DNA from: Deltaproteobacteria bacterium
GTDB lineage: Bacteria > Myxococcota > Myxococcia > SLRQ01
DNA length: 64,000 nt
Direction of reading: 5' to 3'
NCBI GenBank assembly: GCA_029210625.1
Contig: JARGFU010000004.1
Span: 209,329 to 273,328 of the forward strand
Part shown: positions 1-64,000 of the stretch, in pieces
Layout: every line of letters starts with the position of its first letter
How positions within the stretch are numbered: the stretch's first letter is position 1
Position numbers and translations under genes: made by a program
Notes under the pieces: generated by a model
Databases searched by the model: none
Told to the model about the DNA's origin: nothing
What the model saw: the letters and a program-made list of their open reading frames with translations, nothing else

Positions 1-551
1 CGCCTCGCCAGGCGGAGACCGACATCGTGGCCCTGCTGAGCCGGGAGGAGGTCGTCATCCTGGAGCGCGCGCCCGCTCACACCTGGGTCGGCGAGTGGGC
101 CGGCCGGGCGTGGGAGGGCGAAGGCCGGGTCCCGCTGCTGCTGCGCTTCACCGTGGAGGAGGATCGCCTGCGTGGAGAGCTCTGCTGGGAAGCGACGCGC
201 TGCGCGGCCCTGCCGCGGATCGAGGAGGAGCTCGAGGGGCTGGCCCTGCAGCTCCCGCGCACCCCGCGAGCGGGAAGGTGGAGGGCCGGACCGGCGCCGG
301 CCACGCTCCGCCGGGCGGGGCCCACGCTGAGCGGCGAGGTGGCCGGGCAGCCCTGGACGCTCCATCCGATCGGCCAGCGCTCGCCGGCCTCCTTCTTCGA
401 GCTGGAGGCGCGTCGAGGCGATGAGCTGCGCGAGTCGCTGCCGCCCGCGCGCGACTGCGTCTGCGCCTGCTACTGCGGCGCCGCCCAGCCGCCCGACGCC
501 TGCCCGTGGGACCAGTGCGGCTGCGCGCCCTGCCCGGAGGGGATCCCCTGA
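1..551 (+). CDS. C-terminal part of an unrecognised protein with a Cys-rich tail (partial)
   Basis: The reading frame is open to the left edge (first full codon at base 3), so the GTG at 27 is probably internal and the true start lies outside the window. The visible 183 codons or so encode a basic-acidic globular stretch and end in a dense cluster of eight cysteines within the last 30 residues (C-x-C-x-C-x-C, then CPWDQCGCAPC). Such a cluster suggests metal binding or disulfides in a secreted protein, but the family is not recognised and the signal region is missing. It converges on the glutamine synthetase homologue, with about 30 bases between the two stop codons. Confidence 0.55.
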   Translation, partial: PRQAETDIVALLSREEVVILERAPAHTWVGEWAGRAWEGEGRVPLLLRFTVEEDRLRGELCWEATRCAALPRIEEELEGLALQLPRTPRAGRWRAGPAPATLRRAGPTLSGEVAGQPWTLHPIGQRSPASFFELEARRGDELRESLPPARDCVCACYCGAAQPPDACPWDQCGCAPCPEGIP

Positions 552-581
552 CGCGGGCGCGGGCGCGTCGGGTCCGAAACG

Positions 582-1925
582 TCAGGCCAGCTCGAAGTAG
601 CGCTTCAGCTCCCAGTCGGTGACGGCCTTCTGGGCCTCGCGGACCTCCCACTCCCGGGTGCGCACGAAGTGGTCGACCAGCCCCTCGCCCAGCAGCTGGG
701 GCGCGAGGCGGGAGCCCTTCAGGCGCTCGGTGGCCTTCTGTAGGTTCTCGGGCAGAGGCGGAGCCTCGTCGGCCTCGTAGCCGTTGCCCCTGGTCTCGGG
801 CATCAGCACCGCCTGGGTGCGCACCCCCTGCAGGCCCGAGGCGAGGGAGGCCGAGAGGGCCAGGTAGGGGTTGGTGTCCGAGCCGGGCAGGCGCATCTCG
901 ACCCGCATGGCCTTCGGGCCGGGGCCGGTGATCACCCGCGCGGCGCAGGTGCGGTTCTCCAGGCCCCAGGTGACGGAGGTGGGCGCCCAGGTGCCCGGCA
1001 CCAGGCGCTTGTAGCTGTTGATGTTCGGCGCGTAGAAGACGGTGAGCTCGGGCATCAGCGCCAGCTGGCCGGCCAGGAAGTGCATCATCGTCTTGCTCAT
1101 GCCGTAGAGCTCGTCGGGGTCGTCTCCGACGAAGGCGTTCTCCCCCTCCCGCCACAGCGACTGGTGGATGTGCCCGCTGCAGCCCGGGTAGGCGTTCGAC
1201 CACTTGGCCATGAAGCAGGCGGTCACCCCGTGGTGGGAGCAGATCTCCTTCACCGCGGTCTTGAAGAGGGCCGCCTTGTCGGCGGCGGCGAGGGCGTCGT
1301 CGGCGCCGATGGCCGCCTCGTAGACCCCGGGCCCGGTCTCGGTGTGGAAGCCCTCGAGGTCGATGTCGAAGGCCTCGAGGCCGTCCATCAGATCGTGCAC
1401 CAGCTCGGACTGCTGGGAAGAACGCAGCCAGGAGTAGCCGAACATCCCGGGGGTCAGGCTCCGGAGCTCCCGGAAGCCCTTCGCGTGCAGCTCGTGGGGC
1501 TGCTCGTCGAAGAGGAAGAACTCGTACTCGAAGCCGACCTTCGGCGTGTAGCCCTCCTTCTCGATCTCGGCGATGACGCGCTTGAGCCCCTGCCGGGGGC
1601 AGACCTCGGGGTCGAAGTCGAGCAGGAAGGCCGCGACCCCCTCCTCCCAGGGGACGATCCGCATCGTGTCCAGATCGATGCGGGCGTCGAGGTCGGGGTA
1701 GCCCGAGTGCCAGCCGGTGAACTTCGTGTTGTCGTAGAGCTGGTCGTTGCTGTCCCAGCCGAAGATCACGTCGCAGTAGCCCAGGCCCTTCTCGGCCGCC
1801 GAGAAGAACTTCTCCGGGCGCACGTACTTCCCTCTGAGGATGCCATCGACGTCGAAGCCACCGAGCTTCACCCGCCGGATGCCCTCGGCCTCGAAGAGCT
1901 GTCGGATCTCGTCGATCTTCGTCAT
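582..1925 (-). CDS. Glutamine synthetase family protein (GS / gamma-glutamyl-amine ligase type)
   Basis: A 447-residue ATP-dependent glutamate-amine ligase. Residues 1-110 form the beta-grasp N-domain and the rest the GS catalytic barrel. Visible GS hallmarks are GFEYEFFLFD (131-140), ETGPGVYEAAI (196-206), CSGHIHQSL (249-257), GLENRTCAAR (321-330) and RLPGSDTNPYLAL (345-357). It lacks the C-terminal adenylylation segment of enterobacterial GlnA. It is therefore either a short GlnA or one of the paralogues that glutamylate other amines (PuuA-like); the sequence alone does not decide. The ATG at 1925 is chosen because AAGGGGG precedes it and the family N-terminus begins there; a longer frame extends to 2009 but runs through the divergent promoter. 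It is divergent from the lipoprotein at 1992. Confidence 0.9.
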   Translation of the reverse strand: MTKIDEIRQLFEAEGIRRVKLGGFDVDGILRGKYVRPEKFFSAAEKGLGYCDVIFGWDSNDQLYDNTKFTGWHSGYPDLDARIDLDTMRIVPWEEGVAAFLLDFDPEVCPRQGLKRVIAEIEKEGYTPKVGFEYEFFLFDEQPHELHAKGFRELRSLTPGMFGYSWLRSSQQSELVHDLMDGLEAFDIDLEGFHTETGPGVYEAAIGADDALAAADKAALFKTAVKEICSHHGVTACFMAKWSNAYPGCSGHIHQSLWREGENAFVGDDPDELYGMSKTMMHFLAGQLALMPELTVFYAPNINSYKRLVPGTWAPTSVTWGLENRTCAARVITGPGPKAMRVEMRLPGSDTNPYLALSASLASGLQGVRTQAVLMPETRGNGYEADEAPPLPENLQKATERLKGSRLAPQLLGEGLVDHFVRTREWEVREAQKAVTDWELKRYFELA

Positions 1926-1991
1926 GCTCGACCCCCTTGTCGTCGACGGGTGGAGCCTACCACGGCCCCTTGGGATAGAGTGTCGGAGGTC

Positions 1992-2384
1992 ATGACGGGC
2001 ACACCTCAACGCTGGTCGGGTCTCGCTGCGAGCTTCCTCTCCCTCCTCCTGCTGGGCTCCCTCGCCTGCGGGGGCGAGGCTCCGCGGGTGAGGGTGGACG
2101 TCTCGCCGGCGGTGATCGACGCCGACGGGCGCTCGACCGCGCGGGTGACGGTGAACCTCGAGGGCTACGAGGGGTCCGTGCTCCTCTCGACCAGCCGCGG
2201 CACCTTCCAGGACAGCGGCGCCGAGCGCTTCCCGACGACGATGTCCGCCGGCCAGGCCGTGGCCGTGCTCGTCGCCTGCGACGAGGCCCTCGATCCCGAC
2301 TGCCCGGGCAACGCCTCGGTGGTGGCGGACTGCGAGGGCGAGATCGGCTTCGGCATCGCCACCTTCGCCTCGACGAACCCCTAG
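1992..2384 (+). CDS. Small lipoprotein with an Ig-like (Big_1-type) domain
   Basis: A 130-residue protein with a signal peptide ending in the lipobox LGSLAC (lipidated Cys26), so it should be membrane anchored. The mature part (VDVSPAVIDADGRSTARVTV, then LSTSRGTFQDSG) has the strand pattern of bacterial Ig-like Big_1 domains; three cysteines in VACDEALDPDCPGNASVVADC may form disulfides. Start: ATG at 1992 preceded by GGAGGT. It is divergent from the glutamine synthetase homologue and ends one base before the convergent stop of the next gene. The function is unknown; assignment to the Ig-like fold is inference from pattern. Confidence 0.75.
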   Translation: MTGTPQRWSGLAASFLSLLLLGSLACGGEAPRVRVDVSPAVIDADGRSTARVTVNLEGYEGSVLLSTSRGTFQDSGAERFPTTMSAGQAVAVLVACDEALDPDCPGNASVVADCEGEIGFGIATFASTNP

Positions 2385-2385
2385 C

Positions 2386-4941
2386 TCACTCGGGGAAGGC
2401 GGGCTCGACCTCGGTGGTGCGGCCGGCGTCGACGACCAGATCCTGAGCCTCGCGCTCGGCGATCTGCCCGAGGTTGGTGCGCACCGCGCGCAGGTGGTAG
2501 CCGCCGGGCTCGACCCCGTCGAAGACCACCGGGCAGGGCCCCGAGCCCAGGCCGTAGGCGGCCGAGGCGTTGGCGCGGGGGTGGGGGCCGTCCATCCGCT
2601 GGAGGACCACCCAGCCCTCGCTGCCGGGGGCGCAGAGGTAGCGCACGACGCCCCGGGAGGGGTCGTCGAAGTCGTAGCGCCGCTCCTCGCCCGGCTCGAG
2701 GGTGAGGTTGGGGCTGCGCCGCGCGCTGCGGGTGCCGCCGGGCCCGACGAGCTCGAGCTGGAGATCGACCTGCCGGGCCGAGAAGGGGCCGATGCGGTAG
2801 CTGCCGTCGGGCCCGGAGCGGGTGCTGTTGCGTCCAGGGCTCCCGACGATGAGCCGGCCGGGGCCGCCCGCCTGGCCGAAGATCCAGGCGCCGGCCACGA
2901 GCTTCAGCTCGATCGTCTCGCCGCCGCTGATCTCGCGGGCGACGTCGGCCTCGTTCTCACCGAAGCGGGGGTGGGTGGCGGAGAAGACGTAGTTGCCCGG
3001 GGGGAGGATCAGCTGCACCCAGCCCTCGCGGTCGGTGCCGGGGGAGTCCATGACCCTCCCCAGGTGCCCGGGCCCTCCCCGGGCGATCACCCGGGCGCCC
3101 ACCGCCGGCGCGCCGGTGGGATCGAAGACCCGCACCTGCACCGGCCGGGAGGCGGAGAGGACCACCTCGCCGAGGTCGACGTCGCCCGGGCCGGGGGTCA
3201 GCTCGCGCACGACCTCGGCGCGGCCGTAGCCGGCGATCGTCACCCGGTCGGCGGTCACCGGCAGCGCCTCGTCGAAGGCGCCGTCCGAGGACTCGAGGTG
3301 CTCGCCGTTCAGGAAGAACTCCATCAGGGGCAGGCGCTTCTCGTCGACCACCCTACCGCGCACCCGGCGGGCGGGCGTCAGCTCGATGACGTGGAGCTCG
3401 GCGGGCTCGGGCCCCTCGGGGAAGGCCTGGGTGAAGCGCGGCTGGTAGCCCTCGGCGACGATGCCGAGCATCCGGTCCTCTTCGTCCACGGCCTCGAAGA
3501 GGAAGTTCCCCTCGGCGTCGGTGAGGGTGCCGCGCGAGTGGATGTCGGCCTCCTCGAAGCCGACCTCCCAGCGCGCGCGGCCCAGGCGCACCTGCGCGCC
3601 GGCGACGGGTCGGCCGCTGCGCTCGTCGATCACCTTGCCGCGCACCCGGCCGGTGCCCGCCGGGAGGATCACCTCGACCTCCTTCTCCTCGCCGGCGGCC
3701 AGCTCGAAGGTCGCCAGATCCCGGCGCTCGCTCTGGCGGGCGCCCGCCTCGATCACCCGCCAGGTGCCCGGCATCAGCTCCTCGGCCCGGAAGCGCCCGG
3801 GCTGCTCGACCGGATCGACGGGGACGGCCTGGGCGAAGTGCTGCATCCCCGTCGCGGGATCCGAGGAGAGGAGGATCAGGGAGGCCTGACCCACGGGCTC
3901 TCCGCCGGGGCGGCGGGCCAGGAGGATCGCGCTGCCGCCCGCGTGGGCGACGATCCGCAGGTCCTCCCGCGGCGGGCCCTGGTACTCGCCCAGGCGGCCC
4001 TCCCCGCGCACGTGGAGGGAGACCGGCCGACCCCCGTCGCGCGCCAGGAGGTCGAAGCGCCCGCCGGCGTCGGTGACGAGCTTCTGCGGCAGCGCCGGCA
4101 GGACGATCCCCTGGCCGTCGAGGTGCAGGCCCGAGAGGGGGGCGCCCGCCTCGTCGATCACGATCCCCGCCAGCCGCCGGGCGCGCTCCAGGGTGAGGAC
4201 CACCTCCTGCGAGCTGCCCGCGGTGACGTTGGCCCAGACCGAGGCGGCGCCGTCGGCGGTGGCCGCGACGATCTCGTAGCCGCCTTCCGGAAGATCCCCG
4301 AGGTCGAAGGCTCCCCCGGCGCCGCTGACCGTGGGATCGGCGGCGGCCGGGCGCAGGGTGAGCTCGGCCCCGGCCACCGGGGCGCCGTCGGGGCCGAGGA
4401 CCAGGCCCCGGATCCGGCCGGTGCCCCGCAGCACCAGGGTGAGGACGCCGGTGGGGAGGTTCTGCTCCCGCAGGAAGAAGGCCTCGGCCTTCGCCTCCCC
4501 CTTCTCGGCCCAGGCGTCGTGGCGCCGGCCGTCCACCGGGTAGGGGATCGTCACCTCGCCCCGGGCGTCGGTCACCCCGAGGGGCTGATCGTCGAGGAAG
4601 ACCGTCGCCCCCTCGGCGGGGACCGGCGCGTCGGGGCCGAGCACCCGGATGGTCAGGGGCGTCTCGGGCGCCAGCGCCTCGCCGCCATCCCCCGGGACCT
4701 CGGCGCCGCGCTCGGCCTCGGGGGCCGGCGCCGCCGCCCCGCCGGCGATCCCGCGCCAGAGGCGGGTGAGGGTGCCCTCGGGCTTCACCTCGGCCGCCGG
4801 CACGGCGGCCGCCGGGCTCCCCGGCCCGGGCGCGGGTGGGGGCGCGGGCGAGAGCAGCGAGCGCAGGCCGAGGAAGGCCAGGGCGAAGAGGGCGAGGATC
4901 GCCAGGGGGGCGATGAGGCGCTTCTTGGGGGAGGGTGCCAT
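2386..4941 (-). CDS. Membrane-anchored protein with tandem carboxypeptidase-regulatory-like repeats
   Basis: An 851-residue protein. Residues 9-28 form a single N-terminal hydrophobic anchor followed by a Pro/Ala/Gly linker, so the bulk should be periplasmic or surface exposed. At least six CarboxypepD_reg/CnaB-like beta-sandwich units can be read from recurrent GRVRGKVID...G.PVAGA.V.L motifs at roughly residues 95, 177, 257, 430, 525 and 600, commonly with a T-D-A-x-G-x-F continuation. Such arrays in Myxococcota are structural or adhesive rather than enzymatic. The ATG at 4941 sits immediately before the anchor but has no clear ribosome site; a TTG at 5013 would add 24 residues. The region upstream carries the repeat array at 5112-5240. 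Confidence 0.8.
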   Translation of the reverse strand: MAPSPKKRLIAPLAILALFALAFLGLRSLLSPAPPPAPGPGSPAAAVPAAEVKPEGTLTRLWRGIAGGAAAPAPEAERGAEVPGDGGEALAPETPLTIRVLGPDAPVPAEGATVFLDDQPLGVTDARGEVTIPYPVDGRRHDAWAEKGEAKAEAFFLREQNLPTGVLTLVLRGTGRIRGLVLGPDGAPVAGAELTLRPAAADPTVSGAGGAFDLGDLPEGGYEIVAATADGAASVWANVTAGSSQEVVLTLERARRLAGIVIDEAGAPLSGLHLDGQGIVLPALPQKLVTDAGGRFDLLARDGGRPVSLHVRGEGRLGEYQGPPREDLRIVAHAGGSAILLARRPGGEPVGQASLILLSSDPATGMQHFAQAVPVDPVEQPGRFRAEELMPGTWRVIEAGARQSERRDLATFELAAGEEKEVEVILPAGTGRVRGKVIDERSGRPVAGAQVRLGRARWEVGFEEADIHSRGTLTDAEGNFLFEAVDEEDRMLGIVAEGYQPRFTQAFPEGPEPAELHVIELTPARRVRGRVVDEKRLPLMEFFLNGEHLESSDGAFDEALPVTADRVTIAGYGRAEVVRELTPGPGDVDLGEVVLSASRPVQVRVFDPTGAPAVGARVIARGGPGHLGRVMDSPGTDREGWVQLILPPGNYVFSATHPRFGENEADVAREISGGETIELKLVAGAWIFGQAGGPGRLIVGSPGRNSTRSGPDGSYRIGPFSARQVDLQLELVGPGGTRSARRSPNLTLEPGEERRYDFDDPSRGVVRYLCAPGSEGWVVLQRMDGPHPRANASAAYGLGSGPCPVVFDGVEPGGYHLRAVRTNLGQIAEREAQDLVVDAGRTTEVEPAFPE

Positions 4942-5111
4942 GCGGGGTGAGGGGTTGCTCTTCAATGAGACCACGAACCGTGGGAGAGGTTCACCCTCGG
5001 TCGGGGGATCCAACCCCCGAACCCCCGGCGGATTCCGCGCCCGGTTTTGCCGCGGCCTCTCCGAATGCGGGCCGGAGGGGCTTCGTGTGGTTTCGAGATC
5101 GACCTTGATCC

Positions 5112-5240
5112 GGCACGGCTGACGGCTGACGGCTCATCCATGCATTCAGCGAGCCCGCGATCTGAAACGGCGGGCCCTTTCACCTATGTGGCCCGAACGA
5201 GACCTTGCTGTGCCGTGAGCCGTGAGCCGCGAGCCGTGAC
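5112..5240. repeat. Inverted ACGGCTN-heptad repeat array in a 387-base divergent intergenic region
   Basis: Left arm 5112-5136 reads GGCACGGCT then two further ACGGCT units spaced seven bases apart. Right arm 5210-5240 is its degenerate inverse (GCCGTGA repeated, then GCCGCGA, GCCGTGAC). The arms are separated by about 73 bases. A close relative lies at 9438-9569. The gap 4942-5328 holds no convincing gene; besides the array it must contain the promoters of the two divergent genes, which I could not place. Confidence 0.7.
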
Positions 5241-5328
5241 GGTCATCCGTGAACCATGGAAGTGAGCCGGGTTCCCGGGAGAACCGGCCGCAGGCGCGGT
5301 TCGCGCCCGGGCGGCGAGGAGTGCTCTA

Positions 5329-7863
5329 ATGGCGCCCATGAAGAACTGGCCGGGGATCCTGTTCGCGCTCTCTCTCCTCTTCTCCACCGCCTGCCCCCGC
5401 GAGGACGAGGGCCCCTGCGAGGCCGGCCGCGAGCTCTGCGGCTCGATCTGCGTCGATCTGCAGACCGACTCCGCCCACTGCGGCGCCTGCGGCGAGGTCT
5501 GCTCGGCGCCCGAGACCTGCGGGGCGGGGAGCTGCCAGCGCCTCTGCGCCGGGGACGAGGTGCTCTGCGAGGGCGCCTGCATCGATCCGCTCACCGACCT
5601 CGCCCACTGCGGGGCGAGCGGCGACTGCAGCGGCGCGAGCGCCGGCCTCACCTGCGGGGCGGGCGAGCTCTGCGACGGCGCCGGCGCCTGCGCGCCGACC
5701 TGCGCCGCCGGAAGGGTGCTCTGCGGCGGGGCCTGCATCGACCCGGCGACAGATCGGGATCACTGCGGCGCCAGCGGCGACTGCAGCGGCGCGAGCGCCG
5801 GCCTCACCTGCGCGGCGGGCGAGCTCTGCGACGGCGCCGGCGCCTGCGCCGCCACCTGCCAGGCGGGGATGATCGTCTGCGGCGGCCAGTGCGTCGATCC
5901 GGCCGTCGACGAGCGCTACTGCGGCGCCACCAACTGCGCGGGCGGCGTGGGCGGCGTGGCCTGCGCTCCGGGGGAGCGCTGCCTCTCGGGGCTCTGCGAG
6001 CCGAGCTGCCCCGCCGGGCAGCTCGCCTGTGACGGCGCCTGCATCGATCCCCTCACCGACCGCACCCACTGCGGCGCCAGCGACTGCGCCGGCGGCGCGG
6101 CGGGCGTCGACTGCGCCCCGGACGGGGTCTGCGACGGCACCGGGAGCTGCAGCACGGTCTGCGCCGGTAGCCTCCTGCTCTGCGGCGATCAGTGCATCGA
6201 CCCCGCCACCGACGAGCGCTACTGCGGCGCCAGCGGCAACTGCCTCGATGTGGCGATGGGCGAGGTCTGCGGAGCGAGCGAGCGCTGCGAGAGCGGCACC
6301 TGCACCCCGGTCGGCGCCTGCCCGGCTGGCCAGCTCCTCTGCGGGGGCTTCTGCGTCGATCCCCTCACCGACCGCACCTACTGCGGCGCCACCGACTGCG
6401 CGGGCGGCGCGGCGGGCATCACCTGCCCGGCCGGGATGGTCTGCGACGGCACGGGCCTCTGCCGCCTCGAGTGCCGGGTGGACCTCGTCGCCTGCGAGGG
6501 CGTCTGCATCGATCCGCTCACCGACCGGGCCCACTGCGGCGCCACCGGCGACTGCCTCGGCGCGAACGCCGGCGCCGCCTGCCCGGCGGGCACGGTCTGC
6601 GACGGCACCGGTCAGTGCCTGGCCGTCTGCGCGGGCGGCCGGGTGAGCTGCGGCGGCCAGTGCGTCGATCCCCTCCTCGACGCGCAGTACTGCGGCGCCC
6701 TCGGCTCCTGCTCCGGCGCCAGCGCCGGCACCAACTGCTCGGCCCTCGGCGAGGTCTGCGACGGCACCGGCCAGTGCGCCACCACCTGCCAGGGCGGGGC
6801 GATCGCCTGCGACGGCACCTGCGTCGACGCCTCGACCGACACCCGCTACTGCGGCGCCAGCGGCGCCTGCGGCCCGGGCGAGCGGGGCGAGGTCTGCGAT
6901 CCGGGCGAGGTCTGCCAGTCGGGGGTCTGCATCCTCGACTGCCCGGCGGGCCTCGTCGGCTGCGGCGGCAGCTGCATCGACCCCGACCAGGACGAGACCT
7001 ACTGCGGCGCGACCTTCGACTGCGCCGGCCCCAACGACGGCACCGACTGCGCGGCCCTCGGAGAGATCTGCGACGGCAGAGGCGCCTGCGCGGCGTCCTG
7101 CGGCGCGGGCCTCTCGCCCTGCGGCGACCTCTGCGTCGATCACCTGACCGACCCCGACTACTGCGGCGACTGCAGCACGGTCTGCACCGGCGGCGTGGGC
7201 GAGGTGGTCTGGTGCGACGGCACCTGCCAGTCCGGCTGCGCCGCCGACTACGACGAGTGCGACGGCGATCCGGCCGTGCCCTGCGAGGCCCACCTCCCCG
7301 ACGACCCGAACAACTGCGGCGGCTGCAACGTCGTCTGCGACTCGGGCCACTGCATCGCCGGCCAGTGCACCGGCCTCGTCTTCATCACCAGCACCCAGTA
7401 CACCGGCAACCTCGGCGGGGTGAGCGGCGCCAACCAGAAGTGCCAGCAGCACGCCGTGAACGCCGGCCTCCCGGGCACCTACAAGGCCTGGATCAGCGGC
7501 ACCGGCTACAGCCCCGGGACCCAGCTGAGGCAGTGGACGGCCCCGATCGTCCTGCGCGACGGCACGGTGGTGGTCAACGACTGGCCCGACCTCCTCGACA
7601 GCTCGATCTCCCACGGGATCGACCAGGACGAGCTCGGGAACCCCGGCCCGGCGATGTCGAGCCCGGGCTGCGGCCACGCCTACACCGGCACCTGGCCCAG
7701 CGGCGGCGCGGTGAGCGCGACCTGGCGCTGCGCGGAGTGGACCGCCGACACCGGCCAGGCCTCGGTCTGGGGGCGCTCGGACCTGACCAACTTCGGCTGG
7801 ACCCAGTGGTGCAGCGGCGGCAGCTGCGCCTACCTGGCGAGCCTCTACTGCTTCCTGCAGTGA
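5329..7863 (+). CDS. Large Cys-rich repeat lipoprotein with a C-terminal DUF1554-like domain
   Basis: An 844-residue protein with a signal peptide and lipobox LFSTAC (Cys22). About twelve modules of some 45-52 residues follow, each with C-x-G-x-C-[IV]-D-P-x(2)-D-x(2)-[HY]-C-G-A, then a variable loop and C-D-G-T-G-x-C. A thirteenth degenerate module has DDPNNCGGCNVVC. From about residue 683 the sequence changes to VFITSTQYTGNLGG, YKAWISG, DGTVVVNDWPDL and a terminal LYCF, which matches the DUF1554 domain found in secreted proteins of Leptospira and Myxococcota. The first ATG is preceded by GAGGAG at good spacing. Probably a disulfide-rich cell-surface stalk carrying a C-terminal domain; ligand unknown. 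Confidence 0.85.
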   Translation: MAPMKNWPGILFALSLLFSTACPREDEGPCEAGRELCGSICVDLQTDSAHCGACGEVCSAPETCGAGSCQRLCAGDEVLCEGACIDPLTDLAHCGASGDCSGASAGLTCGAGELCDGAGACAPTCAAGRVLCGGACIDPATDRDHCGASGDCSGASAGLTCAAGELCDGAGACAATCQAGMIVCGGQCVDPAVDERYCGATNCAGGVGGVACAPGERCLSGLCEPSCPAGQLACDGACIDPLTDRTHCGASDCAGGAAGVDCAPDGVCDGTGSCSTVCAGSLLLCGDQCIDPATDERYCGASGNCLDVAMGEVCGASERCESGTCTPVGACPAGQLLCGGFCVDPLTDRTYCGATDCAGGAAGITCPAGMVCDGTGLCRLECRVDLVACEGVCIDPLTDRAHCGATGDCLGANAGAACPAGTVCDGTGQCLAVCAGGRVSCGGQCVDPLLDAQYCGALGSCSGASAGTNCSALGEVCDGTGQCATTCQGGAIACDGTCVDASTDTRYCGASGACGPGERGEVCDPGEVCQSGVCILDCPAGLVGCGGSCIDPDQDETYCGATFDCAGPNDGTDCAALGEICDGRGACAASCGAGLSPCGDLCVDHLTDPDYCGDCSTVCTGGVGEVVWCDGTCQSGCAADYDECDGDPAVPCEAHLPDDPNNCGGCNVVCDSGHCIAGQCTGLVFITSTQYTGNLGGVSGANQKCQQHAVNAGLPGTYKAWISGTGYSPGTQLRQWTAPIVLRDGTVVVNDWPDLLDSSISHGIDQDELGNPGPAMSSPGCGHAYTGTWPSGGAVSATWRCAEWTADTGQASVWGRSDLTNFGWTQWCSGGSCAYLASLYCFLQ
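5410..7370 (+). repeat. Coding tandem repeats (about 12 Cys-rich modules of 140-160 bases)
   Basis: Direct repeats inside the gene at 5329. The best conserved segment of each unit encodes CIDPLTDRxHCGA, and neighbouring units are strongly similar at DNA level, for example the segments around 5580-5680 and 5735-5830, which share long identical runs. This is the kind of array that can gain or lose units by recombination. Confidence 0.75.
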
Positions 7864-7864
7864 G

Positions 7865-9367
7865 CTAGCGGATCAGCAGCGCGGCGAGCAGGGTGATCAG
7901 GACGATGCCGATGAGGTTGAGCCAGAGGCCGGCGCGGATCATCTGCTGCAGGGGCACCTTCCCGCTGCCGTAGACGATGGCGTTGGGGGGCGTGGCCACC
8001 GGCAGCATGAAGGCGCAGGAGGCCGCGAGCGCCGCGGGGATCACCAGCTCGGCCGGGGCGAGGCCCAGGCCCCCGGCGAGGCCGGCCAGCACCGGCACCA
8101 GGGTGGCGGTGGTGGCGGTGTTGGAGGTCAGCTCGGTGAGGAAGATCACCAGCGCGGCGACGACGCCGACGACCAGCCAGCCGGGCAGGCCGGAGAGCCC
8201 GGCGGTGAAGGAGCCGATCAGCTCGGTCACCCCGGTCGCGGAGAGGGCGCCGGCCAGGGAGAGGCCCCCGCCGAAGAGCAGGAGGGTGCCCCAGGGCACG
8301 CCCCGGGCGGTCTCCCACTCCAGGACGAAGCGGCCGGCGCGAAGATCGACCGGGCTCACGAAGAGGACGAGCGCCGCGCCCATGGCGATGCCGGCGTCGG
8401 AGAGGCCCGGCACCCCCAGGTAGGGCCGGCTCACCCACAGGGCGGCCGCCGCGCAGAAGACCCCGAGGGTCACCCACTCGCCCCGGCTCACGGGCCCCAG
8501 GCTCTCGCGCTCGTGGCGCAGCAGGTCGGCGATCCCCTCCACCGGCGCCGCGCCCACCGGCAGCAGGCGGCGGGTCAGCAGCCACCAGCAGAGGGGCAGG
8601 AAGAGGACGACCAGGGGCAGGCCCACCTTCATCCAGGAGACGAAGTCCATCGGCACCCCGAGCTCCTCGGAGAGGAAGGTCGCGGCGATCAGGTTGGGCG
8701 GCGAGCCGATGAGGGTGCCGATGCCGCCGATGGAGCCGGCGTAGGCGACCCCGAGGAGGAGCGCGACCGGGAGGTTCGCCTGCTCACCCTCGAACTCCCC
8801 GTCACCGTCGGCGTCGAGCTTGCGGCCGACCAGGGTGAGGACCGAGAGGGCGATGGGCAGCATCATCACCACCGTCGCCGTGTTCGAGACCCACATCGAG
8901 AGGGCGGCGGTGACCGCCATGAAGCCGGCGATGACCCGCGTCGGCCGGCTGCCCACCACCGAGAGCACCCGCAGGGCGAAGCGGCGGTGCAGCCCCCAGC
9001 GCTGCATCGAGAGCGCCAGGAGGAAGCCGCCGAGGAAGAGGAAGATCAGCGGGTGGGCGTAGGGCGCGCAGGCCTCCGCGAGGGTCCCCGCCCCCCAGAG
9101 CGGGATCATCAGCACCGGCAGGAGCGCGGTGACGCTGATGTTCACCGCCTCGGTGAGCCACCAGATCGCCATCCACACGCCGAGGGCCGCCGCGGCGCGG
9201 GTGGCGTCGCTGAGCGTCACCAGCTCCCCGGAGGAGGAGACGAAGTCGGCGGGCAGGAGCCAGCCGACGAGCCAGCCCAGGAGGGGGCCGCCGAGGAGGG
9301 CCGCGAGGCGCACCCATCCTCTTCCTGCTTTGTTGCTCTCCTCCATCCCGAGGGAAGTCATATTCAC
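7865..9367 (-). CDS. DASS/SLC13-family anion:cation symporter
   Basis: A 500-residue polytopic membrane protein of the divalent anion:sodium symporter family (di- and tricarboxylates, or sulfate). The family's two SNT-type substrate/ion-binding motifs are present: SNTATVVMML (161-170) and TSNTATTATLVP in the second half, with GTLIGSPPNLIAATF and ATPPNAIVYGSG as the paired helical-hairpin segments. About a dozen hydrophobic spans can be counted. The substrate cannot be inferred. Start is uncertain: GTG 9367 gives the longest form, while ATG 9361 and ATG 9346 (MEESNKAG) are possible and none has a strong ribosome site. It converges on the Cys-rich gene with one base between stops. Confidence 0.9.
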   Translation of the reverse strand: MNMTSLGMEESNKAGRGWVRLAALLGGPLLGWLVGWLLPADFVSSSGELVTLSDATRAAAALGVWMAIWWLTEAVNISVTALLPVLMIPLWGAGTLAEACAPYAHPLIFLFLGGFLLALSMQRWGLHRRFALRVLSVVGSRPTRVIAGFMAVTAALSMWVSNTATVVMMLPIALSVLTLVGRKLDADGDGEFEGEQANLPVALLLGVAYAGSIGGIGTLIGSPPNLIAATFLSEELGVPMDFVSWMKVGLPLVVLFLPLCWWLLTRRLLPVGAAPVEGIADLLRHERESLGPVSRGEWVTLGVFCAAAALWVSRPYLGVPGLSDAGIAMGAALVLFVSPVDLRAGRFVLEWETARGVPWGTLLLFGGGLSLAGALSATGVTELIGSFTAGLSGLPGWLVVGVVAALVIFLTELTSNTATTATLVPVLAGLAGGLGLAPAELVIPAALAASCAFMLPVATPPNAIVYGSGKVPLQQMIRAGLWLNLIGIVLITLLAALLIR

Positions 9368-9437
9368 GGGGATGGGGTCGCGGCCAGCTTCGTGGGTTCA
9401 CGTCGGGCGCGATCGTGATCTCGCGGCGGAGAGGTGA

Positions 9438-9569
9438 CCGACACGGCTCGCCGCTCACGGCCCACGGCTCAGCCAGGAAGACGGGCACCAAGAGGTGAAA
9501 AAGAGAAAGGGGTCCCCCTCCGGGTTCCATGGGCTCGATCGTTGAGCCGTGAGCCGTGAGCCGTGTCGG
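9438..9569. repeat. Inverted ACGGCTC-heptad repeat array (second copy)
   Basis: Left arm 9438-9474 begins CCGACACGGCTC and continues with degenerate CACGG-CTC units. Right arm 9542-9569 is three GAGCCGT units ending CCGTGTCGG, the inverse of the left arm's outer end. The 12 outer bases pair perfectly and the loop is about 67 bases. Same heptad family as 5112-5240, and again in a divergent intergenic region (between the symporter and the beta-helix lipoprotein). Confidence 0.75.
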
Positions 9570-9632
9570 AATCCTGGAGATCTCGAAAGACCGACTTGTA
9601 GCCTCGGCAAGCACCGCGCTATCGCTGAAGGC

Positions 9633-11951
9633 GTGAGACGCCTTCTCCTCCTCGTCCTCCTCCTGACCGCCGCCTGCCCGGACCCGGGCACCGACGACCC
9701 CGGCTGCCCCGACAACCAGGTGTACCTCGAGGGCGAGTGCCGCTCCCTGGGCTGGACCGACTGCCCCGCGGGCTTCGAGGCGGTCGCGCGAGGCGGCGGC
9801 TGCCAGCCGATCCTGCCCCCGGGCGACTGCCCGCCCGGGACGATGGCCGCCGTCGGCCAGGCGGGCTGCGTGGCGATCGGGCACCTCGACTGCGGCGCCG
9901 GCTTCGCGCCTTCGCCGGATCACCCCGGCTGCGCCCCGGTGATCCCCGAGACCGCCTGCGCCGGCGCGACCCTCACCCTCCTCGGGGAGACCACCTGCCA
10001 GCCCCTCGGTGACTGCGCCGCCCCCTTCCCGCCCTCCGGGGCGACCCGCTTCGTCGACGCGAGCTACACGGCGGCCGAGGTGGACGCGACCCACCATACG
10101 AGCCTCTCGGCGGCCCTCGCCGCGGCCGCTCCCGGCGAGCTCATCGCGGTGGAGTCGGGCACCTACGCCGGCAACATCGAGCCGGGCCGGGCGGTGACGG
10201 TCGTCGGCCGCTGCGCCGAGGAGGTGCGGATCGAGGCCCAGGGCCTGCGCCGGCCCGGCGTCTACTCGGTGGGCGTCGCCGGGGTGGTGGTGAAGGGCGT
10301 CACCCTCGCCGGCCACTTCCAGGGCGTCCGCGCCCAGGAGGGCGGGACCATCGAGATCGAGGACGTGCTCGTCGAGTCCCCCTCCTTCGCCGGCGTGATC
10401 GCCTGGCTCCCGGGCAGCAGCGTCACCGGCCAGCGGGTGGTAGTGCGGGACGTGCGGGCCGACGGCGGCTCCTTCGGCTGGAGCGTGAACGCCGACGAGG
10501 GCGCCTCGATCACCCTCTCGGAGGCCGAGCTCACCCGCAGCCACGAGGCCGGCGCGATCGCCACCAGCAGCGCCAGCGGCCAGAGCTCCCTCGCGCTCTC
10601 CCGCACGGTGATCCGCAGCACCAACCTCCCGGGGGCGAGCCTGGCGGGGCTGGGCGCGGGGGTCTTCTGGGGCGGCAGCCTCACCCTCGACACCGTGGCG
10701 ATCCTCGACACCCGCCGCACCGGGGTGGCGGCGATGGGCCGCAACGCCCGGCTCGAGGCCACCGGGCTCTTCGTCGGCCACGTCATCGGGGATCAGAGCG
10801 GCGAGGCGGCCTCGGCCATCGACGTCAGCGACCGGGCCTCGGCCCGCCTGCAGCAGGTCACCGTGCGGGACGCGGAGGAGGTCGGGCTCTTCGCCGTCGG
10901 CCCCGGGGTCGTGGTGGACCTCCTCGACGCGACGATCGTCGAGGGCGTGGCGCCCGCCGACGCCGCCCGGACGGCCGCCGCGGTGGCCCTCGAGCTGGGC
11001 GGCACGGTGACGCTCGCCCGGACCGCCCTCCACGGCAACACCCACTACGGCCTGGCCGCCTTCGACCCCGGCTCGAAGATCGTCGCCGCCCAGGTGGCCG
11101 TCACCGACACCCGCTCCTCCGGCGGCATCCTCGGGCGCGGCGTGAACCTCGAGGCCGGCGCGGCCATCGAGCTGCGGGGGGTCTCCCTGGAGCGCAACAC
11201 CGACGAGGCCATCTTCGTGCACGGCCAGGTGCGCACCGGCGAGCGCAGCACCCTCACGGCCTCCGATCTGGTGGTGAAGGACACCCGGGCCCGGGACACC
11301 GGCCTGGGCGGCGAGGCGCTGCGGGTGGAGAACGGCGGGCTGGCCGTGCTCGAGCGCGCGGCCCTCCTCGGCAGCCGGGACACCGCGGTGGTGGTGGACG
11401 ACGACCTCGGCGACGTCGGCGCGCCCGCCGAGGTGCAGCTCAAGGATCTGCTGATCCGGCAGGTCCACCTGGCCCCGGGCGGCACCAACGGCGCCGGCCT
11501 GGCGGTGGGGGGCGTGGGGCGCGTGGAGAACGCGCTCATCGAGGAGGTCGGCTCCTTCGGCGCCCTGGTGGGCAACCCCACTGGCAGCCTGGTGATGACG
11601 AAGGTCACCGTGCGGGACGTCACCGGCCAGAGCGCCTCCCCCACCTACGGGGAGGCGGTGGTGGTGCTCTTCGGCGCGCGCCTGGTGGGCGAGGGGCTGC
11701 TCCTGGAGGACAGCGTCCTGGGGCTGGTGGCCGACGCGGCCCGCGGCTCGGTCGCCGGCTCGGCCATCGTCGGCAACCAGGTGGGGCTCTCGGCCCAGAA
11801 CGGGACGAGCCTGGTCGTCCTCTCCGCGGCGCCGGTGGAGCTCTCCCCGGGCACCCTGGCGGTCACCGAGGACACCCTCTTCGCCGGGAACGGGACCCGC
11901 ATCGCCGCCGACACCGTGCCGGTGCCCGAGCCGCCCGCCTCCAGCGACTGA
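9633..11951 (+). CDS. Lipoprotein with Cys-rich head and right-handed beta-helix
   Basis: A 772-residue protein. The GTG at 9633 is preferred over an upstream in-frame start because it opens directly on a short signal peptide (RRLLLLVLLLTAAC) with lipobox Cys15. Residues 16-140 hold several C-P-x-G-[FT] modules with paired cysteines, a form common in Myxococcota lipoproteins. From about residue 145 to the end the sequence is a series of short strands with V-x-D-[VT] and G-x-G-[VA] turns (for example IEIEDVLVESPSFAG, LTLDTVAILDTRRTG), the signature of a parallel beta-helix of the pectate-lyase/DUF1565 kind. No catalytic residues of a lyase are evident. Likely a surface-anchored structural or polysaccharide-interacting protein. 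Confidence 0.8.
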   Translation: MRRLLLLVLLLTAACPDPGTDDPGCPDNQVYLEGECRSLGWTDCPAGFEAVARGGGCQPILPPGDCPPGTMAAVGQAGCVAIGHLDCGAGFAPSPDHPGCAPVIPETACAGATLTLLGETTCQPLGDCAAPFPPSGATRFVDASYTAAEVDATHHTSLSAALAAAAPGELIAVESGTYAGNIEPGRAVTVVGRCAEEVRIEAQGLRRPGVYSVGVAGVVVKGVTLAGHFQGVRAQEGGTIEIEDVLVESPSFAGVIAWLPGSSVTGQRVVVRDVRADGGSFGWSVNADEGASITLSEAELTRSHEAGAIATSSASGQSSLALSRTVIRSTNLPGASLAGLGAGVFWGGSLTLDTVAILDTRRTGVAAMGRNARLEATGLFVGHVIGDQSGEAASAIDVSDRASARLQQVTVRDAEEVGLFAVGPGVVVDLLDATIVEGVAPADAARTAAAVALELGGTVTLARTALHGNTHYGLAAFDPGSKIVAAQVAVTDTRSSGGILGRGVNLEAGAAIELRGVSLERNTDEAIFVHGQVRTGERSTLTASDLVVKDTRARDTGLGGEALRVENGGLAVLERAALLGSRDTAVVVDDDLGDVGAPAEVQLKDLLIRQVHLAPGGTNGAGLAVGGVGRVENALIEEVGSFGALVGNPTGSLVMTKVTVRDVTGQSASPTYGEAVVVLFGARLVGEGLLLEDSVLGLVADAARGSVAGSAIVGNQVGLSAQNGTSLVVLSAAPVELSPGTLAVTEDTLFAGNGTRIAADTVPVPEPPASSD

Positions 11952-12001
11952 AGACCCGGCCGACGTTTCGCAGCGGTGGCGATGGGAGTAGAACCTTCGG
12001 C

Positions 12002-13036
12002 ATGGCGAGCGAACAAGGAAAGGCCTTCGGCCAGCGGATCGTCACCCTCGAGCGGCACATCATCGACTCCCAGCGGGACTTCCCCGGGGCGAGCGGTGCC
12101 TTCTCCCAGCTGCTGACCTCCATCGGGCTCGCCGCCAAGGTGATCACCCGGGAGGTGCGGCGCGCGGGCCTCGTGGACATCCTCGGCAAGACCGGGGACA
12201 CGAACGTGCAGGGCGAGGAGGTCACCAAGCTCGACGTCTACGCCCACCAGCTGATGGTGCGGATGCTCGGCCGCTCCGGCCAGGTCTGCGGCATGGCCTC
12301 GGAGGAGGAGGACATCTTCATCTCGATCCCCTCCGGGCAGTCCCGCGGCGCCTACATCGTCTGCTTCGATCCCCTCGACGGCAGCTCGAACATCGACGTG
12401 AACGCCACCATCGGCACCATCTTCGGCATCTGGCGGGTGATGCACCGCGAGGCGATGGTGGGCGAGGTGCCGGTGGAAGAGGCCATGCAGCCCGGCCGGG
12501 CGCTGGTCGGCGCGGGCTACGTCATCTACGGAAGCTCGACGATCTTCGTCTACACCACCGGCAGCAGCGTCCACGGCTTCACCCTCGACCCCACCATCGG
12601 CGAGTTCCTCCTCTCCCACCCGAACATCAGGACGCCGGCGCGGGGCGGCATCTACTCGGTGAACGAGGGCAACGCGAGCAAGTGGGACCCGAGGGTCCGC
12701 GAGTACATCGAGACCCTCAAGGGCGACGAGAACGCCCGGGGCAAGCCCTACTCGGCCCGCTACATCGGCTCGCTGGTGGCGGACTTCCACCGCAACCTGC
12801 TCAAGGGCGGCATCTTCCTCTACCCGGCCGACGTGAAGAACAAGCAGGGCAAGCTGCGCCTGATGTTCGAGGCCGCGCCCCTGGCCTTCGTCTGCGAGGC
12901 CGCCGGCGGCGCCGCCACCGACGGGACGCAGCGGATCCTCGACCTCGAGCCGGAGGACCTGCACCAGCGCGTCCCCCTGATCATCGGCTCCGCCGACGAC
13001 GTCGCCGAGGCGACGGCCGCCATCGGCGAGCCCTAG
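12002..13036 (+). CDS. fbp: Class I fructose-1,6-bisphosphatase
   Basis: A 344-residue cytosolic enzyme that hydrolyses fructose-1,6-bisphosphate to fructose-6-phosphate in gluconeogenesis. The class I signature FDPLDGSSNID is at 122-132, with the metal-ligand acidic run SEEED at 100-104; an N-terminal GDTNVQGEEVTKLDVYA and a C-terminal LVADFHRNLLKGGIFLYP also match the family. Length is normal. Start ATG 12002 is only 50 bases after the beta-helix gene, so readthrough is possible, although functional linkage to it is not suggested. Confidence 0.96.
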   Translation: MASEQGKAFGQRIVTLERHIIDSQRDFPGASGAFSQLLTSIGLAAKVITREVRRAGLVDILGKTGDTNVQGEEVTKLDVYAHQLMVRMLGRSGQVCGMASEEEDIFISIPSGQSRGAYIVCFDPLDGSSNIDVNATIGTIFGIWRVMHREAMVGEVPVEEAMQPGRALVGAGYVIYGSSTIFVYTTGSSVHGFTLDPTIGEFLLSHPNIRTPARGGIYSVNEGNASKWDPRVREYIETLKGDENARGKPYSARYIGSLVADFHRNLLKGGIFLYPADVKNKQGKLRLMFEAAPLAFVCEAAGGAATDGTQRILDLEPEDLHQRVPLIIGSADDVAEATAAIGEP

Positions 13037-13172
13037 GCGCCGGGTAAAAGCCCTGGGGTTTCGGGCACTTTCTTGACCGGCGAGCCGGATCGAGAAGAGA
13101 ATCGTCTACCCTTGGTCCGCGCCGGGACCAGACTGCGGGCGACGGAAAGAACCTTCGGGAGTCAACGAGCGA

Positions 13173-14114
13173 GTGCCCACCTACAACTTCAAGGATCGCG
13201 AGCTCACCGCGAAGATCGTCTATTACGGGCCCGGGATGTGCGGGAAGACCACCAATCTTCAGCGCGTCCACGAGAAGATGAACCCCGACCTGCGGGGCAA
13301 GCTCGTCTCGATCGCCACCGAGACCGACCGGACGATCTACTTCGATCTGCTGCCGATGAACCTCGGCAAGATCGCCGGCATGACCTTCTCGGTGCGGGTC
13401 TTCACCGTGCCCGGGCAGATCTACTACGCCGAGACCCGCCGCCTCGTGCTCCAGGGCGCCGACGGCGTCGTCTTCGTCGCCGACAGCGCCAAGGACAAGC
13501 TGGCCGAGAACATCGAGTCCCTCAAGGACCTCAAGAAGAACCTCGCCGCCAACAAGCTCGACTACGCGACCATCCCGATGGTCCTGCAGTGGAACAAGCG
13601 CGACCTGCCCAACGCCCTGCCGGCGGGGGCCCTGCAGCGCGCGGTCAACGAGCGGAAGGTGCCGGCCTTCGAGGCCACCGCCACCACCGGTGAGGGCGTC
13701 CTCGAGACCCTGCGCGGCATCACCGTCGAGGTCTTCAACTACATCAAGGCCGGCATGAAGTCGGGCGACGTGAAGCCGACGGTCACCGGCGGCAAGAAGG
13801 CGCCGCCGAAGCCGGCCCCCGCCGCCGCGCGCCCCGCGCCCGCGGGCCCCGGCGCCGCGAGGCGCCCGCCCCCGCCCCCGGCGGCGGCCCACCACGCCTC
13901 GACCCCCCTCGACGATCTCGGCGCCGACGATCCCGAGGAGATGCGCAAACAGATCGCCTTCGCCGAGTTCCAGAACCTGGCGGTGATGCACCACAAGCTG
14001 GTGGAGCGGGTCAGCCTCCTGGAGAAGGAGGTCTTCCGATTGCGCCGGGACCTCAAGGCGATGGGGGGCGGCACGCGGCCGGCCGCCGCTGCCCGCAAGC
14101 CCGCGCCGAAGTGA
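13173..14114 (+). CDS. MglA-type small Ras-like GTPase with a C-terminal coiled-coil extension
   Basis: A 313-residue protein. Residues 1-200 are an MglA-family GTPase: P-loop GPGMCGKTT (19-27), TVPGQ switch region (78-82), NKRD guanine-specificity motif (141-144) and the family's FVADS segment. MglA proteins act as polarity switches for motility in Myxococcus. Unlike canonical MglA (about 195 residues), this one continues with a Pro/Ala-rich linker (about 205-250) and a predicted coiled coil (about 262-300, EEMRKQIAFAEFQNL then LLEKEVFRLRRDLK). The start is GTG 13173 (MPTYNFKDRE aligns with the family N-terminus); no strong ribosome site is seen. No MglB-like roadblock GAP gene lies next to it. 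A Myxococcus paralogue with extra termini (SofG) is a possible analogue. Confidence 0.88.
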   Translation: MPTYNFKDRELTAKIVYYGPGMCGKTTNLQRVHEKMNPDLRGKLVSIATETDRTIYFDLLPMNLGKIAGMTFSVRVFTVPGQIYYAETRRLVLQGADGVVFVADSAKDKLAENIESLKDLKKNLAANKLDYATIPMVLQWNKRDLPNALPAGALQRAVNERKVPAFEATATTGEGVLETLRGITVEVFNYIKAGMKSGDVKPTVTGGKKAPPKPAPAAARPAPAGPGAARRPPPPPAAAHHASTPLDDLGADDPEEMRKQIAFAEFQNLAVMHHKLVERVSLLEKEVFRLRRDLKAMGGGTRPAAAARKPAPK

Positions 14115-14119
14115 GCCCC

Positions 14120-14136
14120 GGGGAGCGCCGCTCCCC
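14120..14136. terminator. Hairpin between convergent genes
   Basis: A perfect 7-base stem GGGGAGC / GCTCCCC with a 3-base loop, between the stop codons of the MglA-like and LON-domain genes and followed by a pyrimidine-rich tract. Plausible terminator for the rightward transcript. Confidence 0.5.
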
Positions 14137-14142
14137 CCTTCC

Positions 14143-14820
14143 TCAATTCAGGTCGCTGTCGGGCGCGCCGCTGCCGGTCAGGCGCAGGAAGATCTCCGCG
14201 ATCCCCGCCTGGATGCCGTCGATCCGCCGCAGCGGATCCCGCTCCTCGAGCAGGCGCTGACGCACCGCCGGATCGGGGATCAGGCGGGCGGCCAGCTCGC
14301 CGGCGAGGCAGGTGCCCGCCTGGCGGTTCTCGAGCAGCTCCGAGAGGGCGGGCCGCGCCTCGGGCACCTCCTGGGCGAGCTGGAGCGCGAGGCTGCGCAG
14401 GCAGGCGAGGCGCGGCTCGTCGATCGCGAGCGCGGGCTCGTCGGCCAGCCGCTCCACCCGCGCGAGGCGGAAGGAGCGCTCGGGCGGCAGCTCCTCGATG
14501 AGGCGCAGGCGGTCGGTGCCGTGGATCAGGATGTGGTAGCGGCCGTCGGGCTGGCGCTCGTGCTCGAGGACGATGCCCGCCCCCATGATCGAGTGGACCG
14601 GCGGCCTCCCCTCGTAGTCGGCCTCGTAGCCCGGCTGCAAGAGCGGCACCGCCAGGGCGCCCTGCCCCTCGGAGAGGGCGTACTCGACCAGGTCGCGGTA
14701 GCGCGGCTCGAAGACGTTGAGGGGCAGCCGCGTGCCCGGGAAGAGCACGGTCGAGGGTAGCGGGAAGAGAGGCATCGCCTCGAGTGAGGTCCGCGGCAGC
14801 TGGGGAGAGAGGAAGTCCAT
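14143..14820 (-). CDS. LON-substrate-binding-domain protein
   Basis: A 225-residue protein made of the N-terminal substrate-binding (PUA-like) domain of Lon protease without ATPase or protease domains. Typical segments are MPLFPLPSTVLFPGTRLPLNVFEPRYRDLV near the N-terminus (shown by its PLFPL and FEPRYR motifs), IVLEHERQPDGRYHILIHGTDRLRL in the middle, and a helical C-terminal third. Such stand-alone proteins are widespread and their role is poorly known. Start ATG 14820 is chosen for the family N-terminus and an upstream GAAGG; the frame is open further upstream into the divergent gene. Confidence 0.85.
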   Translation of the reverse strand: MDFLSPQLPRTSLEAMPLFPLPSTVLFPGTRLPLNVFEPRYRDLVEYALSEGQGALAVPLLQPGYEADYEGRPPVHSIMGAGIVLEHERQPDGRYHILIHGTDRLRLIEELPPERSFRLARVERLADEPALAIDEPRLACLRSLALQLAQEVPEARPALSELLENRQAGTCLAGELAARLIPDPAVRQRLLEERDPLRRIDGIQAGIAEIFLRLTGSGAPDSDLN

Positions 14821-14908
14821 CGCCTTCGTGCGGGAAGATAGCCCCGTGTCGCGGTCAGGCCAGATCGGGGTCTGACAGGCAGCGCCAGGAGCGACTAAGG
14901 TCCGGGGC

Positions 14909-15877
14909 ATGGAAACGCTCCTCCTGACCCGCAAGGACCTCGCCGCCCTCCTGACCATGGACACCTGCCTGCCGGCGGTGGAGGAGGCCTTCGCCTCCTT
15001 CGGCCGCGGCGAGGCGCTGATGCCGGCCAAGGTCTACCTGCCCCTCGAGAAGGAGGGCGGGGACTTCCGGGCGATGCCCTCCTACCTCGACGGCGCCGCG
15101 GGCCTGAAGTGGGTGAACAGCCACCCCCACAACCCCGAGCGCCACGGCCTGCCGGCGGTGCTCGCCCTCTACATCCTCTCCGATCCCGAGACGGCCGCGC
15201 CCCTCGCCGTCATGGACGGCACCCTGCTCACGGCGATCCGCACCGGCGCCGCCGCGGGGATCGCCTCGAGGCACCTGGCCCACCCCGGCGCGAAGAGCCT
15301 GGGCTTCATCGGCTGCGGGGTGCAGGCCCGCTACTTCCTGGAGGCTCACCGGGTCGCCCTCGGCGAGGCCTTCGAGGGCCTCGAGCTGCGCATGGCCGAC
15401 CGGATCCCCACGGCCGCGCGGCTCTTCGCGAAGGAGGCCGGCGGCGAGGCGGTGAGCGTGGAGGTCGCGGCGGGCTGCGACATCGTCTGCACCGCGACCC
15501 CCTCCTGCGAGCCGGTGGTGCGCCGCGCCTGGGTCGGCGCCGACGCCCACTACAACGCCATGGGCGCCGACGGACCGGGCAAGCAGGAGCTGGACCCCGA
15601 GATCCTCTTCGACGCCCGGGTCTTCATCGACGACGCCCACCAGGCCTTCGCCAGCGGCGAGGTGAACGTGCCCCACGCCGCCGGCGACTTCCCCGAGGAG
15701 CGCGTCGCCGGCACCCTCGGCGAGGTGGTCGCGGGGCTGGCGCCGGGGCGCGAGGGCGGCGGCATCACGGTCTTCGACTCGACGGGCCTGGCCGTGCAGG
15801 ACCTGGCGGTCGCCCGCCTGGCCTACGCCGCCGCGCGCGAGGCGGGGGTCGGCCTCTCCCTCGACCTGGTGGGCTGA
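14909..15877 (+). CDS. Ornithine cyclodeaminase / mu-crystallin / alanine dehydrogenase family protein
   Basis: A 322-residue NAD(P)-binding enzyme. The Rossmann motif GFIGCGVQARYF lies at 132-143, the active-site lysine motif GLKWVN at about 65-70 and AIRTGAAAG at 109-117, all family hallmarks. The reaction could be ornithine cyclodeamination to proline, alanine dehydrogenation, or reduction of a cyclic ketimine; the motifs do not separate these. Start is the ATG at 14909 in the divergent gap from the LON-domain gene; it converges on the spermidine-synthase-like gene with 4 bases between the stops. Confidence 0.9.
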   Translation: METLLLTRKDLAALLTMDTCLPAVEEAFASFGRGEALMPAKVYLPLEKEGGDFRAMPSYLDGAAGLKWVNSHPHNPERHGLPAVLALYILSDPETAAPLAVMDGTLLTAIRTGAAAGIASRHLAHPGAKSLGFIGCGVQARYFLEAHRVALGEAFEGLELRMADRIPTAARLFAKEAGGEAVSVEVAAGCDIVCTATPSCEPVVRRAWVGADAHYNAMGADGPGKQELDPEILFDARVFIDDAHQAFASGEVNVPHAAGDFPEERVAGTLGEVVAGLAPGREGGGITVFDSTGLAVQDLAVARLAYAAAREAGVGLSLDLVG

Positions 15878-15881
15878 GGCT

Positions 15882-18488
15882 TCAGCGCAGGCGCGCCGCG
15901 AGGGCCGCAGAGAGCGGCCGGTGCTGGGCCGGCAGGCGCCGGGCGTAGCCGAGGGTGCGCTCGACCTCCTCGAAGGAGAGGGGGCGCCCCTGGGCCGCCC
16001 GCGCCGCGAGGTAGCGATCGAGGAGCAGCTCGGGCGTCGCGCGCCGGCCGGCGAGGAGCGGGTCGAGGCGCTCGAAGAGGGTCGAGCTCTCCTGCTGGAA
16101 CTGCCGGCGGGGCGCGTCCCACTCCAGCCGCTCGCGGCCGAGGGTGTTGATCGGCCCCTCGGGCAGGAGGGCGGCGAGCTCGCCGGTGGAGAGGCGGTGG
16201 TGGGAGAGGAAGGCGAGGAGCCCGGGCAGCTGCATCCGCGCGAGGTCCGCGGCCACCCCCGGCCGGGCGAAGCTCGCCTCGAGCTCGGCGGCGGTCGGGC
16301 GCAGCGGCTCCGCCGAGCCGATCACCACCAGGTTCGAGAGGTCGTGGTCCACGAAGACCTCGATCCGGGGGAAGACCGCCGCCAGGGTCCGCAGGACCAG
16401 GGCGGCGTTCTCGTCGCTCTGCTCGTAGGTCTGCAGCCAGAGGGCGAAGGCGCCCCCGGGGGCGAGGCGCGCGCGCACCGCCTCGAAGAAGTCCCGGGTG
16501 AAGAGCGCCGCCACCCCGGCGACCCAGGGGTTGGTCGGCTCGGAGATCACCAGGTCGTAGCGCTCCTCCCCGAGGCGCAGGTGGCTCTGGGCGTCGTCGA
16601 TCACCACCCGCACCCGCGGGTCGGAGAGGACCCCGCCGTTGGCTCCGGCGAAGGCCGCGTCCGCCCGGATCACGGCCGGCGAGATCTCGACGATCTCCAC
16701 CGCCTCCACCGGGTGGAGGAGCGCCGCGCCGGCGGTCACCCCCGAGCCGTGGCCGATCACCATCACCCGCCGGGCGCCCGGGTGGAGGAAGAGGGGGCCG
16801 TGCGCGAGCAGGAGCTGGGTGTCGAGGTCGACGTGGCTGGAGGCGTCGGGCTTGGTGTTGAGGAAGAGGGTGCGGTTGCCGGCGCGCTCGCTGACGAGCA
16901 CCACCTGGTGCGCGTCCTCCTCGAGGAAGACCACGTCCGGCGTGCCGGGGCGCGCCACGAAGTGCTCCCGCCACCGCTCGAAGGAGGTCGAGGGGTGGCG
17001 CAGGCGCTCGGCCGCCGGCGCCTTCGGATCGACCGGCTCGGAGAGGCGCAGGTGGCCGCGGGCCAGGCGCAGGGGATCGGCGAAGTCCCGGTCGAGGGCG
17101 AGGTGGAGCCCCCCGCCGGCGAGGAGCAGGGCGAGGGCGGCGAGCTTGCCGGGCGTCCCCACCGAGGAGAGGCCGAGGAGCGCGGCGCCGGTGAGCGCCG
17201 CCACGACCAGGATCAGGTGGTAGCTGCCGCCGAGGCCCAGGCCGGGCAGCAGGACGAGGGAGCCGAGGGCCACCCCCAGGAGGTTCCCGCCGGTGTTCCA
17301 GGCGTAGGCCAGCCCCACGCCCCTCCCCGCACCCTCGACCCGCCGGACCAGGATCCCGCTGACCAGGGGGAAGGTGAGGCCGAGGCAGGCGGTCGGCACG
17401 AGGAGGAGGCCGAGGCCGAGGGCGGCCTCGAAGAGCTGGAAGAGCTCGAAGCCCGCGGCGCTCTCGCCCAGGGCGATCCGCGCCAGGCCGCCCCAGTAGC
17501 CCAGGCGCGAGACGGCCGGCGCCGCCGCGAGCAGCGAGAGGACGAGGACGAGCTGCCCGATCCCGAAGACGCGAAAGGGATCGCGCACCGCGAGGCGGGT
17601 GACGAGGCCCGCGCCCAGGGAGATGCCGGCGACGAAGCACATCAACATCACGGTGAAGGAGAAGGTCGAGGAGCCGAAGGCCAGGGCGAAGATTCGCAGG
17701 AAGACGAGCTCGGCGAAGAGGGCGACGAAGCCGCTCGCCCCCAGGGCGAGGAGCGCCGCGCGCCGCCGGCGCGCCTCGAGGGGCGCGGCCGCGGCCGGCG
17801 GGGGCTCCTCCTCCTCCCCGCCTCCGGAGGCCGGCTGCTCGCCGCGCAGGCCGAAGACGAGGGCGGCGGCCAGGAGGTTCAGGCCCGCCGTCAGGAAGAG
17901 CGCCCCCTGCACTCCCAGCGCCGGCAGCGCCCAGAGCCCGGCCAGGCCGGCGCCCAGCACCGCGCCCAGGGAGTTGAGGGCGTAGAGCCCGCCCACCGTC
18001 CGGCGCGTCCCCCCGGCGCTCCCCACCAGGTGGCGGGAGAGGACCGGCAAGGTGCCGCCCATCAGGAAGGTCGGCGGCAGGAGCAGCACCGAGGCCAGCA
18101 GGAGGCGGGGCAGCAGGCGCAGGGCGACGGAGGCCTCGGCGATCCCGGCCGCGCCCGCGAGGGCGACGTAGGCCGCGCCGGCCAGGCCGACCAGCAGCGG
18201 GAGGAGCAGCGCGTAGAGCGCCACGCCCAGCTCGAGGGCGAGGAAGAGGCGCAGGGGCCGGGCGCTGCGATCGACCCGCCGGCCGAAGAAGACGGCGCCG
18301 AGGGCGAGGCCCAGCATGAAGGTGCCGAGGACCACCGCCTGGGCGTGGGCCGAGGCGCCGACCAGGGGCGCGAGGAGCTTCGAGGCGATCACCTCGTGCA
18401 TCAGGCCGGCGAGCCCGCTGCAGAGCACGGCCAGGAGGATCCGGGCCCGCTGCCCCCCTCCCTCCGGCCGCGCCCTCGCCCCGTCCAT
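15882..18488 (-). CDS. Membrane-bound spermidine-synthase-like protein (polytopic N-half, SpeE-like C-half)
   Basis: An 868-residue fusion. The first 510 residues or so contain about a dozen hydrophobic spans with MFS-like motifs (MLGLALGAVFFGRRVD; FLMGGTLPVLSRHL). The C-terminal 330 residues are a spermidine-synthase-type Rossmann domain: GHGSGVTAG and EIVEISPAVI near residue 580, then DDAQSHL and DLVISEPTNPWVAGVA. Similar fused proteins are common in delta-lineage bacteria and are not proven aminopropyltransferases. Start ATG 18488 lies 2 bases after the stop of the upstream WYL gene, indicating co-transcription; 39 further upstream codons overlap that gene and are rejected. Substrate unknown. 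Confidence 0.85.
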   Translation of the reverse strand: MDGARARPEGGGQRARILLAVLCSGLAGLMHEVIASKLLAPLVGASAHAQAVVLGTFMLGLALGAVFFGRRVDRSARPLRLFLALELGVALYALLLPLLVGLAGAAYVALAGAAGIAEASVALRLLPRLLLASVLLLPPTFLMGGTLPVLSRHLVGSAGGTRRTVGGLYALNSLGAVLGAGLAGLWALPALGVQGALFLTAGLNLLAAALVFGLRGEQPASGGGEEEEPPPAAAAPLEARRRRAALLALGASGFVALFAELVFLRIFALAFGSSTFSFTVMLMCFVAGISLGAGLVTRLAVRDPFRVFGIGQLVLVLSLLAAAPAVSRLGYWGGLARIALGESAAGFELFQLFEAALGLGLLLVPTACLGLTFPLVSGILVRRVEGAGRGVGLAYAWNTGGNLLGVALGSLVLLPGLGLGGSYHLILVVAALTGAALLGLSSVGTPGKLAALALLLAGGGLHLALDRDFADPLRLARGHLRLSEPVDPKAPAAERLRHPSTSFERWREHFVARPGTPDVVFLEEDAHQVVLVSERAGNRTLFLNTKPDASSHVDLDTQLLLAHGPLFLHPGARRVMVIGHGSGVTAGAALLHPVEAVEIVEISPAVIRADAAFAGANGGVLSDPRVRVVIDDAQSHLRLGEERYDLVISEPTNPWVAGVAALFTRDFFEAVRARLAPGGAFALWLQTYEQSDENAALVLRTLAAVFPRIEVFVDHDLSNLVVIGSAEPLRPTAAELEASFARPGVAADLARMQLPGLLAFLSHHRLSTGELAALLPEGPINTLGRERLEWDAPRRQFQQESSTLFERLDPLLAGRRATPELLLDRYLAARAAQGRPLSFEEVERTLGYARRLPAQHRPLSAALAARLR

Positions 18489-18490
18489 CG

Positions 18491-19498
18491 TCAGCGGTGA
18501 CGGGCCAGGGCCCGGCGCGCGTCCTCCCGGACCTTCTGCGCCAGCGCCTCGGGGGCGAGCACCCGGGCGTGGGGCGCGAAGGAGAGCACCCAGGCGCTGA
18601 CCCACTCGGCCGAGGCCAGGGGGAAGACGATCTCCACCGAGCCGTCGTCGGCGAAGGTGCAGCTCTCGGCGGCGACCTGCTCGGCGGCGAAGCGCGCCTT
18701 CTGTGGGCCCACCCGGACCCGGGCCACCGCGTCGGCGGCGCTGCGCAGGAGGCCGCGCGAGCGGAGGGAATCGAGGATGCCCTCGGGGACCTCGAAGGCC
18801 CCGGCCTCGCCCGCGGGTCGCGCCTCGCCCATGCGGTCGAGGCGGAAGACCTTGTAGGGGTCGTGCTCCTCCCCGGCCCCGGCGGCCGGCGGGGCCTCGG
18901 GGTCGCCCGCGACCAGGTACCAGTCGCCCTTCTCCGAGTAGAGGCCGTAGGGGTGCACCACCCGCTCGCGGCGCGCGTCGCGGTGGGCCGAGAAGTAGTC
19001 GATGGTCACCGCCTGCCGCGCCATGATCGCCGCGGCGAGGATCGCGTGGAGGTCGCCGCCGGCGCCGTCCATCGCCCCGGCGCGGATCCGCTCGCGGGCC
19101 TCGAGGTAGCGCGCGCGCTCGGCGTCGCTCATCGCCGCCTCCAGGCGGGAGAGGGCGCCCTCGACCTGCGCGGCGAACTCCGGGCCGGCGCGGTGCAGCA
19201 CCGTCTGGGCGCCCACCGCCAGGGCGAGGGCCTCGTCGTGGGTGAGGCGCAGGGGCCGGTCGAGGGAGAGGGAGAGGTCGGCGTGCACCCTCCCCGCCTC
19301 GAGGTAGAGATCGAGGAAGTCCGCCGGAGAGAAGGGCGGGCGCCCCACCATCAGGAGGAAGTCGAGCTCCTCGGCCAGCGCCTCGGCCTCGATCCCCAGG
19401 CGCCCGGCGAGCTCCTCGATGGGGATGCCCTCCGGCCGCTGCGCCACCAGCGGCACCAGCAGGAGGGCCCGGCGCACCCGCTCCTGGAGCTGGCTCAC
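18491..19498 (-). CDS. WYL-domain transcriptional regulator, PafC-like
   Basis: A 335-residue protein. The N-terminal 75 residues form a helix-turn-helix region (PIEELAGRLGIEAEALAEELDFLL), and the WYL domain occupies roughly 150-240 (ARQAVTIDYFSAHRDARRERVVHPYGLYSEKGDWYLVAGD, shown by HPYGLY and WYLVA). A C-terminal WCX-like extension follows. It overlaps the other WYL gene by 4 bases (ATGA), the arrangement of pafB-pafC in Actinobacteria, where the pair activates DNA repair genes independently of SOS. That function is inferred here by family and arrangement. Confidence 0.85.
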   Translation of the reverse strand: MSQLQERVRRALLLVPLVAQRPEGIPIEELAGRLGIEAEALAEELDFLLMVGRPPFSPADFLDLYLEAGRVHADLSLSLDRPLRLTHDEALALAVGAQTVLHRAGPEFAAQVEGALSRLEAAMSDAERARYLEARERIRAGAMDGAGGDLHAILAAAIMARQAVTIDYFSAHRDARRERVVHPYGLYSEKGDWYLVAGDPEAPPAAGAGEEHDPYKVFRLDRMGEARPAGEAGAFEVPEGILDSLRSRGLLRSAADAVARVRVGPQKARFAAEQVAAESCTFADDGSVEIVFPLASAEWVSAWVLSFAPHARVLAPEALAQKVREDARRALARHR

Positions 19499-20493
19499 GT
19501 CAGGGCCTCCAGCCGCGCGCGCAGCTCGGCGCGCAGGCTCTCGGGCTCGATCACCGCGACGGCGTCGCGCAGGGAGAGGAGCTGCTCGATCAGCGGCTCG
19601 AGGAAGCGCGCCTCGAGCTCGACCTCCACCGCGCCGTCGGCGGCCGGCGTGAGCCTCGCCTCCTCGCCGAAGAGGCGGCGGGCCCGGGGCGCCTGCCGGC
19701 GCTCCAGCGCGACGCGGACGGTCTCGGGCTCCCCCTCGCCCCAGCTCCAGGCCCGCTCCCGCGCGAGGCGGGCGAGGTCCAGCGCCGCGGGGGCCTCGAA
19801 GTCGGGGCTCTTCGGCTTCGCGTCGTTCACCGAGAGCGCCTCCATCCGATCGAGGAGGAAGGAGCGCGGCTCGCGCCGCAGCAGGCAGTGGGCCCGCAGG
19901 GTCCAGGCGCCGTCCCGGCAGTAGAGGCCGTGGGGCTCGACCTCGCGCTGCCGCACCTCGTCCCGGTAGAGGGCGTGGTAGGTGAAGCTCACCCGCTTGC
20001 GGCGGGCGATGGCGTCCTGGAGGAGGGCGAAGGCCTGCCCCACCCTCCCGGGCTCCCCCCGGGGGCGCGAGTGCACGGCCAGCCGGCCGGAGAGGGGGCT
20101 CTCGGCGCCGGTGCCGGTGGTGGCGAAGCCGATCTTCTCGAGGGCGCGGGTGACCTGGGCCTTCCAGGGGAAGCCCTCCATGTCCTGCGCCGCCGCGCCG
20201 GCCACCGAGAGGAAGGAGAGCTCCACCGGCGTCAGCTCGAGCTCGGGCAGGAAGTACTCCTCCCGCGAGAGGAGGTAGCCGCCCTCGTCGTCGGCCTCGG
20301 AGGGCTCGTGGTAGCGCAGGGGCAGGCCCAGCTCGAGCAGCTCGGCCTTGTCCCGCTCGAACTTCCGCAGCGCCGAGTCGAGGGCGACCTTCGAGTAGTC
20401 CTCGAAGTGGTCGCGCAGCTCGCGGAAGGCGATGGGCTCGCGGCGGGCGAGGAAGAGGGTGATCAGGTCGAGGAGCCGTTCGGCGCGATCCAT
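19495..20493 (-). CDS. WYL-domain transcriptional regulator, PafB-like
   Basis: A 332-residue protein, first gene of a leftward operon with the PafC-like partner and the spermidine-synthase-like gene. It has an N-terminal winged helix (RLLDLITLFLARREPIAFRELRDHF, then a recognition region near 35-50) and a WYL domain around 170-240 (RRKRVSFTYHAL...EVEPHGLYCRDGAWTLRAHC). In PafB the first HTH typically begins with this LLDLI pattern. Start ATG 20493 is the only sensible one. WYL domains bind nucleic-acid or nucleotide ligands, so a DNA-damage-type signal is plausible but not shown. Confidence 0.87.
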   Translation of the reverse strand: MDRAERLLDLITLFLARREPIAFRELRDHFEDYSKVALDSALRKFERDKAELLELGLPLRYHEPSEADDEGGYLLSREEYFLPELELTPVELSFLSVAGAAAQDMEGFPWKAQVTRALEKIGFATTGTGAESPLSGRLAVHSRPRGEPGRVGQAFALLQDAIARRKRVSFTYHALYRDEVRQREVEPHGLYCRDGAWTLRAHCLLRREPRSFLLDRMEALSVNDAKPKSPDFEAPAALDLARLARERAWSWGEGEPETVRVALERRQAPRARRLFGEEARLTPAADGAVEVELEARFLEPLIEQLLSLRDAVAVIEPESLRAELRARLEALT

Positions 20494-20526
20494 GACGCTT
20501 CCCTTGTTGCCGCCCTCGCCGGGCTC

Positions 20527-21051
20527 CTAGGGGGCGAGGTTCGCCGGGACGCAGGCCAGCGGCCCGAGGAAGGAGGAGCAGACGTAGCCCTCGCGGCAGT
20601 CGTCGTCACCGCCGCAGGCCTTCAGGCAGGCGCCGCCGGTGCCGAAGATCAGCCCGCAGACGCCGCCGGCCGGACACTCGAGGCCGGTGTTCGGCCCGCA
20701 CTCGGCGGAGCAGTAGCCGCCGACGAAGGTGCCGAAGGTGTCCTCCTCGGTGTAGCAGACGGCGCCCTCGGCCTGCTGGCAGTCGGCGGTGCTCTGGCAG
20801 GCGTCGCCGATGGCGCTCGTGCCCGCGTCGAGGCTACCGCCGTCCGGCCCGCCGTCGGGACCACCATCGACCCCGCCGTCGAGGCCGACCTCGGAGGGGA
20901 AGACGCACTGGCCCTCGTGGCAGATGCGCTCGCCCTTGCACTGCACGTCGGAGCCGCAGCCCTCACCGGGCAGGTAGAGCACCGGCCCGCCGCAGCCCTC
21001 GAGGAGGAGGAGGGCGAGGAGCAGGGAGCCGATGGTCGCGGGGGTCCTCAT
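20527..21051 (-). CDS. Cys-rich lipoprotein with Asp-Gly-Pro linker
   Basis: A 174-residue protein with lipobox LLEGC (Cys20). After a short Cys-containing segment (CGSDVQCKGERICHEGQCVF) comes a low-complexity DGGVDGGPDGG linker, then a second Cys-rich domain (CQSTADCQQAEGAVCYTEED and onward) with about ten cysteines in spaced C-x(4-7)-C pairs. Such two-part lipoproteins are typical of Myxococcota outer surfaces. Start ATG 21051 puts the hydrophobic core directly after MRTPATIG. The function is unknown. Confidence 0.75.
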   Translation of the reverse strand: MRTPATIGSLLLALLLLEGCGGPVLYLPGEGCGSDVQCKGERICHEGQCVFPSEVGLDGGVDGGPDGGPDGGSLDAGTSAIGDACQSTADCQQAEGAVCYTEEDTFGTFVGGYCSAECGPNTGLECPAGGVCGLIFGTGGACLKACGGDDDCREGYVCSSFLGPLACVPANLAP

Positions 21052-21121
21052 GCCTGCTACTCCTATCACCTCGGACGCGGCTTCGAAGACCCCGGCCTCG
21101 AGCTCCCTCCGGCGCGGCGCG

Positions 21122-21655
21122 TCAGGAGACGACCGCCCGGCTCCGGCAGCTGTCGCAGAGGCGGGCCTCCTTGCGGTCGGTGTCGGAGAGGGTGTTCGAG
21201 ATGAACATCGCGCAGCTCTCGTGGTTGCAGCCCGGCAGCCCGAGGACGTGGCCCACCTCGTGGAGGACCTCGCTGGCCAGCCGCCGCATCAGGAGAGAGT
21301 GGTCGGGGGGCCGCCCGTACCAGGAGGGCCGCAGGCGCGCCAGGGAGACCACCGCGGCCTTCCCCTCGCGGTCCGAGTCACCGAAGACGAAGTTCACGTC
21401 GGGCATGAAGAGGTCGACCTCGCAGAGCCCGACGCCCATCAGGTGCTTGCGCGGCGAGATGGCCTGCCCGACCCGCCGGACGATGGCCGTCGCGTGGAAC
21501 TGGTCGTTGCCGGCGTTGAAGGCGTACTTCGGCTCACCGAGGCTGATGAGCAGCTCGAAGGGGACGCCCAGCGTCTCTTGGAGATGCGTGCCCACCTCCC
21601 GGCAGAGGTTCTTGGGCATCGCACCAATCGGGATGATCGCCAGGGTGCGCTCCAT
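21122..21655 (-). CDS. Archaemetzincin-family zinc metallopeptidase (M54)
   Basis: A 177-residue protein with the complete archaemetzincin signature: HEVGHVLGLPGC (132-143), Cys148, the met-turn Met150, and Cys167/Cys170. The three histidine/glutamate residues form the catalytic zinc site and the four cysteines a second zinc site. No signal peptide is seen, so it is probably cytosolic. Archaeal and human homologues are aminopeptidases on small peptides; the natural substrate is unknown. Start ATG 21655 (MERTLAIIPIG) matches the family. Confidence 0.9.
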   Translation of the reverse strand: MERTLAIIPIGAMPKNLCREVGTHLQETLGVPFELLISLGEPKYAFNAGNDQFHATAIVRRVGQAISPRKHLMGVGLCEVDLFMPDVNFVFGDSDREGKAAVVSLARLRPSWYGRPPDHSLLMRRLASEVLHEVGHVLGLPGCNHESCAMFISNTLSDTDRKEARLCDSCRSRAVVS

Positions 21656-21710
21656 CGCCCGGCCTAGTCATCACAGGTCCGGGGGGCTGTAAAGGCAAAA
21701 GGTGCCCCGG

Positions 21711-24053
21711 TCAGAATGACCAGCCGATGCCTCCGCCGACCAGGAGGGAGTCGTGCAGGTAGGCCTGCACCGAGGTGCCCGCCGAGGTGGCCCAGGAGGT
21801 GATCCCGTATTCGTAGGCGAGATCGAAGAAGAGGCGGAAGGGGCGCAGGTCGAGCTCGAAGCCGAGCCCCGCGCGGGTGGAGAGGGAGTCGGAGAAGACC
21901 GTCAGGCCACCCTCCAGGTAGGGCAGGAAGCGCCAGAGGCTCACCGGGTGGAAGCGGCCGGCCAGGCGCACGCCCAGGGGCTTGAGCAGGAGGGTGGTGG
22001 CGACACCGGCGCGCCCCATCCGCCAGCCCAGCTGCAGGCCCACGCCCACCCCGAGCCCCCAGTTCTCGGCGTCTCCGATCCGGGTCTGGGCCAGCACCTC
22101 GAGGTCGAGGCGCGGCGCCAGGAGGAGGCCCTCGGCCGGGGTCTCCCAGAGCGGTGAGATGCGCTCGGGGATCCGGTCGCGGTCGAAGCTCTCGGCGATC
22201 TCGAGGTCGCGGGAGATGATCTCGAGGAGCGCCGAGCGCACCTCGTCGAGGAGGCTGTCGAGATCCCGGGCGTGCCGGGCGGTGCGGGCGATGTTGCGCT
22301 TGGTGTTGAGGTCCACCAGGGTGAGGTTCAGCACGAAGCGGCTGCCGACCTTGCCCAGGGTGCCCGAGAGGATCCGCTCGGCGTCCAGGGCGCTCGAGAC
22401 CGCGCCCCCGCAGCCCGCGTCCGAGGCGCAGCCCAGCAGCTGCCGCTGCTCCTCCAGGGAGAGGAGGCCGCTCACCTCCGCGTGGCCCATCACGTCGTAG
22501 ATGTCGAGGCTGCCCAGCTCCGACTGCACGAACTCCGAGAGCGAGCGGGCGTCGGGGCCGAGGTCCACGTTCGCGCCGCCGCCGGGGGAGAGGCCGAGGA
22601 AGGCCAGGCGCATCTTCGGGCGCCCCTGCTCGTCCTCCTCGCGGGCCGCCGCGCCGCCGGGCGCCGCCAGGGCCCCCAGGAGCAAGAGCGCTCCGAGGCG
22701 CCGGCCCAGGGCGCGCAGGCGCGCGGGGGTCGAGAGGGCGAAGAGGGCGATCAGGCCGAGGGCGAGGAGGAGCAGCCCTCCGCCGCCGGCGCTGGAGCAG
22801 TCGTAGCGCGGCACCGGGTAGGTCGGGCCGCCGTCCGGATCGGCGCCGCCGTCGGCGCCGCCCGCGTCCGGGGCGCTGCCGTCCGGGGTCCCGCTGTCCG
22901 GCGCGCTCCCGTCGGGGGTGCCGCCGTCCACCGGCGCGGGCCCCGGCCGCTCGTAGAGGTAGGTGTCGTTGAGGGGGGTCATCGCGCCGCCCCCCGGCCG
23001 TCCGCGGCCGCCGAAGAGGAGGAGGCCGTCGGCGGTGGCGACCATGTCCGCGTCCCCGCGCGCCATGGGCGGGCTGCCGGCGGGGGTGATCTCGACCCAG
23101 GCCGCCTCGGTGACCTCCCAGGTGTCGCCCAGGGGATCCACCAGGGTGGCGTCCATCCCGCCGAAGGCGACCAGGACGTCACCGTAGGCGGCCAGGCTGG
23201 TGCCATAGCGGCGGGGCGGATCGACCTGGGGCACGGTCACCGGCGAGACGTCGGTGCAGTTCACGCCCCGGTCCATCCTCCACAGGTCGTTCATCACGCC
23301 CATCGTGTTGAAGGAGCGCCCGGCGAAGACGTAGACGGCGTCGGCCTGCGGCCAGTAGGCCATGGCGTGGCCGTAGCGGTCGGGCAGGGTCGCGTCCCCG
23401 AGGCTGGTCCAGGAGGCGGTGGGGATCCCGCCGCCGTCGGTCACGCTCAACACCCAGAGGTCGGACTGGGTGTTGTTGTTCACGCTCCCGCCGAGCATCC
23501 AGATCAGGGGTCCGCCCGAGCCCACCGGGTCGTGGACCATGGTGTGGTTGTGGCGGATGGCCGGCGGGGTGGTGCCGCTCTGGTCCACGCCGCGCCAGGC
23601 GCCGTTCTTCCAGATCCACACGTCGTTGAGCCACGCGGTGTAGGAGTGCCCGCCGAAGAGGACCACCCCCTGGAGGGTCGGGTCGTAGACCATCGCGTGG
23701 CCGTGCCGCTTCGGGGGGCAGGAGGTGGGCGTGCAGGTCACCGGGCCCACCTCGGTCCAGCTGCGGTTCGCCAGGGACCACTCCCAGGTGTCCTGCAGCT
23801 CGAAGTCCCCGGTGCCGCTGTCGACGGTGCCGCCGAAGAGGACGACCACCTCGCGGTCGGAGTCGTAGGCCATCGCGTGATCGAAGCGCGCCGGGGGCTT
23901 CTGCCCGACCAGGTTCAGGGCCGTCCAGGTCGGCTCGGTGACCAGCGCCTGGCGGTGGGTCCCGTAGGGCTCGGGATCGCTCCCGCAGCCACAGATCGTG
24001 AGCCCGCAGAGGCTCCCCAGGGAGATCGTCACGACGAGAGCTCGAAGGTGCAT
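21711..24053 (-). CDS. Kelch propeller with MYXO-CTERM-like anchor, fused in frame to a second signal-anchor, FlgO/CsgG-like and beta-barrel-like region
   Basis: A 780-residue protein. A signal peptide with possible lipobox (TICGC) is followed by six Kelch motifs (R-x-x-H-A-M-x-Y-D...V-x-L-F-G-G at roughly 57, 110, 160, 225, 280 and 330), i.e. one six-bladed propeller. Next come a PDGSAPD linker and CSSAGGGGLLLLALGLIALFAL then Arg residues, which resembles a MYXO-CTERM sorting tail. Instead of stopping, the frame continues through a second signal-like helix (LGALLLLGALAAPGGAAA), a domain like FlgO/CsgG lipoproteins (residues about 490-620) and an aromatic-ended strand-rich C-terminus (...GGGIGWSF) like an outer-membrane barrel. 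No ATG/GTG/TTG start precedes the second signal helix in this frame. Confidence 0.75.
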   Translation of the reverse strand: MHLRALVVTISLGSLCGLTICGCGSDPEPYGTHRQALVTEPTWTALNLVGQKPPARFDHAMAYDSDREVVVLFGGTVDSGTGDFELQDTWEWSLANRSWTEVGPVTCTPTSCPPKRHGHAMVYDPTLQGVVLFGGHSYTAWLNDVWIWKNGAWRGVDQSGTTPPAIRHNHTMVHDPVGSGGPLIWMLGGSVNNNTQSDLWVLSVTDGGGIPTASWTSLGDATLPDRYGHAMAYWPQADAVYVFAGRSFNTMGVMNDLWRMDRGVNCTDVSPVTVPQVDPPRRYGTSLAAYGDVLVAFGGMDATLVDPLGDTWEVTEAAWVEITPAGSPPMARGDADMVATADGLLLFGGRGRPGGGAMTPLNDTYLYERPGPAPVDGGTPDGSAPDSGTPDGSAPDAGGADGGADPDGGPTYPVPRYDCSSAGGGGLLLLALGLIALFALSTPARLRALGRRLGALLLLGALAAPGGAAAREEDEQGRPKMRLAFLGLSPGGGANVDLGPDARSLSEFVQSELGSLDIYDVMGHAEVSGLLSLEEQRQLLGCASDAGCGGAVSSALDAERILSGTLGKVGSRFVLNLTLVDLNTKRNIARTARHARDLDSLLDEVRSALLEIISRDLEIAESFDRDRIPERISPLWETPAEGLLLAPRLDLEVLAQTRIGDAENWGLGVGVGLQLGWRMGRAGVATTLLLKPLGVRLAGRFHPVSLWRFLPYLEGGLTVFSDSLSTRAGLGFELDLRPFRLFFDLAYEYGITSWATSAGTSVQAYLHDSLLVGGGIGWSF

Positions 24054-24171
24054 GAGGACGACTTTAGGCGGCCCGCGCGCCCGGCCACAAGCGAGGGCCA
24101 GATCCTTCCCTCCCCTCGTCCGTAAAGAGAGGAAGGCACCGGTGTGTCCTCACCTTCCCGGAGGAAGAAAG

Positions 24172-24417
24172 ATGCGTGTTCTCGCCGCCCTGGCCCTCTT
24201 CGCCCTGCTCGCCTCCCCCGCCCTCGCGGCGGCCCAGCCCGCGCCGCAGCCGCCCCCGGTCCAGAACGTCATCTTCGACGGGGATGTTCTCGAGGGAGGC
24301 CTCGACACGCCCGAGGGCTCGATCATGACGACCCGGCCGCCCACGCGCTTCGGCTCGCTCATCGAGCTCCGCCGCGACTTCGCCGCCGAGCTGATGGCCT
24401 CGGTCTCCGAGCTCTAG
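24172..24417 (+). CDS. Small exported protein, unrecognised
   Basis: An 81-residue protein: signal peptide (MRVLAALALFALLASPALAAAQ), a Pro-rich spacer, FDGDVLEGGLDTPEGS, and a C-terminal PPTRFGSLIELRRDFAAELM that looks conserved-motif-like (aromatic, Leu-Ile, Arg and acidic positions). The strong Shine-Dalgarno GGAGGAAG just upstream of ATG 24172 supports a real gene. It is divergent from the Kelch fusion and convergent with fabH. Its function is not known; I have seen a similar R-x-x-F-x-x-E ending in small Myxococcota proteins but cannot name the family. Confidence 0.7.
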   Translation: MRVLAALALFALLASPALAAAQPAPQPPPVQNVIFDGDVLEGGLDTPEGSIMTTRPPTRFGSLIELRRDFAAELMASVSEL

Positions 24418-24428
24418 GACTCAAGAGG

Positions 24429-24466
24429 AAAGGCCGTGGACGTGCACGTGAACGTACACGGCTTTT
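24429..24466. terminator. Bidirectional terminator
   Basis: An inverted repeat AAAGGCCGTG / CACGGCTTTT (24429-24438 and 24457-24466, one mismatch) with an internal ACGTGCACGT palindrome. The T-run on each strand follows the stem, as expected for a shared rho-independent terminator between the convergent small gene and fabH. Confidence 0.7.
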
Positions 24467-24477
24467 CCCGGGCGCCC

Positions 24478-25476
24478 CTAATAGCGCATGAGGGCGGCGC
24501 CCCAGGTGAAGCCCGCCCCGAACGACGCCATCGCCAGCAGCTCGCCCCGCTCGAGGCGCCCCTGCTCCACCGCCTCGTCGAGGCAGAGGGGGATGCTGGC
24601 GGCGGTGGTGTTGCCGTACTTCTGGATGTTGTTGAAGACCTGATCCTCGGAGAGCCCGAGGATGCCCTGCACCGCCTCGGAGATCCGCAGGTTCGCCTGG
24701 TGGGGGATGAAGAGGCGCAGGTCCTTGGGCGTCACCTGCTGGCGCTCCATCACCTCCTGCAGGGCCCGGGGCATCTTCACCACGGCGTTCTTGAAGACCT
24801 TCTGCCCCTGCATCGAGGGGAACTGCCGCCGCTCCTCGACCACGGAGGGGTCGAACTGGGGCATGTTCTTGGAGGAGGGGAACTCGATCCACAGGTCGCG
24901 GGCGTGGCGGCCGTCGGCCCCCAGGGTGATGTCGAGGAGGCCCCGGTCGGGATCGTCGGTGGGGCCCAGGATCGCGACGGCGGCGGCGTCCCCGAAGATG
25001 CAGGCCACGTCGCGCCCCTCGGTGGAGACGTCGAGGCCGGTGGAGTGCACCTCGGCGCCCACCAGGAGGATGCGCCGGTAGGTGCCGGTGCGGATCCAGG
25101 CGTCGGCCACCGAGAGGCCGTAGAGGAAGCCCGAGCACTGGTTGCGCACGTCGATCGCCGGCACGTTCTTGAGGCCCAGCTTCTCCTGGAGGAAGCAGCC
25201 GGAGCCCGGGAAGAAGTGATCCGGCGAGAGGGTGCAGTAGATGATCATCTCGATCTCGGAGACGTCCATCCCGGCCTTCTCGCAGGCGTTCCTCGTGGCC
25301 TCGACGGCGAGATCGGAGCCGCCGATGCCCTTCCCCTCCTCGACCCAGCGCCGCTCCTGGATCCCGGTGCGCTGCCGGATCCACTCGTCGGAGGTGTCCA
25401 TCCTGGACTCCAGGTCGGCGTTGGTGACGACGCGCTCGGGGAGGTAGCGACCGGTGGCGATGATCTCGGTTCTCAT
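24478..25476 (-). CDS. fabH: Beta-ketoacyl-ACP synthase III
   Basis: A 332-residue thiolase-fold enzyme that condenses an acyl-CoA with malonyl-ACP to start fatty-acid synthesis. The catalytic triad is visible: Cys114 in NQCSGF, His259 in IPHQANLRI and Asn289 in YGNTTAASIP. The N-terminal TDEWIRQRTGI-type segment reads TSDEWIRQRTGI. Start ATG 25476 has AGGAG upstream; an ORF extension to 25599 is rejected. It stands alone rather than in a fab operon, so a specialised starter-unit role is possible; the triad supports FabH function in general. Confidence 0.92.
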   Translation of the reverse strand: MRTEIIATGRYLPERVVTNADLESRMDTSDEWIRQRTGIQERRWVEEGKGIGGSDLAVEATRNACEKAGMDVSEIEMIIYCTLSPDHFFPGSGCFLQEKLGLKNVPAIDVRNQCSGFLYGLSVADAWIRTGTYRRILLVGAEVHSTGLDVSTEGRDVACIFGDAAAVAILGPTDDPDRGLLDITLGADGRHARDLWIEFPSSKNMPQFDPSVVEERRQFPSMQGQKVFKNAVVKMPRALQEVMERQQVTPKDLRLFIPHQANLRISEAVQGILGLSEDQVFNNIQKYGNTTAASIPLCLDEAVEQGRLERGELLAMASFGAGFTWGAALMRY

Positions 25477-25676
25477 TCCTTGCTCCTGAAGAAGAGAAAT
25501 GGGGTCTTGCCCGAAAAAACGCGGGCCATCCTGCCGGAGGAGGCGGCCTCGCGCCAAGTCGAGGAGCGTCATGAAGGGGCGATCAGTGATTTCAGGCACT
25601 TAGGCCTCCTGGGGACCCCCTCGTCCGTCCAGGTGACCGATACCCCCCCTTTCCTTTGCACACCTAGTCTTACACC

Positions 25677-26501
25677 ATGCACGACCGGCGCGTTCTTGGA
25701 GGAGGCGAGCAGGGTCAGGTGATCGTCGAGCAGGCGATCATCCTGCCCATGATGGTCTTCCTGATCCTGGGCATCGTCCAGCTCTCGATGCTGCAGCATG
25801 CCCGGATCGCGACGGAGTACGCGGCCTACAACGCCGCGCGCTCCGGGATCGTCTACAACGGCGACGTCGACAAGATGGAGCGCGCCGCCTTCTTCTCCGT
25901 CCTGCCCACCCTCGGCCGCTCCGACAACTGGGGCGACCTCTTCCAGACGGTCTTCTCCAAGGCCCTGCTGGCCCAGTTCGGGGCCGATCTGGCCGACATG
26001 ATCGGCTTCGACATCCTCGGCAGCATGAAGATGGTCCAGGTCGAGATCCTGGATCACCCGGACCCCAACATCGGCGACCGCCTCGGCATCGTCGATCAGC
26101 AGCAGCACCTCAACCAGCAGCAGATCGACTTCGACGACTTCCGCACCCAGCCGGCCATCGCGAACCAGCTGACGGTGCAGGTGAAGTACTTCTACAAGAT
26201 GCGGATCCCCTTCGCGAACTGGATGCTCCACTACATGTGGATGGCCTCCCGCGCGGACGCGATGGCCGCCTACGGCACGGTCGCCTTCGCGAACCCCGAG
26301 CGCACCATCCTCGGGCGCCGCACGGGGATCGGCTCGCACACCGAGATCCTGGCCCGCGCCGCGGCCAAGTCCGGGGACGACGACGACCTGCGGGTGGTCC
26401 TCCAGTACCGGGTCGCGGGCGAGTACCGGATCCCGATCAACACCCACTACACGATGCGGATGCAGTCCAACCTGTACCGCACCTACCTCGAGGGGAACTG
26501 A
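25677..26501 (+). CDS. TadE-like pseudopilin-type protein
   Basis: A 274-residue protein, first of a five-gene operon. The N-terminus has the TadE pattern: EQGQVIVEQAIILPMMVFLILGIVQ, a Gly before a hydrophobic helix with Glu shortly after, as in class-III prepilins cleaved by a TadV-type peptidase (see the QGQVIVEQ motif at 12-19). The remainder is an extracytoplasmic domain. The next gene starts 3 bases after its stop. In Tad systems TadE/F are minor pilins needed for Flp pilus assembly; the role here is inferred. About 200 bases upstream (25477-25676) must carry the promoter. Confidence 0.8.
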   Translation: MHDRRVLGGGEQGQVIVEQAIILPMMVFLILGIVQLSMLQHARIATEYAAYNAARSGIVYNGDVDKMERAAFFSVLPTLGRSDNWGDLFQTVFSKALLAQFGADLADMIGFDILGSMKMVQVEILDHPDPNIGDRLGIVDQQQHLNQQQIDFDDFRTQPAIANQLTVQVKYFYKMRIPFANWMLHYMWMASRADAMAAYGTVAFANPERTILGRRTGIGSHTEILARAAAKSGDDDDLRVVLQYRVAGEYRIPINTHYTMRMQSNLYRTYLEGN

Positions 26502-26504
26502 CCG

Positions 26505-28160
26505 ATGCTTCTGATGATCCATCGGCTTCGCCGAGACGAGGAGGGCCAGACCCTGGTCCTGGGCGCCGTCTCCATGCTGGTCCTGGCCCTGGCCGTGATG
26601 ACCACGATCAGCATCGGTGAGGCGGCCTACGAGAAGATCAAGCTGCAGAACACCGCCGACGCGGCGGCCTACTCGCTGGCGGCCACCCAGGCGCGCGCGT
26701 TCAACTTCTTCGCCTACACCAACCGGGCGATGATCGCGCACTACAACACCGCGCTGACGATGGTGGCCTACCTCTCCTTCTGCATCTACGTGAACAACAC
26801 GCTGGGGAGGCTGGCGGGGCTCCTCAAATACATACCCATACCCGTGTTCTCACAGGTGATGACCTTCATCGAGAAGGCGCTGGAGATCGTCACCAAGGCC
26901 TTGCGGATCGTGGTGGCGGTCGTCTTGCCCATCGTGAACATCGTCAACGGGGCCTACTTCCTCTTCCAGATGGGCATGCTGGGGGTGCTGGCAGCGCAGC
27001 TGCTCCAGAACTCGGGCATCGTCTACGAGAACGACCCCGACGCCGTCTCGGGGGTCGACCTGGGCAACCTGAACGCCGGCTCGGTCTTCCAGGTGCTCAT
27101 CAAGGGCTTCAACGGCATGGCCGTCTACAACGCCTTCGACTTCAAGTCGACGATGGCCCTGGTCCCGGTCTACGGAGCCAACCGCAACTTCGACAACGTC
27201 AAGAACACCAACGGTCCCCAGATCAAGAACGCCGCCGGTCAGGACCGCGGCAACGAGGGGCGGTTGATCATGAACGAGCTGATCAACGCCGGCCGCCATC
27301 CCTGGGTGACCATCTCGAAGAACGGCACGCCCTTCCTCGGCCGGAAGTGGCGGATCAACATCGGCATCCTGGGCTTCGGCATCGAGTTCAAGAAGAGCGC
27401 CCGGACCGAGCACAACGCCACCACCGGCATGGGGTCCCGCAGCAACTCGCGGCACGACATGATCTTCTCGGTGGACCAGTTCTACATCCGGCTCTACGCG
27501 CCCTCGTACTGGTTCAAGATCACCTACAACTCCTTCGTGCTGGCCGACTACAAGAAGGGCGGCGAGCTCGAGCAGCTGCAGGTGAAGGACAAGAAGTGCG
27601 GCAAGTGGAACTGGCGCTGCAAGCTGGGCAAGGCCATCACCGCCCCGGTGCGCGAGATCCTCAAGGCGGCCTTCAAGGCCTTCCCGGGCCTCAACCGCCT
27701 CAAGGAGAAGAAGTACTACTGGTTCGGCATCACGCCCTTCATGAAGTTCAACCCCTCGCCGAAGTGGCGGGAGGTCTTCCACCAGCCGCAGTTCATGATG
27801 CTGGTGAGCAAGCCGGACGAGAAGCTCAACAAGCTCCAGGACACGGCCCACCGCAGCTACGGGATGGACACCAAGGTCGAGGTGGGCTCGGGGGCCTGGC
27901 AGAACCGCCGGGGCAGCAACAAGTCGCTGAACCTGGAGGTGGACGTCACCGACGAGTCCTCCTTCATCTCCAGCCTGATGCCGGGCTTCAACGCCCTCTC
28001 GGTGGCGCGCTCCTACTACCACCGCCCCGGTGAGTGGAAGGAGCACCCGAACTTCTTCAACCCCTTCTGGGCCGCCAAGCTCGACCCGGTGGCGCACCAC
28101 GCCATGATCGGCGAGATCCCCCACCTGGCGAACTTCGGCGACGAGATCATCCTGCACTGA
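26505..28160 (+). CDS. TadG-like protein with N-terminal pseudopilin helix
   Basis: A 551-residue protein. The N-terminus (RRDEEGQTLVLGAVSMLVLALAVMTT, motif EEGQTLVLG) followed by EAAYEKIKLQNTADAAAYSLA is the typical start of TadG-type proteins (putative Flp pilus-assembly TadG-like N-terminal domain). Two further hydrophobic spans occur near 85-105 and 125-165, so part of it may be membrane embedded. The large basic C-terminal region (many Lys/Trp/Phe) is not recognised. Start ATG 26505 lies 3 bases after the previous stop. Confidence 0.75.
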   Translation: MLLMIHRLRRDEEGQTLVLGAVSMLVLALAVMTTISIGEAAYEKIKLQNTADAAAYSLAATQARAFNFFAYTNRAMIAHYNTALTMVAYLSFCIYVNNTLGRLAGLLKYIPIPVFSQVMTFIEKALEIVTKALRIVVAVVLPIVNIVNGAYFLFQMGMLGVLAAQLLQNSGIVYENDPDAVSGVDLGNLNAGSVFQVLIKGFNGMAVYNAFDFKSTMALVPVYGANRNFDNVKNTNGPQIKNAAGQDRGNEGRLIMNELINAGRHPWVTISKNGTPFLGRKWRINIGILGFGIEFKKSARTEHNATTGMGSRSNSRHDMIFSVDQFYIRLYAPSYWFKITYNSFVLADYKKGGELEQLQVKDKKCGKWNWRCKLGKAITAPVREILKAAFKAFPGLNRLKEKKYYWFGITPFMKFNPSPKWREVFHQPQFMMLVSKPDEKLNKLQDTAHRSYGMDTKVEVGSGAWQNRRGSNKSLNLEVDVTDESSFISSLMPGFNALSVARSYYHRPGEWKEHPNFFNPFWAAKLDPVAHHAMIGEIPHLANFGDEIILH

Positions 28161-28174
28161 TGGAGGCGAGAGTC

Positions 28175-29479
28175 ATGACGACCCGGATTTTCCAGCGCCT
28201 CCTGCGGGAGGAAGAGGGCTCGGGGCTCACCGAGTTCGCGATCATGGTCCCCTCGATCATGATCATCTTCCTCTACAGCATCTTCTTCACCGACATGATC
28301 GAGGTGAAGCTGAAGACGCTCGAGGCCTCCCGCTTCATGACCTGGGAGTCGACCGTCTACCGGGACGGCAACTCCATCAAGCAGGACATGGAGACGCGGT
28401 TTGCGAACCTGCGCTCGACCGACATCGAGGCGGCCGAGACCCTGCACATGATCGGCATCGAGAACGTGCGGATCACGAACACCTACACCGACGCCCTCGA
28501 GGTCGACATGACCGGCGGCGTCCCGGACGACGACAGCACCAGCGAGATCGGCGGCATCGACGCCACCATCAACTCGGTCCTCGCCTGGATGAACCTGCCG
28601 ACCCGCGGCAAGGCGCGCTCGGAGGTCACCTTCCAGGTCGACAACAAGATCGTGCCCGACTTCATGATGTTCAACACCGAGGTGCGGGCGCAGGAGGGCG
28701 AGAGCGAGGGCTTCTCCGGCGACAACGGCTTCTCGATCGCCAGCCACCACGTGATGATCTACGACACCTGGAAGGGCTGGCCGAACAAGAACCGCCGGGT
28801 GGGCAGCCGCGCCGGGCAGACCGCCAACCCGATGCAGACCTACGACATCGCCGAGTCGGCCCTGGAGGCCCAGCTGCGGCCGGTCGCCTACTTCAAGCTG
28901 ACCAACACCGGCATCATGGACGCCCTGGGTGAGGTCTTCGCCTTCTTCGGCCTCCCCGAGCCCATCACCGTGAAGCGGGCCACCACCGGCCCGACCACCA
29001 TGCGGGCGCCGGCGAAGTCCGGCCACGGCATCCAGGGCTTCTCGCCCACCAGCAGCCAGAGCCAGATCACGCGCTTCGGCCACCGCTGGGGCCAGAACAT
29101 CTTCCTGGGCGACAACCCGAACCCGGGCATCGACCACAGCCGCTGGTCCCTGCCCTACTCCATCTCCAAGGGCAGCTACGGCGGCCGGACCGTCACCTGG
29201 TGGCACCAGCGCGCCGGCGGCATGGTCAGCCTCTCGCGGCCCTGGTCGATGTCGGAGTACCCGCCCAACACCAAGCTCTACAACCACCAGTACGAGAACG
29301 ACTACTTCCTCTCCTACGGCTGCCGCGGTCACTACTACGACGGCTACGTCCAGGAAGACGGCGAGCCCGGGGACTATCGCAACTACGACGGCTGCGGTGA
29401 CGGCGTCGATGCCGTTCAGGGCGGGATCCAGGATCTCCTGAACACCTTCGGCGGCGGCTTCCAGCTTCCGGGGTTCTAG
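28175..29479 (+). CDS. TadE-like pseudopilin-type protein, second copy
   Basis: A 434-residue protein. The N-terminus LREEEGSGLTEFAIMVPSIMIIFLYSIFF carries the class-III prepilin pattern (Gly, then Thr-Glu at +4/+5, then a hydrophobic helix). The long C-terminal domain (about 390 residues) is rich in aromatic residues and ends in a Gly/Asp/Tyr segment with cysteines in YGCRGHYYDGY and YDGCGDG. Start: ATG 28175, with GGAGG about 11 bases upstream; the in-frame ATG at 28160 overlapping the previous stop is an alternative. Confidence 0.72.
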   Translation: MTTRIFQRLLREEEGSGLTEFAIMVPSIMIIFLYSIFFTDMIEVKLKTLEASRFMTWESTVYRDGNSIKQDMETRFANLRSTDIEAAETLHMIGIENVRITNTYTDALEVDMTGGVPDDDSTSEIGGIDATINSVLAWMNLPTRGKARSEVTFQVDNKIVPDFMMFNTEVRAQEGESEGFSGDNGFSIASHHVMIYDTWKGWPNKNRRVGSRAGQTANPMQTYDIAESALEAQLRPVAYFKLTNTGIMDALGEVFAFFGLPEPITVKRATTGPTTMRAPAKSGHGIQGFSPTSSQSQITRFGHRWGQNIFLGDNPNPGIDHSRWSLPYSISKGSYGGRTVTWWHQRAGGMVSLSRPWSMSEYPPNTKLYNHQYENDYFLSYGCRGHYYDGYVQEDGEPGDYRNYDGCGDGVDAVQGGIQDLLNTFGGGFQLPGF

Positions 29480-29482
29480 GCC

Positions 29483-30283
29483 ATGCGTAAGCTCATCCTG
29501 AAGTCCCTGGCCCTCGTCCTCTGCGGCGGCGCCGCTGCCCTGGGCCTGGCCCTCGACCCGGGCACCATCGCCTCCTCGAGCGCCATCGCCCCCCGGGCCG
29601 TCACGCCCCTCCTCCACGGGGACCTCCCCGCCTACCCCGGCGTCGCCGAGACCCGGGTCGGCCGGGGGCTCTCGATCAACGGGCAGCGCGTCGACATGCA
29701 CCAGTTCTTCACCGACGACGCCCCCGAGGTGGTCGCCGACCACTACGAGCAGGTGCTCTCCGCGGCCGTCGGCGGCGAGGTCCACCGCTACCAGGTGGGC
29801 AACGCCGACTACGTGGGCGTGATGAACGACGAGGGGCGCTTCGTGCAGGTGATGATCCTCGCCGACGGTGAGGGCTCGCTGGTGATCCCCAACGTCGCCG
29901 ACGGCCCCCTGCGCCCCGGCCGCGAGGTCTCGAGCCTGAAGGTGCCGCTGCCGCCCGACGCCTCCAACCTCTCCACCTTCCGCTCCCAGGACGGAGGCAA
30001 GGTCGCCACCTCGGCCCAGTTCCTCACCGAGCTCGACATGCTGGGCATGTCCGAGTTCTACCGGGCGAAGATGCCGGCCCTGGGCTTCCGCCAGCTCGAG
30101 GGCGCCGTGGTCCCCGAGTCCCTCGGCGAGAACGGCCTGATGCGCTTCGCGGGCCCCGAGGGCGACATCGTGAGCATCGGCGTGCAGTCGGTGGCCGAGC
30201 GCCGCGGCTGCCTCGTCTACCTCCTCCACGAGGTGCCCATCGATCCGGACGCGCCCGAGGCGGCGCCGGAGGCAGCGCGATGA
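29483..30283 (+). CDS. Exported protein of the Tad-like operon, unrecognised
   Basis: A 266-residue protein with an N-terminal signal peptide (MRKLILKSLALVLCGGAAALGLAL), hence periplasmic or secreted. The mature part has PAYPGVAETRVGRGLSI then FFTDDAPEVVADHYEQVL, a 'YPG...hydrophobic...T-D-x-P-x-x-V-x-x-x-Y' pattern also seen loosely in the small protein at 32189. No catalytic motif is evident. The gene begins 3 bases after the second TadE-like gene and overlaps the pilin-like gene by 4 bases, so it belongs to the same transcript. Confidence 0.65.
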   Translation: MRKLILKSLALVLCGGAAALGLALDPGTIASSSAIAPRAVTPLLHGDLPAYPGVAETRVGRGLSINGQRVDMHQFFTDDAPEVVADHYEQVLSAAVGGEVHRYQVGNADYVGVMNDEGRFVQVMILADGEGSLVIPNVADGPLRPGREVSSLKVPLPPDASNLSTFRSQDGGKVATSAQFLTELDMLGMSEFYRAKMPALGFRQLEGAVVPESLGENGLMRFAGPEGDIVSIGVQSVAERRGCLVYLLHEVPIDPDAPEAAPEAAR

Positions 30284-30483
30284 AGACGATCCGGAAGCTG
30301 CTCTCCCGCCTCTCCTCGGAGCGCGGCCAGGCCGCCACCGAGTACGCCATCATGTCGGCCTACCTGCTGGCCGCCGGGCTGGTCGCGTCGCCCTTCGTGA
30401 TGCGCTTCATGCCGGAGATGCTGAACGCCTTCCAGATCTACGTGGACGGCTTCTACTTCGTCTTCAGCCTGCCGATTCCCTGA
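30280..30483 (+). CDS. Flp/Fap-type small prepilin-like protein
   Basis: A 67-residue protein with RGQAATEYAIMSAYLLAAGLV: Gly21-type cleavage context with Glu at +5 and Tyr at +6, as in Flp pilins, followed by a single hydrophobic helix and a short hydrophobic tail. Length fits Flp pilins. It overlaps the preceding gene by ATGA. Being last in the operon with two TadE-like and one TadG-like gene suggests a small pilus or pseudopilus; no ATPase, secretin or prepilin peptidase gene is in the window. Confidence 0.78.
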   Translation: MKTIRKLLSRLSSERGQAATEYAIMSAYLLAAGLVASPFVMRFMPEMLNAFQIYVDGFYFVFSLPIP

Positions 30484-30504
30484 CGCTCGCGTACGCTCGC
30501 GTCG

Positions 30505-30527
30505 GCTATCAGCTGACAGCTGATAGC
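30505..30527. terminator. Perfect palindrome between convergent operons
   Basis: Two 11-base arms GCTATCAGCTG / CAGCTGATAGC flank a single central A; further out, GCTCGC (30495-30500) and GCGAGC (30529-30534) extend the pairing. It lies between the pilin-like stop and the convergent gene at 30544 and could terminate both transcripts, although there is no U-run. Confidence 0.55.
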
Positions 30528-30543
30528 TGCGAGCGAAGCGAGC

Positions 30544-31398
30544 TCAGTTGCCCACGGGCAGGTAGGGCAGATCCGACTTCGCCCCCTCGCCCTTGGCCTT
30601 CAGCTCCATCACCGTGTCCTGCTCGGTGGCGCGAACCACCCGCAGCACTGGCACGATGCCCACGACGTCGAACCAGATCTCCGAGCTGTAGGCCTTGCCG
30701 TCGGGGCGCTTGCCGTCGAAGCGGTAGTGCCAGGTCTCGAACTTTCCGGCGGGCACCTCGATGGTCTTCTTCCCCAGGTACTTCACCTTCGGCAGGTGGG
30801 TGTCCGAGACCTCCACGTTGATGGAGAAGGCGTCCTGGAACTTCTGCTCCGGGTCGTTGCCGATGGGCAGCACCAGGGGCGGCATCCCGGCGGGCTTCAT
30901 GATCATGCCCCGGGCGTTGCGCAGGTCGGAGGAGGCCTTCTGGAAGGCGATCTTCACGTAGGTCTTGTCGCCGGTTCCGTCGATGGAGAGGATCTCGAGG
31001 ATGCGCCAACTCGGACCCGGCAGCCCGTCCTGGGGCACCACCGAGAGGCGCATCGAGCCGAGGTTGAACTGGGGGTGGGTGATCTCGTACTCGGCCCAGC
31101 CGCCGACCTTCATCTTCGGCATGCCGGTCTTCAGCTTCTTCCACTGCGCGTCGGGCAGGAAGAGGCCGACGTTGCCGAGGTCGAGCTTGTTGTCCATCTG
31201 GTAGGTCTCGACGTCGTTGTCCTCGCCCGGATCGCCGGTCACCGTGGCCGGGGCCTCGTCGTCACCGGCGACCCGGGTCGCCGGGAGGTTCTTCTTGATG
31301 GGCGGCTTCGCCGGGGTCTCCTTCGCCTCCTGGGCACGGGCGGGGGTGGACCCACCGAGGAGGGCGCAGAGGGAGAGAAGGAGGACCGTTCGCATCAT
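30544..31398 (-). CDS. Exported protein, possibly DUF3108/LolA-like
   Basis: A 284-residue protein with a cleavable signal peptide (MMRTVLLLSLCALLGGSTPARA). The C-terminal half contains KKTIEVPAGKFETWHYRF and SSEIWFDVVGIVPVLRV, which resemble the strand order of lipoprotein-localisation or DUF3108-type beta sheets where a substrate-derived polymer is measured; this is a weak resemblance. It begins 25 bases from the divergent gene at 31424. Two adjacent ATGs (31398 and 31395) are both possible. Function unknown. Confidence 0.6.
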   Translation of the reverse strand: MMRTVLLLSLCALLGGSTPARAQEAKETPAKPPIKKNLPATRVAGDDEAPATVTGDPGEDNDVETYQMDNKLDLGNVGLFLPDAQWKKLKTGMPKMKVGGWAEYEITHPQFNLGSMRLSVVPQDGLPGPSWRILEILSIDGTGDKTYVKIAFQKASSDLRNARGMIMKPAGMPPLVLPIGNDPEQKFQDAFSINVEVSDTHLPKVKYLGKKTIEVPAGKFETWHYRFDGKRPDGKAYSSEIWFDVVGIVPVLRVVRATEQDTVMELKAKGEGAKSDLPYLPVGN

Positions 31399-31423
31399 GG
31401 CTATCTGGTAGGCTAGCGGCTCC

Positions 31424-32188
31424 ATGGCTGTCAATCGGACCTCCGGTAGGACGCCCTCGCGCAAGCTGGCATTCATCAACGCCGGCCTCTATCTGGGCTG
31501 CGTCGCCGTGGGCGGCCTGGTGGTCGCCTCGTCGGCCCGCGCGCTCCTGCTCTTCTATCGCGAGCCGGTCACCTACCTCCCCGGCCTGCCGCGCGACTTC
31601 TGGCTGGTGGGCCTCGAACTCCTCCTCGCCCTCCTCGGCGCCCTCGCCCTCGGGCGGGCCCTCGCCGGGGAGCGCCCCTCCTTCGCGCTCTCTGCCGGCG
31701 TCTGGGGCCTCATGAGCGCGCTCCTGGCCTACTGGATGGTGGGCAACCCCGGGGCGCGCGAGATCTCGGCGCTCCACCCCCGGGCAGAGGTGGTCGGCCA
31801 CCTGAACACCCTGGCAGTCCTGCTGAAGGATCGCTACCGGCAGGAGGGGCGCTACCCCGAGAGCCTCGAGGTCCTCGCCGGGAGGACGGGCTTCCCCGAG
31901 GGCCCCACGCCCTGGACCGGACGCGGGCGGCGCCTCACCTACCAGCACGTGAGCGAACGGGGCCTCGGGGCACGCCTGGCCGGCCGCGACGGTGACCTGG
32001 CCGGGACCTTCTACTACGTCGTCTCACCGACCCGGGACCACTACTGGTTGACGGCGGTGATCCTCGACGGCGCCCCCACCGGCAACCTCGCGTTTCTCCG
32101 TGACACCTCCGGCCATCCGATGATTATCTCGTCGCGCTCCTCGTCGAAGGTGGACGAGACTCAGCCCATTTTTCCCGGAGGTCGCTAG
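31424..32188 (+). CDS. Membrane protein with three helices and a pseudopilin-like soluble tail
   Basis: A 254-residue protein. Three hydrophobic spans at about 16-46, 60-82 and 87-108 are followed by a soluble C-terminal half. There, LNTLAVLLKDRYRQEGRYPESL resembles the segment of type II secretion and type IV pseudopilins in which a helix leads into G-x-Y-P (motif EGRYPESLEVL). That could reflect the same structural module, but no N-terminal prepilin signal exists. The downstream gene starts on the next base after the stop, so the two are co-transcribed. Function unknown. Confidence 0.6.
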   Translation: MAVNRTSGRTPSRKLAFINAGLYLGCVAVGGLVVASSARALLLFYREPVTYLPGLPRDFWLVGLELLLALLGALALGRALAGERPSFALSAGVWGLMSALLAYWMVGNPGAREISALHPRAEVVGHLNTLAVLLKDRYRQEGRYPESLEVLAGRTGFPEGPTPWTGRGRRLTYQHVSERGLGARLAGRDGDLAGTFYYVVSPTRDHYWLTAVILDGAPTGNLAFLRDTSGHPMIISSRSSSKVDETQPIFPGGR

Positions 32189-32722
32189 ATGAACCGGATG
32201 ATCAGGCCCTTGCTCGCCCTCTCCCTGCTGCTGCCGGCGCTCGCCACGGCCGAGCCCTTCGCGCCCACGCCCACCCTGCCCGCGGGCTACGGTGACCAGC
32301 TCTACACGGCCATCGTCAAGCAGATGAAGAAGGACATGCCCGACGCCTCGAAGGTCCCGGCGCCCCTCTGCCCGGGCTGCGTGGCCATGCAGCTCGGCCC
32401 GGGGATGGAGGGGGCCCTCCCGGCGGTGCAGCTGCTCTCTCCCGCCTCCAAGAAGGAGGTCGTCGCCTTCTACAGCGAGAAGCTGAAGGGCTGGAACAAG
32501 ACCGAGGAGCACGGCTTCCAGTGGGTCTTCTGGAAGGGCGGCCAGAGCCAGCTGAACTCGATGATGCCGACGGTCCCCCACGTCGTGGTCTTCGACGCCC
32601 TCGCGGCCGGCCTCGACAAGAAGCTCTTCGCCAAGATGAAGACCCAGGTCGTCGTCTACTTCCCCGGCGAGCCGGGCAAGGCGCCGCCCGCCCCTCCCGA
32701 GGAGGAGGACGAGGAGGAGTAG
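32189..32722 (+). CDS. Small exported protein, unrecognised
   Basis: A 177-residue protein with a signal peptide (MNRMIRPLLALSLLLPALATA), a CPGC motif near residue 62-65, the pattern KKEVVAFYSEKLKGW (also suggestive of a repeated fold in the exported protein at 29483), and an acidic C-terminal tail ending EEEDEEE. It is translationally linked to the membrane protein upstream (ATG immediately after its TAG). No known domain recognised. Confidence 0.6.
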   Translation: MNRMIRPLLALSLLLPALATAEPFAPTPTLPAGYGDQLYTAIVKQMKKDMPDASKVPAPLCPGCVAMQLGPGMEGALPAVQLLSPASKKEVVAFYSEKLKGWNKTEEHGFQWVFWKGGQSQLNSMMPTVPHVVVFDALAAGLDKKLFAKMKTQVVVYFPGEPGKAPPAPPEEEDEEE

Positions 32723-32734
32723 CCGAGGACGTGC

Positions 32735-32750
32735 AGCTCCCTAGCGGGAG

Positions 32751-32752
<2 letters not shown>
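32735..32752. terminator. Hairpin overlapping the gyrB stop codon
   Basis: A perfect stem AGCTCCC / GGGAGCT with a TAGC loop, just after the small exported gene and overlapping the end of gyrB (TAG on the minus strand at 32751-32753). Likely a shared transcription stop for the convergent genes. Confidence 0.55.
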
Positions 32753-36488
<3,736 letters not shown>

Positions 36489-36492
<4 letters not shown>

Positions 36493-37160
36493 TTCGCGTC
36501 CGTCGCGGCCGGAGGATCGACGACGACCGGCGCGAGGGGATGCTGGCTCGGATCGCTGGGGGTCTCACCCGGGAGGGGACCCTCCTTCAGGAGCGCGGGC
36601 TTGAGCTTCGCCGGGAGGATCTCGCGAGCGAGGACGCCCGGCGGCACGCAGACCTCACCCTCGGGGTAGGTGAAGGTCCAGATCTTCTCCCGGCCGCTCT
36701 CCTGCTCCTGCCAAACCCAGGAGAGGGCGCCGAGGGAGTCCCGCTGCACCCGGCTCTTCTCGCGCCCCTTCCCCACCGCCGCCTCGAGGGCCTCGCCGTA
36801 GACGACGAGCTTCGGGTCGAGGGTCGCTCCGGCCTCTGCCGAGCGATAGAGGGGCGGGGTCTGCACCAGGCTGCCGCCCTCGGCGAAGGTGTAGCTGGCG
36901 CGCACGTAGCAGTGGCCGCGGACGAAGCGCTCGAAGATGCCGGTGTGGGGCTTCATCCCCTCCCACTCGATCAGGAGCACCTGGTAGCTGCTCATGCCCA
37001 CGGGGACCTGCGCCTCGACGGCCGAGAAGAGCACCGGCGTGGCCTCCACCGGCGCGGCGATGGGCTCGGCCTCGCCGAGACCCTCCTCCGCCTGCGGCGG
37101 ACAGGCCGCGAGGCAGAGGACGAGGACGAGGAGTGAAGACCACTTCCCTGCGAGCCTCAT
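36489..37160 (-). CDS. Lipoprotein inserted between dnaN and recF
   Basis: A 223-residue protein with signal peptide and lipobox LCLAAC (Cys20). The mature part begins with acidic AEEGLGEAEPIAAPVEATP and contains a compact domain (SSYQVLLIEWEGMKPHTGIFERF and WVWQEQESGREKIWTFTYPEGEVC). It is not recognised. It lies 34 bases downstream of dnaN and overlaps recF, so it is part of the replication operon, which is unusual. The final 25 residues are Pro-rich. Start ATG 37160. Confidence 0.72.
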
Positions 37161-37194
37161 GAGGGCCTCCCGCTCGGTTTGGATCGCTGCGACT

Positions 37195-38295
37195 TCAGAT
37201 CCGCATGGGCATCACCACCGCGGTGAAGCCCGGATCGTCCTCGGCCTTGACGAGGCCCGGCGAGAGCTCGTCGGCGACCTCGAGGATCACCCGCTCGCTC
37301 CCGAGCACGCCGAGGACCTCGATGAGGTACTTGGCGTTGAAGCCCACCTTCACCTCGGGGCCGTCGTAGCCCACCTCGAGGGCCTCGGAGGCCTCGCCGA
37401 GGTCGGGGTTCTCGGAGATCACGGTGAGGGTGGACTTGCCCAGCTCGAGCTTCACCGAGGGCGCCCGGTCGGGAGAGACCAGGGAGACGCGCTTGAGGGT
37501 GGAGAGCAGGGCCTCGCGGTCCACGGTCAGCGGGTGCTTGCCCGAGTCGGGGATGACCTGCTGGTAGTCGGGGAACTGACCGTCGACCAGGCGCATGACG
37601 AGGTAGAGGCCCTCGCTGCGGAAGACGGCGTTGCTGCCCGAGAAGCCCAGGCTGACGGTGCCCGGCTTCTCGCCGAGGAGGCGCCGCATCTCGGAGAGGC
37701 CCTTGCGGGGGATGATCACTCCCTTGGAGAGGAAGAGCTTTCCACCGAGCTCCCGCTCGACCATCGAGAGGCGGTGGCCGTCGGTGGCGACCATCCGGGC
37801 GGTGGCGCCCTGGGCCTCGATGAAGACACCGTTGAGGTTGTAGCGGGTCTCGTCGGTGCTGACCGCGAAGTGGGTCTTCTCGATCATCTCCGAGAGGGCC
37901 TCGGCCTCGACGTTCACGAAGGAGACGTCCTCGACGCCCGGCAGGTCCGGGAAGTCGGCCGGATCGGCGCCCACCAGCCGCGAGCGGTAGCGCCCCGAGA
38001 CGATCTCGACCCAGTTGTTCTGCTTGCGGGTGAGGGTGACGGTCTTCTCGGGGAGGCTGCGAACGATGTCGAGGAGCGAGCGGGCCGGGACGGTGATCTT
38101 CCCGGGCTTGCCCACCTCCACCGGATGCTCTCCCTTCAGGCCGAGCTCGAGGTCGGTCGCGCTGATGGCGAGCAGCCCCTCGCTGGCCTCGAGGAGAACG
38201 TTGGCCAGGATCGGCATGGTGGCCTTCCGGTCGACGATTCCTTGCGCACGATAGAGCCCCTTGGCGAGCTCCTCGGCGCTCATCTGAATCTGCAT
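37195..38295 (-). CDS. dnaN: DNA polymerase III beta sliding clamp
   Basis: A 366-residue protein, three repeated clamp domains of about 120 residues each (typical length). The N-terminal MSAEELAKGLYRAQGIVDRKATMPILANVLLEA and the C-terminal hydrophobic FTAVVMPMRI end match the family (visible in KATMPIL and VVMPMR). It encircles DNA as processivity factor. Start ATG 38295 has AGAGGAAG upstream. The upstream intergenic 38296-38569 is rich in GATC sites. Confidence 0.97.
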   Translation of the reverse strand: MQIQMSAEELAKGLYRAQGIVDRKATMPILANVLLEASEGLLAISATDLELGLKGEHPVEVGKPGKITVPARSLLDIVRSLPEKTVTLTRKQNNWVEIVSGRYRSRLVGADPADFPDLPGVEDVSFVNVEAEALSEMIEKTHFAVSTDETRYNLNGVFIEAQGATARMVATDGHRLSMVERELGGKLFLSKGVIIPRKGLSEMRRLLGEKPGTVSLGFSGSNAVFRSEGLYLVMRLVDGQFPDYQQVIPDSGKHPLTVDREALLSTLKRVSLVSPDRAPSVKLELGKSTLTVISENPDLGEASEALEVGYDGPEVKVGFNAKYLIEVLGVLGSERVILEVADELSPGLVKAEDDPGFTAVVMPMRI

Positions 38296-38569
38296 CGTTC
38301 GTTCTTCCTCTGTTGAGACAAGAAAGAGAGAAGGATCTTAGGATCTAGTAGGGATCGTAGGGGCTGTGGACACGAGGGACAGACCCTCAAGTCCTCGGAA
38401 TCACGACCGAACGATCGAGAAGTGTCTGTGGAGAGATCGTAGATCCAGGAAGGGTGCGGCTTGTGTAGCACTGGGCTCAGATCACCGTCAACAGATGGGA
38501 CCCTCCCCTTCGAACAGGGTTTTCCCGTGGCTTTTCCTCAAGGTAGCAGTCTGCTCGGGCGTCCAGTGA
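38296..38569. other. dnaN upstream region: GATC-dense, DnaA-box-like sites (candidate origin element)
   Basis: A 274-base gap between two leftward genes holding no gene. GATC occurs at 38334, 38342, 38353, 38413, 38435, 38442, 38480 and 38568, three of them within 23 bases. The sequence TGTGGACAC (38365-38373) is the inverse of GTGTCCACA, one mismatch from the high-GC DnaA box TTGTCCACA; TGTGGAGAG at 38427-38435 is a weaker match. The promoter of dnaN must also lie here but no clear -35/-10 pair stands out. Confidence 0.45.
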
Positions 38570-39232
38570 TCAGCCCCGGCTCCGGACCGAGGGAGAGCCC
38601 GGCAGGAGACCCTCGGCGAGGGCCAGGGTGGCGGCCTCGGTCTTCGTGCTGACGTCCAGCTTCCGGTAGATGTTCTTCACGTGGCTCTGGACCGTGCCGA
38701 GGCCGATCCCCAGGATCTCCCCGGTCTCGGCGTAGGTCTGGCCGGCCGCCAGCTGGGAGAGGACCTCGAGCTCCCGGGGGGTGAGCTGCTCGGGGCGCTC
38801 GGTGCGAGGGATCCGGGCGGGCTCGAGCACCCAGCCCACGAGGTGGCGCGCCAGCGCCGGGGAGAAGCTGGCGCCCCCGGCGAGGACGGCCTCCAGGGCG
38901 CCCAGGAGCCGCTCGGGGCCCTCTCCACGCAGGATGAGGCTCTTGCCCCCGGCGCGCAGGAAGGCCATCAGCAGCTCCGGGGGGCAGGCCTCGCAGAGGC
39001 CGACCACGGGGCGCTCGAGGGAGGTCAGGAGCTTCAGGCCCTCGAGGCCGGTCGTCGTGGTGGGATCGAGGACCACCACGTCGAAGGCGAGGCCCTGATC
39101 GATCAGGAGCTGGATCTCGGTGGGGTGGGAGCAGGCGGCCGCGAGCCCGAAGGTCGGTTGCTTCCAGCCGATGAGCTGGCCGAGGGCGTCGCGCAGGTGG
39201 CTGCGCTCCTCCAGCACGAGTACCGAGATCAC
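38570..39232 (-). CDS. NarL/LuxR-type response-regulator-like protein with atypical receiver
   Basis: A 220-residue protein. Residues 1-125 have a receiver-like fold: Glu8-Glu9 in place of the acidic pair, Asp56 in VVVLDPTTTTG as possible phosphoacceptor, but Cys80 at the usual Thr/Ser position and Arg102 where a conserved Lys is expected. Residues 149-205 are a clear LuxR-type helix-turn-helix (LTPRELEVLSQLAAG; GTVQSHVKNIYRKL). Start is GTG 39232 with GGGAGGAAAG. No sensor kinase lies next to it. It probably regulates transcription, with the receiver controlled by something other than ordinary phosphorylation, or weakly by it. Position directly upstream of dnaN is noteworthy. Confidence 0.85.
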   Translation of the reverse strand: MISVLVLEERSHLRDALGQLIGWKQPTFGLAAACSHPTEIQLLIDQGLAFDVVVLDPTTTTGLEGLKLLTSLERPVVGLCEACPPELLMAFLRAGGKSLILRGEGPERLLGALEAVLAGGASFSPALARHLVGWVLEPARIPRTERPEQLTPRELEVLSQLAAGQTYAETGEILGIGLGTVQSHVKNIYRKLDVSTKTEAATLALAEGLLPGSPSVRSRG

Positions 39233-39375
39233 GATCTTTCCTCCCGGGACATCCCCAGAGTCCGTTCGCCTCTCTCCCTATCCCATCCGTGGGAGGCTGG
39301 CGAGAGAGGAAGCGATGCGGCGGCGGCTCCGCGGTGGGTTTCGAGCGGGGGCTCCTTCGGCTATCAAGCCTGGCC

Positions 39376-40236
39376 ATGACGAGCCTGCGTCGCCCTCCCC
39401 TCCCCTCCCTGGTCTCTCTCCTCGCCCTGGCGCTCCTCCTCGGGGCCTGCTCGAGCGTGGATCTGATCGTGCGTCAGGGACCGCCGAGCGACTTCGAGGT
39501 CCAGCGCATCGCCGTCGCGCCGCCGGTCGTGCTCGCCCGCTTCGTCGAGGCCGCCGCGCCCCCCGGCATCGACGCCGAGGCGCCCCCCATCGATCACCCC
39601 GTCTTCGAGGCCGGCTACTACGTGGGTCACCTGCACATGGCGGGCGGCTACGTGGTCGTGGAGAGCGAGCGGGGCATGCAGTACCGCTCCAAGACCATCG
39701 CCTTCAACGACGAGGCCCGCTACCGCGGCCTGGCCACCGAGTGGCTCGAGCGCGCGGTCGACGACGCGCTGATCTGGAAGCGGATCAATCACCTCGGGAT
39801 CGAGCCGCTGCCGGACGAGGCGGTGCCCCTGCCGAGGAAGCGAGAGGTGCGCGGCTCGCGGCCGCTGGACCTGCGGGACAACCAGAACCTGCCGGCCTTC
39901 GACCTCGAGCCCGGCGAGCTCGACGAGGCCCGCCGCGCGGCCCTGCCGGATCTGAAGGGCGCCCCGCTCCTCCTCATCCCCTTCCTGACCCACTACTACA
40001 GCCACAACGGCGGCTGGTTCGTCGGCCAGACCTACGGGACCGGCGCCGGCGTGCGCCTCCGGATCTTCTGGGCCCTCTACGACGTCTCCACCGGCCGCAC
40101 CCTGCGCTGGGGTGAGATCCAGGGCCGCCACATCGAGCCCTACGTGAACTCTCCCAACAGCACCCAGATCGACGACTACCTCCTCGAGGCCGAGGCGGAG
40201 GTCTCGAAGGAGCTGCGGCGGCGCCTGCTGCGCTAA
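39376..40236 (+). CDS. Lipoprotein, unrecognised
   Basis: A 286-residue protein with lipobox LLLGAC (Cys25) followed by a soluble domain. The mature N-terminus carries EVQRIAVAPPVVL, as in lipoproteins of the CsgG/LptE-like or DUF799 kind. Further segments are VGHLHMAGGYVVVESE and LLIPFLTHYYSHNGGWFVGQTYGTG, and the C-terminus is helical. The start ATG 39376 is the one directly before the signal helix. It is transcribed against the surrounding dnaA/dnaN genes and is unrelated to them in function as far as visible. Confidence 0.7.
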   Translation: MTSLRRPPLPSLVSLLALALLLGACSSVDLIVRQGPPSDFEVQRIAVAPPVVLARFVEAAAPPGIDAEAPPIDHPVFEAGYYVGHLHMAGGYVVVESERGMQYRSKTIAFNDEARYRGLATEWLERAVDDALIWKRINHLGIEPLPDEAVPLPRKREVRGSRPLDLRDNQNLPAFDLEPGELDEARRAALPDLKGAPLLLIPFLTHYYSHNGGWFVGQTYGTGAGVRLRIFWALYDVSTGRTLRWGEIQGRHIEPYVNSPNSTQIDDYLLEAEAEVSKELRRRLLR

Positions 40237-40240
40237 ACCA

Positions 40241-40286
40241 AAGAGAAAGGGCCGCCTCCCTCGCGGGGGACGGCCCTCTCTTCTTT
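40241..40286. terminator. Bidirectional rho-independent terminator
   Basis: AGGGCCG (40248-40254) pairs with CGGCCCT (40271-40277); AAGAGAA before and TCTCTTCTTT after extend the stem and provide a U-rich tail in both directions. It lies between two convergent lipoprotein genes. Confidence 0.8.
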
Positions 40287-40301
40287 CGGCTTCGTCAGCG
40301 A

Positions 40302-40772
40302 CTACTGGAGCTGGGAGGCCGGGATCGGCTTCTCACCGATGCGCACGCCGCGGGCGTCCACGATGGAGCAGCGGGTGCCGAAGATCGGCATGCTGCCGAA
40401 GAGGAGGCCGTTGGCCGAGGTGTGGACCCGCGGCGAGAGGAGGTGGGTGGCCTCGGGGATCTTGTCGAGGGCCATGTAGAGGGCGCGGCTACCCTCGGCG
40501 GACATGCCACCACCGAGCAGAGCGCCGATGATGGCGAAGGGGCTGCTGGACTGACCGGCGGTGATGCTGGCGGCCTCGTTGGAGAAGAGGTGGGCCCAGT
40601 CGATCCCGAAGATGTAGGTACCGCACTCCTCGGCGTTCACGTTCGCCAGCACGGTGTAGTCGGCCTTGGCGAAGGGGATGGCGGCGCCGGGGATGCCCAC
40701 GTGACGACGGCTGCAGCCGGCGGCGAGGGTCAGGGTGGAGACGGCGAGAAGGGCGATGAGAATGCGCTTCAT
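40302..40772 (-). CDS. Small lipoprotein, unrecognised
   Basis: A 156-residue protein with lipobox TLAAGC (Cys20). The mature part starts SRRHVGIPGAAIPFAKADY and includes NAEECGTYIFGIDWAHLF and a Gly-rich turn GALLGGGMS, then SIVDARGVRIG. Pattern similar to small lipoproteins that carry a TRL-like or ycfJ-like fold, but not firmly assigned. ATG 40772 has AGAGGAC upstream. It lies 200 bases downstream of dnaA; a repeat element occupies part of that gap. Confidence 0.65.
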   Translation of the reverse strand: MKRILIALLAVSTLTLAAGCSRRHVGIPGAAIPFAKADYTVLANVNAEECGTYIFGIDWAHLFSNEAASITAGQSSSPFAIIGALLGGGMSAEGSRALYMALDKIPEATHLLSPRVHTSANGLLFGSMPIFGTRCSIVDARGVRIGEKPIPASQLQ

Positions 40773-40904
40773 GGAAGGTGTCCTCTTGGAGAGTGCTACT
40801 TCGGTAGGAAGGCGCGAGTGGCCTGAACCTGGTGAAAGGAAGAGAGCGATGGATGGGTACCACCCCAGGCGGACCCGGATGCATCCCACGTCCATGGGAT
40901 CCCT

Positions 40905-40938
40905 ACCAAGTGCCTACCAAGTGCCTGGCACCTATCAG
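40905..40938. repeat. GTGCCTGGCACC palindromic repeat, copy 1
   Basis: Contains the 20-mer AAGTGCCTGGCACCTATCAG (40919-40938), preceded by a partial ACCAAGTGCCT duplication. The identical 20-mer is at 51907-51926 and its reverse complement at 56816-56835. The core GGTGCCAGGCAC is an imperfect palindrome. Location: directly after the dnaA stop codon. Confidence 0.8.
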
Positions 40939-40972
40939 GCAGGCGGTGGGGAAGCGGAGCTCCCCCCACCTC

Positions 40973-42313
40973 TCAAACGTTGATGCTCTTCTCGAGGCTC
41001 GCGACCGCCTGCTGCAGCGCGATGTCCTCGTCGAGGAGCCGCTCGATCTTCTTGCAGGCGCTCATCACCGTCGAGTGATCCTTGCCGCCGAAGCTCTTGC
41101 CGATGTCGGGGAAGGAGAGGTCGGTGAGCTTGCGGGTCAGGTACATCGCGACCTGCCGCGGCTGGGCGATCTGCTTGTGCCGGCGGTGGGAGCGCAGGTC
41201 GGAGACCCGCACGTTGTAGAAGCTCGCCACCGTTCTGAGGATGGTCTCGGCGTCGGGGCGCCGGCTGCGCAGGGCCAGGACGTCCTTGAGGACCTCGCCG
41301 GCCAGCTCGATGGAGAGCTCCTGCCCGGTCAGGGAGGCGAAGGCCTCGATGCGGATGAGCGAGCCCTCGAGCTCCCGGACGTTGGACTTGATGTGGGTGG
41401 CCAGGAACATCGCCACGTCGGAGGGCAGCGCGATGCCGTCGGCGGCGGCCTTCTTCTCGAGGATGGCGACCCGGGTCTCGAGCTCGGGGGGCTGGATGTC
41501 GGCGATGAGGCCCCACTGGAAGCGCGACGAGAGGCGCTCCTCGAGCTCGGGGATCTCGTTGGGCAGCTTGTCGGAGGTCACCACGATCTGGCGGTGGGTC
41601 TCGTGCAGGCTGTTGAAGGTGTGGAAGAACTCCTCCTGGGTGCGGTCCTTGCCGGCGAGGAACTGGATGTCGTCCATCAGGAGGACGTCGCAGCGCTCGC
41701 GGAACTTCTGCCGCAGCATCTCCATGCGGTTCTCGCGGATGGAGACGATGACCTCGTTGGTGAAGCTCTCGGCGGAGAGGAGGAGGATGTTCCAGTCCGG
41801 GTGCTTGCGCCGGATCTCCAGGCCGATGGCGTTGAGGAGGTGGGTCTTGCCCAGGCCCACCCCGCCGAAGAGGAAGAGCGGGTTGTAGTTGGTCGCCGGC
41901 ACGTCGGCGACGGCCTTGCACGCCGCCGAGGCGAACTGGTTGGAGGCGCCACAGACGAAGGTGTCGAAGGAGTACTTCTCGTTGAGCTCGCGCACGCCCG
42001 GCGCGGTGCGGGCCGGCCCGGCCCGGGGAGTGCGGGGCTGGGGAAGGTCGGGGTTCGCCGCCGGGGTCTCGGGGCGCTCCTCGACGGTGATCTCGAGCTC
42101 CATGGGCCGCCCGGCGATGCCCTGGACCTCGGTGCGGATGAAGTCGAGGTAGTTGTCGATGACCCAGTCCCGGATGAACTTGTTGGGCAGCGCGAGGACG
42201 ATGCGCTCCTCCTCCTCCGCCACGCAGTGGATGGGGGCGAAGTAGGTCTTGAAGACGTGGTCGTTGAGCCGGCTCTCGATGCTCTCGAGGGTCCGCTCCC
42301 AGGTGCTCGTCAT
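40973..42313 (-). CDS. dnaA: Chromosomal replication initiator DnaA
   Basis: A 446-residue AAA+ initiator that binds DnaA boxes and opens oriC. Domain I is residues 1-75, a Pro-rich domain II linker about 78-108, the AAA+ domain with Walker A GGVGLGKT (150-157) and Walker B LLMDDIQFL, and the C-terminal DNA-binding helix-turn-helix with SFGGKDHSTVMSACKKI. Length is standard. Start ATG 42313. Transcribed away from the 743-base gap with rpmH that likely contains oriC. Confidence 0.98.
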   Translation of the reverse strand: MTSTWERTLESIESRLNDHVFKTYFAPIHCVAEEEERIVLALPNKFIRDWVIDNYLDFIRTEVQGIAGRPMELEITVEERPETPAANPDLPQPRTPRAGPARTAPGVRELNEKYSFDTFVCGASNQFASAACKAVADVPATNYNPLFLFGGVGLGKTHLLNAIGLEIRRKHPDWNILLLSAESFTNEVIVSIRENRMEMLRQKFRERCDVLLMDDIQFLAGKDRTQEEFFHTFNSLHETHRQIVVTSDKLPNEIPELEERLSSRFQWGLIADIQPPELETRVAILEKKAAADGIALPSDVAMFLATHIKSNVRELEGSLIRIEAFASLTGQELSIELAGEVLKDVLALRSRRPDAETILRTVASFYNVRVSDLRSHRRHKQIAQPRQVAMYLTRKLTDLSFPDIGKSFGGKDHSTVMSACKKIERLLDEDIALQQAVASLEKSINV

Positions 42314-42901
42314 GGTCTTGAGTGCTCCGCCAGGATCGCGAACTGGTTCAGGTGGATTCCCGCAGGTTGTCCACAGCTGTGGAAAGCCTTGAACCATGGT
42401 GTAAGTTATTGAAAATACGTAGACGTGTAGATAGAGCTATCGCAGGGGTTCGCGGACTGTCCCCAGGCCGCGTCCGGCGCAATCGTGGGAGATCCGGCGC
42501 CGGTGGGGTGCGCGCAACGAAAGGAAGAACCGGCCGGGCCGGTCTTCAGGAGCCCATCAACTCCTCACCCCGTCGAAGGGCCATGTCTATCGGGCGCTCA
42601 AAGAGCGATCAAGATCAATTTCCGAGGATCTCGGATCCCTCCACGATCGTTGAAGGATCTCGTCCCGCGATCTCGGGCCGCGGGCGCCGCTTCGCGGCAG
42701 CCTGTGGAGAGGGGTCTCTAACTCCACGTCACACAAGGGAAATCTCGTCGGAGGGTGATTTCGCTCCAAGCCGGGGCCGAAACTCCCCGGGAAACAACGG
42801 GAAGTGGGCCCTCCGGTGGCGGCGGGGCGGCCGGGGAGGCGGTCCGGGGGCTCTCCGGGCCCCGGCCCTCCCCTCCCCCCCCGGGCGTCAGAATCGGGTC
42901 C
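42314..42901. other. Candidate oriC region (dnaA-rpmH intergenic)
   Basis: A gene-free divergent gap between dnaA and rpmH, the most common site of oriC. It holds a TTGTCCACA DnaA-box-like site inside a palindrome (42367-42386), an AT-rich stretch at 42398-42432 that could unwind, a cluster of seven GATC sites at 42607-42672 and a G-tract/C-tract block at 42815-42888. The genes on both sides run outward, as at replication origins. Position is inferred, not proven. Confidence 0.6.
42367..42375 (+). promoter_or_regulatory. DnaA-box-like site in an inverted pair
   Basis: TTGTCCACA, the form of the DnaA box favoured in high-GC genomes (one mismatch to TTATCCACA), followed by its imperfect inverse (TGTGGAAAG, 42378-42386). 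The centre TCCACAGCTGTGGA is a perfect 14-base palindrome. It lies 54 bases upstream of the dnaA start and could serve origin function, dnaA autoregulation or both. Confidence 0.6.
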
Positions 42902-42929
42902 TTGACTTCGCCTGCGCCGCGTGGATACT
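42902..42929 (+). promoter_or_regulatory. Putative sigma-70-type promoter for rpmH-rnpA-yidD-yidC
   Basis: TTGACT (42902-42907) and GATACT (42924-42929) with a 16-base spacer, about 125 bases before rpmH. The match is good for -35 and moderate (4 of 6) for -10. Confidence 0.5.
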
Positions 42930-43056
42930 TGCCCCCCTTTTTCGCGCCCCACCCTTGCCAGAGAGGGCCCCTCTCAGGGGGAACACGAGGCAATGAACTC
43001 GGGGTGGATGGCGCCAGTCGAATCGAGTCATCTCATAAGAGGTAGAGGTAGCAGTC

Positions 43057-43209
43057 ATGAAGCGGACCTATCAGCCCAGCAAGGTGAAGCGGAACCGGAC
43101 CCACGGCTTCCGGGCCCGGATGTCCACCAAGGGTGGTCGCCTGGTGCTCAAGCGTCGGCGGCAGAAGGGGCGCAAGCGCCTCGTCGTTCGTTCTGCGACC
43201 CGCAAGTAG
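43057..43209 (+). CDS. rpmH: Ribosomal protein bL34
   Basis: A 50-residue, very basic protein ([20 protein letters not shown] and [10 protein letters not shown]) of the large subunit. Recognised directly from the DNA at the conserved dnaA-rpmH-rnpA position. The ATG at 43057 follows AGAGGTAGAGG. Confidence 0.97.
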
Positions 43210-43247
43210 CTCCTCCCCCCGCGGACTGGCTGCGCGAAACACACGCC

Positions 43248-43646
43248 ATGCCCGTCCCGGACGAAAGAGATCATGAGGGTGGGCAAGGGCTGCCGAGGTC
43301 GGCGCGCCTGCGCCACCGCCGTGAGTTCCTCGAGGTCCAGCGCCGCGGGCGCTCGGTGAGGACGAGGTACCTCGTGCTCCTCGCCCTGCCCAACGGCCTG
43401 GGTCACCGGCGCCTCGGCGTGACCGTGTCCACCCGGGTGAGCAAGCGCGCGGTGGACCGCAACCGCATCAAGCGTCACCTGCGGGAGGCCTTCCGCAAGG
43501 AGCGCGGCTGCCTCCCGCCGAGCTGCGACGTGGTGCTCATCGCCCGGGGCGCGGCCCTCGAGGCCTCCCACGCGCAGCTCGTCGCGGCCTTCACCGAGGC
43601 CGCCCGGCGCCTGCCCGACCTGCCCGCGCTGGAGTTCGCCCGATGA
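43248..43646 (+). CDS. rnpA: Ribonuclease P protein component
   Basis: A 132-residue basic protein that supports RNase P RNA in 5' maturation of tRNAs. It carries the conserved RNR segment ([20 protein letters not shown], within residues 70-90) and an N-terminal [14 protein letters not shown] that forms part of the RNA-binding cleft. Start ATG 43248 gives about 15 residues before the family domain and has a poor ribosome site. Its last four bases overlap the yidD start. Confidence 0.95.
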
Positions 43647-43942
43647 GGAGGATCGTCTCCCTCGTCTCGGCGCTCTTTCGCCGGCTCTTCCTCGGGCTGA
43701 TCTGGTTCTACCGCAACGCGATCAGCCCCTTCACCCCGCCCTCCTGCCGCTTCCAGCCCACCTGCTCGGCCTACGCCGAGGAGGCCATCCGGCTGCACGG
43801 CCCGCTGCGGGGCTTCTTCCTCGGTCTCTACCGCGTGGGTCGCTGCCATCCCTTCTCCCGGGGTGGCTACGATCCCGTGCCGGCCCTGCCCGAGACCCCG
43901 ACCACCGGAATGGACGAGACCGCCCTCCCCCCGCGAAGCTAG
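43643..43942 (+). CDS. yidD: Membrane protein insertion efficiency factor YidD
   Basis: A 99-residue membrane-associated protein with the family pattern [20 protein letters not shown] and the [15 protein letters not shown] ending of the domain. Overlaps rnpA (ATGA); yidC follows after 3 bases. It helps YidC-dependent insertion. Confidence 0.95.
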
Positions 43943-43945
43943 AAG

Positions 43946-45706
43946 ATGCAACAGCGCAACACATTCACCGCCATCGTCATCTGCCTGGGCATCCTCATCG
44001 CCTGGCAGACCATCATGCCCCGCGTCTTCCCGGAGTGGTTCCCGCCGCCCCCGGACGCTACCGAGACCGCGAGCCCCGACGGCGGCAGCGCGGCGACGAA
44101 GCGCGACGCCGGCACCCCCGACGGCGGGGCCGCCGTGATCGCCGCCAGCCCGGAGAGCGGTGCGCCCGCGGGCGAGGCCGGGGAGCCCGGCGAGGGTCCG
44201 GAGGCCGGCGCCGCGCCGGAGGCCACCGCGAAGGTGCCGGCCGAGCGGCCCGAGGAGAAGGTGGTCCTCGAGAACGAGAAGATCCGCGCCACCTTCACCA
44301 GCAAGGGCGCGGCGGTCTCCTCCTGGGTGCTCCTCGCCGACCGCTTCGAGCACGACGGGCCGGTCGAGGGCGGCGCCGAGGGCGAGACGAAGAAGACCCG
44401 GGTGGACCTCGTCGAGGTCGACGAGAAGGAGGCCCTGCCCTTCTCGACCACCTTCGCCGAGCTCGAGTGGGAGGCCGGCGCCTCCTACGAGATCGTGAAG
44501 AAGACCGAGTCCTCGGTGACCTTCCGGGCCACCTCGGCCGGCGCGACGGTGGAGAAGACCTTCAGCCTCGATCCCGAGAAGCCCTACCAGCTGGGCCTCG
44601 CCCTCACCGTCGCCGGCGACCAGGCGCTCTCCCCGCGGGTGCACCTGGCGCGCCGTCCGCCCGAGGAGAAGAAGGCCGGCGGCTTCTTCGGCCGGATGCT
44701 CAACCCCCTGCCGGATGAGATCCGGCCCTCCTGCGCCTACGGCGAGGAGGTCGAGCGGCGCACCTACGACGAGGACGAGCTCTCCTTCGCCCAGACCGGA
44801 GAGCTGCGCTGGGTGGGCATCGACTCGCGCTACTTCCTCACGACCGTCTTCCCCGGCGAGCCGGACCCCGGCGCGGGCTGCAAGCTCGAGATCCCCGAGG
44901 AGCGGCGTCTGCGGGCGAGCCTCGAGCTGCCCCCGGTGCAGCCGGGCAGCCAGAAGAACATCGAGGGCTACCTCGGTCCGAAGTTCAAGACCCAGCTCCA
45001 CTCCTACGGCCACGATCTCGAGCGCAGCATCGACTTCGGATGGTTCGGTCTGCTCTCGATCTTCCTGCTCTACGTGATGAACTTCTTCCAGGATCTGGTG
45101 GGGAACTGGGGCGTCTCCATCATCCTGCTCACGGTGACGGTGAAGATCGTTCTCCTCCCGCTCACCAACTGGTCCATGAAGTCGATGGAGAAGATGCGCG
45201 CCATCTCTCCGAAGATGAAGGAGCTCAAGGACAAGTACGGGAAGGACCAGCAGCGCTTCCAGCAGGAGATGATGAAGATGTACCGGGAGGAGGGCGTGAG
45301 CCCCTTCGGCGGCTGCCTCCCGATGATGCTCCAGATGCCCATCTGGATCGCGCTCTACCGCACCATCTACAACACCGCCGAGCTCTACCAGGCGAGCTTC
45401 ATCGCCGGCTGGCTCGACGACCTCTCGGCGCCCGAGGCCGGGGTCATCAAGTTCCTGCCCATCGCCATGGGCATCACGATGTTCCTGATGCAGAAGATGC
45501 AGCCGACGCCGAACACCGGCGACGACACCCAGGCGCGCATGCAGAAGACGATGATCTACATGATGCCGCCCTTCTTCACGCTCATCATGTACGGGCTGCC
45601 CTCGGGTCTGACCCTCTACATCTTCGTCAACAACGTCCTCTCCATCGCCCAGCAGTACTGGATCCGTCGCCGGCTGGCGGCCGAGACGGGTGAGACCAAG
45701 GCGTGA
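43946..45706 (+). CDS. yidC: Membrane protein insertase YidC
   Basis: A 586-residue Oxa1/YidC family insertase. An N-terminal signal-anchor (TFTAIVICLGILIAWQTIM), then a long Gly/Ala/Glu-rich linker and periplasmic beta-sandwich P1 domain (about 100-350), then five C-terminal transmembrane segments with the family GGCLPMMLQMPIWIALYRT motif at about 453-472. It acts with or without SecYEG to insert inner-membrane proteins. Confidence 0.97.
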   Translation: MQQRNTFTAIVICLGILIAWQTIMPRVFPEWFPPPPDATETASPDGGSAATKRDAGTPDGGAAVIAASPESGAPAGEAGEPGEGPEAGAAPEATAKVPAERPEEKVVLENEKIRATFTSKGAAVSSWVLLADRFEHDGPVEGGAEGETKKTRVDLVEVDEKEALPFSTTFAELEWEAGASYEIVKKTESSVTFRATSAGATVEKTFSLDPEKPYQLGLALTVAGDQALSPRVHLARRPPEEKKAGGFFGRMLNPLPDEIRPSCAYGEEVERRTYDEDELSFAQTGELRWVGIDSRYFLTTVFPGEPDPGAGCKLEIPEERRLRASLELPPVQPGSQKNIEGYLGPKFKTQLHSYGHDLERSIDFGWFGLLSIFLLYVMNFFQDLVGNWGVSIILLTVTVKIVLLPLTNWSMKSMEKMRAISPKMKELKDKYGKDQQRFQQEMMKMYREEGVSPFGGCLPMMLQMPIWIALYRTIYNTAELYQASFIAGWLDDLSAPEAGVIKFLPIAMGITMFLMQKMQPTPNTGDDTQARMQKTMIYMMPPFFTLIMYGLPSGLTLYIFVNNVLSIAQQYWIRRRLAAETGETKA

Positions 45707-45915
45707 GCGCGAAGAAGAAGGATCCGCTGCTCGCCGCGGCGGTGATCAAGGTCTCCTGGGAGATGCGCGGACCGCAGGCGAAGATCTTCGAGGAGATCTA
45801 CCAGGGCGTCCTGCGCGACCACGGCCTCAGCGAGGAGCAGGTCGAGGCCTACCTCGAGAAGAACCGGGCGAAGGTCGAGGCGCTGGCGAAGGGGAGCGGC
45901 GACGCCGCGAGCTGA
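45703..45915 (+). CDS. Small protein in the yidC-mnmE interval, unrecognised
   Basis: A 70-residue, mixed-charge soluble protein (MSAKKKDPLLAAAVIKVSWE and a helical GLSEEQVEAYLEKNRAKVEA). The GTG start overlaps the yidC stop (GTGA) and its stop overlaps the mnmE ATG (TGATG), so it is firmly embedded in the operon. Many bacteria have the RNA-binding protein Jag/KhpB at this spot; this gene has neither KH nor R3H motifs and is far shorter. Function unknown. Confidence 0.7.
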   Translation: MSAKKKDPLLAAAVIKVSWEMRGPQAKIFEEIYQGVLRDHGLSEEQVEAYLEKNRAKVEALAKGSGDAAS

Positions 45916-47267
45916 TGGACGGCCGCGACACGATCGCGGCCCTCGCGACCGCGACCGGCCCCGGCGCCGTCACCATCCTCCGCCTCTCGGGCCCCGGGGC
46001 CTTCTCGATCCTGGCGCGCCTCTGCCCGGGCCCTTCGCCCGCGCCGCGCGAGCTCGTGCTGCGCCCGGTGATCGATCCCGCGACGGGCGAGCTCATCGAT
46101 CGCGCCCTGGTCGTCCGCTTCCCGGCGCCTGCTTCCTTCACCGGAGAGGACGTCGCCGAGATCCAGGCCCACGGCGGCGCGCTCCTCGCCGACGCGCTGC
46201 TCTCGGCGGCGCTCGCGGCCGGCGCCCGGGCGGCCCGGCCGGGGGAGTTCTCCCGGCGCGCCTTCGAGGGCGGTCGCCTCGACCTCGCCCAGGCCGAGGG
46301 CCTCGCCGAGCTGATCTCCGCGGGATCCGAGGCGGGCCTGCGCGCGGCCCGGGCTCTCTTCGGGGGGGAGCTCTCCCGGGAGGTCGGCGCGCTCCTCGAG
46401 CGGCTCGAGGGCCTGCAGGCCCGCCTCGAGGCCCTGATCGACTTCCCCGAGCAGAGCGGGGCGCTCGACGAGGAGGCCCTGGCGCGGGACCTCGCCGCGT
46501 TGCGCGCGCGCCTCGGGGCCCTGCACCGCAGCCACGCAGAGGGGAGGCGCCGGCGGGAGGGCGCCCGGGTGCTGCTCGTCGGCGCCCCGAACGTCGGCAA
46601 GAGCTCGCTCTTCAACGCCCTGGTCGGGCACGCCCGGGCCATCGTCCACGCGGAGCCCGGCACCACCCGCGACGCGGTGGAGGGGCGCCTCGAGCTGCAC
46701 GGCCTCGGCGTCACCCTGGTGGACAGCGCCGGCGTGCGCGAGGCCCCGGGCGAGGTCGAGGCCGAGGGAGTCGAGCGCACCCGGCGGGCCCTCGAGGCCG
46801 CGGACCTCATCCTCTGGGTTCAGGACCTGGGCGAGGAGGCGCCCGCCGACCCGGCCACCGCGCAGCTGCTCGGGCAGGTGGGGGAGGGGCAGCGGATCCT
46901 CCCGGTGGGCAACAAGCGCGACCGGGCGGGGGAGGGCGCCTCGCACCCGCTGCCGGTCTCGGCGCTCACCGGCGAGGGGCTCGGGGCCCTGCGGGAGGCC
47001 CTGGCCGGGGCACTCGGCGCGGCCGGGGAGGGGAGCGGGGGAGAGGCCGGGGTGGTGCTGACCCTCGCCCGGCACGAGGCGGCGGCCGGCATCGCCCTCG
47101 AGGCCCTCGAGCAGGCCGAGGCGCTGCGGGCGGCGGGCGGCGGGCTCGACGCCCTCTCGGAGGAGCTCGGCGAGGCCCGCCGGCAGCTCGCCGGGATCCT
47201 CGGGAGGATCGCCCTGCCCGAGGCGCTCCTAGATCGTATCTTCGGCGACTTCTGCCTGGGCAAGTGA
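45915..47267 (+). CDS. mnmE: tRNA modification GTPase MnmE
   Basis: A 450-residue GTPase that with MnmG makes the 5-carboxymethylaminomethyl group on wobble uridine 34. The N-terminal tetrahydrofolate-binding domain begins DTIAALATATGPGAVTILRLSG (motif ATATGPGA), a helical domain follows, and the G domain has GAPNVGKSSLFN and a DSAGVR switch; the C-terminal motif FCLGK carries the catalytic cysteine. Length normal. Its partner mnmG is two genes downstream. Confidence 0.97.
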   Translation: MDGRDTIAALATATGPGAVTILRLSGPGAFSILARLCPGPSPAPRELVLRPVIDPATGELIDRALVVRFPAPASFTGEDVAEIQAHGGALLADALLSAALAAGARAARPGEFSRRAFEGGRLDLAQAEGLAELISAGSEAGLRAARALFGGELSREVGALLERLEGLQARLEALIDFPEQSGALDEEALARDLAALRARLGALHRSHAEGRRRREGARVLLVGAPNVGKSSLFNALVGHARAIVHAEPGTTRDAVEGRLELHGLGVTLVDSAGVREAPGEVEAEGVERTRRALEAADLILWVQDLGEEAPADPATAQLLGQVGEGQRILPVGNKRDRAGEGASHPLPVSALTGEGLGALREALAGALGAAGEGSGGEAGVVLTLARHEAAAGIALEALEQAEALRAAGGGLDALSEELGEARRQLAGILGRIALPEALLDRIFGDFCLGK

Positions 47268-47331
47268 GGCCTGCCCGGGACGGGCGGAAAAGTTGCCCGG
47301 GTTGGGGTGGTGGCCGCATCGTAGAGGCCAG

Positions 47332-47784
47332 GTGAAGATCGGCATCATCTCGGATACCCACGGCCTGCTGCGCCCCGAGGTCCTCGCCGCGCTGGAGGGC
47401 TGCGAGGCCATCCTCCACGCCGGGGACATCGGTGGCGACGCGATCCTCGCGGGCCTGCGGCGAATCGCGCCGGTCCACGCCGTGCGGGGGAACTGCGATG
47501 GGAGCTGGGCCCGGGCGCTCCCCTGGACCGAGCACCGAGAGCTGGGGGGCCTCGGCTTCTACCTGATCCACGACCTCGCCGAGCTGGACCTCGACCCTTC
47601 GGCGGCCGGCGTCTCGGTCGTCGTCAGCGGCCACTCGCACCAGCCGAAGATCGCCTGGCAGGGTGGGGTGCTCTACCTCAACCCGGGCAGCGCGGGGCCG
47701 CGGCGCTTCACCCTGCCGATCGCGCTGGCGCGGCTGGAGCTCGGCCCCGGGGGGCTCGAGCCCGAGATCGTCACCCTCGGCTGA
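47332..47784 (+). CDS. YfcE/MJ0936-type metallophosphoesterase
   Basis: A 150-residue calcineurin-like phosphoesterase. Metal ligands are in SDTH (near residues 7-10), HAGDIGG (about 36-42), GNCD (about 60-63) and GHSHQP (about 102-107). The small size and motif order fit the YfcE phosphodiesterase family; the natural substrate is unknown. Start GTG 47332 is where the family core begins. Converges on the next gene with 6 bases between stops. Confidence 0.88.
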   Translation: MKIGIISDTHGLLRPEVLAALEGCEAILHAGDIGGDAILAGLRRIAPVHAVRGNCDGSWARALPWTEHRELGGLGFYLIHDLAELDLDPSAAGVSVVVSGHSHQPKIAWQGGVLYLNPGSAGPRRFTLPIALARLELGPGGLEPEIVTLG

Positions 47785-47790
47785 GGCGCG

Positions 47791-49056
47791 CTACTCCACC
47801 CTCACCGAGACCATGTCCGCCTCGGAGGCGACCTGGTCGTCGAAGACGGTGAGGGTGAAGACGAGGGTGGTGGGATCGGCCGGGGCCTCGAAGGAGAGGA
47901 CGGGCTGATCGGTCTGCTCGAGGACGATGAGCGGGCCGCCGATCTGCAGCCACTCCCAGGCGACGATCGGGGTGCCGTCGGAATCGGAGGAGCCGGTCCC
48001 GTCGAGGGTGACGGTCGCGCCGGGGCCGACGACCAGATCCGCGCCGGCGTCGGCGCTCGGCGCATGGTTACCCTCGCCGGCGGTGACCTCGACGATCACC
48101 GGGAGCGGCGCGGAGGAGAGCAGGCCGTCGGAGGCGTGCACCTTGAAGAGGAGGAGGGTCACCTGGCGGGGGGCGACGAAGCGGGCCCGCAGCTTGTCGG
48201 TCTCCAGGGTCACCAGCGGTCCGTCGAGCTGCCGCCAGCGCAGGCGCACCGGGTCGCCCTCGGGATCCTCGGCCGTGCCCCAGAGCACCACCGCGACGCC
48301 GGGATCGGTGACGTGGTTGGTGGTCCAGCTCACCTCGGGGGGGTGCTGGCCGACGAGCGCGGGATCGGCCCAGAGGAGGACGTCGTCCTTCGACTCGAGC
48401 AGGCCGTCGGTGACGACGAGGCGGCGGTGGGTGAGCAGGGCGTCCCCGGGATCCACCTCGAGCGAGGCCTCCCGGGAGAGGAGGTCGCCGAGGGTGGAGA
48501 GCCACCTCACCTCGAGGGGGTCCTGGTCCGCGTCGGTCGAGCCGGCCGAGGAGAGGGTCGTGGTCTCACCCGGCGCCAGGGCGAGGTCGGCGCCGGCGCT
48601 GGCGAAGGGTGGGGTGTCCCGCACGCTCTCCCGCACCAGGATCCGGACTAAGTCGGAGCGCACCTCGTCCTCGGCGAAGACCTCGAGGCGGAAGTCGAGG
48701 TCGGCCGAGGTTGCCGGCGCCCGGAAGCGGGGCGAGCGGGTCGAGGGATCGCTCAAGGTCACCGGCGGACCCGAGAGCTGGGTCCAGGCCTGAGTGAGGC
48801 GGGCGTAGCCGAGGGCCAGGCTGGCCGATCCGTCGAGCTGGACGAGCACCCCGGGTCGAACCATCCGGTCGTTGCCTGCGTGAGCGAGGAGCAGCTTGGG
48901 GGGAGGGCTCACGCTTCCGTCGGGGGCGCCGCCGTCTCGGCCGCCCACGCCGGCGTCCGACCCCGAGCCCCCACCGCCGACGCCGCCGCAAGAGAGCGCG
49001 AGGATTGCCAGCGCGGCGAGCAGCGCGCGCGGGGTGCGGGAAGCGAGGTGATGCAC
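47791..49056 (-). CDS. Lipoprotein with tandem PKD/Ig-like domains
   Basis: A 421-residue protein. Lipobox ILALSC (Cys23), then a Gly/Asp linker and three to four repeats of the pattern A-x-A-G-x-D-x-x-[VL]-x-P-G-x-x-V-x-L-D-G-[TS]-x-S-x-D-x-D (clear around GADLALAPGETTTLSSAGSTD and GADLVVGPGATVTLDGTGSSD, in pieces), as in PKD/REJ-type surface domains. GTG 49056 has GGAGGGG upstream and opens directly on the signal peptide. Its long upstream frame shadows mnmG and is discarded. Sits between mnmE and mnmG but on the opposite strand. Confidence 0.8.
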   Translation of the reverse strand: MHHLASRTPRALLAALAILALSCGGVGGGGSGSDAGVGGRDGGAPDGSVSPPPKLLLAHAGNDRMVRPGVLVQLDGSASLALGYARLTQAWTQLSGPPVTLSDPSTRSPRFRAPATSADLDFRLEVFAEDEVRSDLVRILVRESVRDTPPFASAGADLALAPGETTTLSSAGSTDADQDPLEVRWLSTLGDLLSREASLEVDPGDALLTHRRLVVTDGLLESKDDVLLWADPALVGQHPPEVSWTTNHVTDPGVAVVLWGTAEDPEGDPVRLRWRQLDGPLVTLETDKLRARFVAPRQVTLLLFKVHASDGLLSSAPLPVIVEVTAGEGNHAPSADAGADLVVGPGATVTLDGTGSSDSDGTPIVAWEWLQIGGPLIVLEQTDQPVLSFEAPADPTTLVFTLTVFDDQVASEADMVSVRVE

Positions 49057-49182
49057 TCTTGGGGACCCCTCCAGGTCGGGCGCCCGGCGAGGCGCCTCGA
49101 TCAATGTAGCAAATCTGGAGAGGGGAGCCGTCCAGGAACACGGTTGACGCCCCGGTTCGCGATCTTCATATAGACGCGGCTG

Positions 49183-51030
49183 ATGATCTCGAACCCCGAC
49201 CTCATCGTGATCGGCGCCGGCCACGCCGGCTGCGAGGCCGCCCACGCCGCGGCGCGCTCGGGGCGGCGCACCCTGCTCTTGACCCTGCGCGAGGACCGGA
49301 TCGGCTGGATGAGCTGCAACCCGGCCATCGGGGGGATGGCCAAGGGGCACCTGGTCCGGGAGATCGACGCCCTCGGTGGGCTGATGGGGCTGGCGACGGA
49401 TCGGGCGGGCATCCAGTTCCGCACCCTCAACACCCGCCGGGGTCCGGCGGTGCGGGGCACCCGGGCGCAGGTGGACCGGCGGCGCTACGCCCTCGAGGTC
49501 CAGCGCCTGCTCGCGGCCACGCCGGGGCTCGAGGTCCGGGAGGGCCTGGTCGAGGCGCTGCTGCTCGAGCCCACCGGCGCCGGCCGGAGGGTGACCGGGG
49601 TGGTCCTGGAGAGCGGCGAGACGATCCGCGCCCGGGCGGTGGTGGTCACCACCGGCACCTTCCTCGGAGGGGTGGCGCACGTCGGGCAGCGGCGGGAGGC
49701 CTGCGGCCGGGAGGGGGAGCCGGCCGCCGAGGGGCTCTCGCGCTCCCTGCGGGAGGCCGGCCTGGAGCTTCGCCGCTTCAAGACCGGCACGACGCCCCGG
49801 CTGGACGGCCGCACCATCGATCCGGAAGGGCTGGAGCTCCAGCATGGGGATGAACCCCCGAGGCCCTTCTCGCTGCGGACCCGTCCGGAGGCCTTCCCCA
49901 CCTTGCCCCAGCGGCCCTGCCGGATCACCGAGACCAACGCGACGACTCACGAAATAATCAATAATAACAAGAGTTTGTCTCCAATTTTCGACGGCACCAT
50001 CGAGGGCACCGGCCCGCGCTACTGCCCCTCGGTCGAGGACAAGGTCCACCGCTTCCCGGACAGGGCCGAGCACACCGTCTTCCTCGAGCCCGATGGCCTG
50101 GACACCGACGAGGTCTACCCCGCCGGGCTCTCCACCAGCCTGCCCGTGGAGGTCCAGCTCGCCTTCCTCCGGAGCATCCGCGGGCTCTCCCGGGTGGAGA
50201 TCCTCCGGCCCGGCTACGCCATCGAGTACGACTGCCTCGACCCCCGCCAGCTCCAGGCCAGCCTCCAGGCCCGGGGCATCGCGGGGCTCTTCTTTGCCGG
50301 CCAGGTCAACGGGACCAGCGGCTACGAGGAGGCGGCGGGCCAGGGGCTGCTGGCGGGGGTGAACGCGGCCCGGTGGCTGGCGGGCGAGGCCCCGGTGATC
50401 CTGCGCCGGGACGAGGCCTACCTCGGGGTCCTGATCGACGACCTGGCCACCGTTGGGACCCGGGAGCCCTACCGGATGTTCACCTCCCGGGCCGAGCACC
50501 GCCTGCGGCTGCGGGAGGACAACGCCGGGGTGCGGCTCTTGCCGCGGGCCCGGGAGCTGGGGCTCCTCGACGAGGACCACCTCCAGACGCTCGAGCGCCG
50601 GGCGGAGAGGACGCAGGCCGAGCTGCGCTACCTCGAGGAGACCCTGGCGCCGGCGCCGGAGGACGGCGGACCGAGGCAGCCCCTGGCGGTCCTCCTGCGA
50701 AGGCCCGAGACCCGCTACGAGGATCTCCGGGCGCTCCTCCCCGGCCGGGACTGGCTCCGGGGAGAGGAGGCCCTCTCGGTGGAGGTGGAGATCAAGTACG
50801 CCGGCTACGCCCGACGGCTGGATCGGCGGCTGGCCGAGCTCTCCCGGATGGAGGGTCTGGAGATCCCGGAGGGCTTCTCCTTCGAGGGGCTCGCGGGCCT
50901 CTCCCGGGAGGTGGTGGAGAAGCTCAGCGCCCACCGTCCCCGGACCCTGGGCCAAGCCTCCAGGATCAGTGGAGTCACCCCCGCGGCCCTGGATGTGGTC
51001 GCGGTCCACCTCGCGGGGGCCTGTGGATGA
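49183..51030 (+). CDS. mnmG: tRNA uridine 5-carboxymethylaminomethyl modification enzyme MnmG
   Basis: A 615-residue FAD protein, MnmE's partner. FAD-binding GAGHAG is at 11-16; SCNPAIGGMAKGHL, RRGPAVRGTRAQVDR and the RYCPSVEDKV segment are family hallmarks. The DNA at 49950-49989 (THEIINNNKSLSPIF) is strikingly AT-rich compared with the rest of the gene although the protein aligns normally. rsmG follows closely. Start ATG 49183. Confidence 0.96.
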   Translation: MISNPDLIVIGAGHAGCEAAHAAARSGRRTLLLTLREDRIGWMSCNPAIGGMAKGHLVREIDALGGLMGLATDRAGIQFRTLNTRRGPAVRGTRAQVDRRRYALEVQRLLAATPGLEVREGLVEALLLEPTGAGRRVTGVVLESGETIRARAVVVTTGTFLGGVAHVGQRREACGREGEPAAEGLSRSLREAGLELRRFKTGTTPRLDGRTIDPEGLELQHGDEPPRPFSLRTRPEAFPTLPQRPCRITETNATTHEIINNNKSLSPIFDGTIEGTGPRYCPSVEDKVHRFPDRAEHTVFLEPDGLDTDEVYPAGLSTSLPVEVQLAFLRSIRGLSRVEILRPGYAIEYDCLDPRQLQASLQARGIAGLFFAGQVNGTSGYEEAAGQGLLAGVNAARWLAGEAPVILRRDEAYLGVLIDDLATVGTREPYRMFTSRAEHRLRLREDNAGVRLLPRARELGLLDEDHLQTLERRAERTQAELRYLEETLAPAPEDGGPRQPLAVLLRRPETRYEDLRALLPGRDWLRGEEALSVEVEIKYAGYARRLDRRLAELSRMEGLEIPEGFSFEGLAGLSREVVEKLSAHRPRTLGQASRISGVTPAALDVVAVHLAGACG

Positions 51031-51111
51031 GGTGTGGAGAGGATTCCCGGGAGATGCAGGGTTTGCCTGTTTTTCCCGGAAAAGAGGCCCTTTTGGGGGT
51101 TGGGGGAAGCT

Positions 51112-51792
51112 GTGGGTAGGGAAGGAAGTGGCCGCTCTCTGGGGAGCCTGGTCGAGGAGGCCGCGCTCGCGCTCGACCCTCGTCTCCGGCCGGGCCCGGA
51201 GGCCCTGGAGCGCTTCGAGGCCCACGCCGCCCTCATCGCCCGCTGGTCGGCGAGGGTCCGCCTGGTGGGGGACCCCTCGGTGGAGGCCCTGGCCGTCCGG
51301 CACTTCGTCGACAGCCTAACCGTCTGCCTGGTGATGGACCCGCCTGAGGGGACCCAGGCGATCGACGTGGGCTCGGGCGCCGGCTTCCCGGGCCTGGTGC
51401 TGGCGGCGGTCTGGCCCCAGGTCCACTTTCGCCTCTATGAGGTCGATCAGCGCAAGGCGGCCTTCCTCAACGCGGCGGTCGCCGGGCTGGAGCTCAAGGA
51501 GCGGGTCCGGGTCGTGGGCCGGGGGCTCGAGGGCGACCCGGCCGCGGAGGGGATCGAGGCGGCGGACCTGATCCTCTCCCGGGCGGTGCGGGGGCCCGAG
51601 CGGCTGCTCGGCTGGCTCTCTCCCTACCGGCGGCCGGGCGGGAGGATCGTGGGGATGCTCGGTCCGGCCTTCGCCGGGGCCGAGGACCTCGCCGGCGAGG
51701 AGGAGGCCGCGAACCTGCGGCGGGTGGCCTCCTGGTCCGGCGAGCTCCCCGGAGAGGCCGGCCAGCGGACCGTCGTCGTCTGGGGCGACTGA
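51112..51792 (+). CDS. rsmG: 16S rRNA m7G527 methyltransferase
   Basis: A 226-residue SAM-dependent enzyme that methylates G527 of 16S rRNA. SAM motif DVGSGAGFPGL and the catalytic-region LSRAVRGPERL are visible. GTG 51112 (preceded by GGGGAAGC) gives a normal family length; an earlier GTG at 51034 would add 26 residues rich in Phe/Pro/Arg unlike the family. The two parS sites begin 19 bases after its stop. Confidence 0.93.
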   Translation: MGREGSGRSLGSLVEEAALALDPRLRPGPEALERFEAHAALIARWSARVRLVGDPSVEALAVRHFVDSLTVCLVMDPPEGTQAIDVGSGAGFPGLVLAAVWPQVHFRLYEVDQRKAAFLNAAVAGLELKERVRVVGRGLEGDPAAEGIEAADLILSRAVRGPERLLGWLSPYRRPGGRIVGMLGPAFAGAEDLAGEEEAANLRRVASWSGELPGEAGQRTVVVWGD

Positions 51793-51810
51793 TCCGCGCC
51801 CCCGGAGGAG

Positions 51811-51826
51811 TGTTCCACGTGGAACA
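51811..51826. promoter_or_regulatory. parS site 1
   Basis: A perfect 16-base palindrome TGTTCCACGTGGAACA inside a 22-base perfect palindrome (GAG...CTC flanks, 51808-51829). This matches the parS sequence used by ParB in Myxococcus and relatives. Adjacent to rsmG and 770 bases from parA. Confidence 0.92.
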
Positions 51827-51856
51827 CTCCCGCCCCGGCCAGCCGGCGACGAGCGA

Positions 51857-51872
51857 TGTTCCACGTGGAACA
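51857..51872. promoter_or_regulatory. parS site 2
   Basis: A second identical TGTTCCACGTGGAACA palindrome, centres 46 bases apart from site 1. Its flanks (GAGCGAT / AATCGCTC) are inverted too, with a one-base bulge. Confidence 0.92.
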
Positions 51873-51889
51873 ATCGCTCACCGGGCCTC

Positions 51890-51941
51890 CTGCCAGGTGC
51901 CCTGCCAAGTGCCTGGCACCTATCAGGGGGCACCTATCAGG
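51890..51941. repeat. GTGCCTGGCACC palindromic repeat, copy 2
   Basis: Includes the exact 20-mer AAGTGCCTGGCACCTATCAG (51907-51926), then a partial second unit GGCACCTATCAGG. The stop codon of the gene on the minus strand (51937-51939) lies within the second unit, so the repeat abuts and slightly overlaps that CDS. Confidence 0.8.
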
Positions 51942-52410
51942 GAGCCTTCCAGGGGTCGTTGGGCGGGTAGCGGTAGCTCCAGACGCTCTGCCGGGAGCGG
52001 TCGAAGGCCGCCTCTCGCCGGGCCATCTCCTGGGCCCGGAGGGCGGTGCTCCGCCAGATCTCCTCGGCCTTCAGGCGGGCCAGGCGGTGCTCCTCGAGGG
52101 TGCGGGCCCGGCGCGAGGTGGCCGGGCGGCCCGGGGAGGGCTCGAGGTCCCAGCCCACGTAGGCGACCTCCCGGAGGGCCCGGCCGTTCTCGTGGGCGCT
52201 GATCTCGTGGTGGGGGCCCGGGCAGATGTCGCCGCTGTACAGGAAGAGCGCGCGCACGTTGTCCCCGAAGAAGTGGAGGAAGCCGAGGCCGAGCAGGGAG
52301 AGGCCGGCCAGGACGAGGGTGGCCCGGCGCAGGCGCTTTCGCCAGCGGGAGGGAGGGCGCGGCCGCGCGTCGGGGGTCTCCGGCAGGTCGTCCAGGATCG
52401 GGGTCATCAT
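51937..52410 (-). CDS. Single-pass membrane protein, unrecognised
   Basis: A 157-residue protein with a basic N-terminus (RPRPPSRWRKRLRRA), one hydrophobic span (ATLVLAGLSLLGLGFLHFF, about 30-48) and a charged, helical C-terminal region. A SGDICPGPHHEISAHE segment has two residues (Cys/His) that could be functional but no family is recognised. Start is one of two adjacent ATGs (52410/52407). Transcribed opposite to parAB. The divergent gap 52411-52593 contains an AT-rich patch (52476-52509). Confidence 0.6.
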   Translation of the reverse strand: MMTPILDDLPETPDARPRPPSRWRKRLRRATLVLAGLSLLGLGFLHFFGDNVRALFLYSGDICPGPHHEISAHENGRALREVAYVGWDLEPSPGRPATSRRARTLEEHRLARLKAEEIWRSTALRAQEMARREAAFDRSRQSVWSYRYPPNDPWKAP

Positions 52411-52593
52411 GGTTCTGGAAGCGCCCGGGGGCGCCGGAAGGTTCAGCCGCGGGGGAAAGAAAATCGAGGTCCAAAGACAAATTGTAAATAACTGATTTTA
52501 TTTGGATTTGCTGCCTCATTCCGCGATCCGCTCCCGGGAAGCGCTGCAGCGCATTTGCCGGGTCGACCCAGGCGTGCTACCTCCCCGCCTTCC

Positions 52594-53397
52594 ATGGGAC
52601 GCATCATCGCGGTGGCCAATCAGAAGGGTGGGGTCGGCAAGACCACCACGGCGGTGAACCTCGGTGCTTCGCTGGCGGCGGCGGAGCGGCGCGTGCTGCT
52701 GGTGGACATGGATCCCCAGGGCAACGCGACCTCGGGGCTCGGCCTCGACAAGCAGGAGGTGGAGCGCGGCACCTACGAGGTGCTGCTCGGCGCCATCGAC
52801 CCCGCCGAGGCGGTGCAGCCGACCGAGCTCTCGCACCTCTTCGTGATCCCGGCGACGCGCGATCTCGCCGGCGCCACCGTCGAGCTGGTCGAGATGGAGC
52901 AGCGCGAGTACCGCCTGCAGCAGGCGCTCGCCGCCGTGGTCGACGACTACGACTACCTGCTCATCGACTGCCCGCCCTCCCTCGAGCTGCTCACCCTCAA
53001 CGCGCTGGTCGCGGCGCACTCGGTGCTCGTCCCGCTGCAGTGCGAGTACTACGCCCTCGAGGGGATCTCCGATCTGATGAACACCCTCGAGCTGGTGCGC
53101 TCGGGCCTCAACCCCGGGCTCGCCGTCGAGGGGATCCTCCTGACGATGTTCGACAAGCGCAACAACCTCGCCCACCAGGTGCGCGAGGAGGTGAGCCGCT
53201 ACTTCCAGGAGCAGGTCTTCGAGGTGATCGTGCCGCGCAACGTGCGGCTCTCGGAGGCGCCGAGCTTCGGCAAGCCGATCCTCCTCTATGACGTGGAGTC
53301 GAAGGGCTCGCAGGCCTACCTCGGCCTGGCCGAGGCGATCATCGATCGCGACACCCCGCCCGCCCCCACCCTCGGCAGCGCCGGAGCCCAGCCATGA
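52594..53397 (+). CDS. parA: Chromosome partitioning ATPase ParA/Soj
   Basis: A 267-residue ParA-type ATPase. Deviant Walker A KGGVGKTT at 11-18, the ParA signature LLVDMDPQGNATSGLG and LLIDCPPSLELL. ATP-dependent dimers bind DNA and drive ParB-parS segregation. The ATG at 52594 starts right at the family N-terminus. Overlaps parB by 4 bases (ATGA). Confidence 0.97.
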   Translation: MGRIIAVANQKGGVGKTTTAVNLGASLAAAERRVLLVDMDPQGNATSGLGLDKQEVERGTYEVLLGAIDPAEAVQPTELSHLFVIPATRDLAGATVELVEMEQREYRLQQALAAVVDDYDYLLIDCPPSLELLTLNALVAAHSVLVPLQCEYYALEGISDLMNTLELVRSGLNPGLAVEGILLTMFDKRNNLAHQVREEVSRYFQEQVFEVIVPRNVRLSEAPSFGKPILLYDVESKGSQAYLGLAEAIIDRDTPPAPTLGSAGAQP

Positions 53398-54263
53398 GCG
53401 CCCAGCGACCTCCCCGCCGCGCCGCGCTCGGCCGCGGCCTCTCCTCGCTGATCACCACCGCCGAGACCGAGAAGAGCGATGGTGCTCGCCGCGTCCTGCA
53501 GGTCGGCATCGAGCGCCTCGCCCCCCACAAGGAGCAGCCGCGCCGCCGCTTCGAGGACGACGCCCTCGCCGAGCTCGCCGCCTCGGTGAAGGACCGCGGC
53601 GTGCTCATGCCGATCCTCGTGCGCCGGCACGGCGGCGCCTTCCAGATCATCGCCGGCGAGCGCCGCTGGCGCGCGGCGCAGAAGGCCGGCCTCTCCGAGG
53701 TGCCGGTGGTGATCGAGGAGGCAGACGACGCCGAGGCCTTCGAGATCGCGCTCATCGAGAACCTGCAGCGCGAGGACCTCACCCCCATCGAGGAGGCCGA
53801 GGCCTACCGCCGCCTGATGGAGACGGGGCCCGCCACCCAGGCGGAGGTCGCCAGCCTGGTCGGCAAGAAGCGCTCGACGGTGGCCAACGCCGTGCGGCTC
53901 CTGAAGCTGCCCGAGGCGGTGCGCGACGCGGTGAACGAGGGGCGCCTGACCATGGGTCACGCCAAGGTGCTCCTCTCCGCCGACGAGAAGAAGCTCGAGG
54001 AGCTCGCCCGCAAGGTGCTGGCCGAGGGCCTCACCGTGATCCAGACCCAGGCGCTGCTGAAGGCCGAGCGGCCGAAGGCGGACAAGAAGAACGGCAAGAA
54101 GCTCACCGACACGCCGGCCACCCGGGACCTGGTCCGCAAGCTCGAGGCGGCGCTCGGCTGCCGGGTGAAGCTCGAGGATCGCGGGGGCAAGGGACAGCTC
54201 CTGATCACCTACGGAGACCTCGATGGCCTCGACCGGGTGGTCGGGAAGATTCTGGGTGAGTGA
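53394..54263 (+). CDS. parB: Chromosome partitioning protein ParB
   Basis: A 289-residue CTPase/DNA-binding protein. The N-terminal ALGRGLSSLI ParA-interaction motif, PRRRFEDDALAELAASVKDRG and GERRWRAAQ (CTP-binding region), a helix-turn-helix (VASLVGKKRSTVANAVRLLKLP) and a C-terminal dimerisation domain are visible. It should load at the parS pair at 51811 and 51857. Confidence 0.96.
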   Translation: MSAQRPPRRAALGRGLSSLITTAETEKSDGARRVLQVGIERLAPHKEQPRRRFEDDALAELAASVKDRGVLMPILVRRHGGAFQIIAGERRWRAAQKAGLSEVPVVIEEADDAEAFEIALIENLQREDLTPIEEAEAYRRLMETGPATQAEVASLVGKKRSTVANAVRLLKLPEAVRDAVNEGRLTMGHAKVLLSADEKKLEELARKVLAEGLTVIQTQALLKAERPKADKKNGKKLTDTPATRDLVRKLEAALGCRVKLEDRGGKGQLLITYGDLDGLDRVVGKILGE

Positions 54264-54305
54264 GTGATTCCCTAGACAACGACCCCGTACTACACAGGGA
54301 ACTCC

Positions 54306-54821
54306 ATGGGTTTCTGGAACAAGGAAACGAGCTCGGAAGAGCAGGCCGACGCCGCCCCCAAGGCCACCACGCCGCCGGCGGTGAGCCCCCCCCCAAGCAA
54401 GGAGAAGAGGATGGCCCGGGAAGAGAAGCAGACCGGAGAGATCAACGCCCTGCTCGGCCGTGGCGCCAGCTTCGAGGGCAAGCTCTCCTTCGAGGGGACC
54501 GTCCGCATCGACGGCAACTTCAAGGGGGAGATCTTCACCGACGACATCCTGGTGATCGGCGACGGCGCGAAGGTCGAGGCCGAGATCCGGGCCGGCTCCG
54601 TGAACGTCAACGGTGAGGTGAAGGGCAACATCGTCGCCACCAAGTCCGTCGATCTCCACCGCCCCGCGCGGGTCTACGGCAACATCAACACGCCGGCGAT
54701 CGAGATCGAGAAGGGCGTGATCTTCGAGGGCAACTGCTCGATGAAGAGCGGCGGCGCCGCTTCGGCGAAGCCCGTGAGCAACGCCAAGCCGGCCGAGGGC
54801 GAGGCGCAGAAGAACGCCTGA
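54306..54821 (+). CDS. Bactofilin
   Basis: A 171-residue cytoskeletal protein; the central 45-150 region is the bactofilin beta-helix (EGTVRIDGNFKGEIFTDD, GSVNVNGEVKGNIVA, and ALVDLHRPARVYGNI-like turn VDLHRPARVYGN), flanked by disordered Ala/Pro/Lys-rich ends. The place directly after parAB matches bacM in Myxococcus xanthus, so it is likely the BacM orthologue, which supports cell shape. It is 42 bases after parB. Confidence 0.93.
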   Translation: MGFWNKETSSEEQADAAPKATTPPAVSPPPSKEKRMAREEKQTGEINALLGRGASFEGKLSFEGTVRIDGNFKGEIFTDDILVIGDGAKVEAEIRAGSVNVNGEVKGNIVATKSVDLHRPARVYGNINTPAIEIEKGVIFEGNCSMKSGGAASAKPVSNAKPAEGEAQKNA

Positions 54822-54866
54822 TCGATGGGCGCGCCGCGCCGTCTCTCGAAGGAGGGGTGGGCCCGC

Positions 54867-55178
54867 CTACTCCTTCTTCTCGACCATGATCGGCATGACC
54901 AGGTCGCCACCGTCGGCGCCGATGCCGATCAGGGTGGTGTTGCCCTCGGCGACGCCGGTCACCTTGACCCGTCCGTCCTCGAGGACCTCTACCGTGGCGA
55001 TCTCGGGGTTCTCCACCGAGACCTCCTTCGGTGCCCCGCCGATGGGCATGGTGGTGGACGAGCCCACCTTCACCCGGATGTGTTGGGGTGTCTGAGCCGG
55101 CGCGGAGGTGGGCGCAAGTGAGGTGGAGAGCGCGAGGGCGCCCAGGGCGAGGGCCACGATGAGCAGGAAGCGACGCAT
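54867..55178 (-). CDS. Stand-alone secretin N-terminal-like domain protein (T2SS/pilus-secretin N type)
   Basis: A 103-residue exported protein (signal peptide MRRFLLIVALALGALALSTS). The mature part VKVGSSTTMPIGGAPKEVSVENPEIATVEV and VTGVAEGNTTLIGIGADGG closely follows the pilus-secretin N-terminal domain of CpaC/RcpA-type Tad secretins (the 'pilus formation protein N terminal region'), but nothing beyond that domain is present. A truncation of a secretin by mutation looks unlikely because the short gene starts and ends cleanly. The convergent bactofilin ends 45 bases away. Confidence 0.65.
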   Translation of the reverse strand: MRRFLLIVALALGALALSTSLAPTSAPAQTPQHIRVKVGSSTTMPIGGAPKEVSVENPEIATVEVLEDGRVKVTGVAEGNTTLIGIGADGGDLVMPIMVEKKE

Positions 55179-55241
55179 GTCGAAGTGTCCTCCGGAAGAC
55201 AGCAGGATACGATCGACGTCACCGAGCGCCAAGGATTCACC

Positions 55242-55988
55242 GTGAGCGGGGCGCGCCTCCTCGAGCGCCCCGATGGCACCCGGCTGGTCTGGGAGCGCTT
55301 CGGGCCCGCGGATCGCCCCACGGTGGTCGTCACTCACGGGATCTTCTCCTACCGGGAGATGCGGGAGCTCGGGGTCCTGCGCGAGGCCCTCCTGGCCGCC
55401 GGCTACTCGGTGGTCCTCTGGGACGTGCGGGGGCACGGCGACTCCACCGGGCGCTTCACCTGGGGCATCGAGGAGCCCCGGGACCTCGCCGCCCTGGTCG
55501 AGGTGATCCGGGCGGAGCAGCCCGGGAGCCCCCTCCTGGCCATCGGCTTCTCCTTCGGGGCCTTCCACAGCCTCCTGGCCGCCGCCGAGGGCGCGCCCTT
55601 CGAGCGGCTGGTGCTGGTGGGCGGCCCCCGCGACTTCCGGGGCCTGGCGCCGGCGATCTTCGGCGGCCACTTCCTGCGGACGCTGCGCTACCGGGCCCGG
55701 CGGCCGGTGCGCCTGCCGAGGCTGGGCTGGCCCCTGCGCGGCCAGCGGCACCCGCGAGAGGTCGTGGCCGGCCTCGCGCAGCCTCTCCTCTTCGTCCACG
55801 GCACCGCCGACTGGATCGTTCCGGCCCGTCACTCCGAGGATCTGGCGCGGCTCGCCGGGGAGGGCGCCTCGCTCCGGATTCTGGAGGGGGGGCTCCACGC
55901 CGAGTATCTTCTGGCCCAGGAGCCAGAACGCTTCATGGAGCAGGTCCTGCCCTGGCTCGCGGCCGGGACCTCCCGCAGGGAAGGATGA
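55242..55988 (+). CDS. Alpha/beta hydrolase
   Basis: A 248-residue enzyme. Nucleophile elbow GFSFGAF, the oxyanion HG (THGIFSY), an acid in HGTADWIVP and a catalytic His in GGLHAEYL form the triad. The GTG at 55242 has AAGGA at good spacing; an upstream GTG (55185) sits just 6 bases from the divergent gene and is less likely. Its stop overlaps the PAP2 start (ATGA). Substrate unknown. Confidence 0.85.
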   Translation: MSGARLLERPDGTRLVWERFGPADRPTVVVTHGIFSYREMRELGVLREALLAAGYSVVLWDVRGHGDSTGRFTWGIEEPRDLAALVEVIRAEQPGSPLLAIGFSFGAFHSLLAAAEGAPFERLVLVGGPRDFRGLAPAIFGGHFLRTLRYRARRPVRLPRLGWPLRGQRHPREVVAGLAQPLLFVHGTADWIVPARHSEDLARLAGEGASLRILEGGLHAEYLLAQEPERFMEQVLPWLAAGTSRREG

Positions 55989-56806
55989 CGGTGATGAACC
56001 ACCTCTCGAAGAAGCTCGTCGCGCTGGGGCTGGCCTTCGGCCTCGCGGCCCTCGCCGCCCACCCCGCGGAGGCCCGGGCCGAGACCAACGACGCCCTGGT
56101 GGTGAAGCCGACGGTGGACGTGCCGCTCACCCTCGGGGCCGGCGCCCTCTTCCTCACCCTCTTCCTCACGCCCCACCGCCAGGGGGTGATCCTCGATCAG
56201 ACCGTGGGGCCCAAGAAGGGCCTCGACTCGCTCGGGGTCCTGAAGCTGAACGAGGGCGTCGCCCACGTCTCCGACTACCTCCTCTTCGGTGGCATCGCCG
56301 CGGGCCTGGGCCTGGTGGCCTACGACGGAGCGCGGCACGGCCGCTTCGGCACGCGCACCCTCCTCTACGTCGAGGCCATGATGATGGTCGGGGTCGCCAC
56401 CGAGATCACCAAGTGGGCGGTGCGGCGGGCGCGCCCCTACACCCTCGATCCCGACGGGGACGGCCGCCTCGGAGAGCAGGACGACGACCTCTCCTTCTTC
56501 TCGGGGCACACCTCCTCCACCGCGGGCTGGACCTTCGCGGCGGTGCGCATCCTGGACCTCTCCCACGACTGGCCGGCCTGGATGCGGGGCGTCGGCTACG
56601 GCGGTGCGGTGCTGCTGACCGCCTCGATGGCCACCATGCGGGTGATGGCGGGCAAGCACTGGCCCACCGACGTGCTGGTCGGCGCCTTCGTGGGCGGGGC
56701 CCTCGGCTGGGTGGTGCCCGAGCTGCACCGCAAGGAGCTGCCGGTCAGCCTGGCCGTCGCGCCGGTCCCCGGCGGCGCCCACCTCGCCGTCTCCGCTACC
56801 TTCTGA
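55985..56806 (+). CDS. PAP2-type phosphatase
   Basis: A 273-residue membrane-associated phosphatase (phosphatidic-acid or undecaprenyl-diphosphate type). Signal peptide or first helix at 10-30; the three PAP2 motifs are present: K-x(6)-RP (Lys143 to Arg150-Pro151), the SGH motif (Ser173-Gly174-His175), and R-x(5)-H-x(3)-D (Arg219, His225, Asp229). Starts in the last codon of the hydrolase (ATG 55985); ATG 55994 with AAGG is an alternative. Its role may be in envelope precursor recycling. Confidence 0.85.
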   Translation: MTVMNHLSKKLVALGLAFGLAALAAHPAEARAETNDALVVKPTVDVPLTLGAGALFLTLFLTPHRQGVILDQTVGPKKGLDSLGVLKLNEGVAHVSDYLLFGGIAAGLGLVAYDGARHGRFGTRTLLYVEAMMMVGVATEITKWAVRRARPYTLDPDGDGRLGEQDDDLSFFSGHTSSTAGWTFAAVRILDLSHDWPAWMRGVGYGGAVLLTASMATMRVMAGKHWPTDVLVGAFVGGALGWVVPELHRKELPVSLAVAPVPGGAHLAVSATF

Positions 56807-56808
56807 TA

Positions 56809-56878
56809 GGTGCTTCTGATAGGTGCCAGGCACTTATCAGAGATAGGTGCAGAGATAGGTGCCAGGCACTTATCAGAT
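56809..56878. repeat. GTGCCTGGCACC palindromic repeat, copy 3 (tandem)
   Basis: The inverse of the 20-mer (CTGATAGGTGCCAGGCACTT, 56816-56835) is followed by a second GATAGGTGCCAGGCACTT (56854-56871), and short GATAGGTGC units lie between. Immediately after the PAP2 stop and before the convergent lipoprotein gene. Confidence 0.8.
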
Positions 56879-56888
56879 GGGCGTGATT

Positions 56889-57407
56889 TCAGGGGGTTGA
56901 GGGGCTCTCGGGGCTCTCGACGCAGGCCTGCCCGGGGTCCTCGAGGGCGCAGATGAGCGCCTGCGCCGGTGGGCCGCCCCACCAGCCGCTGGCCTCGTAG
57001 ACCGCGGCGTCCTCGCCCTCGGGCTGGAAGCAGAGCTGCCAGGTGTCGAGGCGGTCGCCGTAGACGAAGAACCAGAGGAAGTCCCGGACCTCGGGGAAGG
57101 CGAAGCGGCCCTCCGCATCGGTGACGACGCTCTCCTCCCCCAGACACTGCCCGGCGGCGCTGCGGGGCGGGGTGCCCAGGGTGCGGTGGACCCGCACCCC
57201 GGCCCGGGGGAGGTCGGCCGCGTGGACGACACCGCTGAGGGCGGGGGCGCGGCGTTGGTGGTGGGGAAAGGGGAGGCAGGCGGGTAGCAGCCCGAATACA
57301 ACGATAAAGAGGAAAAGACGGGGACGGGAACGGGGACGGCTACGGGGACGGACCGTCGCCGTCCTCGTCACCGTCTCCGTCTTCTCCCGGGTCTCGTTCT
57401 TCCTCAT
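56889..57407 (-). CDS. Lipoprotein whose N-terminal region is encoded by a repeat array
   Basis: A 172-residue protein. After an Arg-rich leader (about 30 residues, TVRPRSRPRSRPR), a hydrophobic helix LFLFIVVFGLLPAC gives a lipobox (Cys44). The mature part has a Ig-like/CnaB-like strand pattern (ALSGVVHAADLPRAGVRVHR, then VTDAEGRFAFPEV). The start ATG 57407 overlaps the L,D-transpeptidase stop by ATGA and so looks genuine, even though the region 57315-57385 is an inverted hexamer repeat. Confidence 0.7.
   Translation of the reverse strand: MRKNETREKTETVTRTATVRPRSRPRSRPRLFLFIVVFGLLPACLPFPHHQRRAPALSGVVHAADLPRAGVRVHRTLGTPPRSAAGQCLGEESVVTDAEGRFAFPEVRDFLWFFVYGDRLDTWQLCFQPEGEDAAVYEASGWWGGPPAQALICALEDPGQACVESPESPSTP
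57315..57385. repeat. GACGGG-hexamer inverted repeat inside a CDS start
   Basis: Left arm 57315-57351 (AAGACGGGGACGGGAACGG and onward) and right arm 57353-57385 (CCGTC...CCGTCTT) are degenerate inverses with a one-base gap; units of six bases (GACGGN) recur. Within the 57407-start lipoprotein it encodes the Arg-rich RPRSRPR. Closely similar to 59008-59098. Confidence 0.75.
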
Positions 57408-57994
57408 CGGATGATCAGGGTAGCACCGGGCACGTAGCGCTTCTCGAGATCCTGCACCTCGCGATCGGAGAGCAGCACGCAGCCCAGCGTCCCGTCGATG
57501 AAGCGGTGGAAGACCTGCAGGCCCTTCGGCACATAGGAGAGCTTCTGCCCGTAGCCGTGGATGCCGATGGCGCCGCCGAGCTTCGTGCCCTGGGGCGGCA
57601 TCGCCCCCTTCGCGTGCGCCGCGAGGATGCGATCGTGGGTGGCCTGATCGATGAGGCCGCTCTTCAGGCCCCGCTTCGCGTCATGCACCCCGGGGTAGCT
57701 CACCGGCAGGAAGCGCAGGTAGCTCTTGCTCGCCCGGCCCCGCATCAGGCGGTAGCGGCCCAGGGGGGTCTTGCCGTCGCCGCGGCGCTCCTTCCCCAGG
57801 CCACCCCGGCCGAGGCCCACCCGGTAGCGCTGCAGCCGGGTCTCTCCTTCATAGAGCGTGAGGGTGCTCTCCCGGGTGTCGAGGACGAGGCGGTCGGCGA
57901 GGCGGGGCGGGGCCTCCCGGGGCGCGGGGGCGCTCCCGGCCCCGAGCAGCAGCAAGAGGGCAAGGGGCGCGGCGGCGAGGAGCGAGGAGCGCAT
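57404..57994 (-). CDS. L,D-transpeptidase family protein (YkuD)
   Basis: A 196-residue exported enzyme (signal peptide MRSSLLAAAPLALLLLLGAG). The YkuD domain covers about 30-190, with the conserved His146 in IGIHGYG and catalytic Cys172 in GTLGCVLLSD. Such enzymes make 3-3 cross-links in peptidoglycan or attach lipoproteins to it. It is the first gene of the operon with the lipoprotein. Confidence 0.9.
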   Translation of the reverse strand: MRSSLLAAAPLALLLLLGAGSAPAPREAPPRLADRLVLDTRESTLTLYEGETRLQRYRVGLGRGGLGKERRGDGKTPLGRYRLMRGRASKSYLRFLPVSYPGVHDAKRGLKSGLIDQATHDRILAAHAKGAMPPQGTKLGGAIGIHGYGQKLSYVPKGLQVFHRFIDGTLGCVLLSDREVQDLEKRYVPGATLIIR

Positions 57995-58074
57995 GGACGA
58001 TCCCTCGAACCGCCGGCCCGGGGGCGGGATTCCTGCGCGCGGGCGGCCCCCGATGAAGTAAAAAGGAGAAGAAC

Positions 58075-59001
58075 ATGGACCACGTACTGAGATTACTGGT
58101 GCAGGACGCGGACTTGCGGGTCCTGGCGGTGACCTCCACCGACCTGGCCCGCGAGGCCAGCAGGCGGCATATCTGCGCGCCCTCGGCCGGCCTGGTCCTG
58201 GGCGAGGCCCTCACCGCGGCGCTCCTCCTCTCCCGCCTGCTCAAGGAGCCCCGCCGGGTGATGCTCCAGATCGAGTGTGACGGCCCCATCAAGGGCCTGA
58301 TGCTCGACGCCGACGCCGACGCCGAGGGCGGGGTGCGCGGCTTCCCCCGGGTGCCCTCGGTGACCTTCCCCTCGGCGCAGGGACCGCTGACCCAGCCGGC
58401 CTACGGCAGCCGGATGCTGCTGAACGTCATGCAGGAGCTCTCGAGGGGCGAGTGGTACCGCGGCTCGATCGAGCACTCGGGCCGCAGCCTGGCCCGGGCC
58501 GTGGAGGACTACCTGCTGACCTCGGTGCAGCTCGAGTCGGTGGTCTCGCTCCACGCGCACCCCGGCGCCGGAGGCGAGATCGCCGCCTGCACCGGCATGC
58601 TCTTCCAGCGGCTGCCCACCAGCAACCCCGCGGCCCTCGAGGCCGTGCGCGCCCGGGTGCGCGAGGGCTTCGTGCCGACCTACGTCGGGGAGCTCCTGCG
58701 GGCGGGTGAGACCGTCAGCGTGGGGACGGTCCTCGACGAGCTGATGGGAGGTCCCGAGGGCAAGGGCGGCGACAACCTCTCCCTCCTCGAGCGCAGCGAG
58801 GTGCACTTCCAGTGCGACTGCAGCCGGGAGCGGATGCTCGCCGCGCTCACCACCCTCGGCGACGAGGACCTGCGGGAGATGATCGAGGCCGGCGAGGTCG
58901 CCGAGGTCACCTGCGACTTCTGCCGGGAGCAGTACCGGGTGCCGCCGCAGGAGCTGGCGGAGCTCCGGGCCTTCCTCTCCCACGGGCCCGGAGAAGACTG
59001 A
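58075..59001 (+). CDS. hslO: Redox-regulated chaperone Hsp33
   Basis: A 308-residue holdase activated by oxidation. The C-terminal zinc-binding cysteines Cys247, Cys249, Cys280 and Cys283 are intact (QCDCS and CDFCRE). The N-terminal domain matches from MDHVLRLLV. A strong AAGGAGAAG precedes the ATG. Confidence 0.95.
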   Translation: MDHVLRLLVQDADLRVLAVTSTDLAREASRRHICAPSAGLVLGEALTAALLLSRLLKEPRRVMLQIECDGPIKGLMLDADADAEGGVRGFPRVPSVTFPSAQGPLTQPAYGSRMLLNVMQELSRGEWYRGSIEHSGRSLARAVEDYLLTSVQLESVVSLHAHPGAGGEIAACTGMLFQRLPTSNPAALEAVRARVREGFVPTYVGELLRAGETVSVGTVLDELMGGPEGKGGDNLSLLERSEVHFQCDCSRERMLAALTTLGDEDLREMIEAGEVAEVTCDFCREQYRVPPQELAELRAFLSHGPGED

Positions 59002-59007
59002 CGGGCA

Positions 59008-59098
59008 AAGACGGTGACGGAGACGGGAACGGTATTCGGGCCCGATCGGGACGGATCGTCTCCGGCTCGACTTCCGTCCCCGTGACCGTCCCCGTCTT
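59008..59098. repeat. GACGGG-hexamer inverted repeat between convergent genes
   Basis: Left arm 59008-59032 (AAGACGGTGACGGAGACGGG and on) pairs with right arm 59074-59098 (CCGTCCCCGTGACCGTCCCC and on, ending GTCTT); a few mismatches in 25 bases, loop about 41. Lies just after hslO and upstream of the convergent VIT/vWA gene's stop, in a 195-base gap without other features. Confidence 0.75.
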
Positions 59099-59196
59099 CT
59101 CCTCTGGCTCGATTCGCATCGACAGGAGCCCGCCCGCGGCGGCGGGGACCGTGAGGGGCGGTCCGGCGCCACCGCGGGCGGAACGAGAAGGGGGGC

Positions 59197-62100
59197 CTAC
59201 TCGGCGGGCTTGAAGATGAGGGGCAGCTCGAGCTGGCTGGCCCGGCCGTCCTTCGCCGCGGGGAAGGAGAGCCTGGCGGCCTCGCCGCTCAGGCAGGCCG
59301 AGAGCGCCGGCTCCTTCATCGCGTCCGAGAGCACCTTCACCTCGCCGACCTTGCCGTCGGCCTCGATGGCCATCGACAGGACGACCTTCCCGGCGAGGCC
59401 CGGCCGGGCGGAGGTCAGGGCCTGCTCGTAGCAGCGCTGGAAGCCGGCGAGCTGACCCTTCAAGGAAGCGATGACGGCGTCGCGATCGAGGCCGCCCTCG
59501 ATCTTCAGCGCCGCGCCGAAGGTGGAGGTGGGCTTCGCCGGGGCGGCAGGGGCGCTGGCGCCGCCGGGCTGGAAGACGAAGGGGTAGCTCACCTGCACGT
59601 TGCCGCCGCCCTTGGGGGCGGGGAACTGCCAGGTCTTCACCCGGGCGTTGATGCAGCCCTCCACCGCCGCGTTCTTCAGGGTGGTGGAAGAGGTCCTCAC
59701 CGCCGTCACCTTGCCGGTGGGGCTGATCGTGAAGGTGGGGGTCACCTTGCCCTGGAGCGCCGGGTTCCGCTGCAGCTCCCGCTCGTAGCAGTAGCGCATC
59801 TCGTTCTTGTGGGAGCGGATGACCCGGCGGATGACCTCCTTGTCGAGGGAGCCCTGGACGCTGGGGGTGCCGCTCTCGATCATGCTGTCCTTCTTGCCGC
59901 CGAGGCCCCCGACGCCGCTGCCGTAGCCGCCGAGGCCGCCGCCCCGACCCCGGGTGCCGACGCTGCCGACCCCGAAGGTGTTGCCCGAGGCGCCACCACC
60001 GCCGCCCTTGCCGCTGCCCTTCAGGCCCAGGCCGCCCGCGCCGTGGACGTCGCCCACGCTGGTGCCGCCGAGGACGCCGAGCAGGCCCTGGCTGGCGGCG
60101 GCCTCCTGCTTGCCGAGCTTGCCCGCGCTCGTCCGGGTGTTGCGCGCGGGACCGGAGGCGGCGCCCATCACCACGGCCCGGCCGGTATGAACCCGGGGGA
60201 CCTTCCGGGCCATCTTCCTGACGGCCAGCTTCGGGGGCGCCGCCGCGACCGCGCCGGCGGCCTGGCCGTCCACGCCCTCGGGGACCTCGACCGGCTGCAC
60301 CACCTTCGTCGGCGCGCCGTCGCCCACCACCCGCGAGCGGTCCACCGCGACGAAGGAGGTGTAGGCGGTGAGGATCCGGTAGTCGAGGCCCAGCCTCGTG
60401 ATCGCCACCTTCACGTCCTCGAGCTTGCGGGCCTCGAGGCCGCGGCCGGCGTTCCAGAGGGAGTCGTCGAGGGCCTGGATCTTCTCCCGGGCCCAGAGGG
60501 AGGGCAGGGCCTCGTGGGCCGGGTCCCTCGCCGGCAGATCGACCCGGATCGGCATCCGCACCTTGCGGCCGTCCTCGCTGCGGGCCTCGAGGGTGATGAC
60601 CCCCCGGCCCGAGCCGTCGTAGCGGCCCTGCACGATCAGGGGGCGGCTCGCGAAGAGGTCGGGCAGCTCGCGCGGATAGACCGACTGCGGCCGCACCGGG
60701 AGGGAGCCCCAGTCGAGGGAGAGGTCGGTGAGCACCGGGTGATCGATCCGCCGGTAGAAGGCGTCCACGGCCTCGCTCGGGCTCTCGCGGTTCGTCATCA
60801 CCCGGGCGGCGCCCTTGCCGGCCTTCGCCAGCCCCTCGATGAGCATCCGGTTCACCGAGGAGCCCACGCCCAGGGTGAAGACCCGGGCCTTGCGATCCTC
60901 GCTGTCGTGCGCGGCGACGTACTGCCGGGCCGAGGCGAGGATCTGCTGCTCGTTGCCCACGTAGCCGTCGGTGAGGAAGAAGACGTAGCGGTGCCGGCCC
61001 GCCTCGACCTCACCCTCGAGGGCCGCGGCCACCGCGTCGAGCATCATCGTCCCGCCGCCGGCGCTCATCCCGTCGACGAAGGCCTGGGCGAGCTCGATGT
61101 TGCCTTGCGTCGCCGGGCGGGCGCGCTCCCAGACCCGGCCGGGGGAGCCGGCGAAGGTCAGCACGTTGAAGGTGTCGCCCGGGCGCAGGCGCGAGAGGGC
61201 CTCGCCCATCACCTTCTTGCACTGCCAGAGGGGCAGCCCGCTCATCGAGCCCGAGACGTCCACCACGAAGACCAGCTCGCGCTTGCCCACCAGCGCGTCG
61301 ACGTCGAGCTGGGGCGGCTGGATCATCAGGGAGAAGAACTTCCCGCGGGCGTCGGTGTGGGTGAGCAGCCCCGCCTGCACCGCCGCGTCGTCCACCCACC
61401 AGCGCAGGACGAAGTCGCGGTTGGGGAGGTGGTCGTGGGCCGCCAGCTGCAGCGAGAGGCCGTCGTCGCCCTCGGCCTGCACCTCGACGTCGTGGGTGGG
61501 CACCTCGAAGTCGCGCAGGGGGAGGCCGGCGTCGAGCTCGACCCGCAGGCTGACGTCGTGACCGCTGCGCATCCCGGCGGGCAGGACCGGCGGGCTGATC
61601 CTCGAGGCGTCGGGGACCTCGGTGGTGTCGGCGTGGGTGCCCTCACCGCTCCTCGTCCCCGCCGGGCTGCCGGGCATGAAGCGGGGGCCGACCACCATCG
61701 GGAAGGCCAGCTCGAAGGCGCCGGCGTCGTAGGGCAGGGCCTGGACGAAGTGGAGGGTGACCTCGATGGACTCCCCCGGGGCGAGGTTGGCCACCGACTG
61801 GGTGAAGACGTTGGGGCGCTCCTGCTCGAGGAGCGCGGCGGTGTGGCCGGCGCTGCGGGCGGTCTCGTAGATCCGCCGGGCCTCCTCCCGCTTCTCGATC
61901 TTCCCCTCGATGACCCGCTCGCCGATGCGCATCCGGAAGTCGTCCACCGCCGCCCGCTCCGGGAGGGGGAAGACGTAGATCGCCTCGATGGGCTCCTCGA
62001 AGGGGTTGCCGAAGCGCTGGGTGACCTTCGCCCCGGCCACGAAGCCGCTGACCTCGATCGCGACGTCGGTGTGCTCGAGGGGCAGGGCCACCGCCTCGCC

Positions 62101-62220
62101 CCCGGGCTGCTCGACCATCAGGCGGGGGATCTCCCCGGCGGGCACCAGGGTGTCGCCGAGGGCGGGGACCGGGGCCAGGAAGAAGAAGAGACCGAGCAGG
62201 GGCAGCAGGCGGCGGGACAT
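59197..62220 (-). CDS. VIT and von Willebrand A domain protein with two AgmX/PglI-like C-terminal domains
   Basis: A 1007-residue exported protein (signal peptide MSRRLLPLLGLFFFLAPVPA). A VIT domain spans about 40-190 (EPIEAIYVFPLPERAAVDDF, GKIEKREEARRIY). A vWA domain has the MIDAS DVSGS (321-325), matching inter-alpha-trypsin-inhibitor heavy-chain-type proteins. A Gly/Lys-rich linker (about 730-800) leads to two consecutive domains of the AgmX/PglI type seen at the end of Myxococcus gliding/TonB-like proteins: one around 810-910 (SLDKEVIRRVIRSHKNEMRYC) and one to the end (LDRDAVIASLKGQLAGFQRC). The function is unknown; adhesion or envelope linkage is a guess. ATG 62220 is the signal-peptide start. 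Confidence 0.87.
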   Translation of the reverse strand: MSRRLLPLLGLFFFLAPVPALGDTLVPAGEIPRLMVEQPGGEAVALPLEHTDVAIEVSGFVAGAKVTQRFGNPFEEPIEAIYVFPLPERAAVDDFRMRIGERVIEGKIEKREEARRIYETARSAGHTAALLEQERPNVFTQSVANLAPGESIEVTLHFVQALPYDAGAFELAFPMVVGPRFMPGSPAGTRSGEGTHADTTEVPDASRISPPVLPAGMRSGHDVSLRVELDAGLPLRDFEVPTHDVEVQAEGDDGLSLQLAAHDHLPNRDFVLRWWVDDAAVQAGLLTHTDARGKFFSLMIQPPQLDVDALVGKRELVFVVDVSGSMSGLPLWQCKKVMGEALSRLRPGDTFNVLTFAGSPGRVWERARPATQGNIELAQAFVDGMSAGGGTMMLDAVAAALEGEVEAGRHRYVFFLTDGYVGNEQQILASARQYVAAHDSEDRKARVFTLGVGSSVNRMLIEGLAKAGKGAARVMTNRESPSEAVDAFYRRIDHPVLTDLSLDWGSLPVRPQSVYPRELPDLFASRPLIVQGRYDGSGRGVITLEARSEDGRKVRMPIRVDLPARDPAHEALPSLWAREKIQALDDSLWNAGRGLEARKLEDVKVAITRLGLDYRILTAYTSFVAVDRSRVVGDGAPTKVVQPVEVPEGVDGQAAGAVAAAPPKLAVRKMARKVPRVHTGRAVVMGAASGPARNTRTSAGKLGKQEAAASQGLLGVLGGTSVGDVHGAGGLGLKGSGKGGGGGASGNTFGVGSVGTRGRGGGLGGYGSGVGGLGGKKDSMIESGTPSVQGSLDKEVIRRVIRSHKNEMRYCYERELQRNPALQGKVTPTFTISPTGKVTAVRTSSTTLKNAAVEGCINARVKTWQFPAPKGGGNVQVSYPFVFQPGGASAPAAPAKPTSTFGAALKIEGGLDRDAVIASLKGQLAGFQRCYEQALTSARPGLAGKVVLSMAIEADGKVGEVKVLSDAMKEPALSACLSGEAARLSFPAAKDGRASQLELPLIFKPAE

Positions 62221-62387
62221 CGGGGGACCTCCATCGAAGTCGAGGCAGGGATCGTTCGCTCTCTCGCCGATCGAACGCGGGGCGCCTCCGAAGTTCCGCC
62301 GGCCCCCGATCCGCCGCCGCTTGCAACTGGAAAATTCTGCTAGAGTGGCAACGGAGCGGTCGGGATCCACCAGCAGAGGCGCACACC

Positions 62388-63740
62388 TTGAATCGACCAA
62401 CGATCAGCCCCGAGCGGCTGGCCGAGCTGGCGCAGCGCAAGCTCGCGGCGCTAGGGATCGCCAGCGGCCTGGCTCAGGACGGAAAGACCCTCGTCGGCCG
62501 CATCCCCGTCCAGGCCGGCACCATGGTGAACCCCTTGAGTGGCGAGCCGATCCAGGAGGTCCGCTTCGCGGTCGTGGGGCACGACAAGGTGCGGCTCGTG
62601 GCGCCGCAGGCCCTCGCCGAGCTGGCCCCGCAGCCCTTCTACGATCAGGATCAGCCGGTGCTCCTCCTGGCGCGGATCACCGAGTGCCTGGCCCGCCGCG
62701 CGTCGGCGGCCCAGTGGTGGGAGACGACCCTGCGGGCGCGCGGCTTCGTCGCCCGGCTGGACGCCACCCGGATCGTGGCCCTGGGCCAGGTCGACCTCTC
62801 CACCGGCGGCCGGGTGCTCCTCGAGGGGAGCGACCGCGGGCTCTTCGCGACCCTGGCCATGCGGCCCGGGGACAAGTACCCCCTGCGCCTGGGTGAAGTC
62901 CCCATCGATCTGGAGGACTACCCGGATCGCGCCGACCTCGAGGTCTCCCTCAAGCGCTGGATGGAGGAGGCCGAGCAGAAGCCCGCCGCCGGCGCGGCGC
63001 CGGTGCTGACCCAGCCGGTCGTCGCGCCGGATCCGGCGGCCGTCCCCGGCATCCCCCTCTCGACCTACCTCGCGCGGGCCGATGGCGACCTGCGGGTGCT
63101 CGCCTTCTCGGCGGTGAAGATGGTCACCCTGGGGGAGGAGAAGCTGCGCTTCTCCCTGGAGCAGCGGGGCGCCGAGGTGATCGGCCGGCTGCAGAAGCCC
63201 GGGGCCCTCGTCTGGGAGGGCCGGGTGGACCTCGCCACCTTCCCGGGGGTCGAGGCCTTCGTGGCCCGGCTCACCGGGCAGCAGCCCGCCCCGGCCGCCG
63301 CGCCTCCGGTCGCCGCCGCCGTCCCGACTCCGGCGGCGCCCCCCGCCTCCCGGGCGGTGATGATCGAGCTCCCGCCGCCGGCGCCCGGCAGCCAGCCCCA
63401 GGGCCCGATCCCCAACCACGCGCTGCCCATCAAGGGAGAGCGCTGGGTGATGACCGTGCGGGAGGTGAACCGGGCGAGCGGCCAGGTGGCCTACGCGCCG
63501 GTGGACGCGCACGGCGTGACCTACGGGGAGCCCGCGCGGCTGGAGGAGGGTGTCTTCTCGGAGGTCTTCGCCGATCTGGGCGGCGGCTCGCACCGCCTCT
63601 CGGTGGAGGTCAAGGCGGTGGAGAGCGCGCGGATCTGCTACCTGCAGCTGGACGCGAAGGGAGGCTCGGTGGGGCAGCAGCGCTGCGTGGCGCCGGGGGT
63701 CTTCGTCGCGACCTTCTTACCGGAGGCAGCGGCGTACTAG
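62388..63740 (+). CDS. Large unrecognised protein
   Basis: A 450-residue protein with three segments separated by Ala/Pro-rich linkers at about 213-225 and 300-330; no signal peptide. The N-terminal part (SPERLAELAQRKLAALGIASG) is helical, the middle has ARADGDLRVLAFSAVKMVTLGEEKLRFSLEQRGAE and the C-terminal part is strand-rich (AYAPVDAHGVTYGEP). No family is recognised. TTG 62388 is taken as start with AGAGGC upstream. Upstream genes are divergent. Confidence 0.6.
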   Translation: MNRPTISPERLAELAQRKLAALGIASGLAQDGKTLVGRIPVQAGTMVNPLSGEPIQEVRFAVVGHDKVRLVAPQALAELAPQPFYDQDQPVLLLARITECLARRASAAQWWETTLRARGFVARLDATRIVALGQVDLSTGGRVLLEGSDRGLFATLAMRPGDKYPLRLGEVPIDLEDYPDRADLEVSLKRWMEEAEQKPAAGAAPVLTQPVVAPDPAAVPGIPLSTYLARADGDLRVLAFSAVKMVTLGEEKLRFSLEQRGAEVIGRLQKPGALVWEGRVDLATFPGVEAFVARLTGQQPAPAAAPPVAAAVPTPAAPPASRAVMIELPPPAPGSQPQGPIPNHALPIKGERWVMTVREVNRASGQVAYAPVDAHGVTYGEPARLEEGVFSEVFADLGGGSHRLSVEVKAVESARICYLQLDAKGGSVGQQRCVAPGVFVATFLPEAAAY

Positions 63741-63782
63741 GCGCATTGCCAGGGGTCGGGTCCGGCGGGTAGGAGAGGGGCC

Positions 63783-64000
63783 GTGAAGGCCTGGCTCCCA
63801 CCGGCGATCGTCCTCGCCCTGCTCCTGTCGCCGCTGGCTGCCCTCGCCCACCAGACCGCGGACAGCCGGCTCGAGGTCGAGGTGCGGCCGCTGGCCAACG
63901 AGGTGGATCTGCTGGTGCTGATCCCCGCGCCGGACCTCTCCGACGCCCTCTCGCTGAAGCTCGGCGCCGACGGAGCCCTCGATCCCGAGGACCTCGAGCC
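63783..64000 (+). CDS. N-terminal part of an exported protein (partial)
   Basis: Begins with GTG 63783 after an AGGAG site. It encodes a signal peptide (MKAWLPPAIVLALLLSPLAALA) and then HQTADSRLEVEVRPLANEVDLLVLIP. The start of mature HupE/UreJ-type proteins (a short domain AH-x(2)-DS-x-L, before a membrane part) looks similar, but with 72 residues visible the assignment is weak. It runs off the window. Confidence 0.5.
   Translation, partial: MKAWLPPAIVLALLLSPLAALAHQTADSRLEVEVRPLANEVDLLVLIPAPDLSDALSLKLGADGALDPEDLE

Follow-up and report, generated by a model that had tools for sequence, protein, structure and literature searches.

A predicted two-product precursor in a myxococcal genome, in which a sorting-tail-like segment and a second signal peptide are joined in one reading frame

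In Myxococcus xanthus, MXAN_5598 has an internal MYXO-CTERM signal, and gene fusion together with N-terminal processing has been proposed for this protein (Guo, Haft and Wall 2025, PMC11980579). In that paper it appears as a single atypical case in a set of 35 proteins, and it is listed elsewhere as an OmpA domain protein in the vesicle cargo of M. xanthus (PMC4158809). As far as it is described, the signal of MXAN_5598 follows an adhesin part and precedes an outer-membrane barrel with an OmpA part, an arrangement like that of the frame analysed here, which differs in pairing a kelch protein with a TolB-N/barrel protein. The passages of PMC11980579 that deal with MXAN_5598 mention neither a second signal peptide, nor other families, nor variation between split and fused forms; the MXAN_5598-type relatives that we examined had, like our frame, a second signal behind the Arg cluster. 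In Haloferax volcanii, HVO_0405 is a strain-specific fusion of two formerly independent genes, and its central cleavage was shown to be archaeosortase-dependent (PMC7157517). As a two-gene fusion with a central sorting signal it resembles our frame, from which it differs in that both enzyme and signal are archaeal and that no second signal peptide is mentioned in the corresponding parts of that report. The TraA/TraB pair of M. xanthus, compared here solely by its description in PMC11980579, likewise combines a MYXO-CTERM surface protein with an outer-membrane partner encoded after it, but in separate, overlapping ORFs. MXAN_2561/MXAN_2562 (NF045522, NF040596) belong to protein families different from those of our pair, and in them also a MYXO-CTERM protein adjoins an outer-membrane barrel gene, the two being fused in some genomes. 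The cytochrome b/c1 precursor FbcH yields two products from one frame, the internal signal being cut by signal peptidase, and unlike our frame it has no sorting tail between the products. The titles, abstracts and text passages that a literature search retrieved described neither such fusions as a class nor the second signal, and the in silico myxosortase paper cited by PMC11980579 may say more. The kind is known from single cases; what is new is that it is general, that the double-signal joint is stereotyped and that gene pairs switch between overlapping, abutting and fused forms.

The stretch of DNA that was analysed (the window) comprises 64,000 nucleotides. As a first-pass annotation of it had claimed, a kelch protein with a MYXO-CTERM-like tail and a second exported protein are contained in one frame (Table 1), the 780-aa ORF translating without a stop in the order signal, kelch region, linker, Cys/helix/basic segment, second signal-like helix, alpha/beta domain and barrel. 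The N-terminal signal appears to be lipoprotein-like, the exact position of its lipobox being doubtful. The kelch region was matched by PF24681 with 139 bits (cut-off 50) and by four more Pfam families over their gathering scores, including PF13418, PF13415 and PF13964. Within the joint, Cys419 with its SSAGGGG, a hydrophobic run (residues 427-444), RLRALGRR (445-452) and a second hydrophobic run (453-470) follow each other in one frame; the second run ends in GGAAA and REEDEQ begins at residue 471. The annotation had also stated that no start codon precedes the second signal helix in frame, and indeed no ATG, GTG or TTG was present in frame from three residues before the basic loop to four residues into this helix, the nearest start codon being a TTG within the helix itself. 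At codon position 3 the GC content ranged between 0.90 and 1.00 over the ORF, with 0.96 for residues 416-472, and its evenness across the joint gave no sign of a frame change there. As for the surroundings, the next gene downstream (window positions 21122-21655, minus strand) has the look of an archaemetzincin-type metalloprotease by a reading of HEVGHVLGLPGCNHESCAM, and two frames at 25677-28160 (plus strand) resemble, by eye, TadE/TadG-type membrane proteins.

Table 1. Position of the fused frame and of its parts in the window, with the basis of each assignment
Feature	Position	Strand	Basis
Whole fused ORF, 780 aa from ATG	21711..24053	-	ORF listing and translation without stop
N-terminal signal, lipoprotein-like, aa 1-24, MHLRALVVTISLGSLCGLTICGCG	23982..24053	-	From sequence
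Kelch beta-propeller region, aa 40-370	22944..23936	-	Pfam
Pro/Asp/Gly-rich linker, aa 371-415	22809..22943	-	From sequence
MYXO-CTERM-like segment YDC419SSAGGGG and hydrophobic helix, aa 417-444	22722..22805	-	Sequence; leave-one-out profile match, 18.7 bits
Basic loop RLRALGRR, aa 445-452, common to sorting tail and second signal	22698..22721	-	Sequence
Second signal-peptide-like helix LGALLLLGALAAPGGAAA, aa 453-470, predicted cut before R471	22644..22697	-	Sequence; A-x-A excess over the joint set
TolB-N/LpoB/PelC/CsgG-like alpha/beta domain, aa 478-619	22197..22622	-	AlphaFold model; 140 related ORFs
Predicted 8-strand outer-membrane beta-barrel, aa 639-780	21714..22139	-	AlphaFold model and fold search

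The description of the tail as MYXO-CTERM-like was borne out by the order of its elements, since Cys419, the helix and the Arg-rich end were all present, with an Arg cluster looser than RRR. It did not extend to the curated model: the tail was not among the TIGR03901 matches obtained in the genome at E<=1 and did not reach the cut-off of 20 bits, and an NCBIfam scan of residues 401-481 gave no match. Neither is the segment C-terminal, 328 residues following the loop in the same frame. When a joint profile was built without the row of the window, the window scored 18.7 bits (E 3.6e-4 for 5000 sequences), a value reached by none of 200 shuffles; in the leave-one-out tests all 10 joints scored above their own 200 shuffles, the weakest (G019) with only 11.4 bits.

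The C-terminal half was modelled with AlphaFold from eight aligned sequences (mean pLDDT 74.7, pTM 0.43). The model has an alpha/beta domain at model residues 8-149 and eight strands at 172-308, the placing of the domain relative to the barrel being uncertain. Matches to the alpha/beta domain were TolB (4pwz, Z 12.1), PelC (5t11, Z 10.5) and LpoB (4q6l, Foldseek E 2.4e-4); in the model, this domain is nearest in fold to TolB-N, LpoB and PelC, a likeness of fold only, from which function does not follow. The annotation had labelled it FlgO/CsgG-like; among the sequence and fold matches listed there was none to FlgO. At E<=1 in Pfam the window protein matched kelch-type families and, weakly, RAG2, the alpha/beta domain having no curated family match; its relative in contig C56 of the same genome matched DUF3280 below the cut-off. 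The end of the protein is predicted to be a closed eight-strand barrel of the small OmpA/OmpW type, the fold matches of the predicted model being OprF-N (Z 15.5), NspA (15.2) and OmpW (15.0). At least 22 CsgG-like places were seen in the window genome (G000), and in many of the unfused CsgG-like relatives with ends listed the C-terminus resembles a two-helix hairpin, not a barrel.

Using the window protein as query, 35 places were found in its genome, several of them spanning the joint in other long frames. The TIGR03901 model gave 54 matches at E<=1, 35 of them over the cut-off, and 51 of the 54, including all those 35, were inspected. Of the matches over the cut-off, 30 were terminal or nearly so in their frame, and five (C22, C27:19740, C1:13622, C20:104908 and C61) were internal, with at least 209 residues after them. 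Two more internal MYXO-CTERM segments (C14:28025 and C56) scored below the cut-off, and the joints of the window and C16 were detected via the domain search, so that nine joints between different protein pairs were found in this genome. All nine showed a Cys, a helix, a loop of 3-10 residues with 2-5 basic ones and a second helix; the frames of two of them, C56 and C61, extend into contig ends. The first halves preceding CsgG-like domains were kelch, propeller-like (by eye), FG-GAP/Big_1 or unknown. In other joints a PKD/NHL half was followed by a CXXCH/EGF half, a matrixin-type metalloprotease half by HEAT repeats and, in C14, an MXAN_2561-type half by an MXAN_2562-type barrel, the second of these halves being above the NCBIfam cut-off for the MXAN_2562 family and the first, with 115 bits, below the cut-off of 150 for the MXAN_2561 family.

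In C27, two CARDB/He_PIG proteins share one frame (L076:345-4862); both have a MYXO-CTERM (that of the second copy being terminal), and the second begins with its own signal-like helix, as an in-frame tandem duplication would give. In the last ~65 codons of L032 (C56) the CsgG-like frame becomes a DnaQ-type exonuclease stretch (NCBIfam matches at aa 553-630), and this contig end is possibly a chimera. The CsgG-like matches G000:C1:433976 and L163 (G032:C24) were first taken for joints and were rejected on inspection. In the stretches inspected, no MYXO-CTERM gene was located directly upstream of the unfused CsgG-like genes of G000:C7, C6, C18 and G131:C423, indicating that the second half is not always partnered; three of these four genes fall in the window's group of the tree described below.

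The search was extended with a joint-and-domain profile to 147 genomes of the class, and with a joint profile to 58 and then to 195 genomes, the frames being inspected singly; the alignment behind the joint profile included the row of the window and eight more rows from its genome. The resulting table covers 58 joints from 35 genomes of the phylum, three of these genomes lying outside the class. The 58 include close relatives (for example L176, L178, L180 and L183, or L184 and L185) and three frames (L159, L161 and L216) whose beginning coincides with that of the contig, with 9-36 residues ahead of the Cys. Their common plan was a Cys motif, a helix, a basic loop of 3-14 residues and a second signal, with 2-6 basic residues in the loop and no acidic residue in 56 of the 58. 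With cut positions set by eye, a small residue was found at -1 of the assigned second cut in every joint, A-x-A in 44 and a Cys at +1 in two. The A-x-A test was repeated by a fixed rule, which found the motif after the loop in 54 of the 58 joints, whereas 39.1 were expected from shuffling, a moderate enrichment; in the first helix there was no excess (25 observed, 22.9 expected). The second signal of L358 (G111:C23) and L351 (G154:C424) ends in a lipobox-like Cys, and the second product of these joints may be a lipoprotein. L245, which matched the joint regular expression, was a false positive and was dropped, and locus L366, scanned against NCBIfam after its stops had been replaced by X, gave no matches.

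These results suggest that the window ORF is probably a natural two-product precursor, which arose by the merger of two adjacent co-directional genes; we infer the cleavages, the lipidation, the topology and the partnership of the products. The N-terminal signal would export the kelch protein, and the MYXO-CTERM-like helix would halt in the inner membrane, leaving the basic loop in the cytoplasm, which is the side expected from the positive-inside rule. This putatively cytoplasmic loop would double as the n-region of an internal second signal peptide, which would direct the C-terminal part to the periplasm. Cleavage near Cys419 by a myxosortase-type (CPBP-type) enzyme would leave the kelch protein lipid-anchored on the surface, signal peptidase I would cut after Ala470 and free the TolB-N/PelC-like protein with its outer-membrane barrel, and the gene merger would keep the surface protein and the barrel protein at a 1:1 ratio. 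MYXO-CTERM sorting, in its published model, requires the myxosortase MrtX and the type II secretin GspD (PMC11980579); in the window genome MrtX was matched by NF040593 with 185.7 bits (cut-off 180; G000:C46:7023-7730) and GspD with 579 bits. The annotation had offered a polyprotein-like protein cut at both signals as one of its readings, and this is the best explanation, the cuts themselves being predictions. Judging from the sequences, the window frame is one of a widespread class. It is somewhat more probable than its opposite that this is a class of Myxococcota polyproteins in which a myxosortase-type and a signal-peptidase cut flank a hairpin with a shared cytoplasmic Arg loop, freeing a surface protein and an outer-membrane partner, and in which lineages switch the pairs between overlapping, abutting and fused forms.

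It is unlikely that the two helices form instead a stable hairpin, uncut or cut once, with the halves staying joined or one of them staying on the inner membrane. Such a hairpin would agree with the failure of the window tail to match the curated MYXO-CTERM model, with the moderate size of the A-x-A excess after the loop and with the fact that both cleavages are so far predicted ones. However, a barrel tethered at the inner membrane would have difficulty in reaching the outer membrane, like halves exist as separate proteins with a terminal MYXO-CTERM or with their own signal peptide, and two of the second signals end in a lipobox-like Cys.

Relatives were compared for separate versus fused genes, a check that the annotation had called for, and both forms exist, so orthologues are not always split. 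The window pair is split in G032, a genome of another family, where the kelch frame ends with YGCQCQTFPPEAFAAGLVLLLAFRRRRA followed by a stop and the CsgG-like and barrel frame comes next in the same reading frame; the kelch half matched that of the window at 28% over 255 residues, and the other half its counterpart at 31% over 310. NF040596 was present in 57 of 58 genomes. At the 57 loci of the MXAN_2561/MXAN_2562-type pair (G013, with its pair split over contigs, being left out and G057 counted twice), the genes were separate in another frame in 49, abutting in frame in one, fused in five (G000 in C14, G001, G049, G032 and G012, the last with internal ATGs) and without a tail found in two. 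The nearest start of the separate pairs was 4 nt inside the stop in 31 (31/57 at -4 nt, a rough and probably low count, some rows having been measured from a stop beyond that of the tail). In the abutting pair, L326 (G052:C23), the stop lies directly before a GTG, and the genes are one stop codon from fusion. The MXAN_5598-type second half was fused in G033, G004, G037, G043 and others, which we read as probable relatives of MXAN_5598 by its printed description and their OmpA-like end. In the window genome (C19) it is a separate gene that starts within ~45 nt of a MYXO-CTERM stop, and its protein matched the fused one of G004 at 36% over 661 residues.

The overlap of about 4 nt between separate relatives would also fit a C-terminal protein made chiefly through re-initiation inside the frame, close to the basic loop, from two genes that simply have no stop between them, as would the in-frame ATG, GTG or TTG at or near the loop of 35 of the 58 joints. 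We regard this as very improbable, because the other 23 joints, including the window, have no such codon, nor have seven of the nine in its genome, and the nearest one in the window is the TTG inside the second helix; the upstream protein would be translated through all the same.

A two-product precursor is supported by a tree of CsgG-like domains, which comprised 20 fused and 108 unfused ones (128 in all) after omission of the 12 of the 140 related ORFs that scored under 60 bits. This tree was poorly resolved, 61 of its 125 inner branches being open. The fused label required 6 changes on it, compared with 18.9 in shuffles, the starred branches forcing at least two, and the C-terminal domain of the window fell into a group (support 83) with fused proteins from two other families. 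This clustering of the fused domains suggests that fusion in the class is older than the window genome, and it seems to have been gained or reversed more than once. The annotation's alternative of a recent gene fusion therefore stands as regards an in-frame fusion with both signals kept, but not, for the class, as regards "recent". That the fusion or stop-codon loss is a lone and recent one, under no selection and heading to decay, is likewise very improbable: in its favour, the one other genome of the family that was searched (G001, 85% complete) had no match to the window protein, but the joint recurs across families with both signals kept. An assembly or sequencing error joining two genes at 22700-22760, which the annotation had also raised, has a negligible chance even though the genome is in 64 contigs and another joint, C56, is near a chimeric-looking contig end, since the window joint sits inside a 275-kb contig, codon-position GC is even over it and like joints recur in many other assemblies, including the single-contig genomes G083, G047 and G037.

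If the proposed processing is true, C-terminal sorting tails also serve as internal joints, and gene callers and motif searches limited to C-termini would overlook substrates. A single gene would then suffice to recognise a surface protein and its outer-membrane partner as a pair. With this set of joints, myxosortase could be tested on natural substrates whose size would change greatly on cutting, and surface proteins of unknown function would gain candidate partners.

Follow-up and report, generated by a model that had tools for sequence, protein, structure and literature searches.

A candidate Kil-type tip cassette for a shared Tad pilus in a myxococcal draft genome

Results

A compact pilin operon within a longer conserved cluster

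We analyzed a stretch of 64,000 nucleotides (hereafter 'the window') from contig 4 of a 6.1 Mb draft genome of a Deltaproteobacteria bacterium, which is 98% complete. Five intact plus-strand genes lie at positions 25677-30483 of the window (Table 1). An earlier note on this sequence, which described them as a Tad-type pseudopilin operon, gave their spacing as 3, 14 and 3 bases followed by a 4-base overlap, and the coordinates of the open reading frames agree. The TadE-, TadG- and Flp-like identities of the products stand as well, but the extent of the operon does not: iterated profiles reveal three further genes downstream, so that the conserved cluster runs on to position 32722. The neighbours of the cluster in the window are genes of an origin region, including fabH, gyrB, recF, dnaN and dnaA (the last two recognized by eye).

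Table 1. Genes of the conserved cluster, with window positions
Feature	Positions	Strand	Length (aa)	Prepilin site	Basis of assignment
Gene 1, KilM-like (TadE) minor pilin	25677..26501	+	274	after Gly13 (25713-25715), G^QVIVE	Pfam TadE, 6.5e-11; paralogues on contigs 7 and 1
Gene 2, KilN-like (TadG) large minor pilin	26505..28160	+	551	likely after Gly14 (26544-26546), G^QTLVL	Pfam Tad (TadE/G-like), 5.5e-6
Gene 3, KilL-like (TadE/F) minor pilin	28175..29479	+	434	after Gly15 (28217-28219), G^SGLTE	homology to Tip4 KilL-equivalent and contig 7 paralogue
Gene 4, exported two-repeat protein 'X'	29483..30283	+	266		fourth gene conserved in Tip cassettes
Gene 5, KilK/KilO-like Flp adapter pilin	30280..30483	+	67	after Gly16 (30325-30327), G^QAATE	M. 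xanthus Flp homology
DUF3108-like exported protein	30544..31425	-	293		iterated profile reaches L016:6069-6920 (contig 7) and M. xanthus L130:5480-6289
Membrane-anchored protein	31424..32188	+	254		iterated profile reaches L016:7130-7852 and M. xanthus L130:6561-7256
Short exported protein, one X-type repeat	32189..32722	+	177		iterated profile joins X family; syntenic L019:12873-13367

The Flp/Tad (T4c) prepilin motif, G^XXXXE, is present in three of the four pilin-like products (genes 1, 3 and 5). The assumption that the N-termini act as prepilin signals is thereby supported for these three genes, but not fully for gene 2, which lacks the Glu at +5, as do both of its paralogues in the same genome. 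Genes 4 and 5 have no Pfam hit. Gene 3 has none of its own either, its TadE match reaching merely 14 bits; it is homologous (E 6e-10, on a small custom set) to its contig 7 counterpart C7:4205-5296, which exceeds the Pfam TadE cut-off.

Three cassettes and one split machine

Within the window no Tad core genes were seen, as the earlier note had reported. The same is not true of the genome, for which our statements rest on family searches. Searches with TadE found two more cassettes, on contigs 7 and 1, with the order TadE, TadG, TadE/F, exported protein and Flp, and with extra small genes ahead of the Flp. The three cassettes are homologous pairwise at every position, if weakly at the third and fourth genes of the contig 1 cassette, and each contains one of the three adapter-type Flps of the genome. 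Because the five-gene order recurs twice in this genome and again in many relatives, we conclude that the cassette is not a chance arrangement.

The machinery itself is distributed over several contigs, which bears out the suggestion that the pilins use components encoded elsewhere; the genome has both a Tad motor and a prepilin peptidase. Genes for CpaB/RcpC, TadB, TadC and an FHA protein come after the cassette on contig 7. Those for a Peptidase_A24 prepilin peptidase, a secretin with a pilus N-terminal domain, and an FHA-T2SSE ATPase (TadA) stand in a row on contig 5, and contig 1 carries a lone 85-aa Flp_Fap-like major pilin, whose Pfam match falls below the curated cut-off. There are just three secretins in the genome: besides the one on contig 5, a second neighbours pilMNOP-like genes and a third is encoded on contig 3, close to a T2SSF gene of the T2SS/T4P type. 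Since the family searches found a single TadB/TadC pair and a single Tad-type secretin, one complete but split Tad machine therefore serves all three cassettes. A separate Tad structure built by the window cassette, which the earlier note had offered as a second option, is not supported, given the same two counts.

The genome also contains one T3SS export cluster (sctV, U, T, S, R, Q and J, on contig 27), and its secretins are only of the PilQ, GspD and KilC types. By gene content alone, this cluster resembles the 'needleless' T3SS* that works with Kil in Myxococcus xanthus.

Correspondence with the Kil system of M. xanthus

In M. xanthus, Kil is a Tad-like pilus responsible for contact-dependent prey killing (Seef et al. 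2021, PMC8460266). Four paralogous clusters encode its exchangeable Tips, which are built from the minor pilins KilL, KilM and KilN; the adapter Flp is KilK or KilO, and the major pilin is KilP (Herrou et al. 2025, PMC12075869). We assigned the KilL, KilM and KilN roles to the three genes of each cassette from gene order and from the locus tags of that study (4658, KilL4; 4659, KilN4; 4660, KilM4; 4655, KilK), which lie in kil cluster II, MXAN_4648-4661 (PMC8460266).

The whole Kil core (KilB, C, F, G, H, the prepilin peptidase and KilP) is represented in our genome. Identity to the M. xanthus proteins is 70% for KilF, 66% for both KilG and KilH, and 59% for KilB, and the KilP-like Flp of contig 1 shares 51% identity with an M. 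xanthus Flp across 78 aa. The KilA-, KilC- and KilF-type genes are adjacent on contig 5, and the contig 7 cassette is collinear with kil cluster II, KilB, KilG and KilH included.

A profile built from the three TadG proteins of our genome recovers five KilN homologues in one M. xanthus genome (best E 5e-45; the E-values of this search, the KilP-like and KilF searches and the KilN/KilH survey below are per genome). These lie in cluster II (L130), in Tip3 with a 59-aa KilO-like Flp (L131), in two regions lacking an Flp (L132 and L133), and in one orphan KilN (L129). For genes 1-3 of the window, the best M. xanthus match is in each case the role-equivalent Tip4 gene (kilM, kilN and kilL), in the same order. 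The KilM-equivalent is 30% identical to gene 1 (E 2e-35) and the KilL-equivalent matches gene 3 at E 4e-11, while gene 5 matches the cluster II Flp best (E 5e-12) and then the Tip3 Flp (E 7e-10); small custom sets underlie these E-values, as they do those for the paralogue, X-family, KilB/G/H and downstream-gene comparisons. Identity between the window pilins and those of M. xanthus is low (25-38%), and all five cassette roles are recognized in the Tip4 and Tip3 clusters.

Thus, as in the M. xanthus Tip clusters, TadE, TadG and TadE/F prepilins, an exported protein and a small Flp share one operon, the KilN has a large C-terminal domain, and paralogous cassettes share one split Tad machine. 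Unlike M. xanthus, which has two Flps for its four tips, this genome has three cassettes with an Flp in each. The window also resembles canonical tad loci (flp-tadV-rcpCAB-tadZABCDEFG) in its TadE/F/G minor pilins, Flp and prepilin motifs. In canonical loci, however, the minor pilins are located with the motor and secretin, whereas here they are detached from both, and the ATPase has an FHA domain.

An apparent copy of the pilin-encoding half of kil cluster II

The genes downstream of the operon connect it to one M. xanthus cluster in particular. The DUF3108-like gene is homologous to the kil cluster II gene between X and kilK, and the gene for the 254-aa membrane-anchored protein to the one after kilK. 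The window therefore has a counterpart for every one of KilM, KilN, KilL, X, the DUF3108-like protein, Flp and the membrane protein, but it lacks the CpaB, TadB, TadC and FHA genes of cluster II. It differs further in that the DUF3108-like gene is inverted and placed after the Flp, and in that a second X-like gene has been added. Given the homology of the three downstream genes, the window cluster appears to be a duplicate of the half of kil cluster II that encodes the pilins, with the platform genes left out; this combination of accessory genes and missing platform genes is not shared by the M. xanthus Tip clusters.

Such a duplicate might be decaying and functionless, a reading suggested by the retention of cluster II accessory genes, one of them inverted, where kilB, kilG and kilH are missing. 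Yet every frame is intact and the spacing is tight. Moreover, the eight-gene order, inverted gene included, is retained in the sole relative from the same family (L019), with 38-62% protein identity. Conservation of order at this level of divergence indicates long-term selection, and we regard decay as highly improbable.

The KilN-like protein and protein X

The earlier note considered the C-terminal domains of the TadE/TadG-like proteins unusually large. They are not anomalous in this company: KilN and KilL typically have large C-terminal domains (PMC12075869). The missing +5 Glu of gene 2, although usual for TadG, was counted against our preferred explanation, as were the low identity of the pilins to those of M. 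xanthus and the moderate confidence of the KilN-like model described next.

The two ends of the KilN-like proteins are conserved (N-terminal QNTADAAA..FNF.AYTNR and C-terminal YYHRPGxWKEHPNFFNPFW) and the middle is variable: invariant columns of the alignment fall at 48-74 and 427-526, with hardly any in between. An AlphaFold2 model of gene 2 from 29 sequences has moderate confidence (pLDDT 70, pTM 0.69). It shows two long helices, the N-terminal one spanning 12-107 and the other 113-168, together with a beta scaffold, an arrangement that matches, in outline, the published description of KilN4 (PMC12075869). Neither a fold search of this model against the PDB nor profile searches returned a credible match, in line with the report that the M. 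xanthus KilN4 domain has no PDB homologue (PMC12075869). Gene 2 is predicted to supply the backbone of the tip and its distal variable domain.

The least explained part of the cassette, in our view, is the gene 4 protein, X. Window gene 4 finds its M. xanthus role-equivalent only weakly, but a family profile places X beside kilL in each of the four Tip clusters of M. xanthus, and X has this position in nearly all complete Tip cassettes examined. Comparing profiles of its two halves detects two related internal repeats (probability 94), and its model consists of two alpha/beta units (pLDDT 78), for which a PDB fold search and profile searches gave no credible match. Text searches of the main text of PMC12075869 found no mention of X. 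As a tentative proposal, X could be a fourth component of the Tip that has so far escaped recognition. It might, for instance, act in the periplasm as a chaperone or loading factor and determine which of the tips the shared pilus receives.

Relationships of the cassettes and distribution in the phylum

Trees of KilN and KilM place the contig 1 cassette with M. xanthus Tip3 (support 95 for KilN and a low 47 for KilM). In the KilN tree the contig 7 cassette is a member of the Tip4/cluster II clade (81), whereas the KilM tree does not resolve its position. The window cassette falls within a Tip4-like superclade and pairs solely with that of L019, a deltaproteobacterial MAG that is the only relative in the host's own family. 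It is therefore, as judged from these trees, an ortholog of none of the four published M. xanthus Tips, and a distant relative of Tip4 only. The host belongs to the class of Myxococcus but to another family (f1, against f7 for M. xanthus). Since gene calls in AT-rich relatives include some mis-set starts and missed genes, they were used for gene order and not for exact starts.

Across 174 genomes of the phylum, KilN was found in 130 and KilH in 134. They occur together in 127 of the 130 KilN-positive genomes. The three genomes with KilN only are all drafts, and the seven with KilH only, whose matches are weak (about 1e-31 to 1e-36), all come from a single family (f3). By genus, KilN is present in 54/82 and KilH in 55/82. 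The association (Fisher p 3e-27) is to be read as descriptive, because the genomes are related and phylogeny is uncorrected. In the family of M. xanthus, KilN is mostly multi-copy; KilH is nearly always single.

Discussion

We propose, with a probability of roughly 0.8, that the operon is a Kil-type 'Tip' cassette, encoding one of three exchangeable tips and an adapter pilin for a predation-type Tad pilus whose machinery lies elsewhere in the genome. According to this proposal, the KilM-, KilN- and KilL-like prepilins would be cleaved by a Tad prepilin peptidase (the KilA-like enzyme of contig 5, or PilD) and would assemble into a heterotrimer through their N-terminal helices. The gene 5 Flp would be the adapter, docking the trimer onto one end of a filament made of the KilP-like major pilin from contig 1. 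The KilF ATPase and the KilG/KilH platform, encoded on contigs 5 and 7, would drive extension of this filament through the KilC-like secretin. At the tip, the KilN-like protein would present its variable central domain and contact the target cell with it. With three cassettes and one machine, a single pilus could carry three alternative tips.

The same architecture could instead serve adhesion to surfaces or to kin rather than the killing of prey. TadEFG tips also occur in the Tad pili of non-predators (PMC12075869), and TadG proteins with the KilN-like N-terminal motif are found in Burkholderiales as well. The host is known from its draft genome alone, and the predation role of its cassette is one that we infer, which leaves room for a purely adhesive one. 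On the other hand, the tested core components have close Kil counterparts in M. xanthus, and several cassettes per machine, together with a T3SS cluster that by gene content resembles the secretin-less T3SS*, are in keeping with the Kil pattern. We therefore think an adhesive role rather unlikely. As a further alternative, the proteins could be the pseudopilins of a type II-like secretion device in which effectors leave through the Tad secretin and no long filament is made; we consider this quite improbable. The Kil authors themselves considered a T2SS-like role (PMC8460266, PMC12075869), but our genome has a lone KilP-like major pilin, and KilP filaments have been observed directly in M. xanthus (PMC12075869).

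Read as a Kil-type Tip cassette, the operon is another instance of a system whose description in M. xanthus dates from 2021 to 2025, and it extends the known tip repertoire. That repertoire already includes a fifth type of tip, as well as variant tips reported from other predators (PMC12075869). Kil with interchangeable tips is now found in a family outside that of M. xanthus, within the same class, and the host has a tip type that M. xanthus lacks. The case also shows that whole tip modules, consisting of pilins, adapter, X and accessory genes, can be duplicated and become separated from the machine. How one machine picks among several tips was left as an open question in PMC12075869, and our comparison highlights X, a conserved cassette gene that its main text does not discuss. 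If X does have the role proposed above, the window cassette would form a complete tip module by itself, equipped with both a selector and an adapter of its own.

The exported protein X and its relatives

The cassette protein X belongs to a family of two-repeat exported proteins, whose members lie beside kilL in all four of the M. xanthus Tip clusters (the KilL/KilM/KilN minor-pilin clusters) and in most cassettes of relatives. For this family, we found neither a known domain nor a fold match in the PDB.

Members of the X family in the window and in M. xanthus
Locus	Coordinates	Organism
Window	29483-30283	
Window	32189-32722	
L130 (kil cluster II, Tip4)	4674-5483	M. xanthus
L131 (Tip3)	5872-6729	M. 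xanthus
L132 (Tip cluster without Flp)	11343-12143	M. xanthus
L133 (Tip cluster without Flp)	6478-7287	M. xanthus

Orphan kilN genes and copy number

A kilN gene unaccompanied by kilL or kilM, which we call an orphan, occurs in M. xanthus AM003 (L129:2959-5037) and in KCTC 72670 (L025:9971-12061), and its nearest relative is the kilN of cluster II. It is possible that the orphan provides a fifth tip domain, using partners in common with the other tips. The second of these loci is Myxococcus-like. Its record (BNCN01000022.1) bears the name Comamonas sp. KCTC 72670, apparently through a labelling error or contamination of the assembly. M. xanthus itself has four Tips, and some genomes of its family (within G058-G127 of our survey) show as many as 9-10 KilN matches against one KilH, counts that are upper bounds, since a single match can be a fragment.

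Genes beside the cassettes and elsewhere in the genome

The window cassette adjoins gyrB, recF, dnaN and dnaA (32751-42313), so that the chromosome origin lies close by. The same window encodes a small Ras/Arf-like GTPase (13173-14114) resembling MglA, the motility-polarity switch of myxobacteria.

In the contig 1 cassette of this genome, a PilT-like ATPase gene (L017:10593-11663) lies immediately upstream of the TadE gene, and, as judged by eye, the same order recurs in another Myxococcota MAG (L042:3004-3648). The ATPase is possibly a cassette-linked retraction motor.

Contig 27 carries clustered T3SS export genes, sctV, U, T, S, R, Q and J (L151:4205-11461). The genome holds no secretin besides those of PilQ, GspD and KilC type, and in this the cluster resembles the needleless T3SS*, a partner of Kil.

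Distribution of KilN

The N-terminal motif QNTADAAA..FN..A.TN is common to KilN and many Burkholderiales TadG proteins (loci L030-L098), which suggests that they form a common TadG subfamily. Within the host's class, KilN is absent across the whole of family f3 (genomes of about 3.5-7 Mb), and KilH is weak there at best; this family is a natural Kil-minus group.
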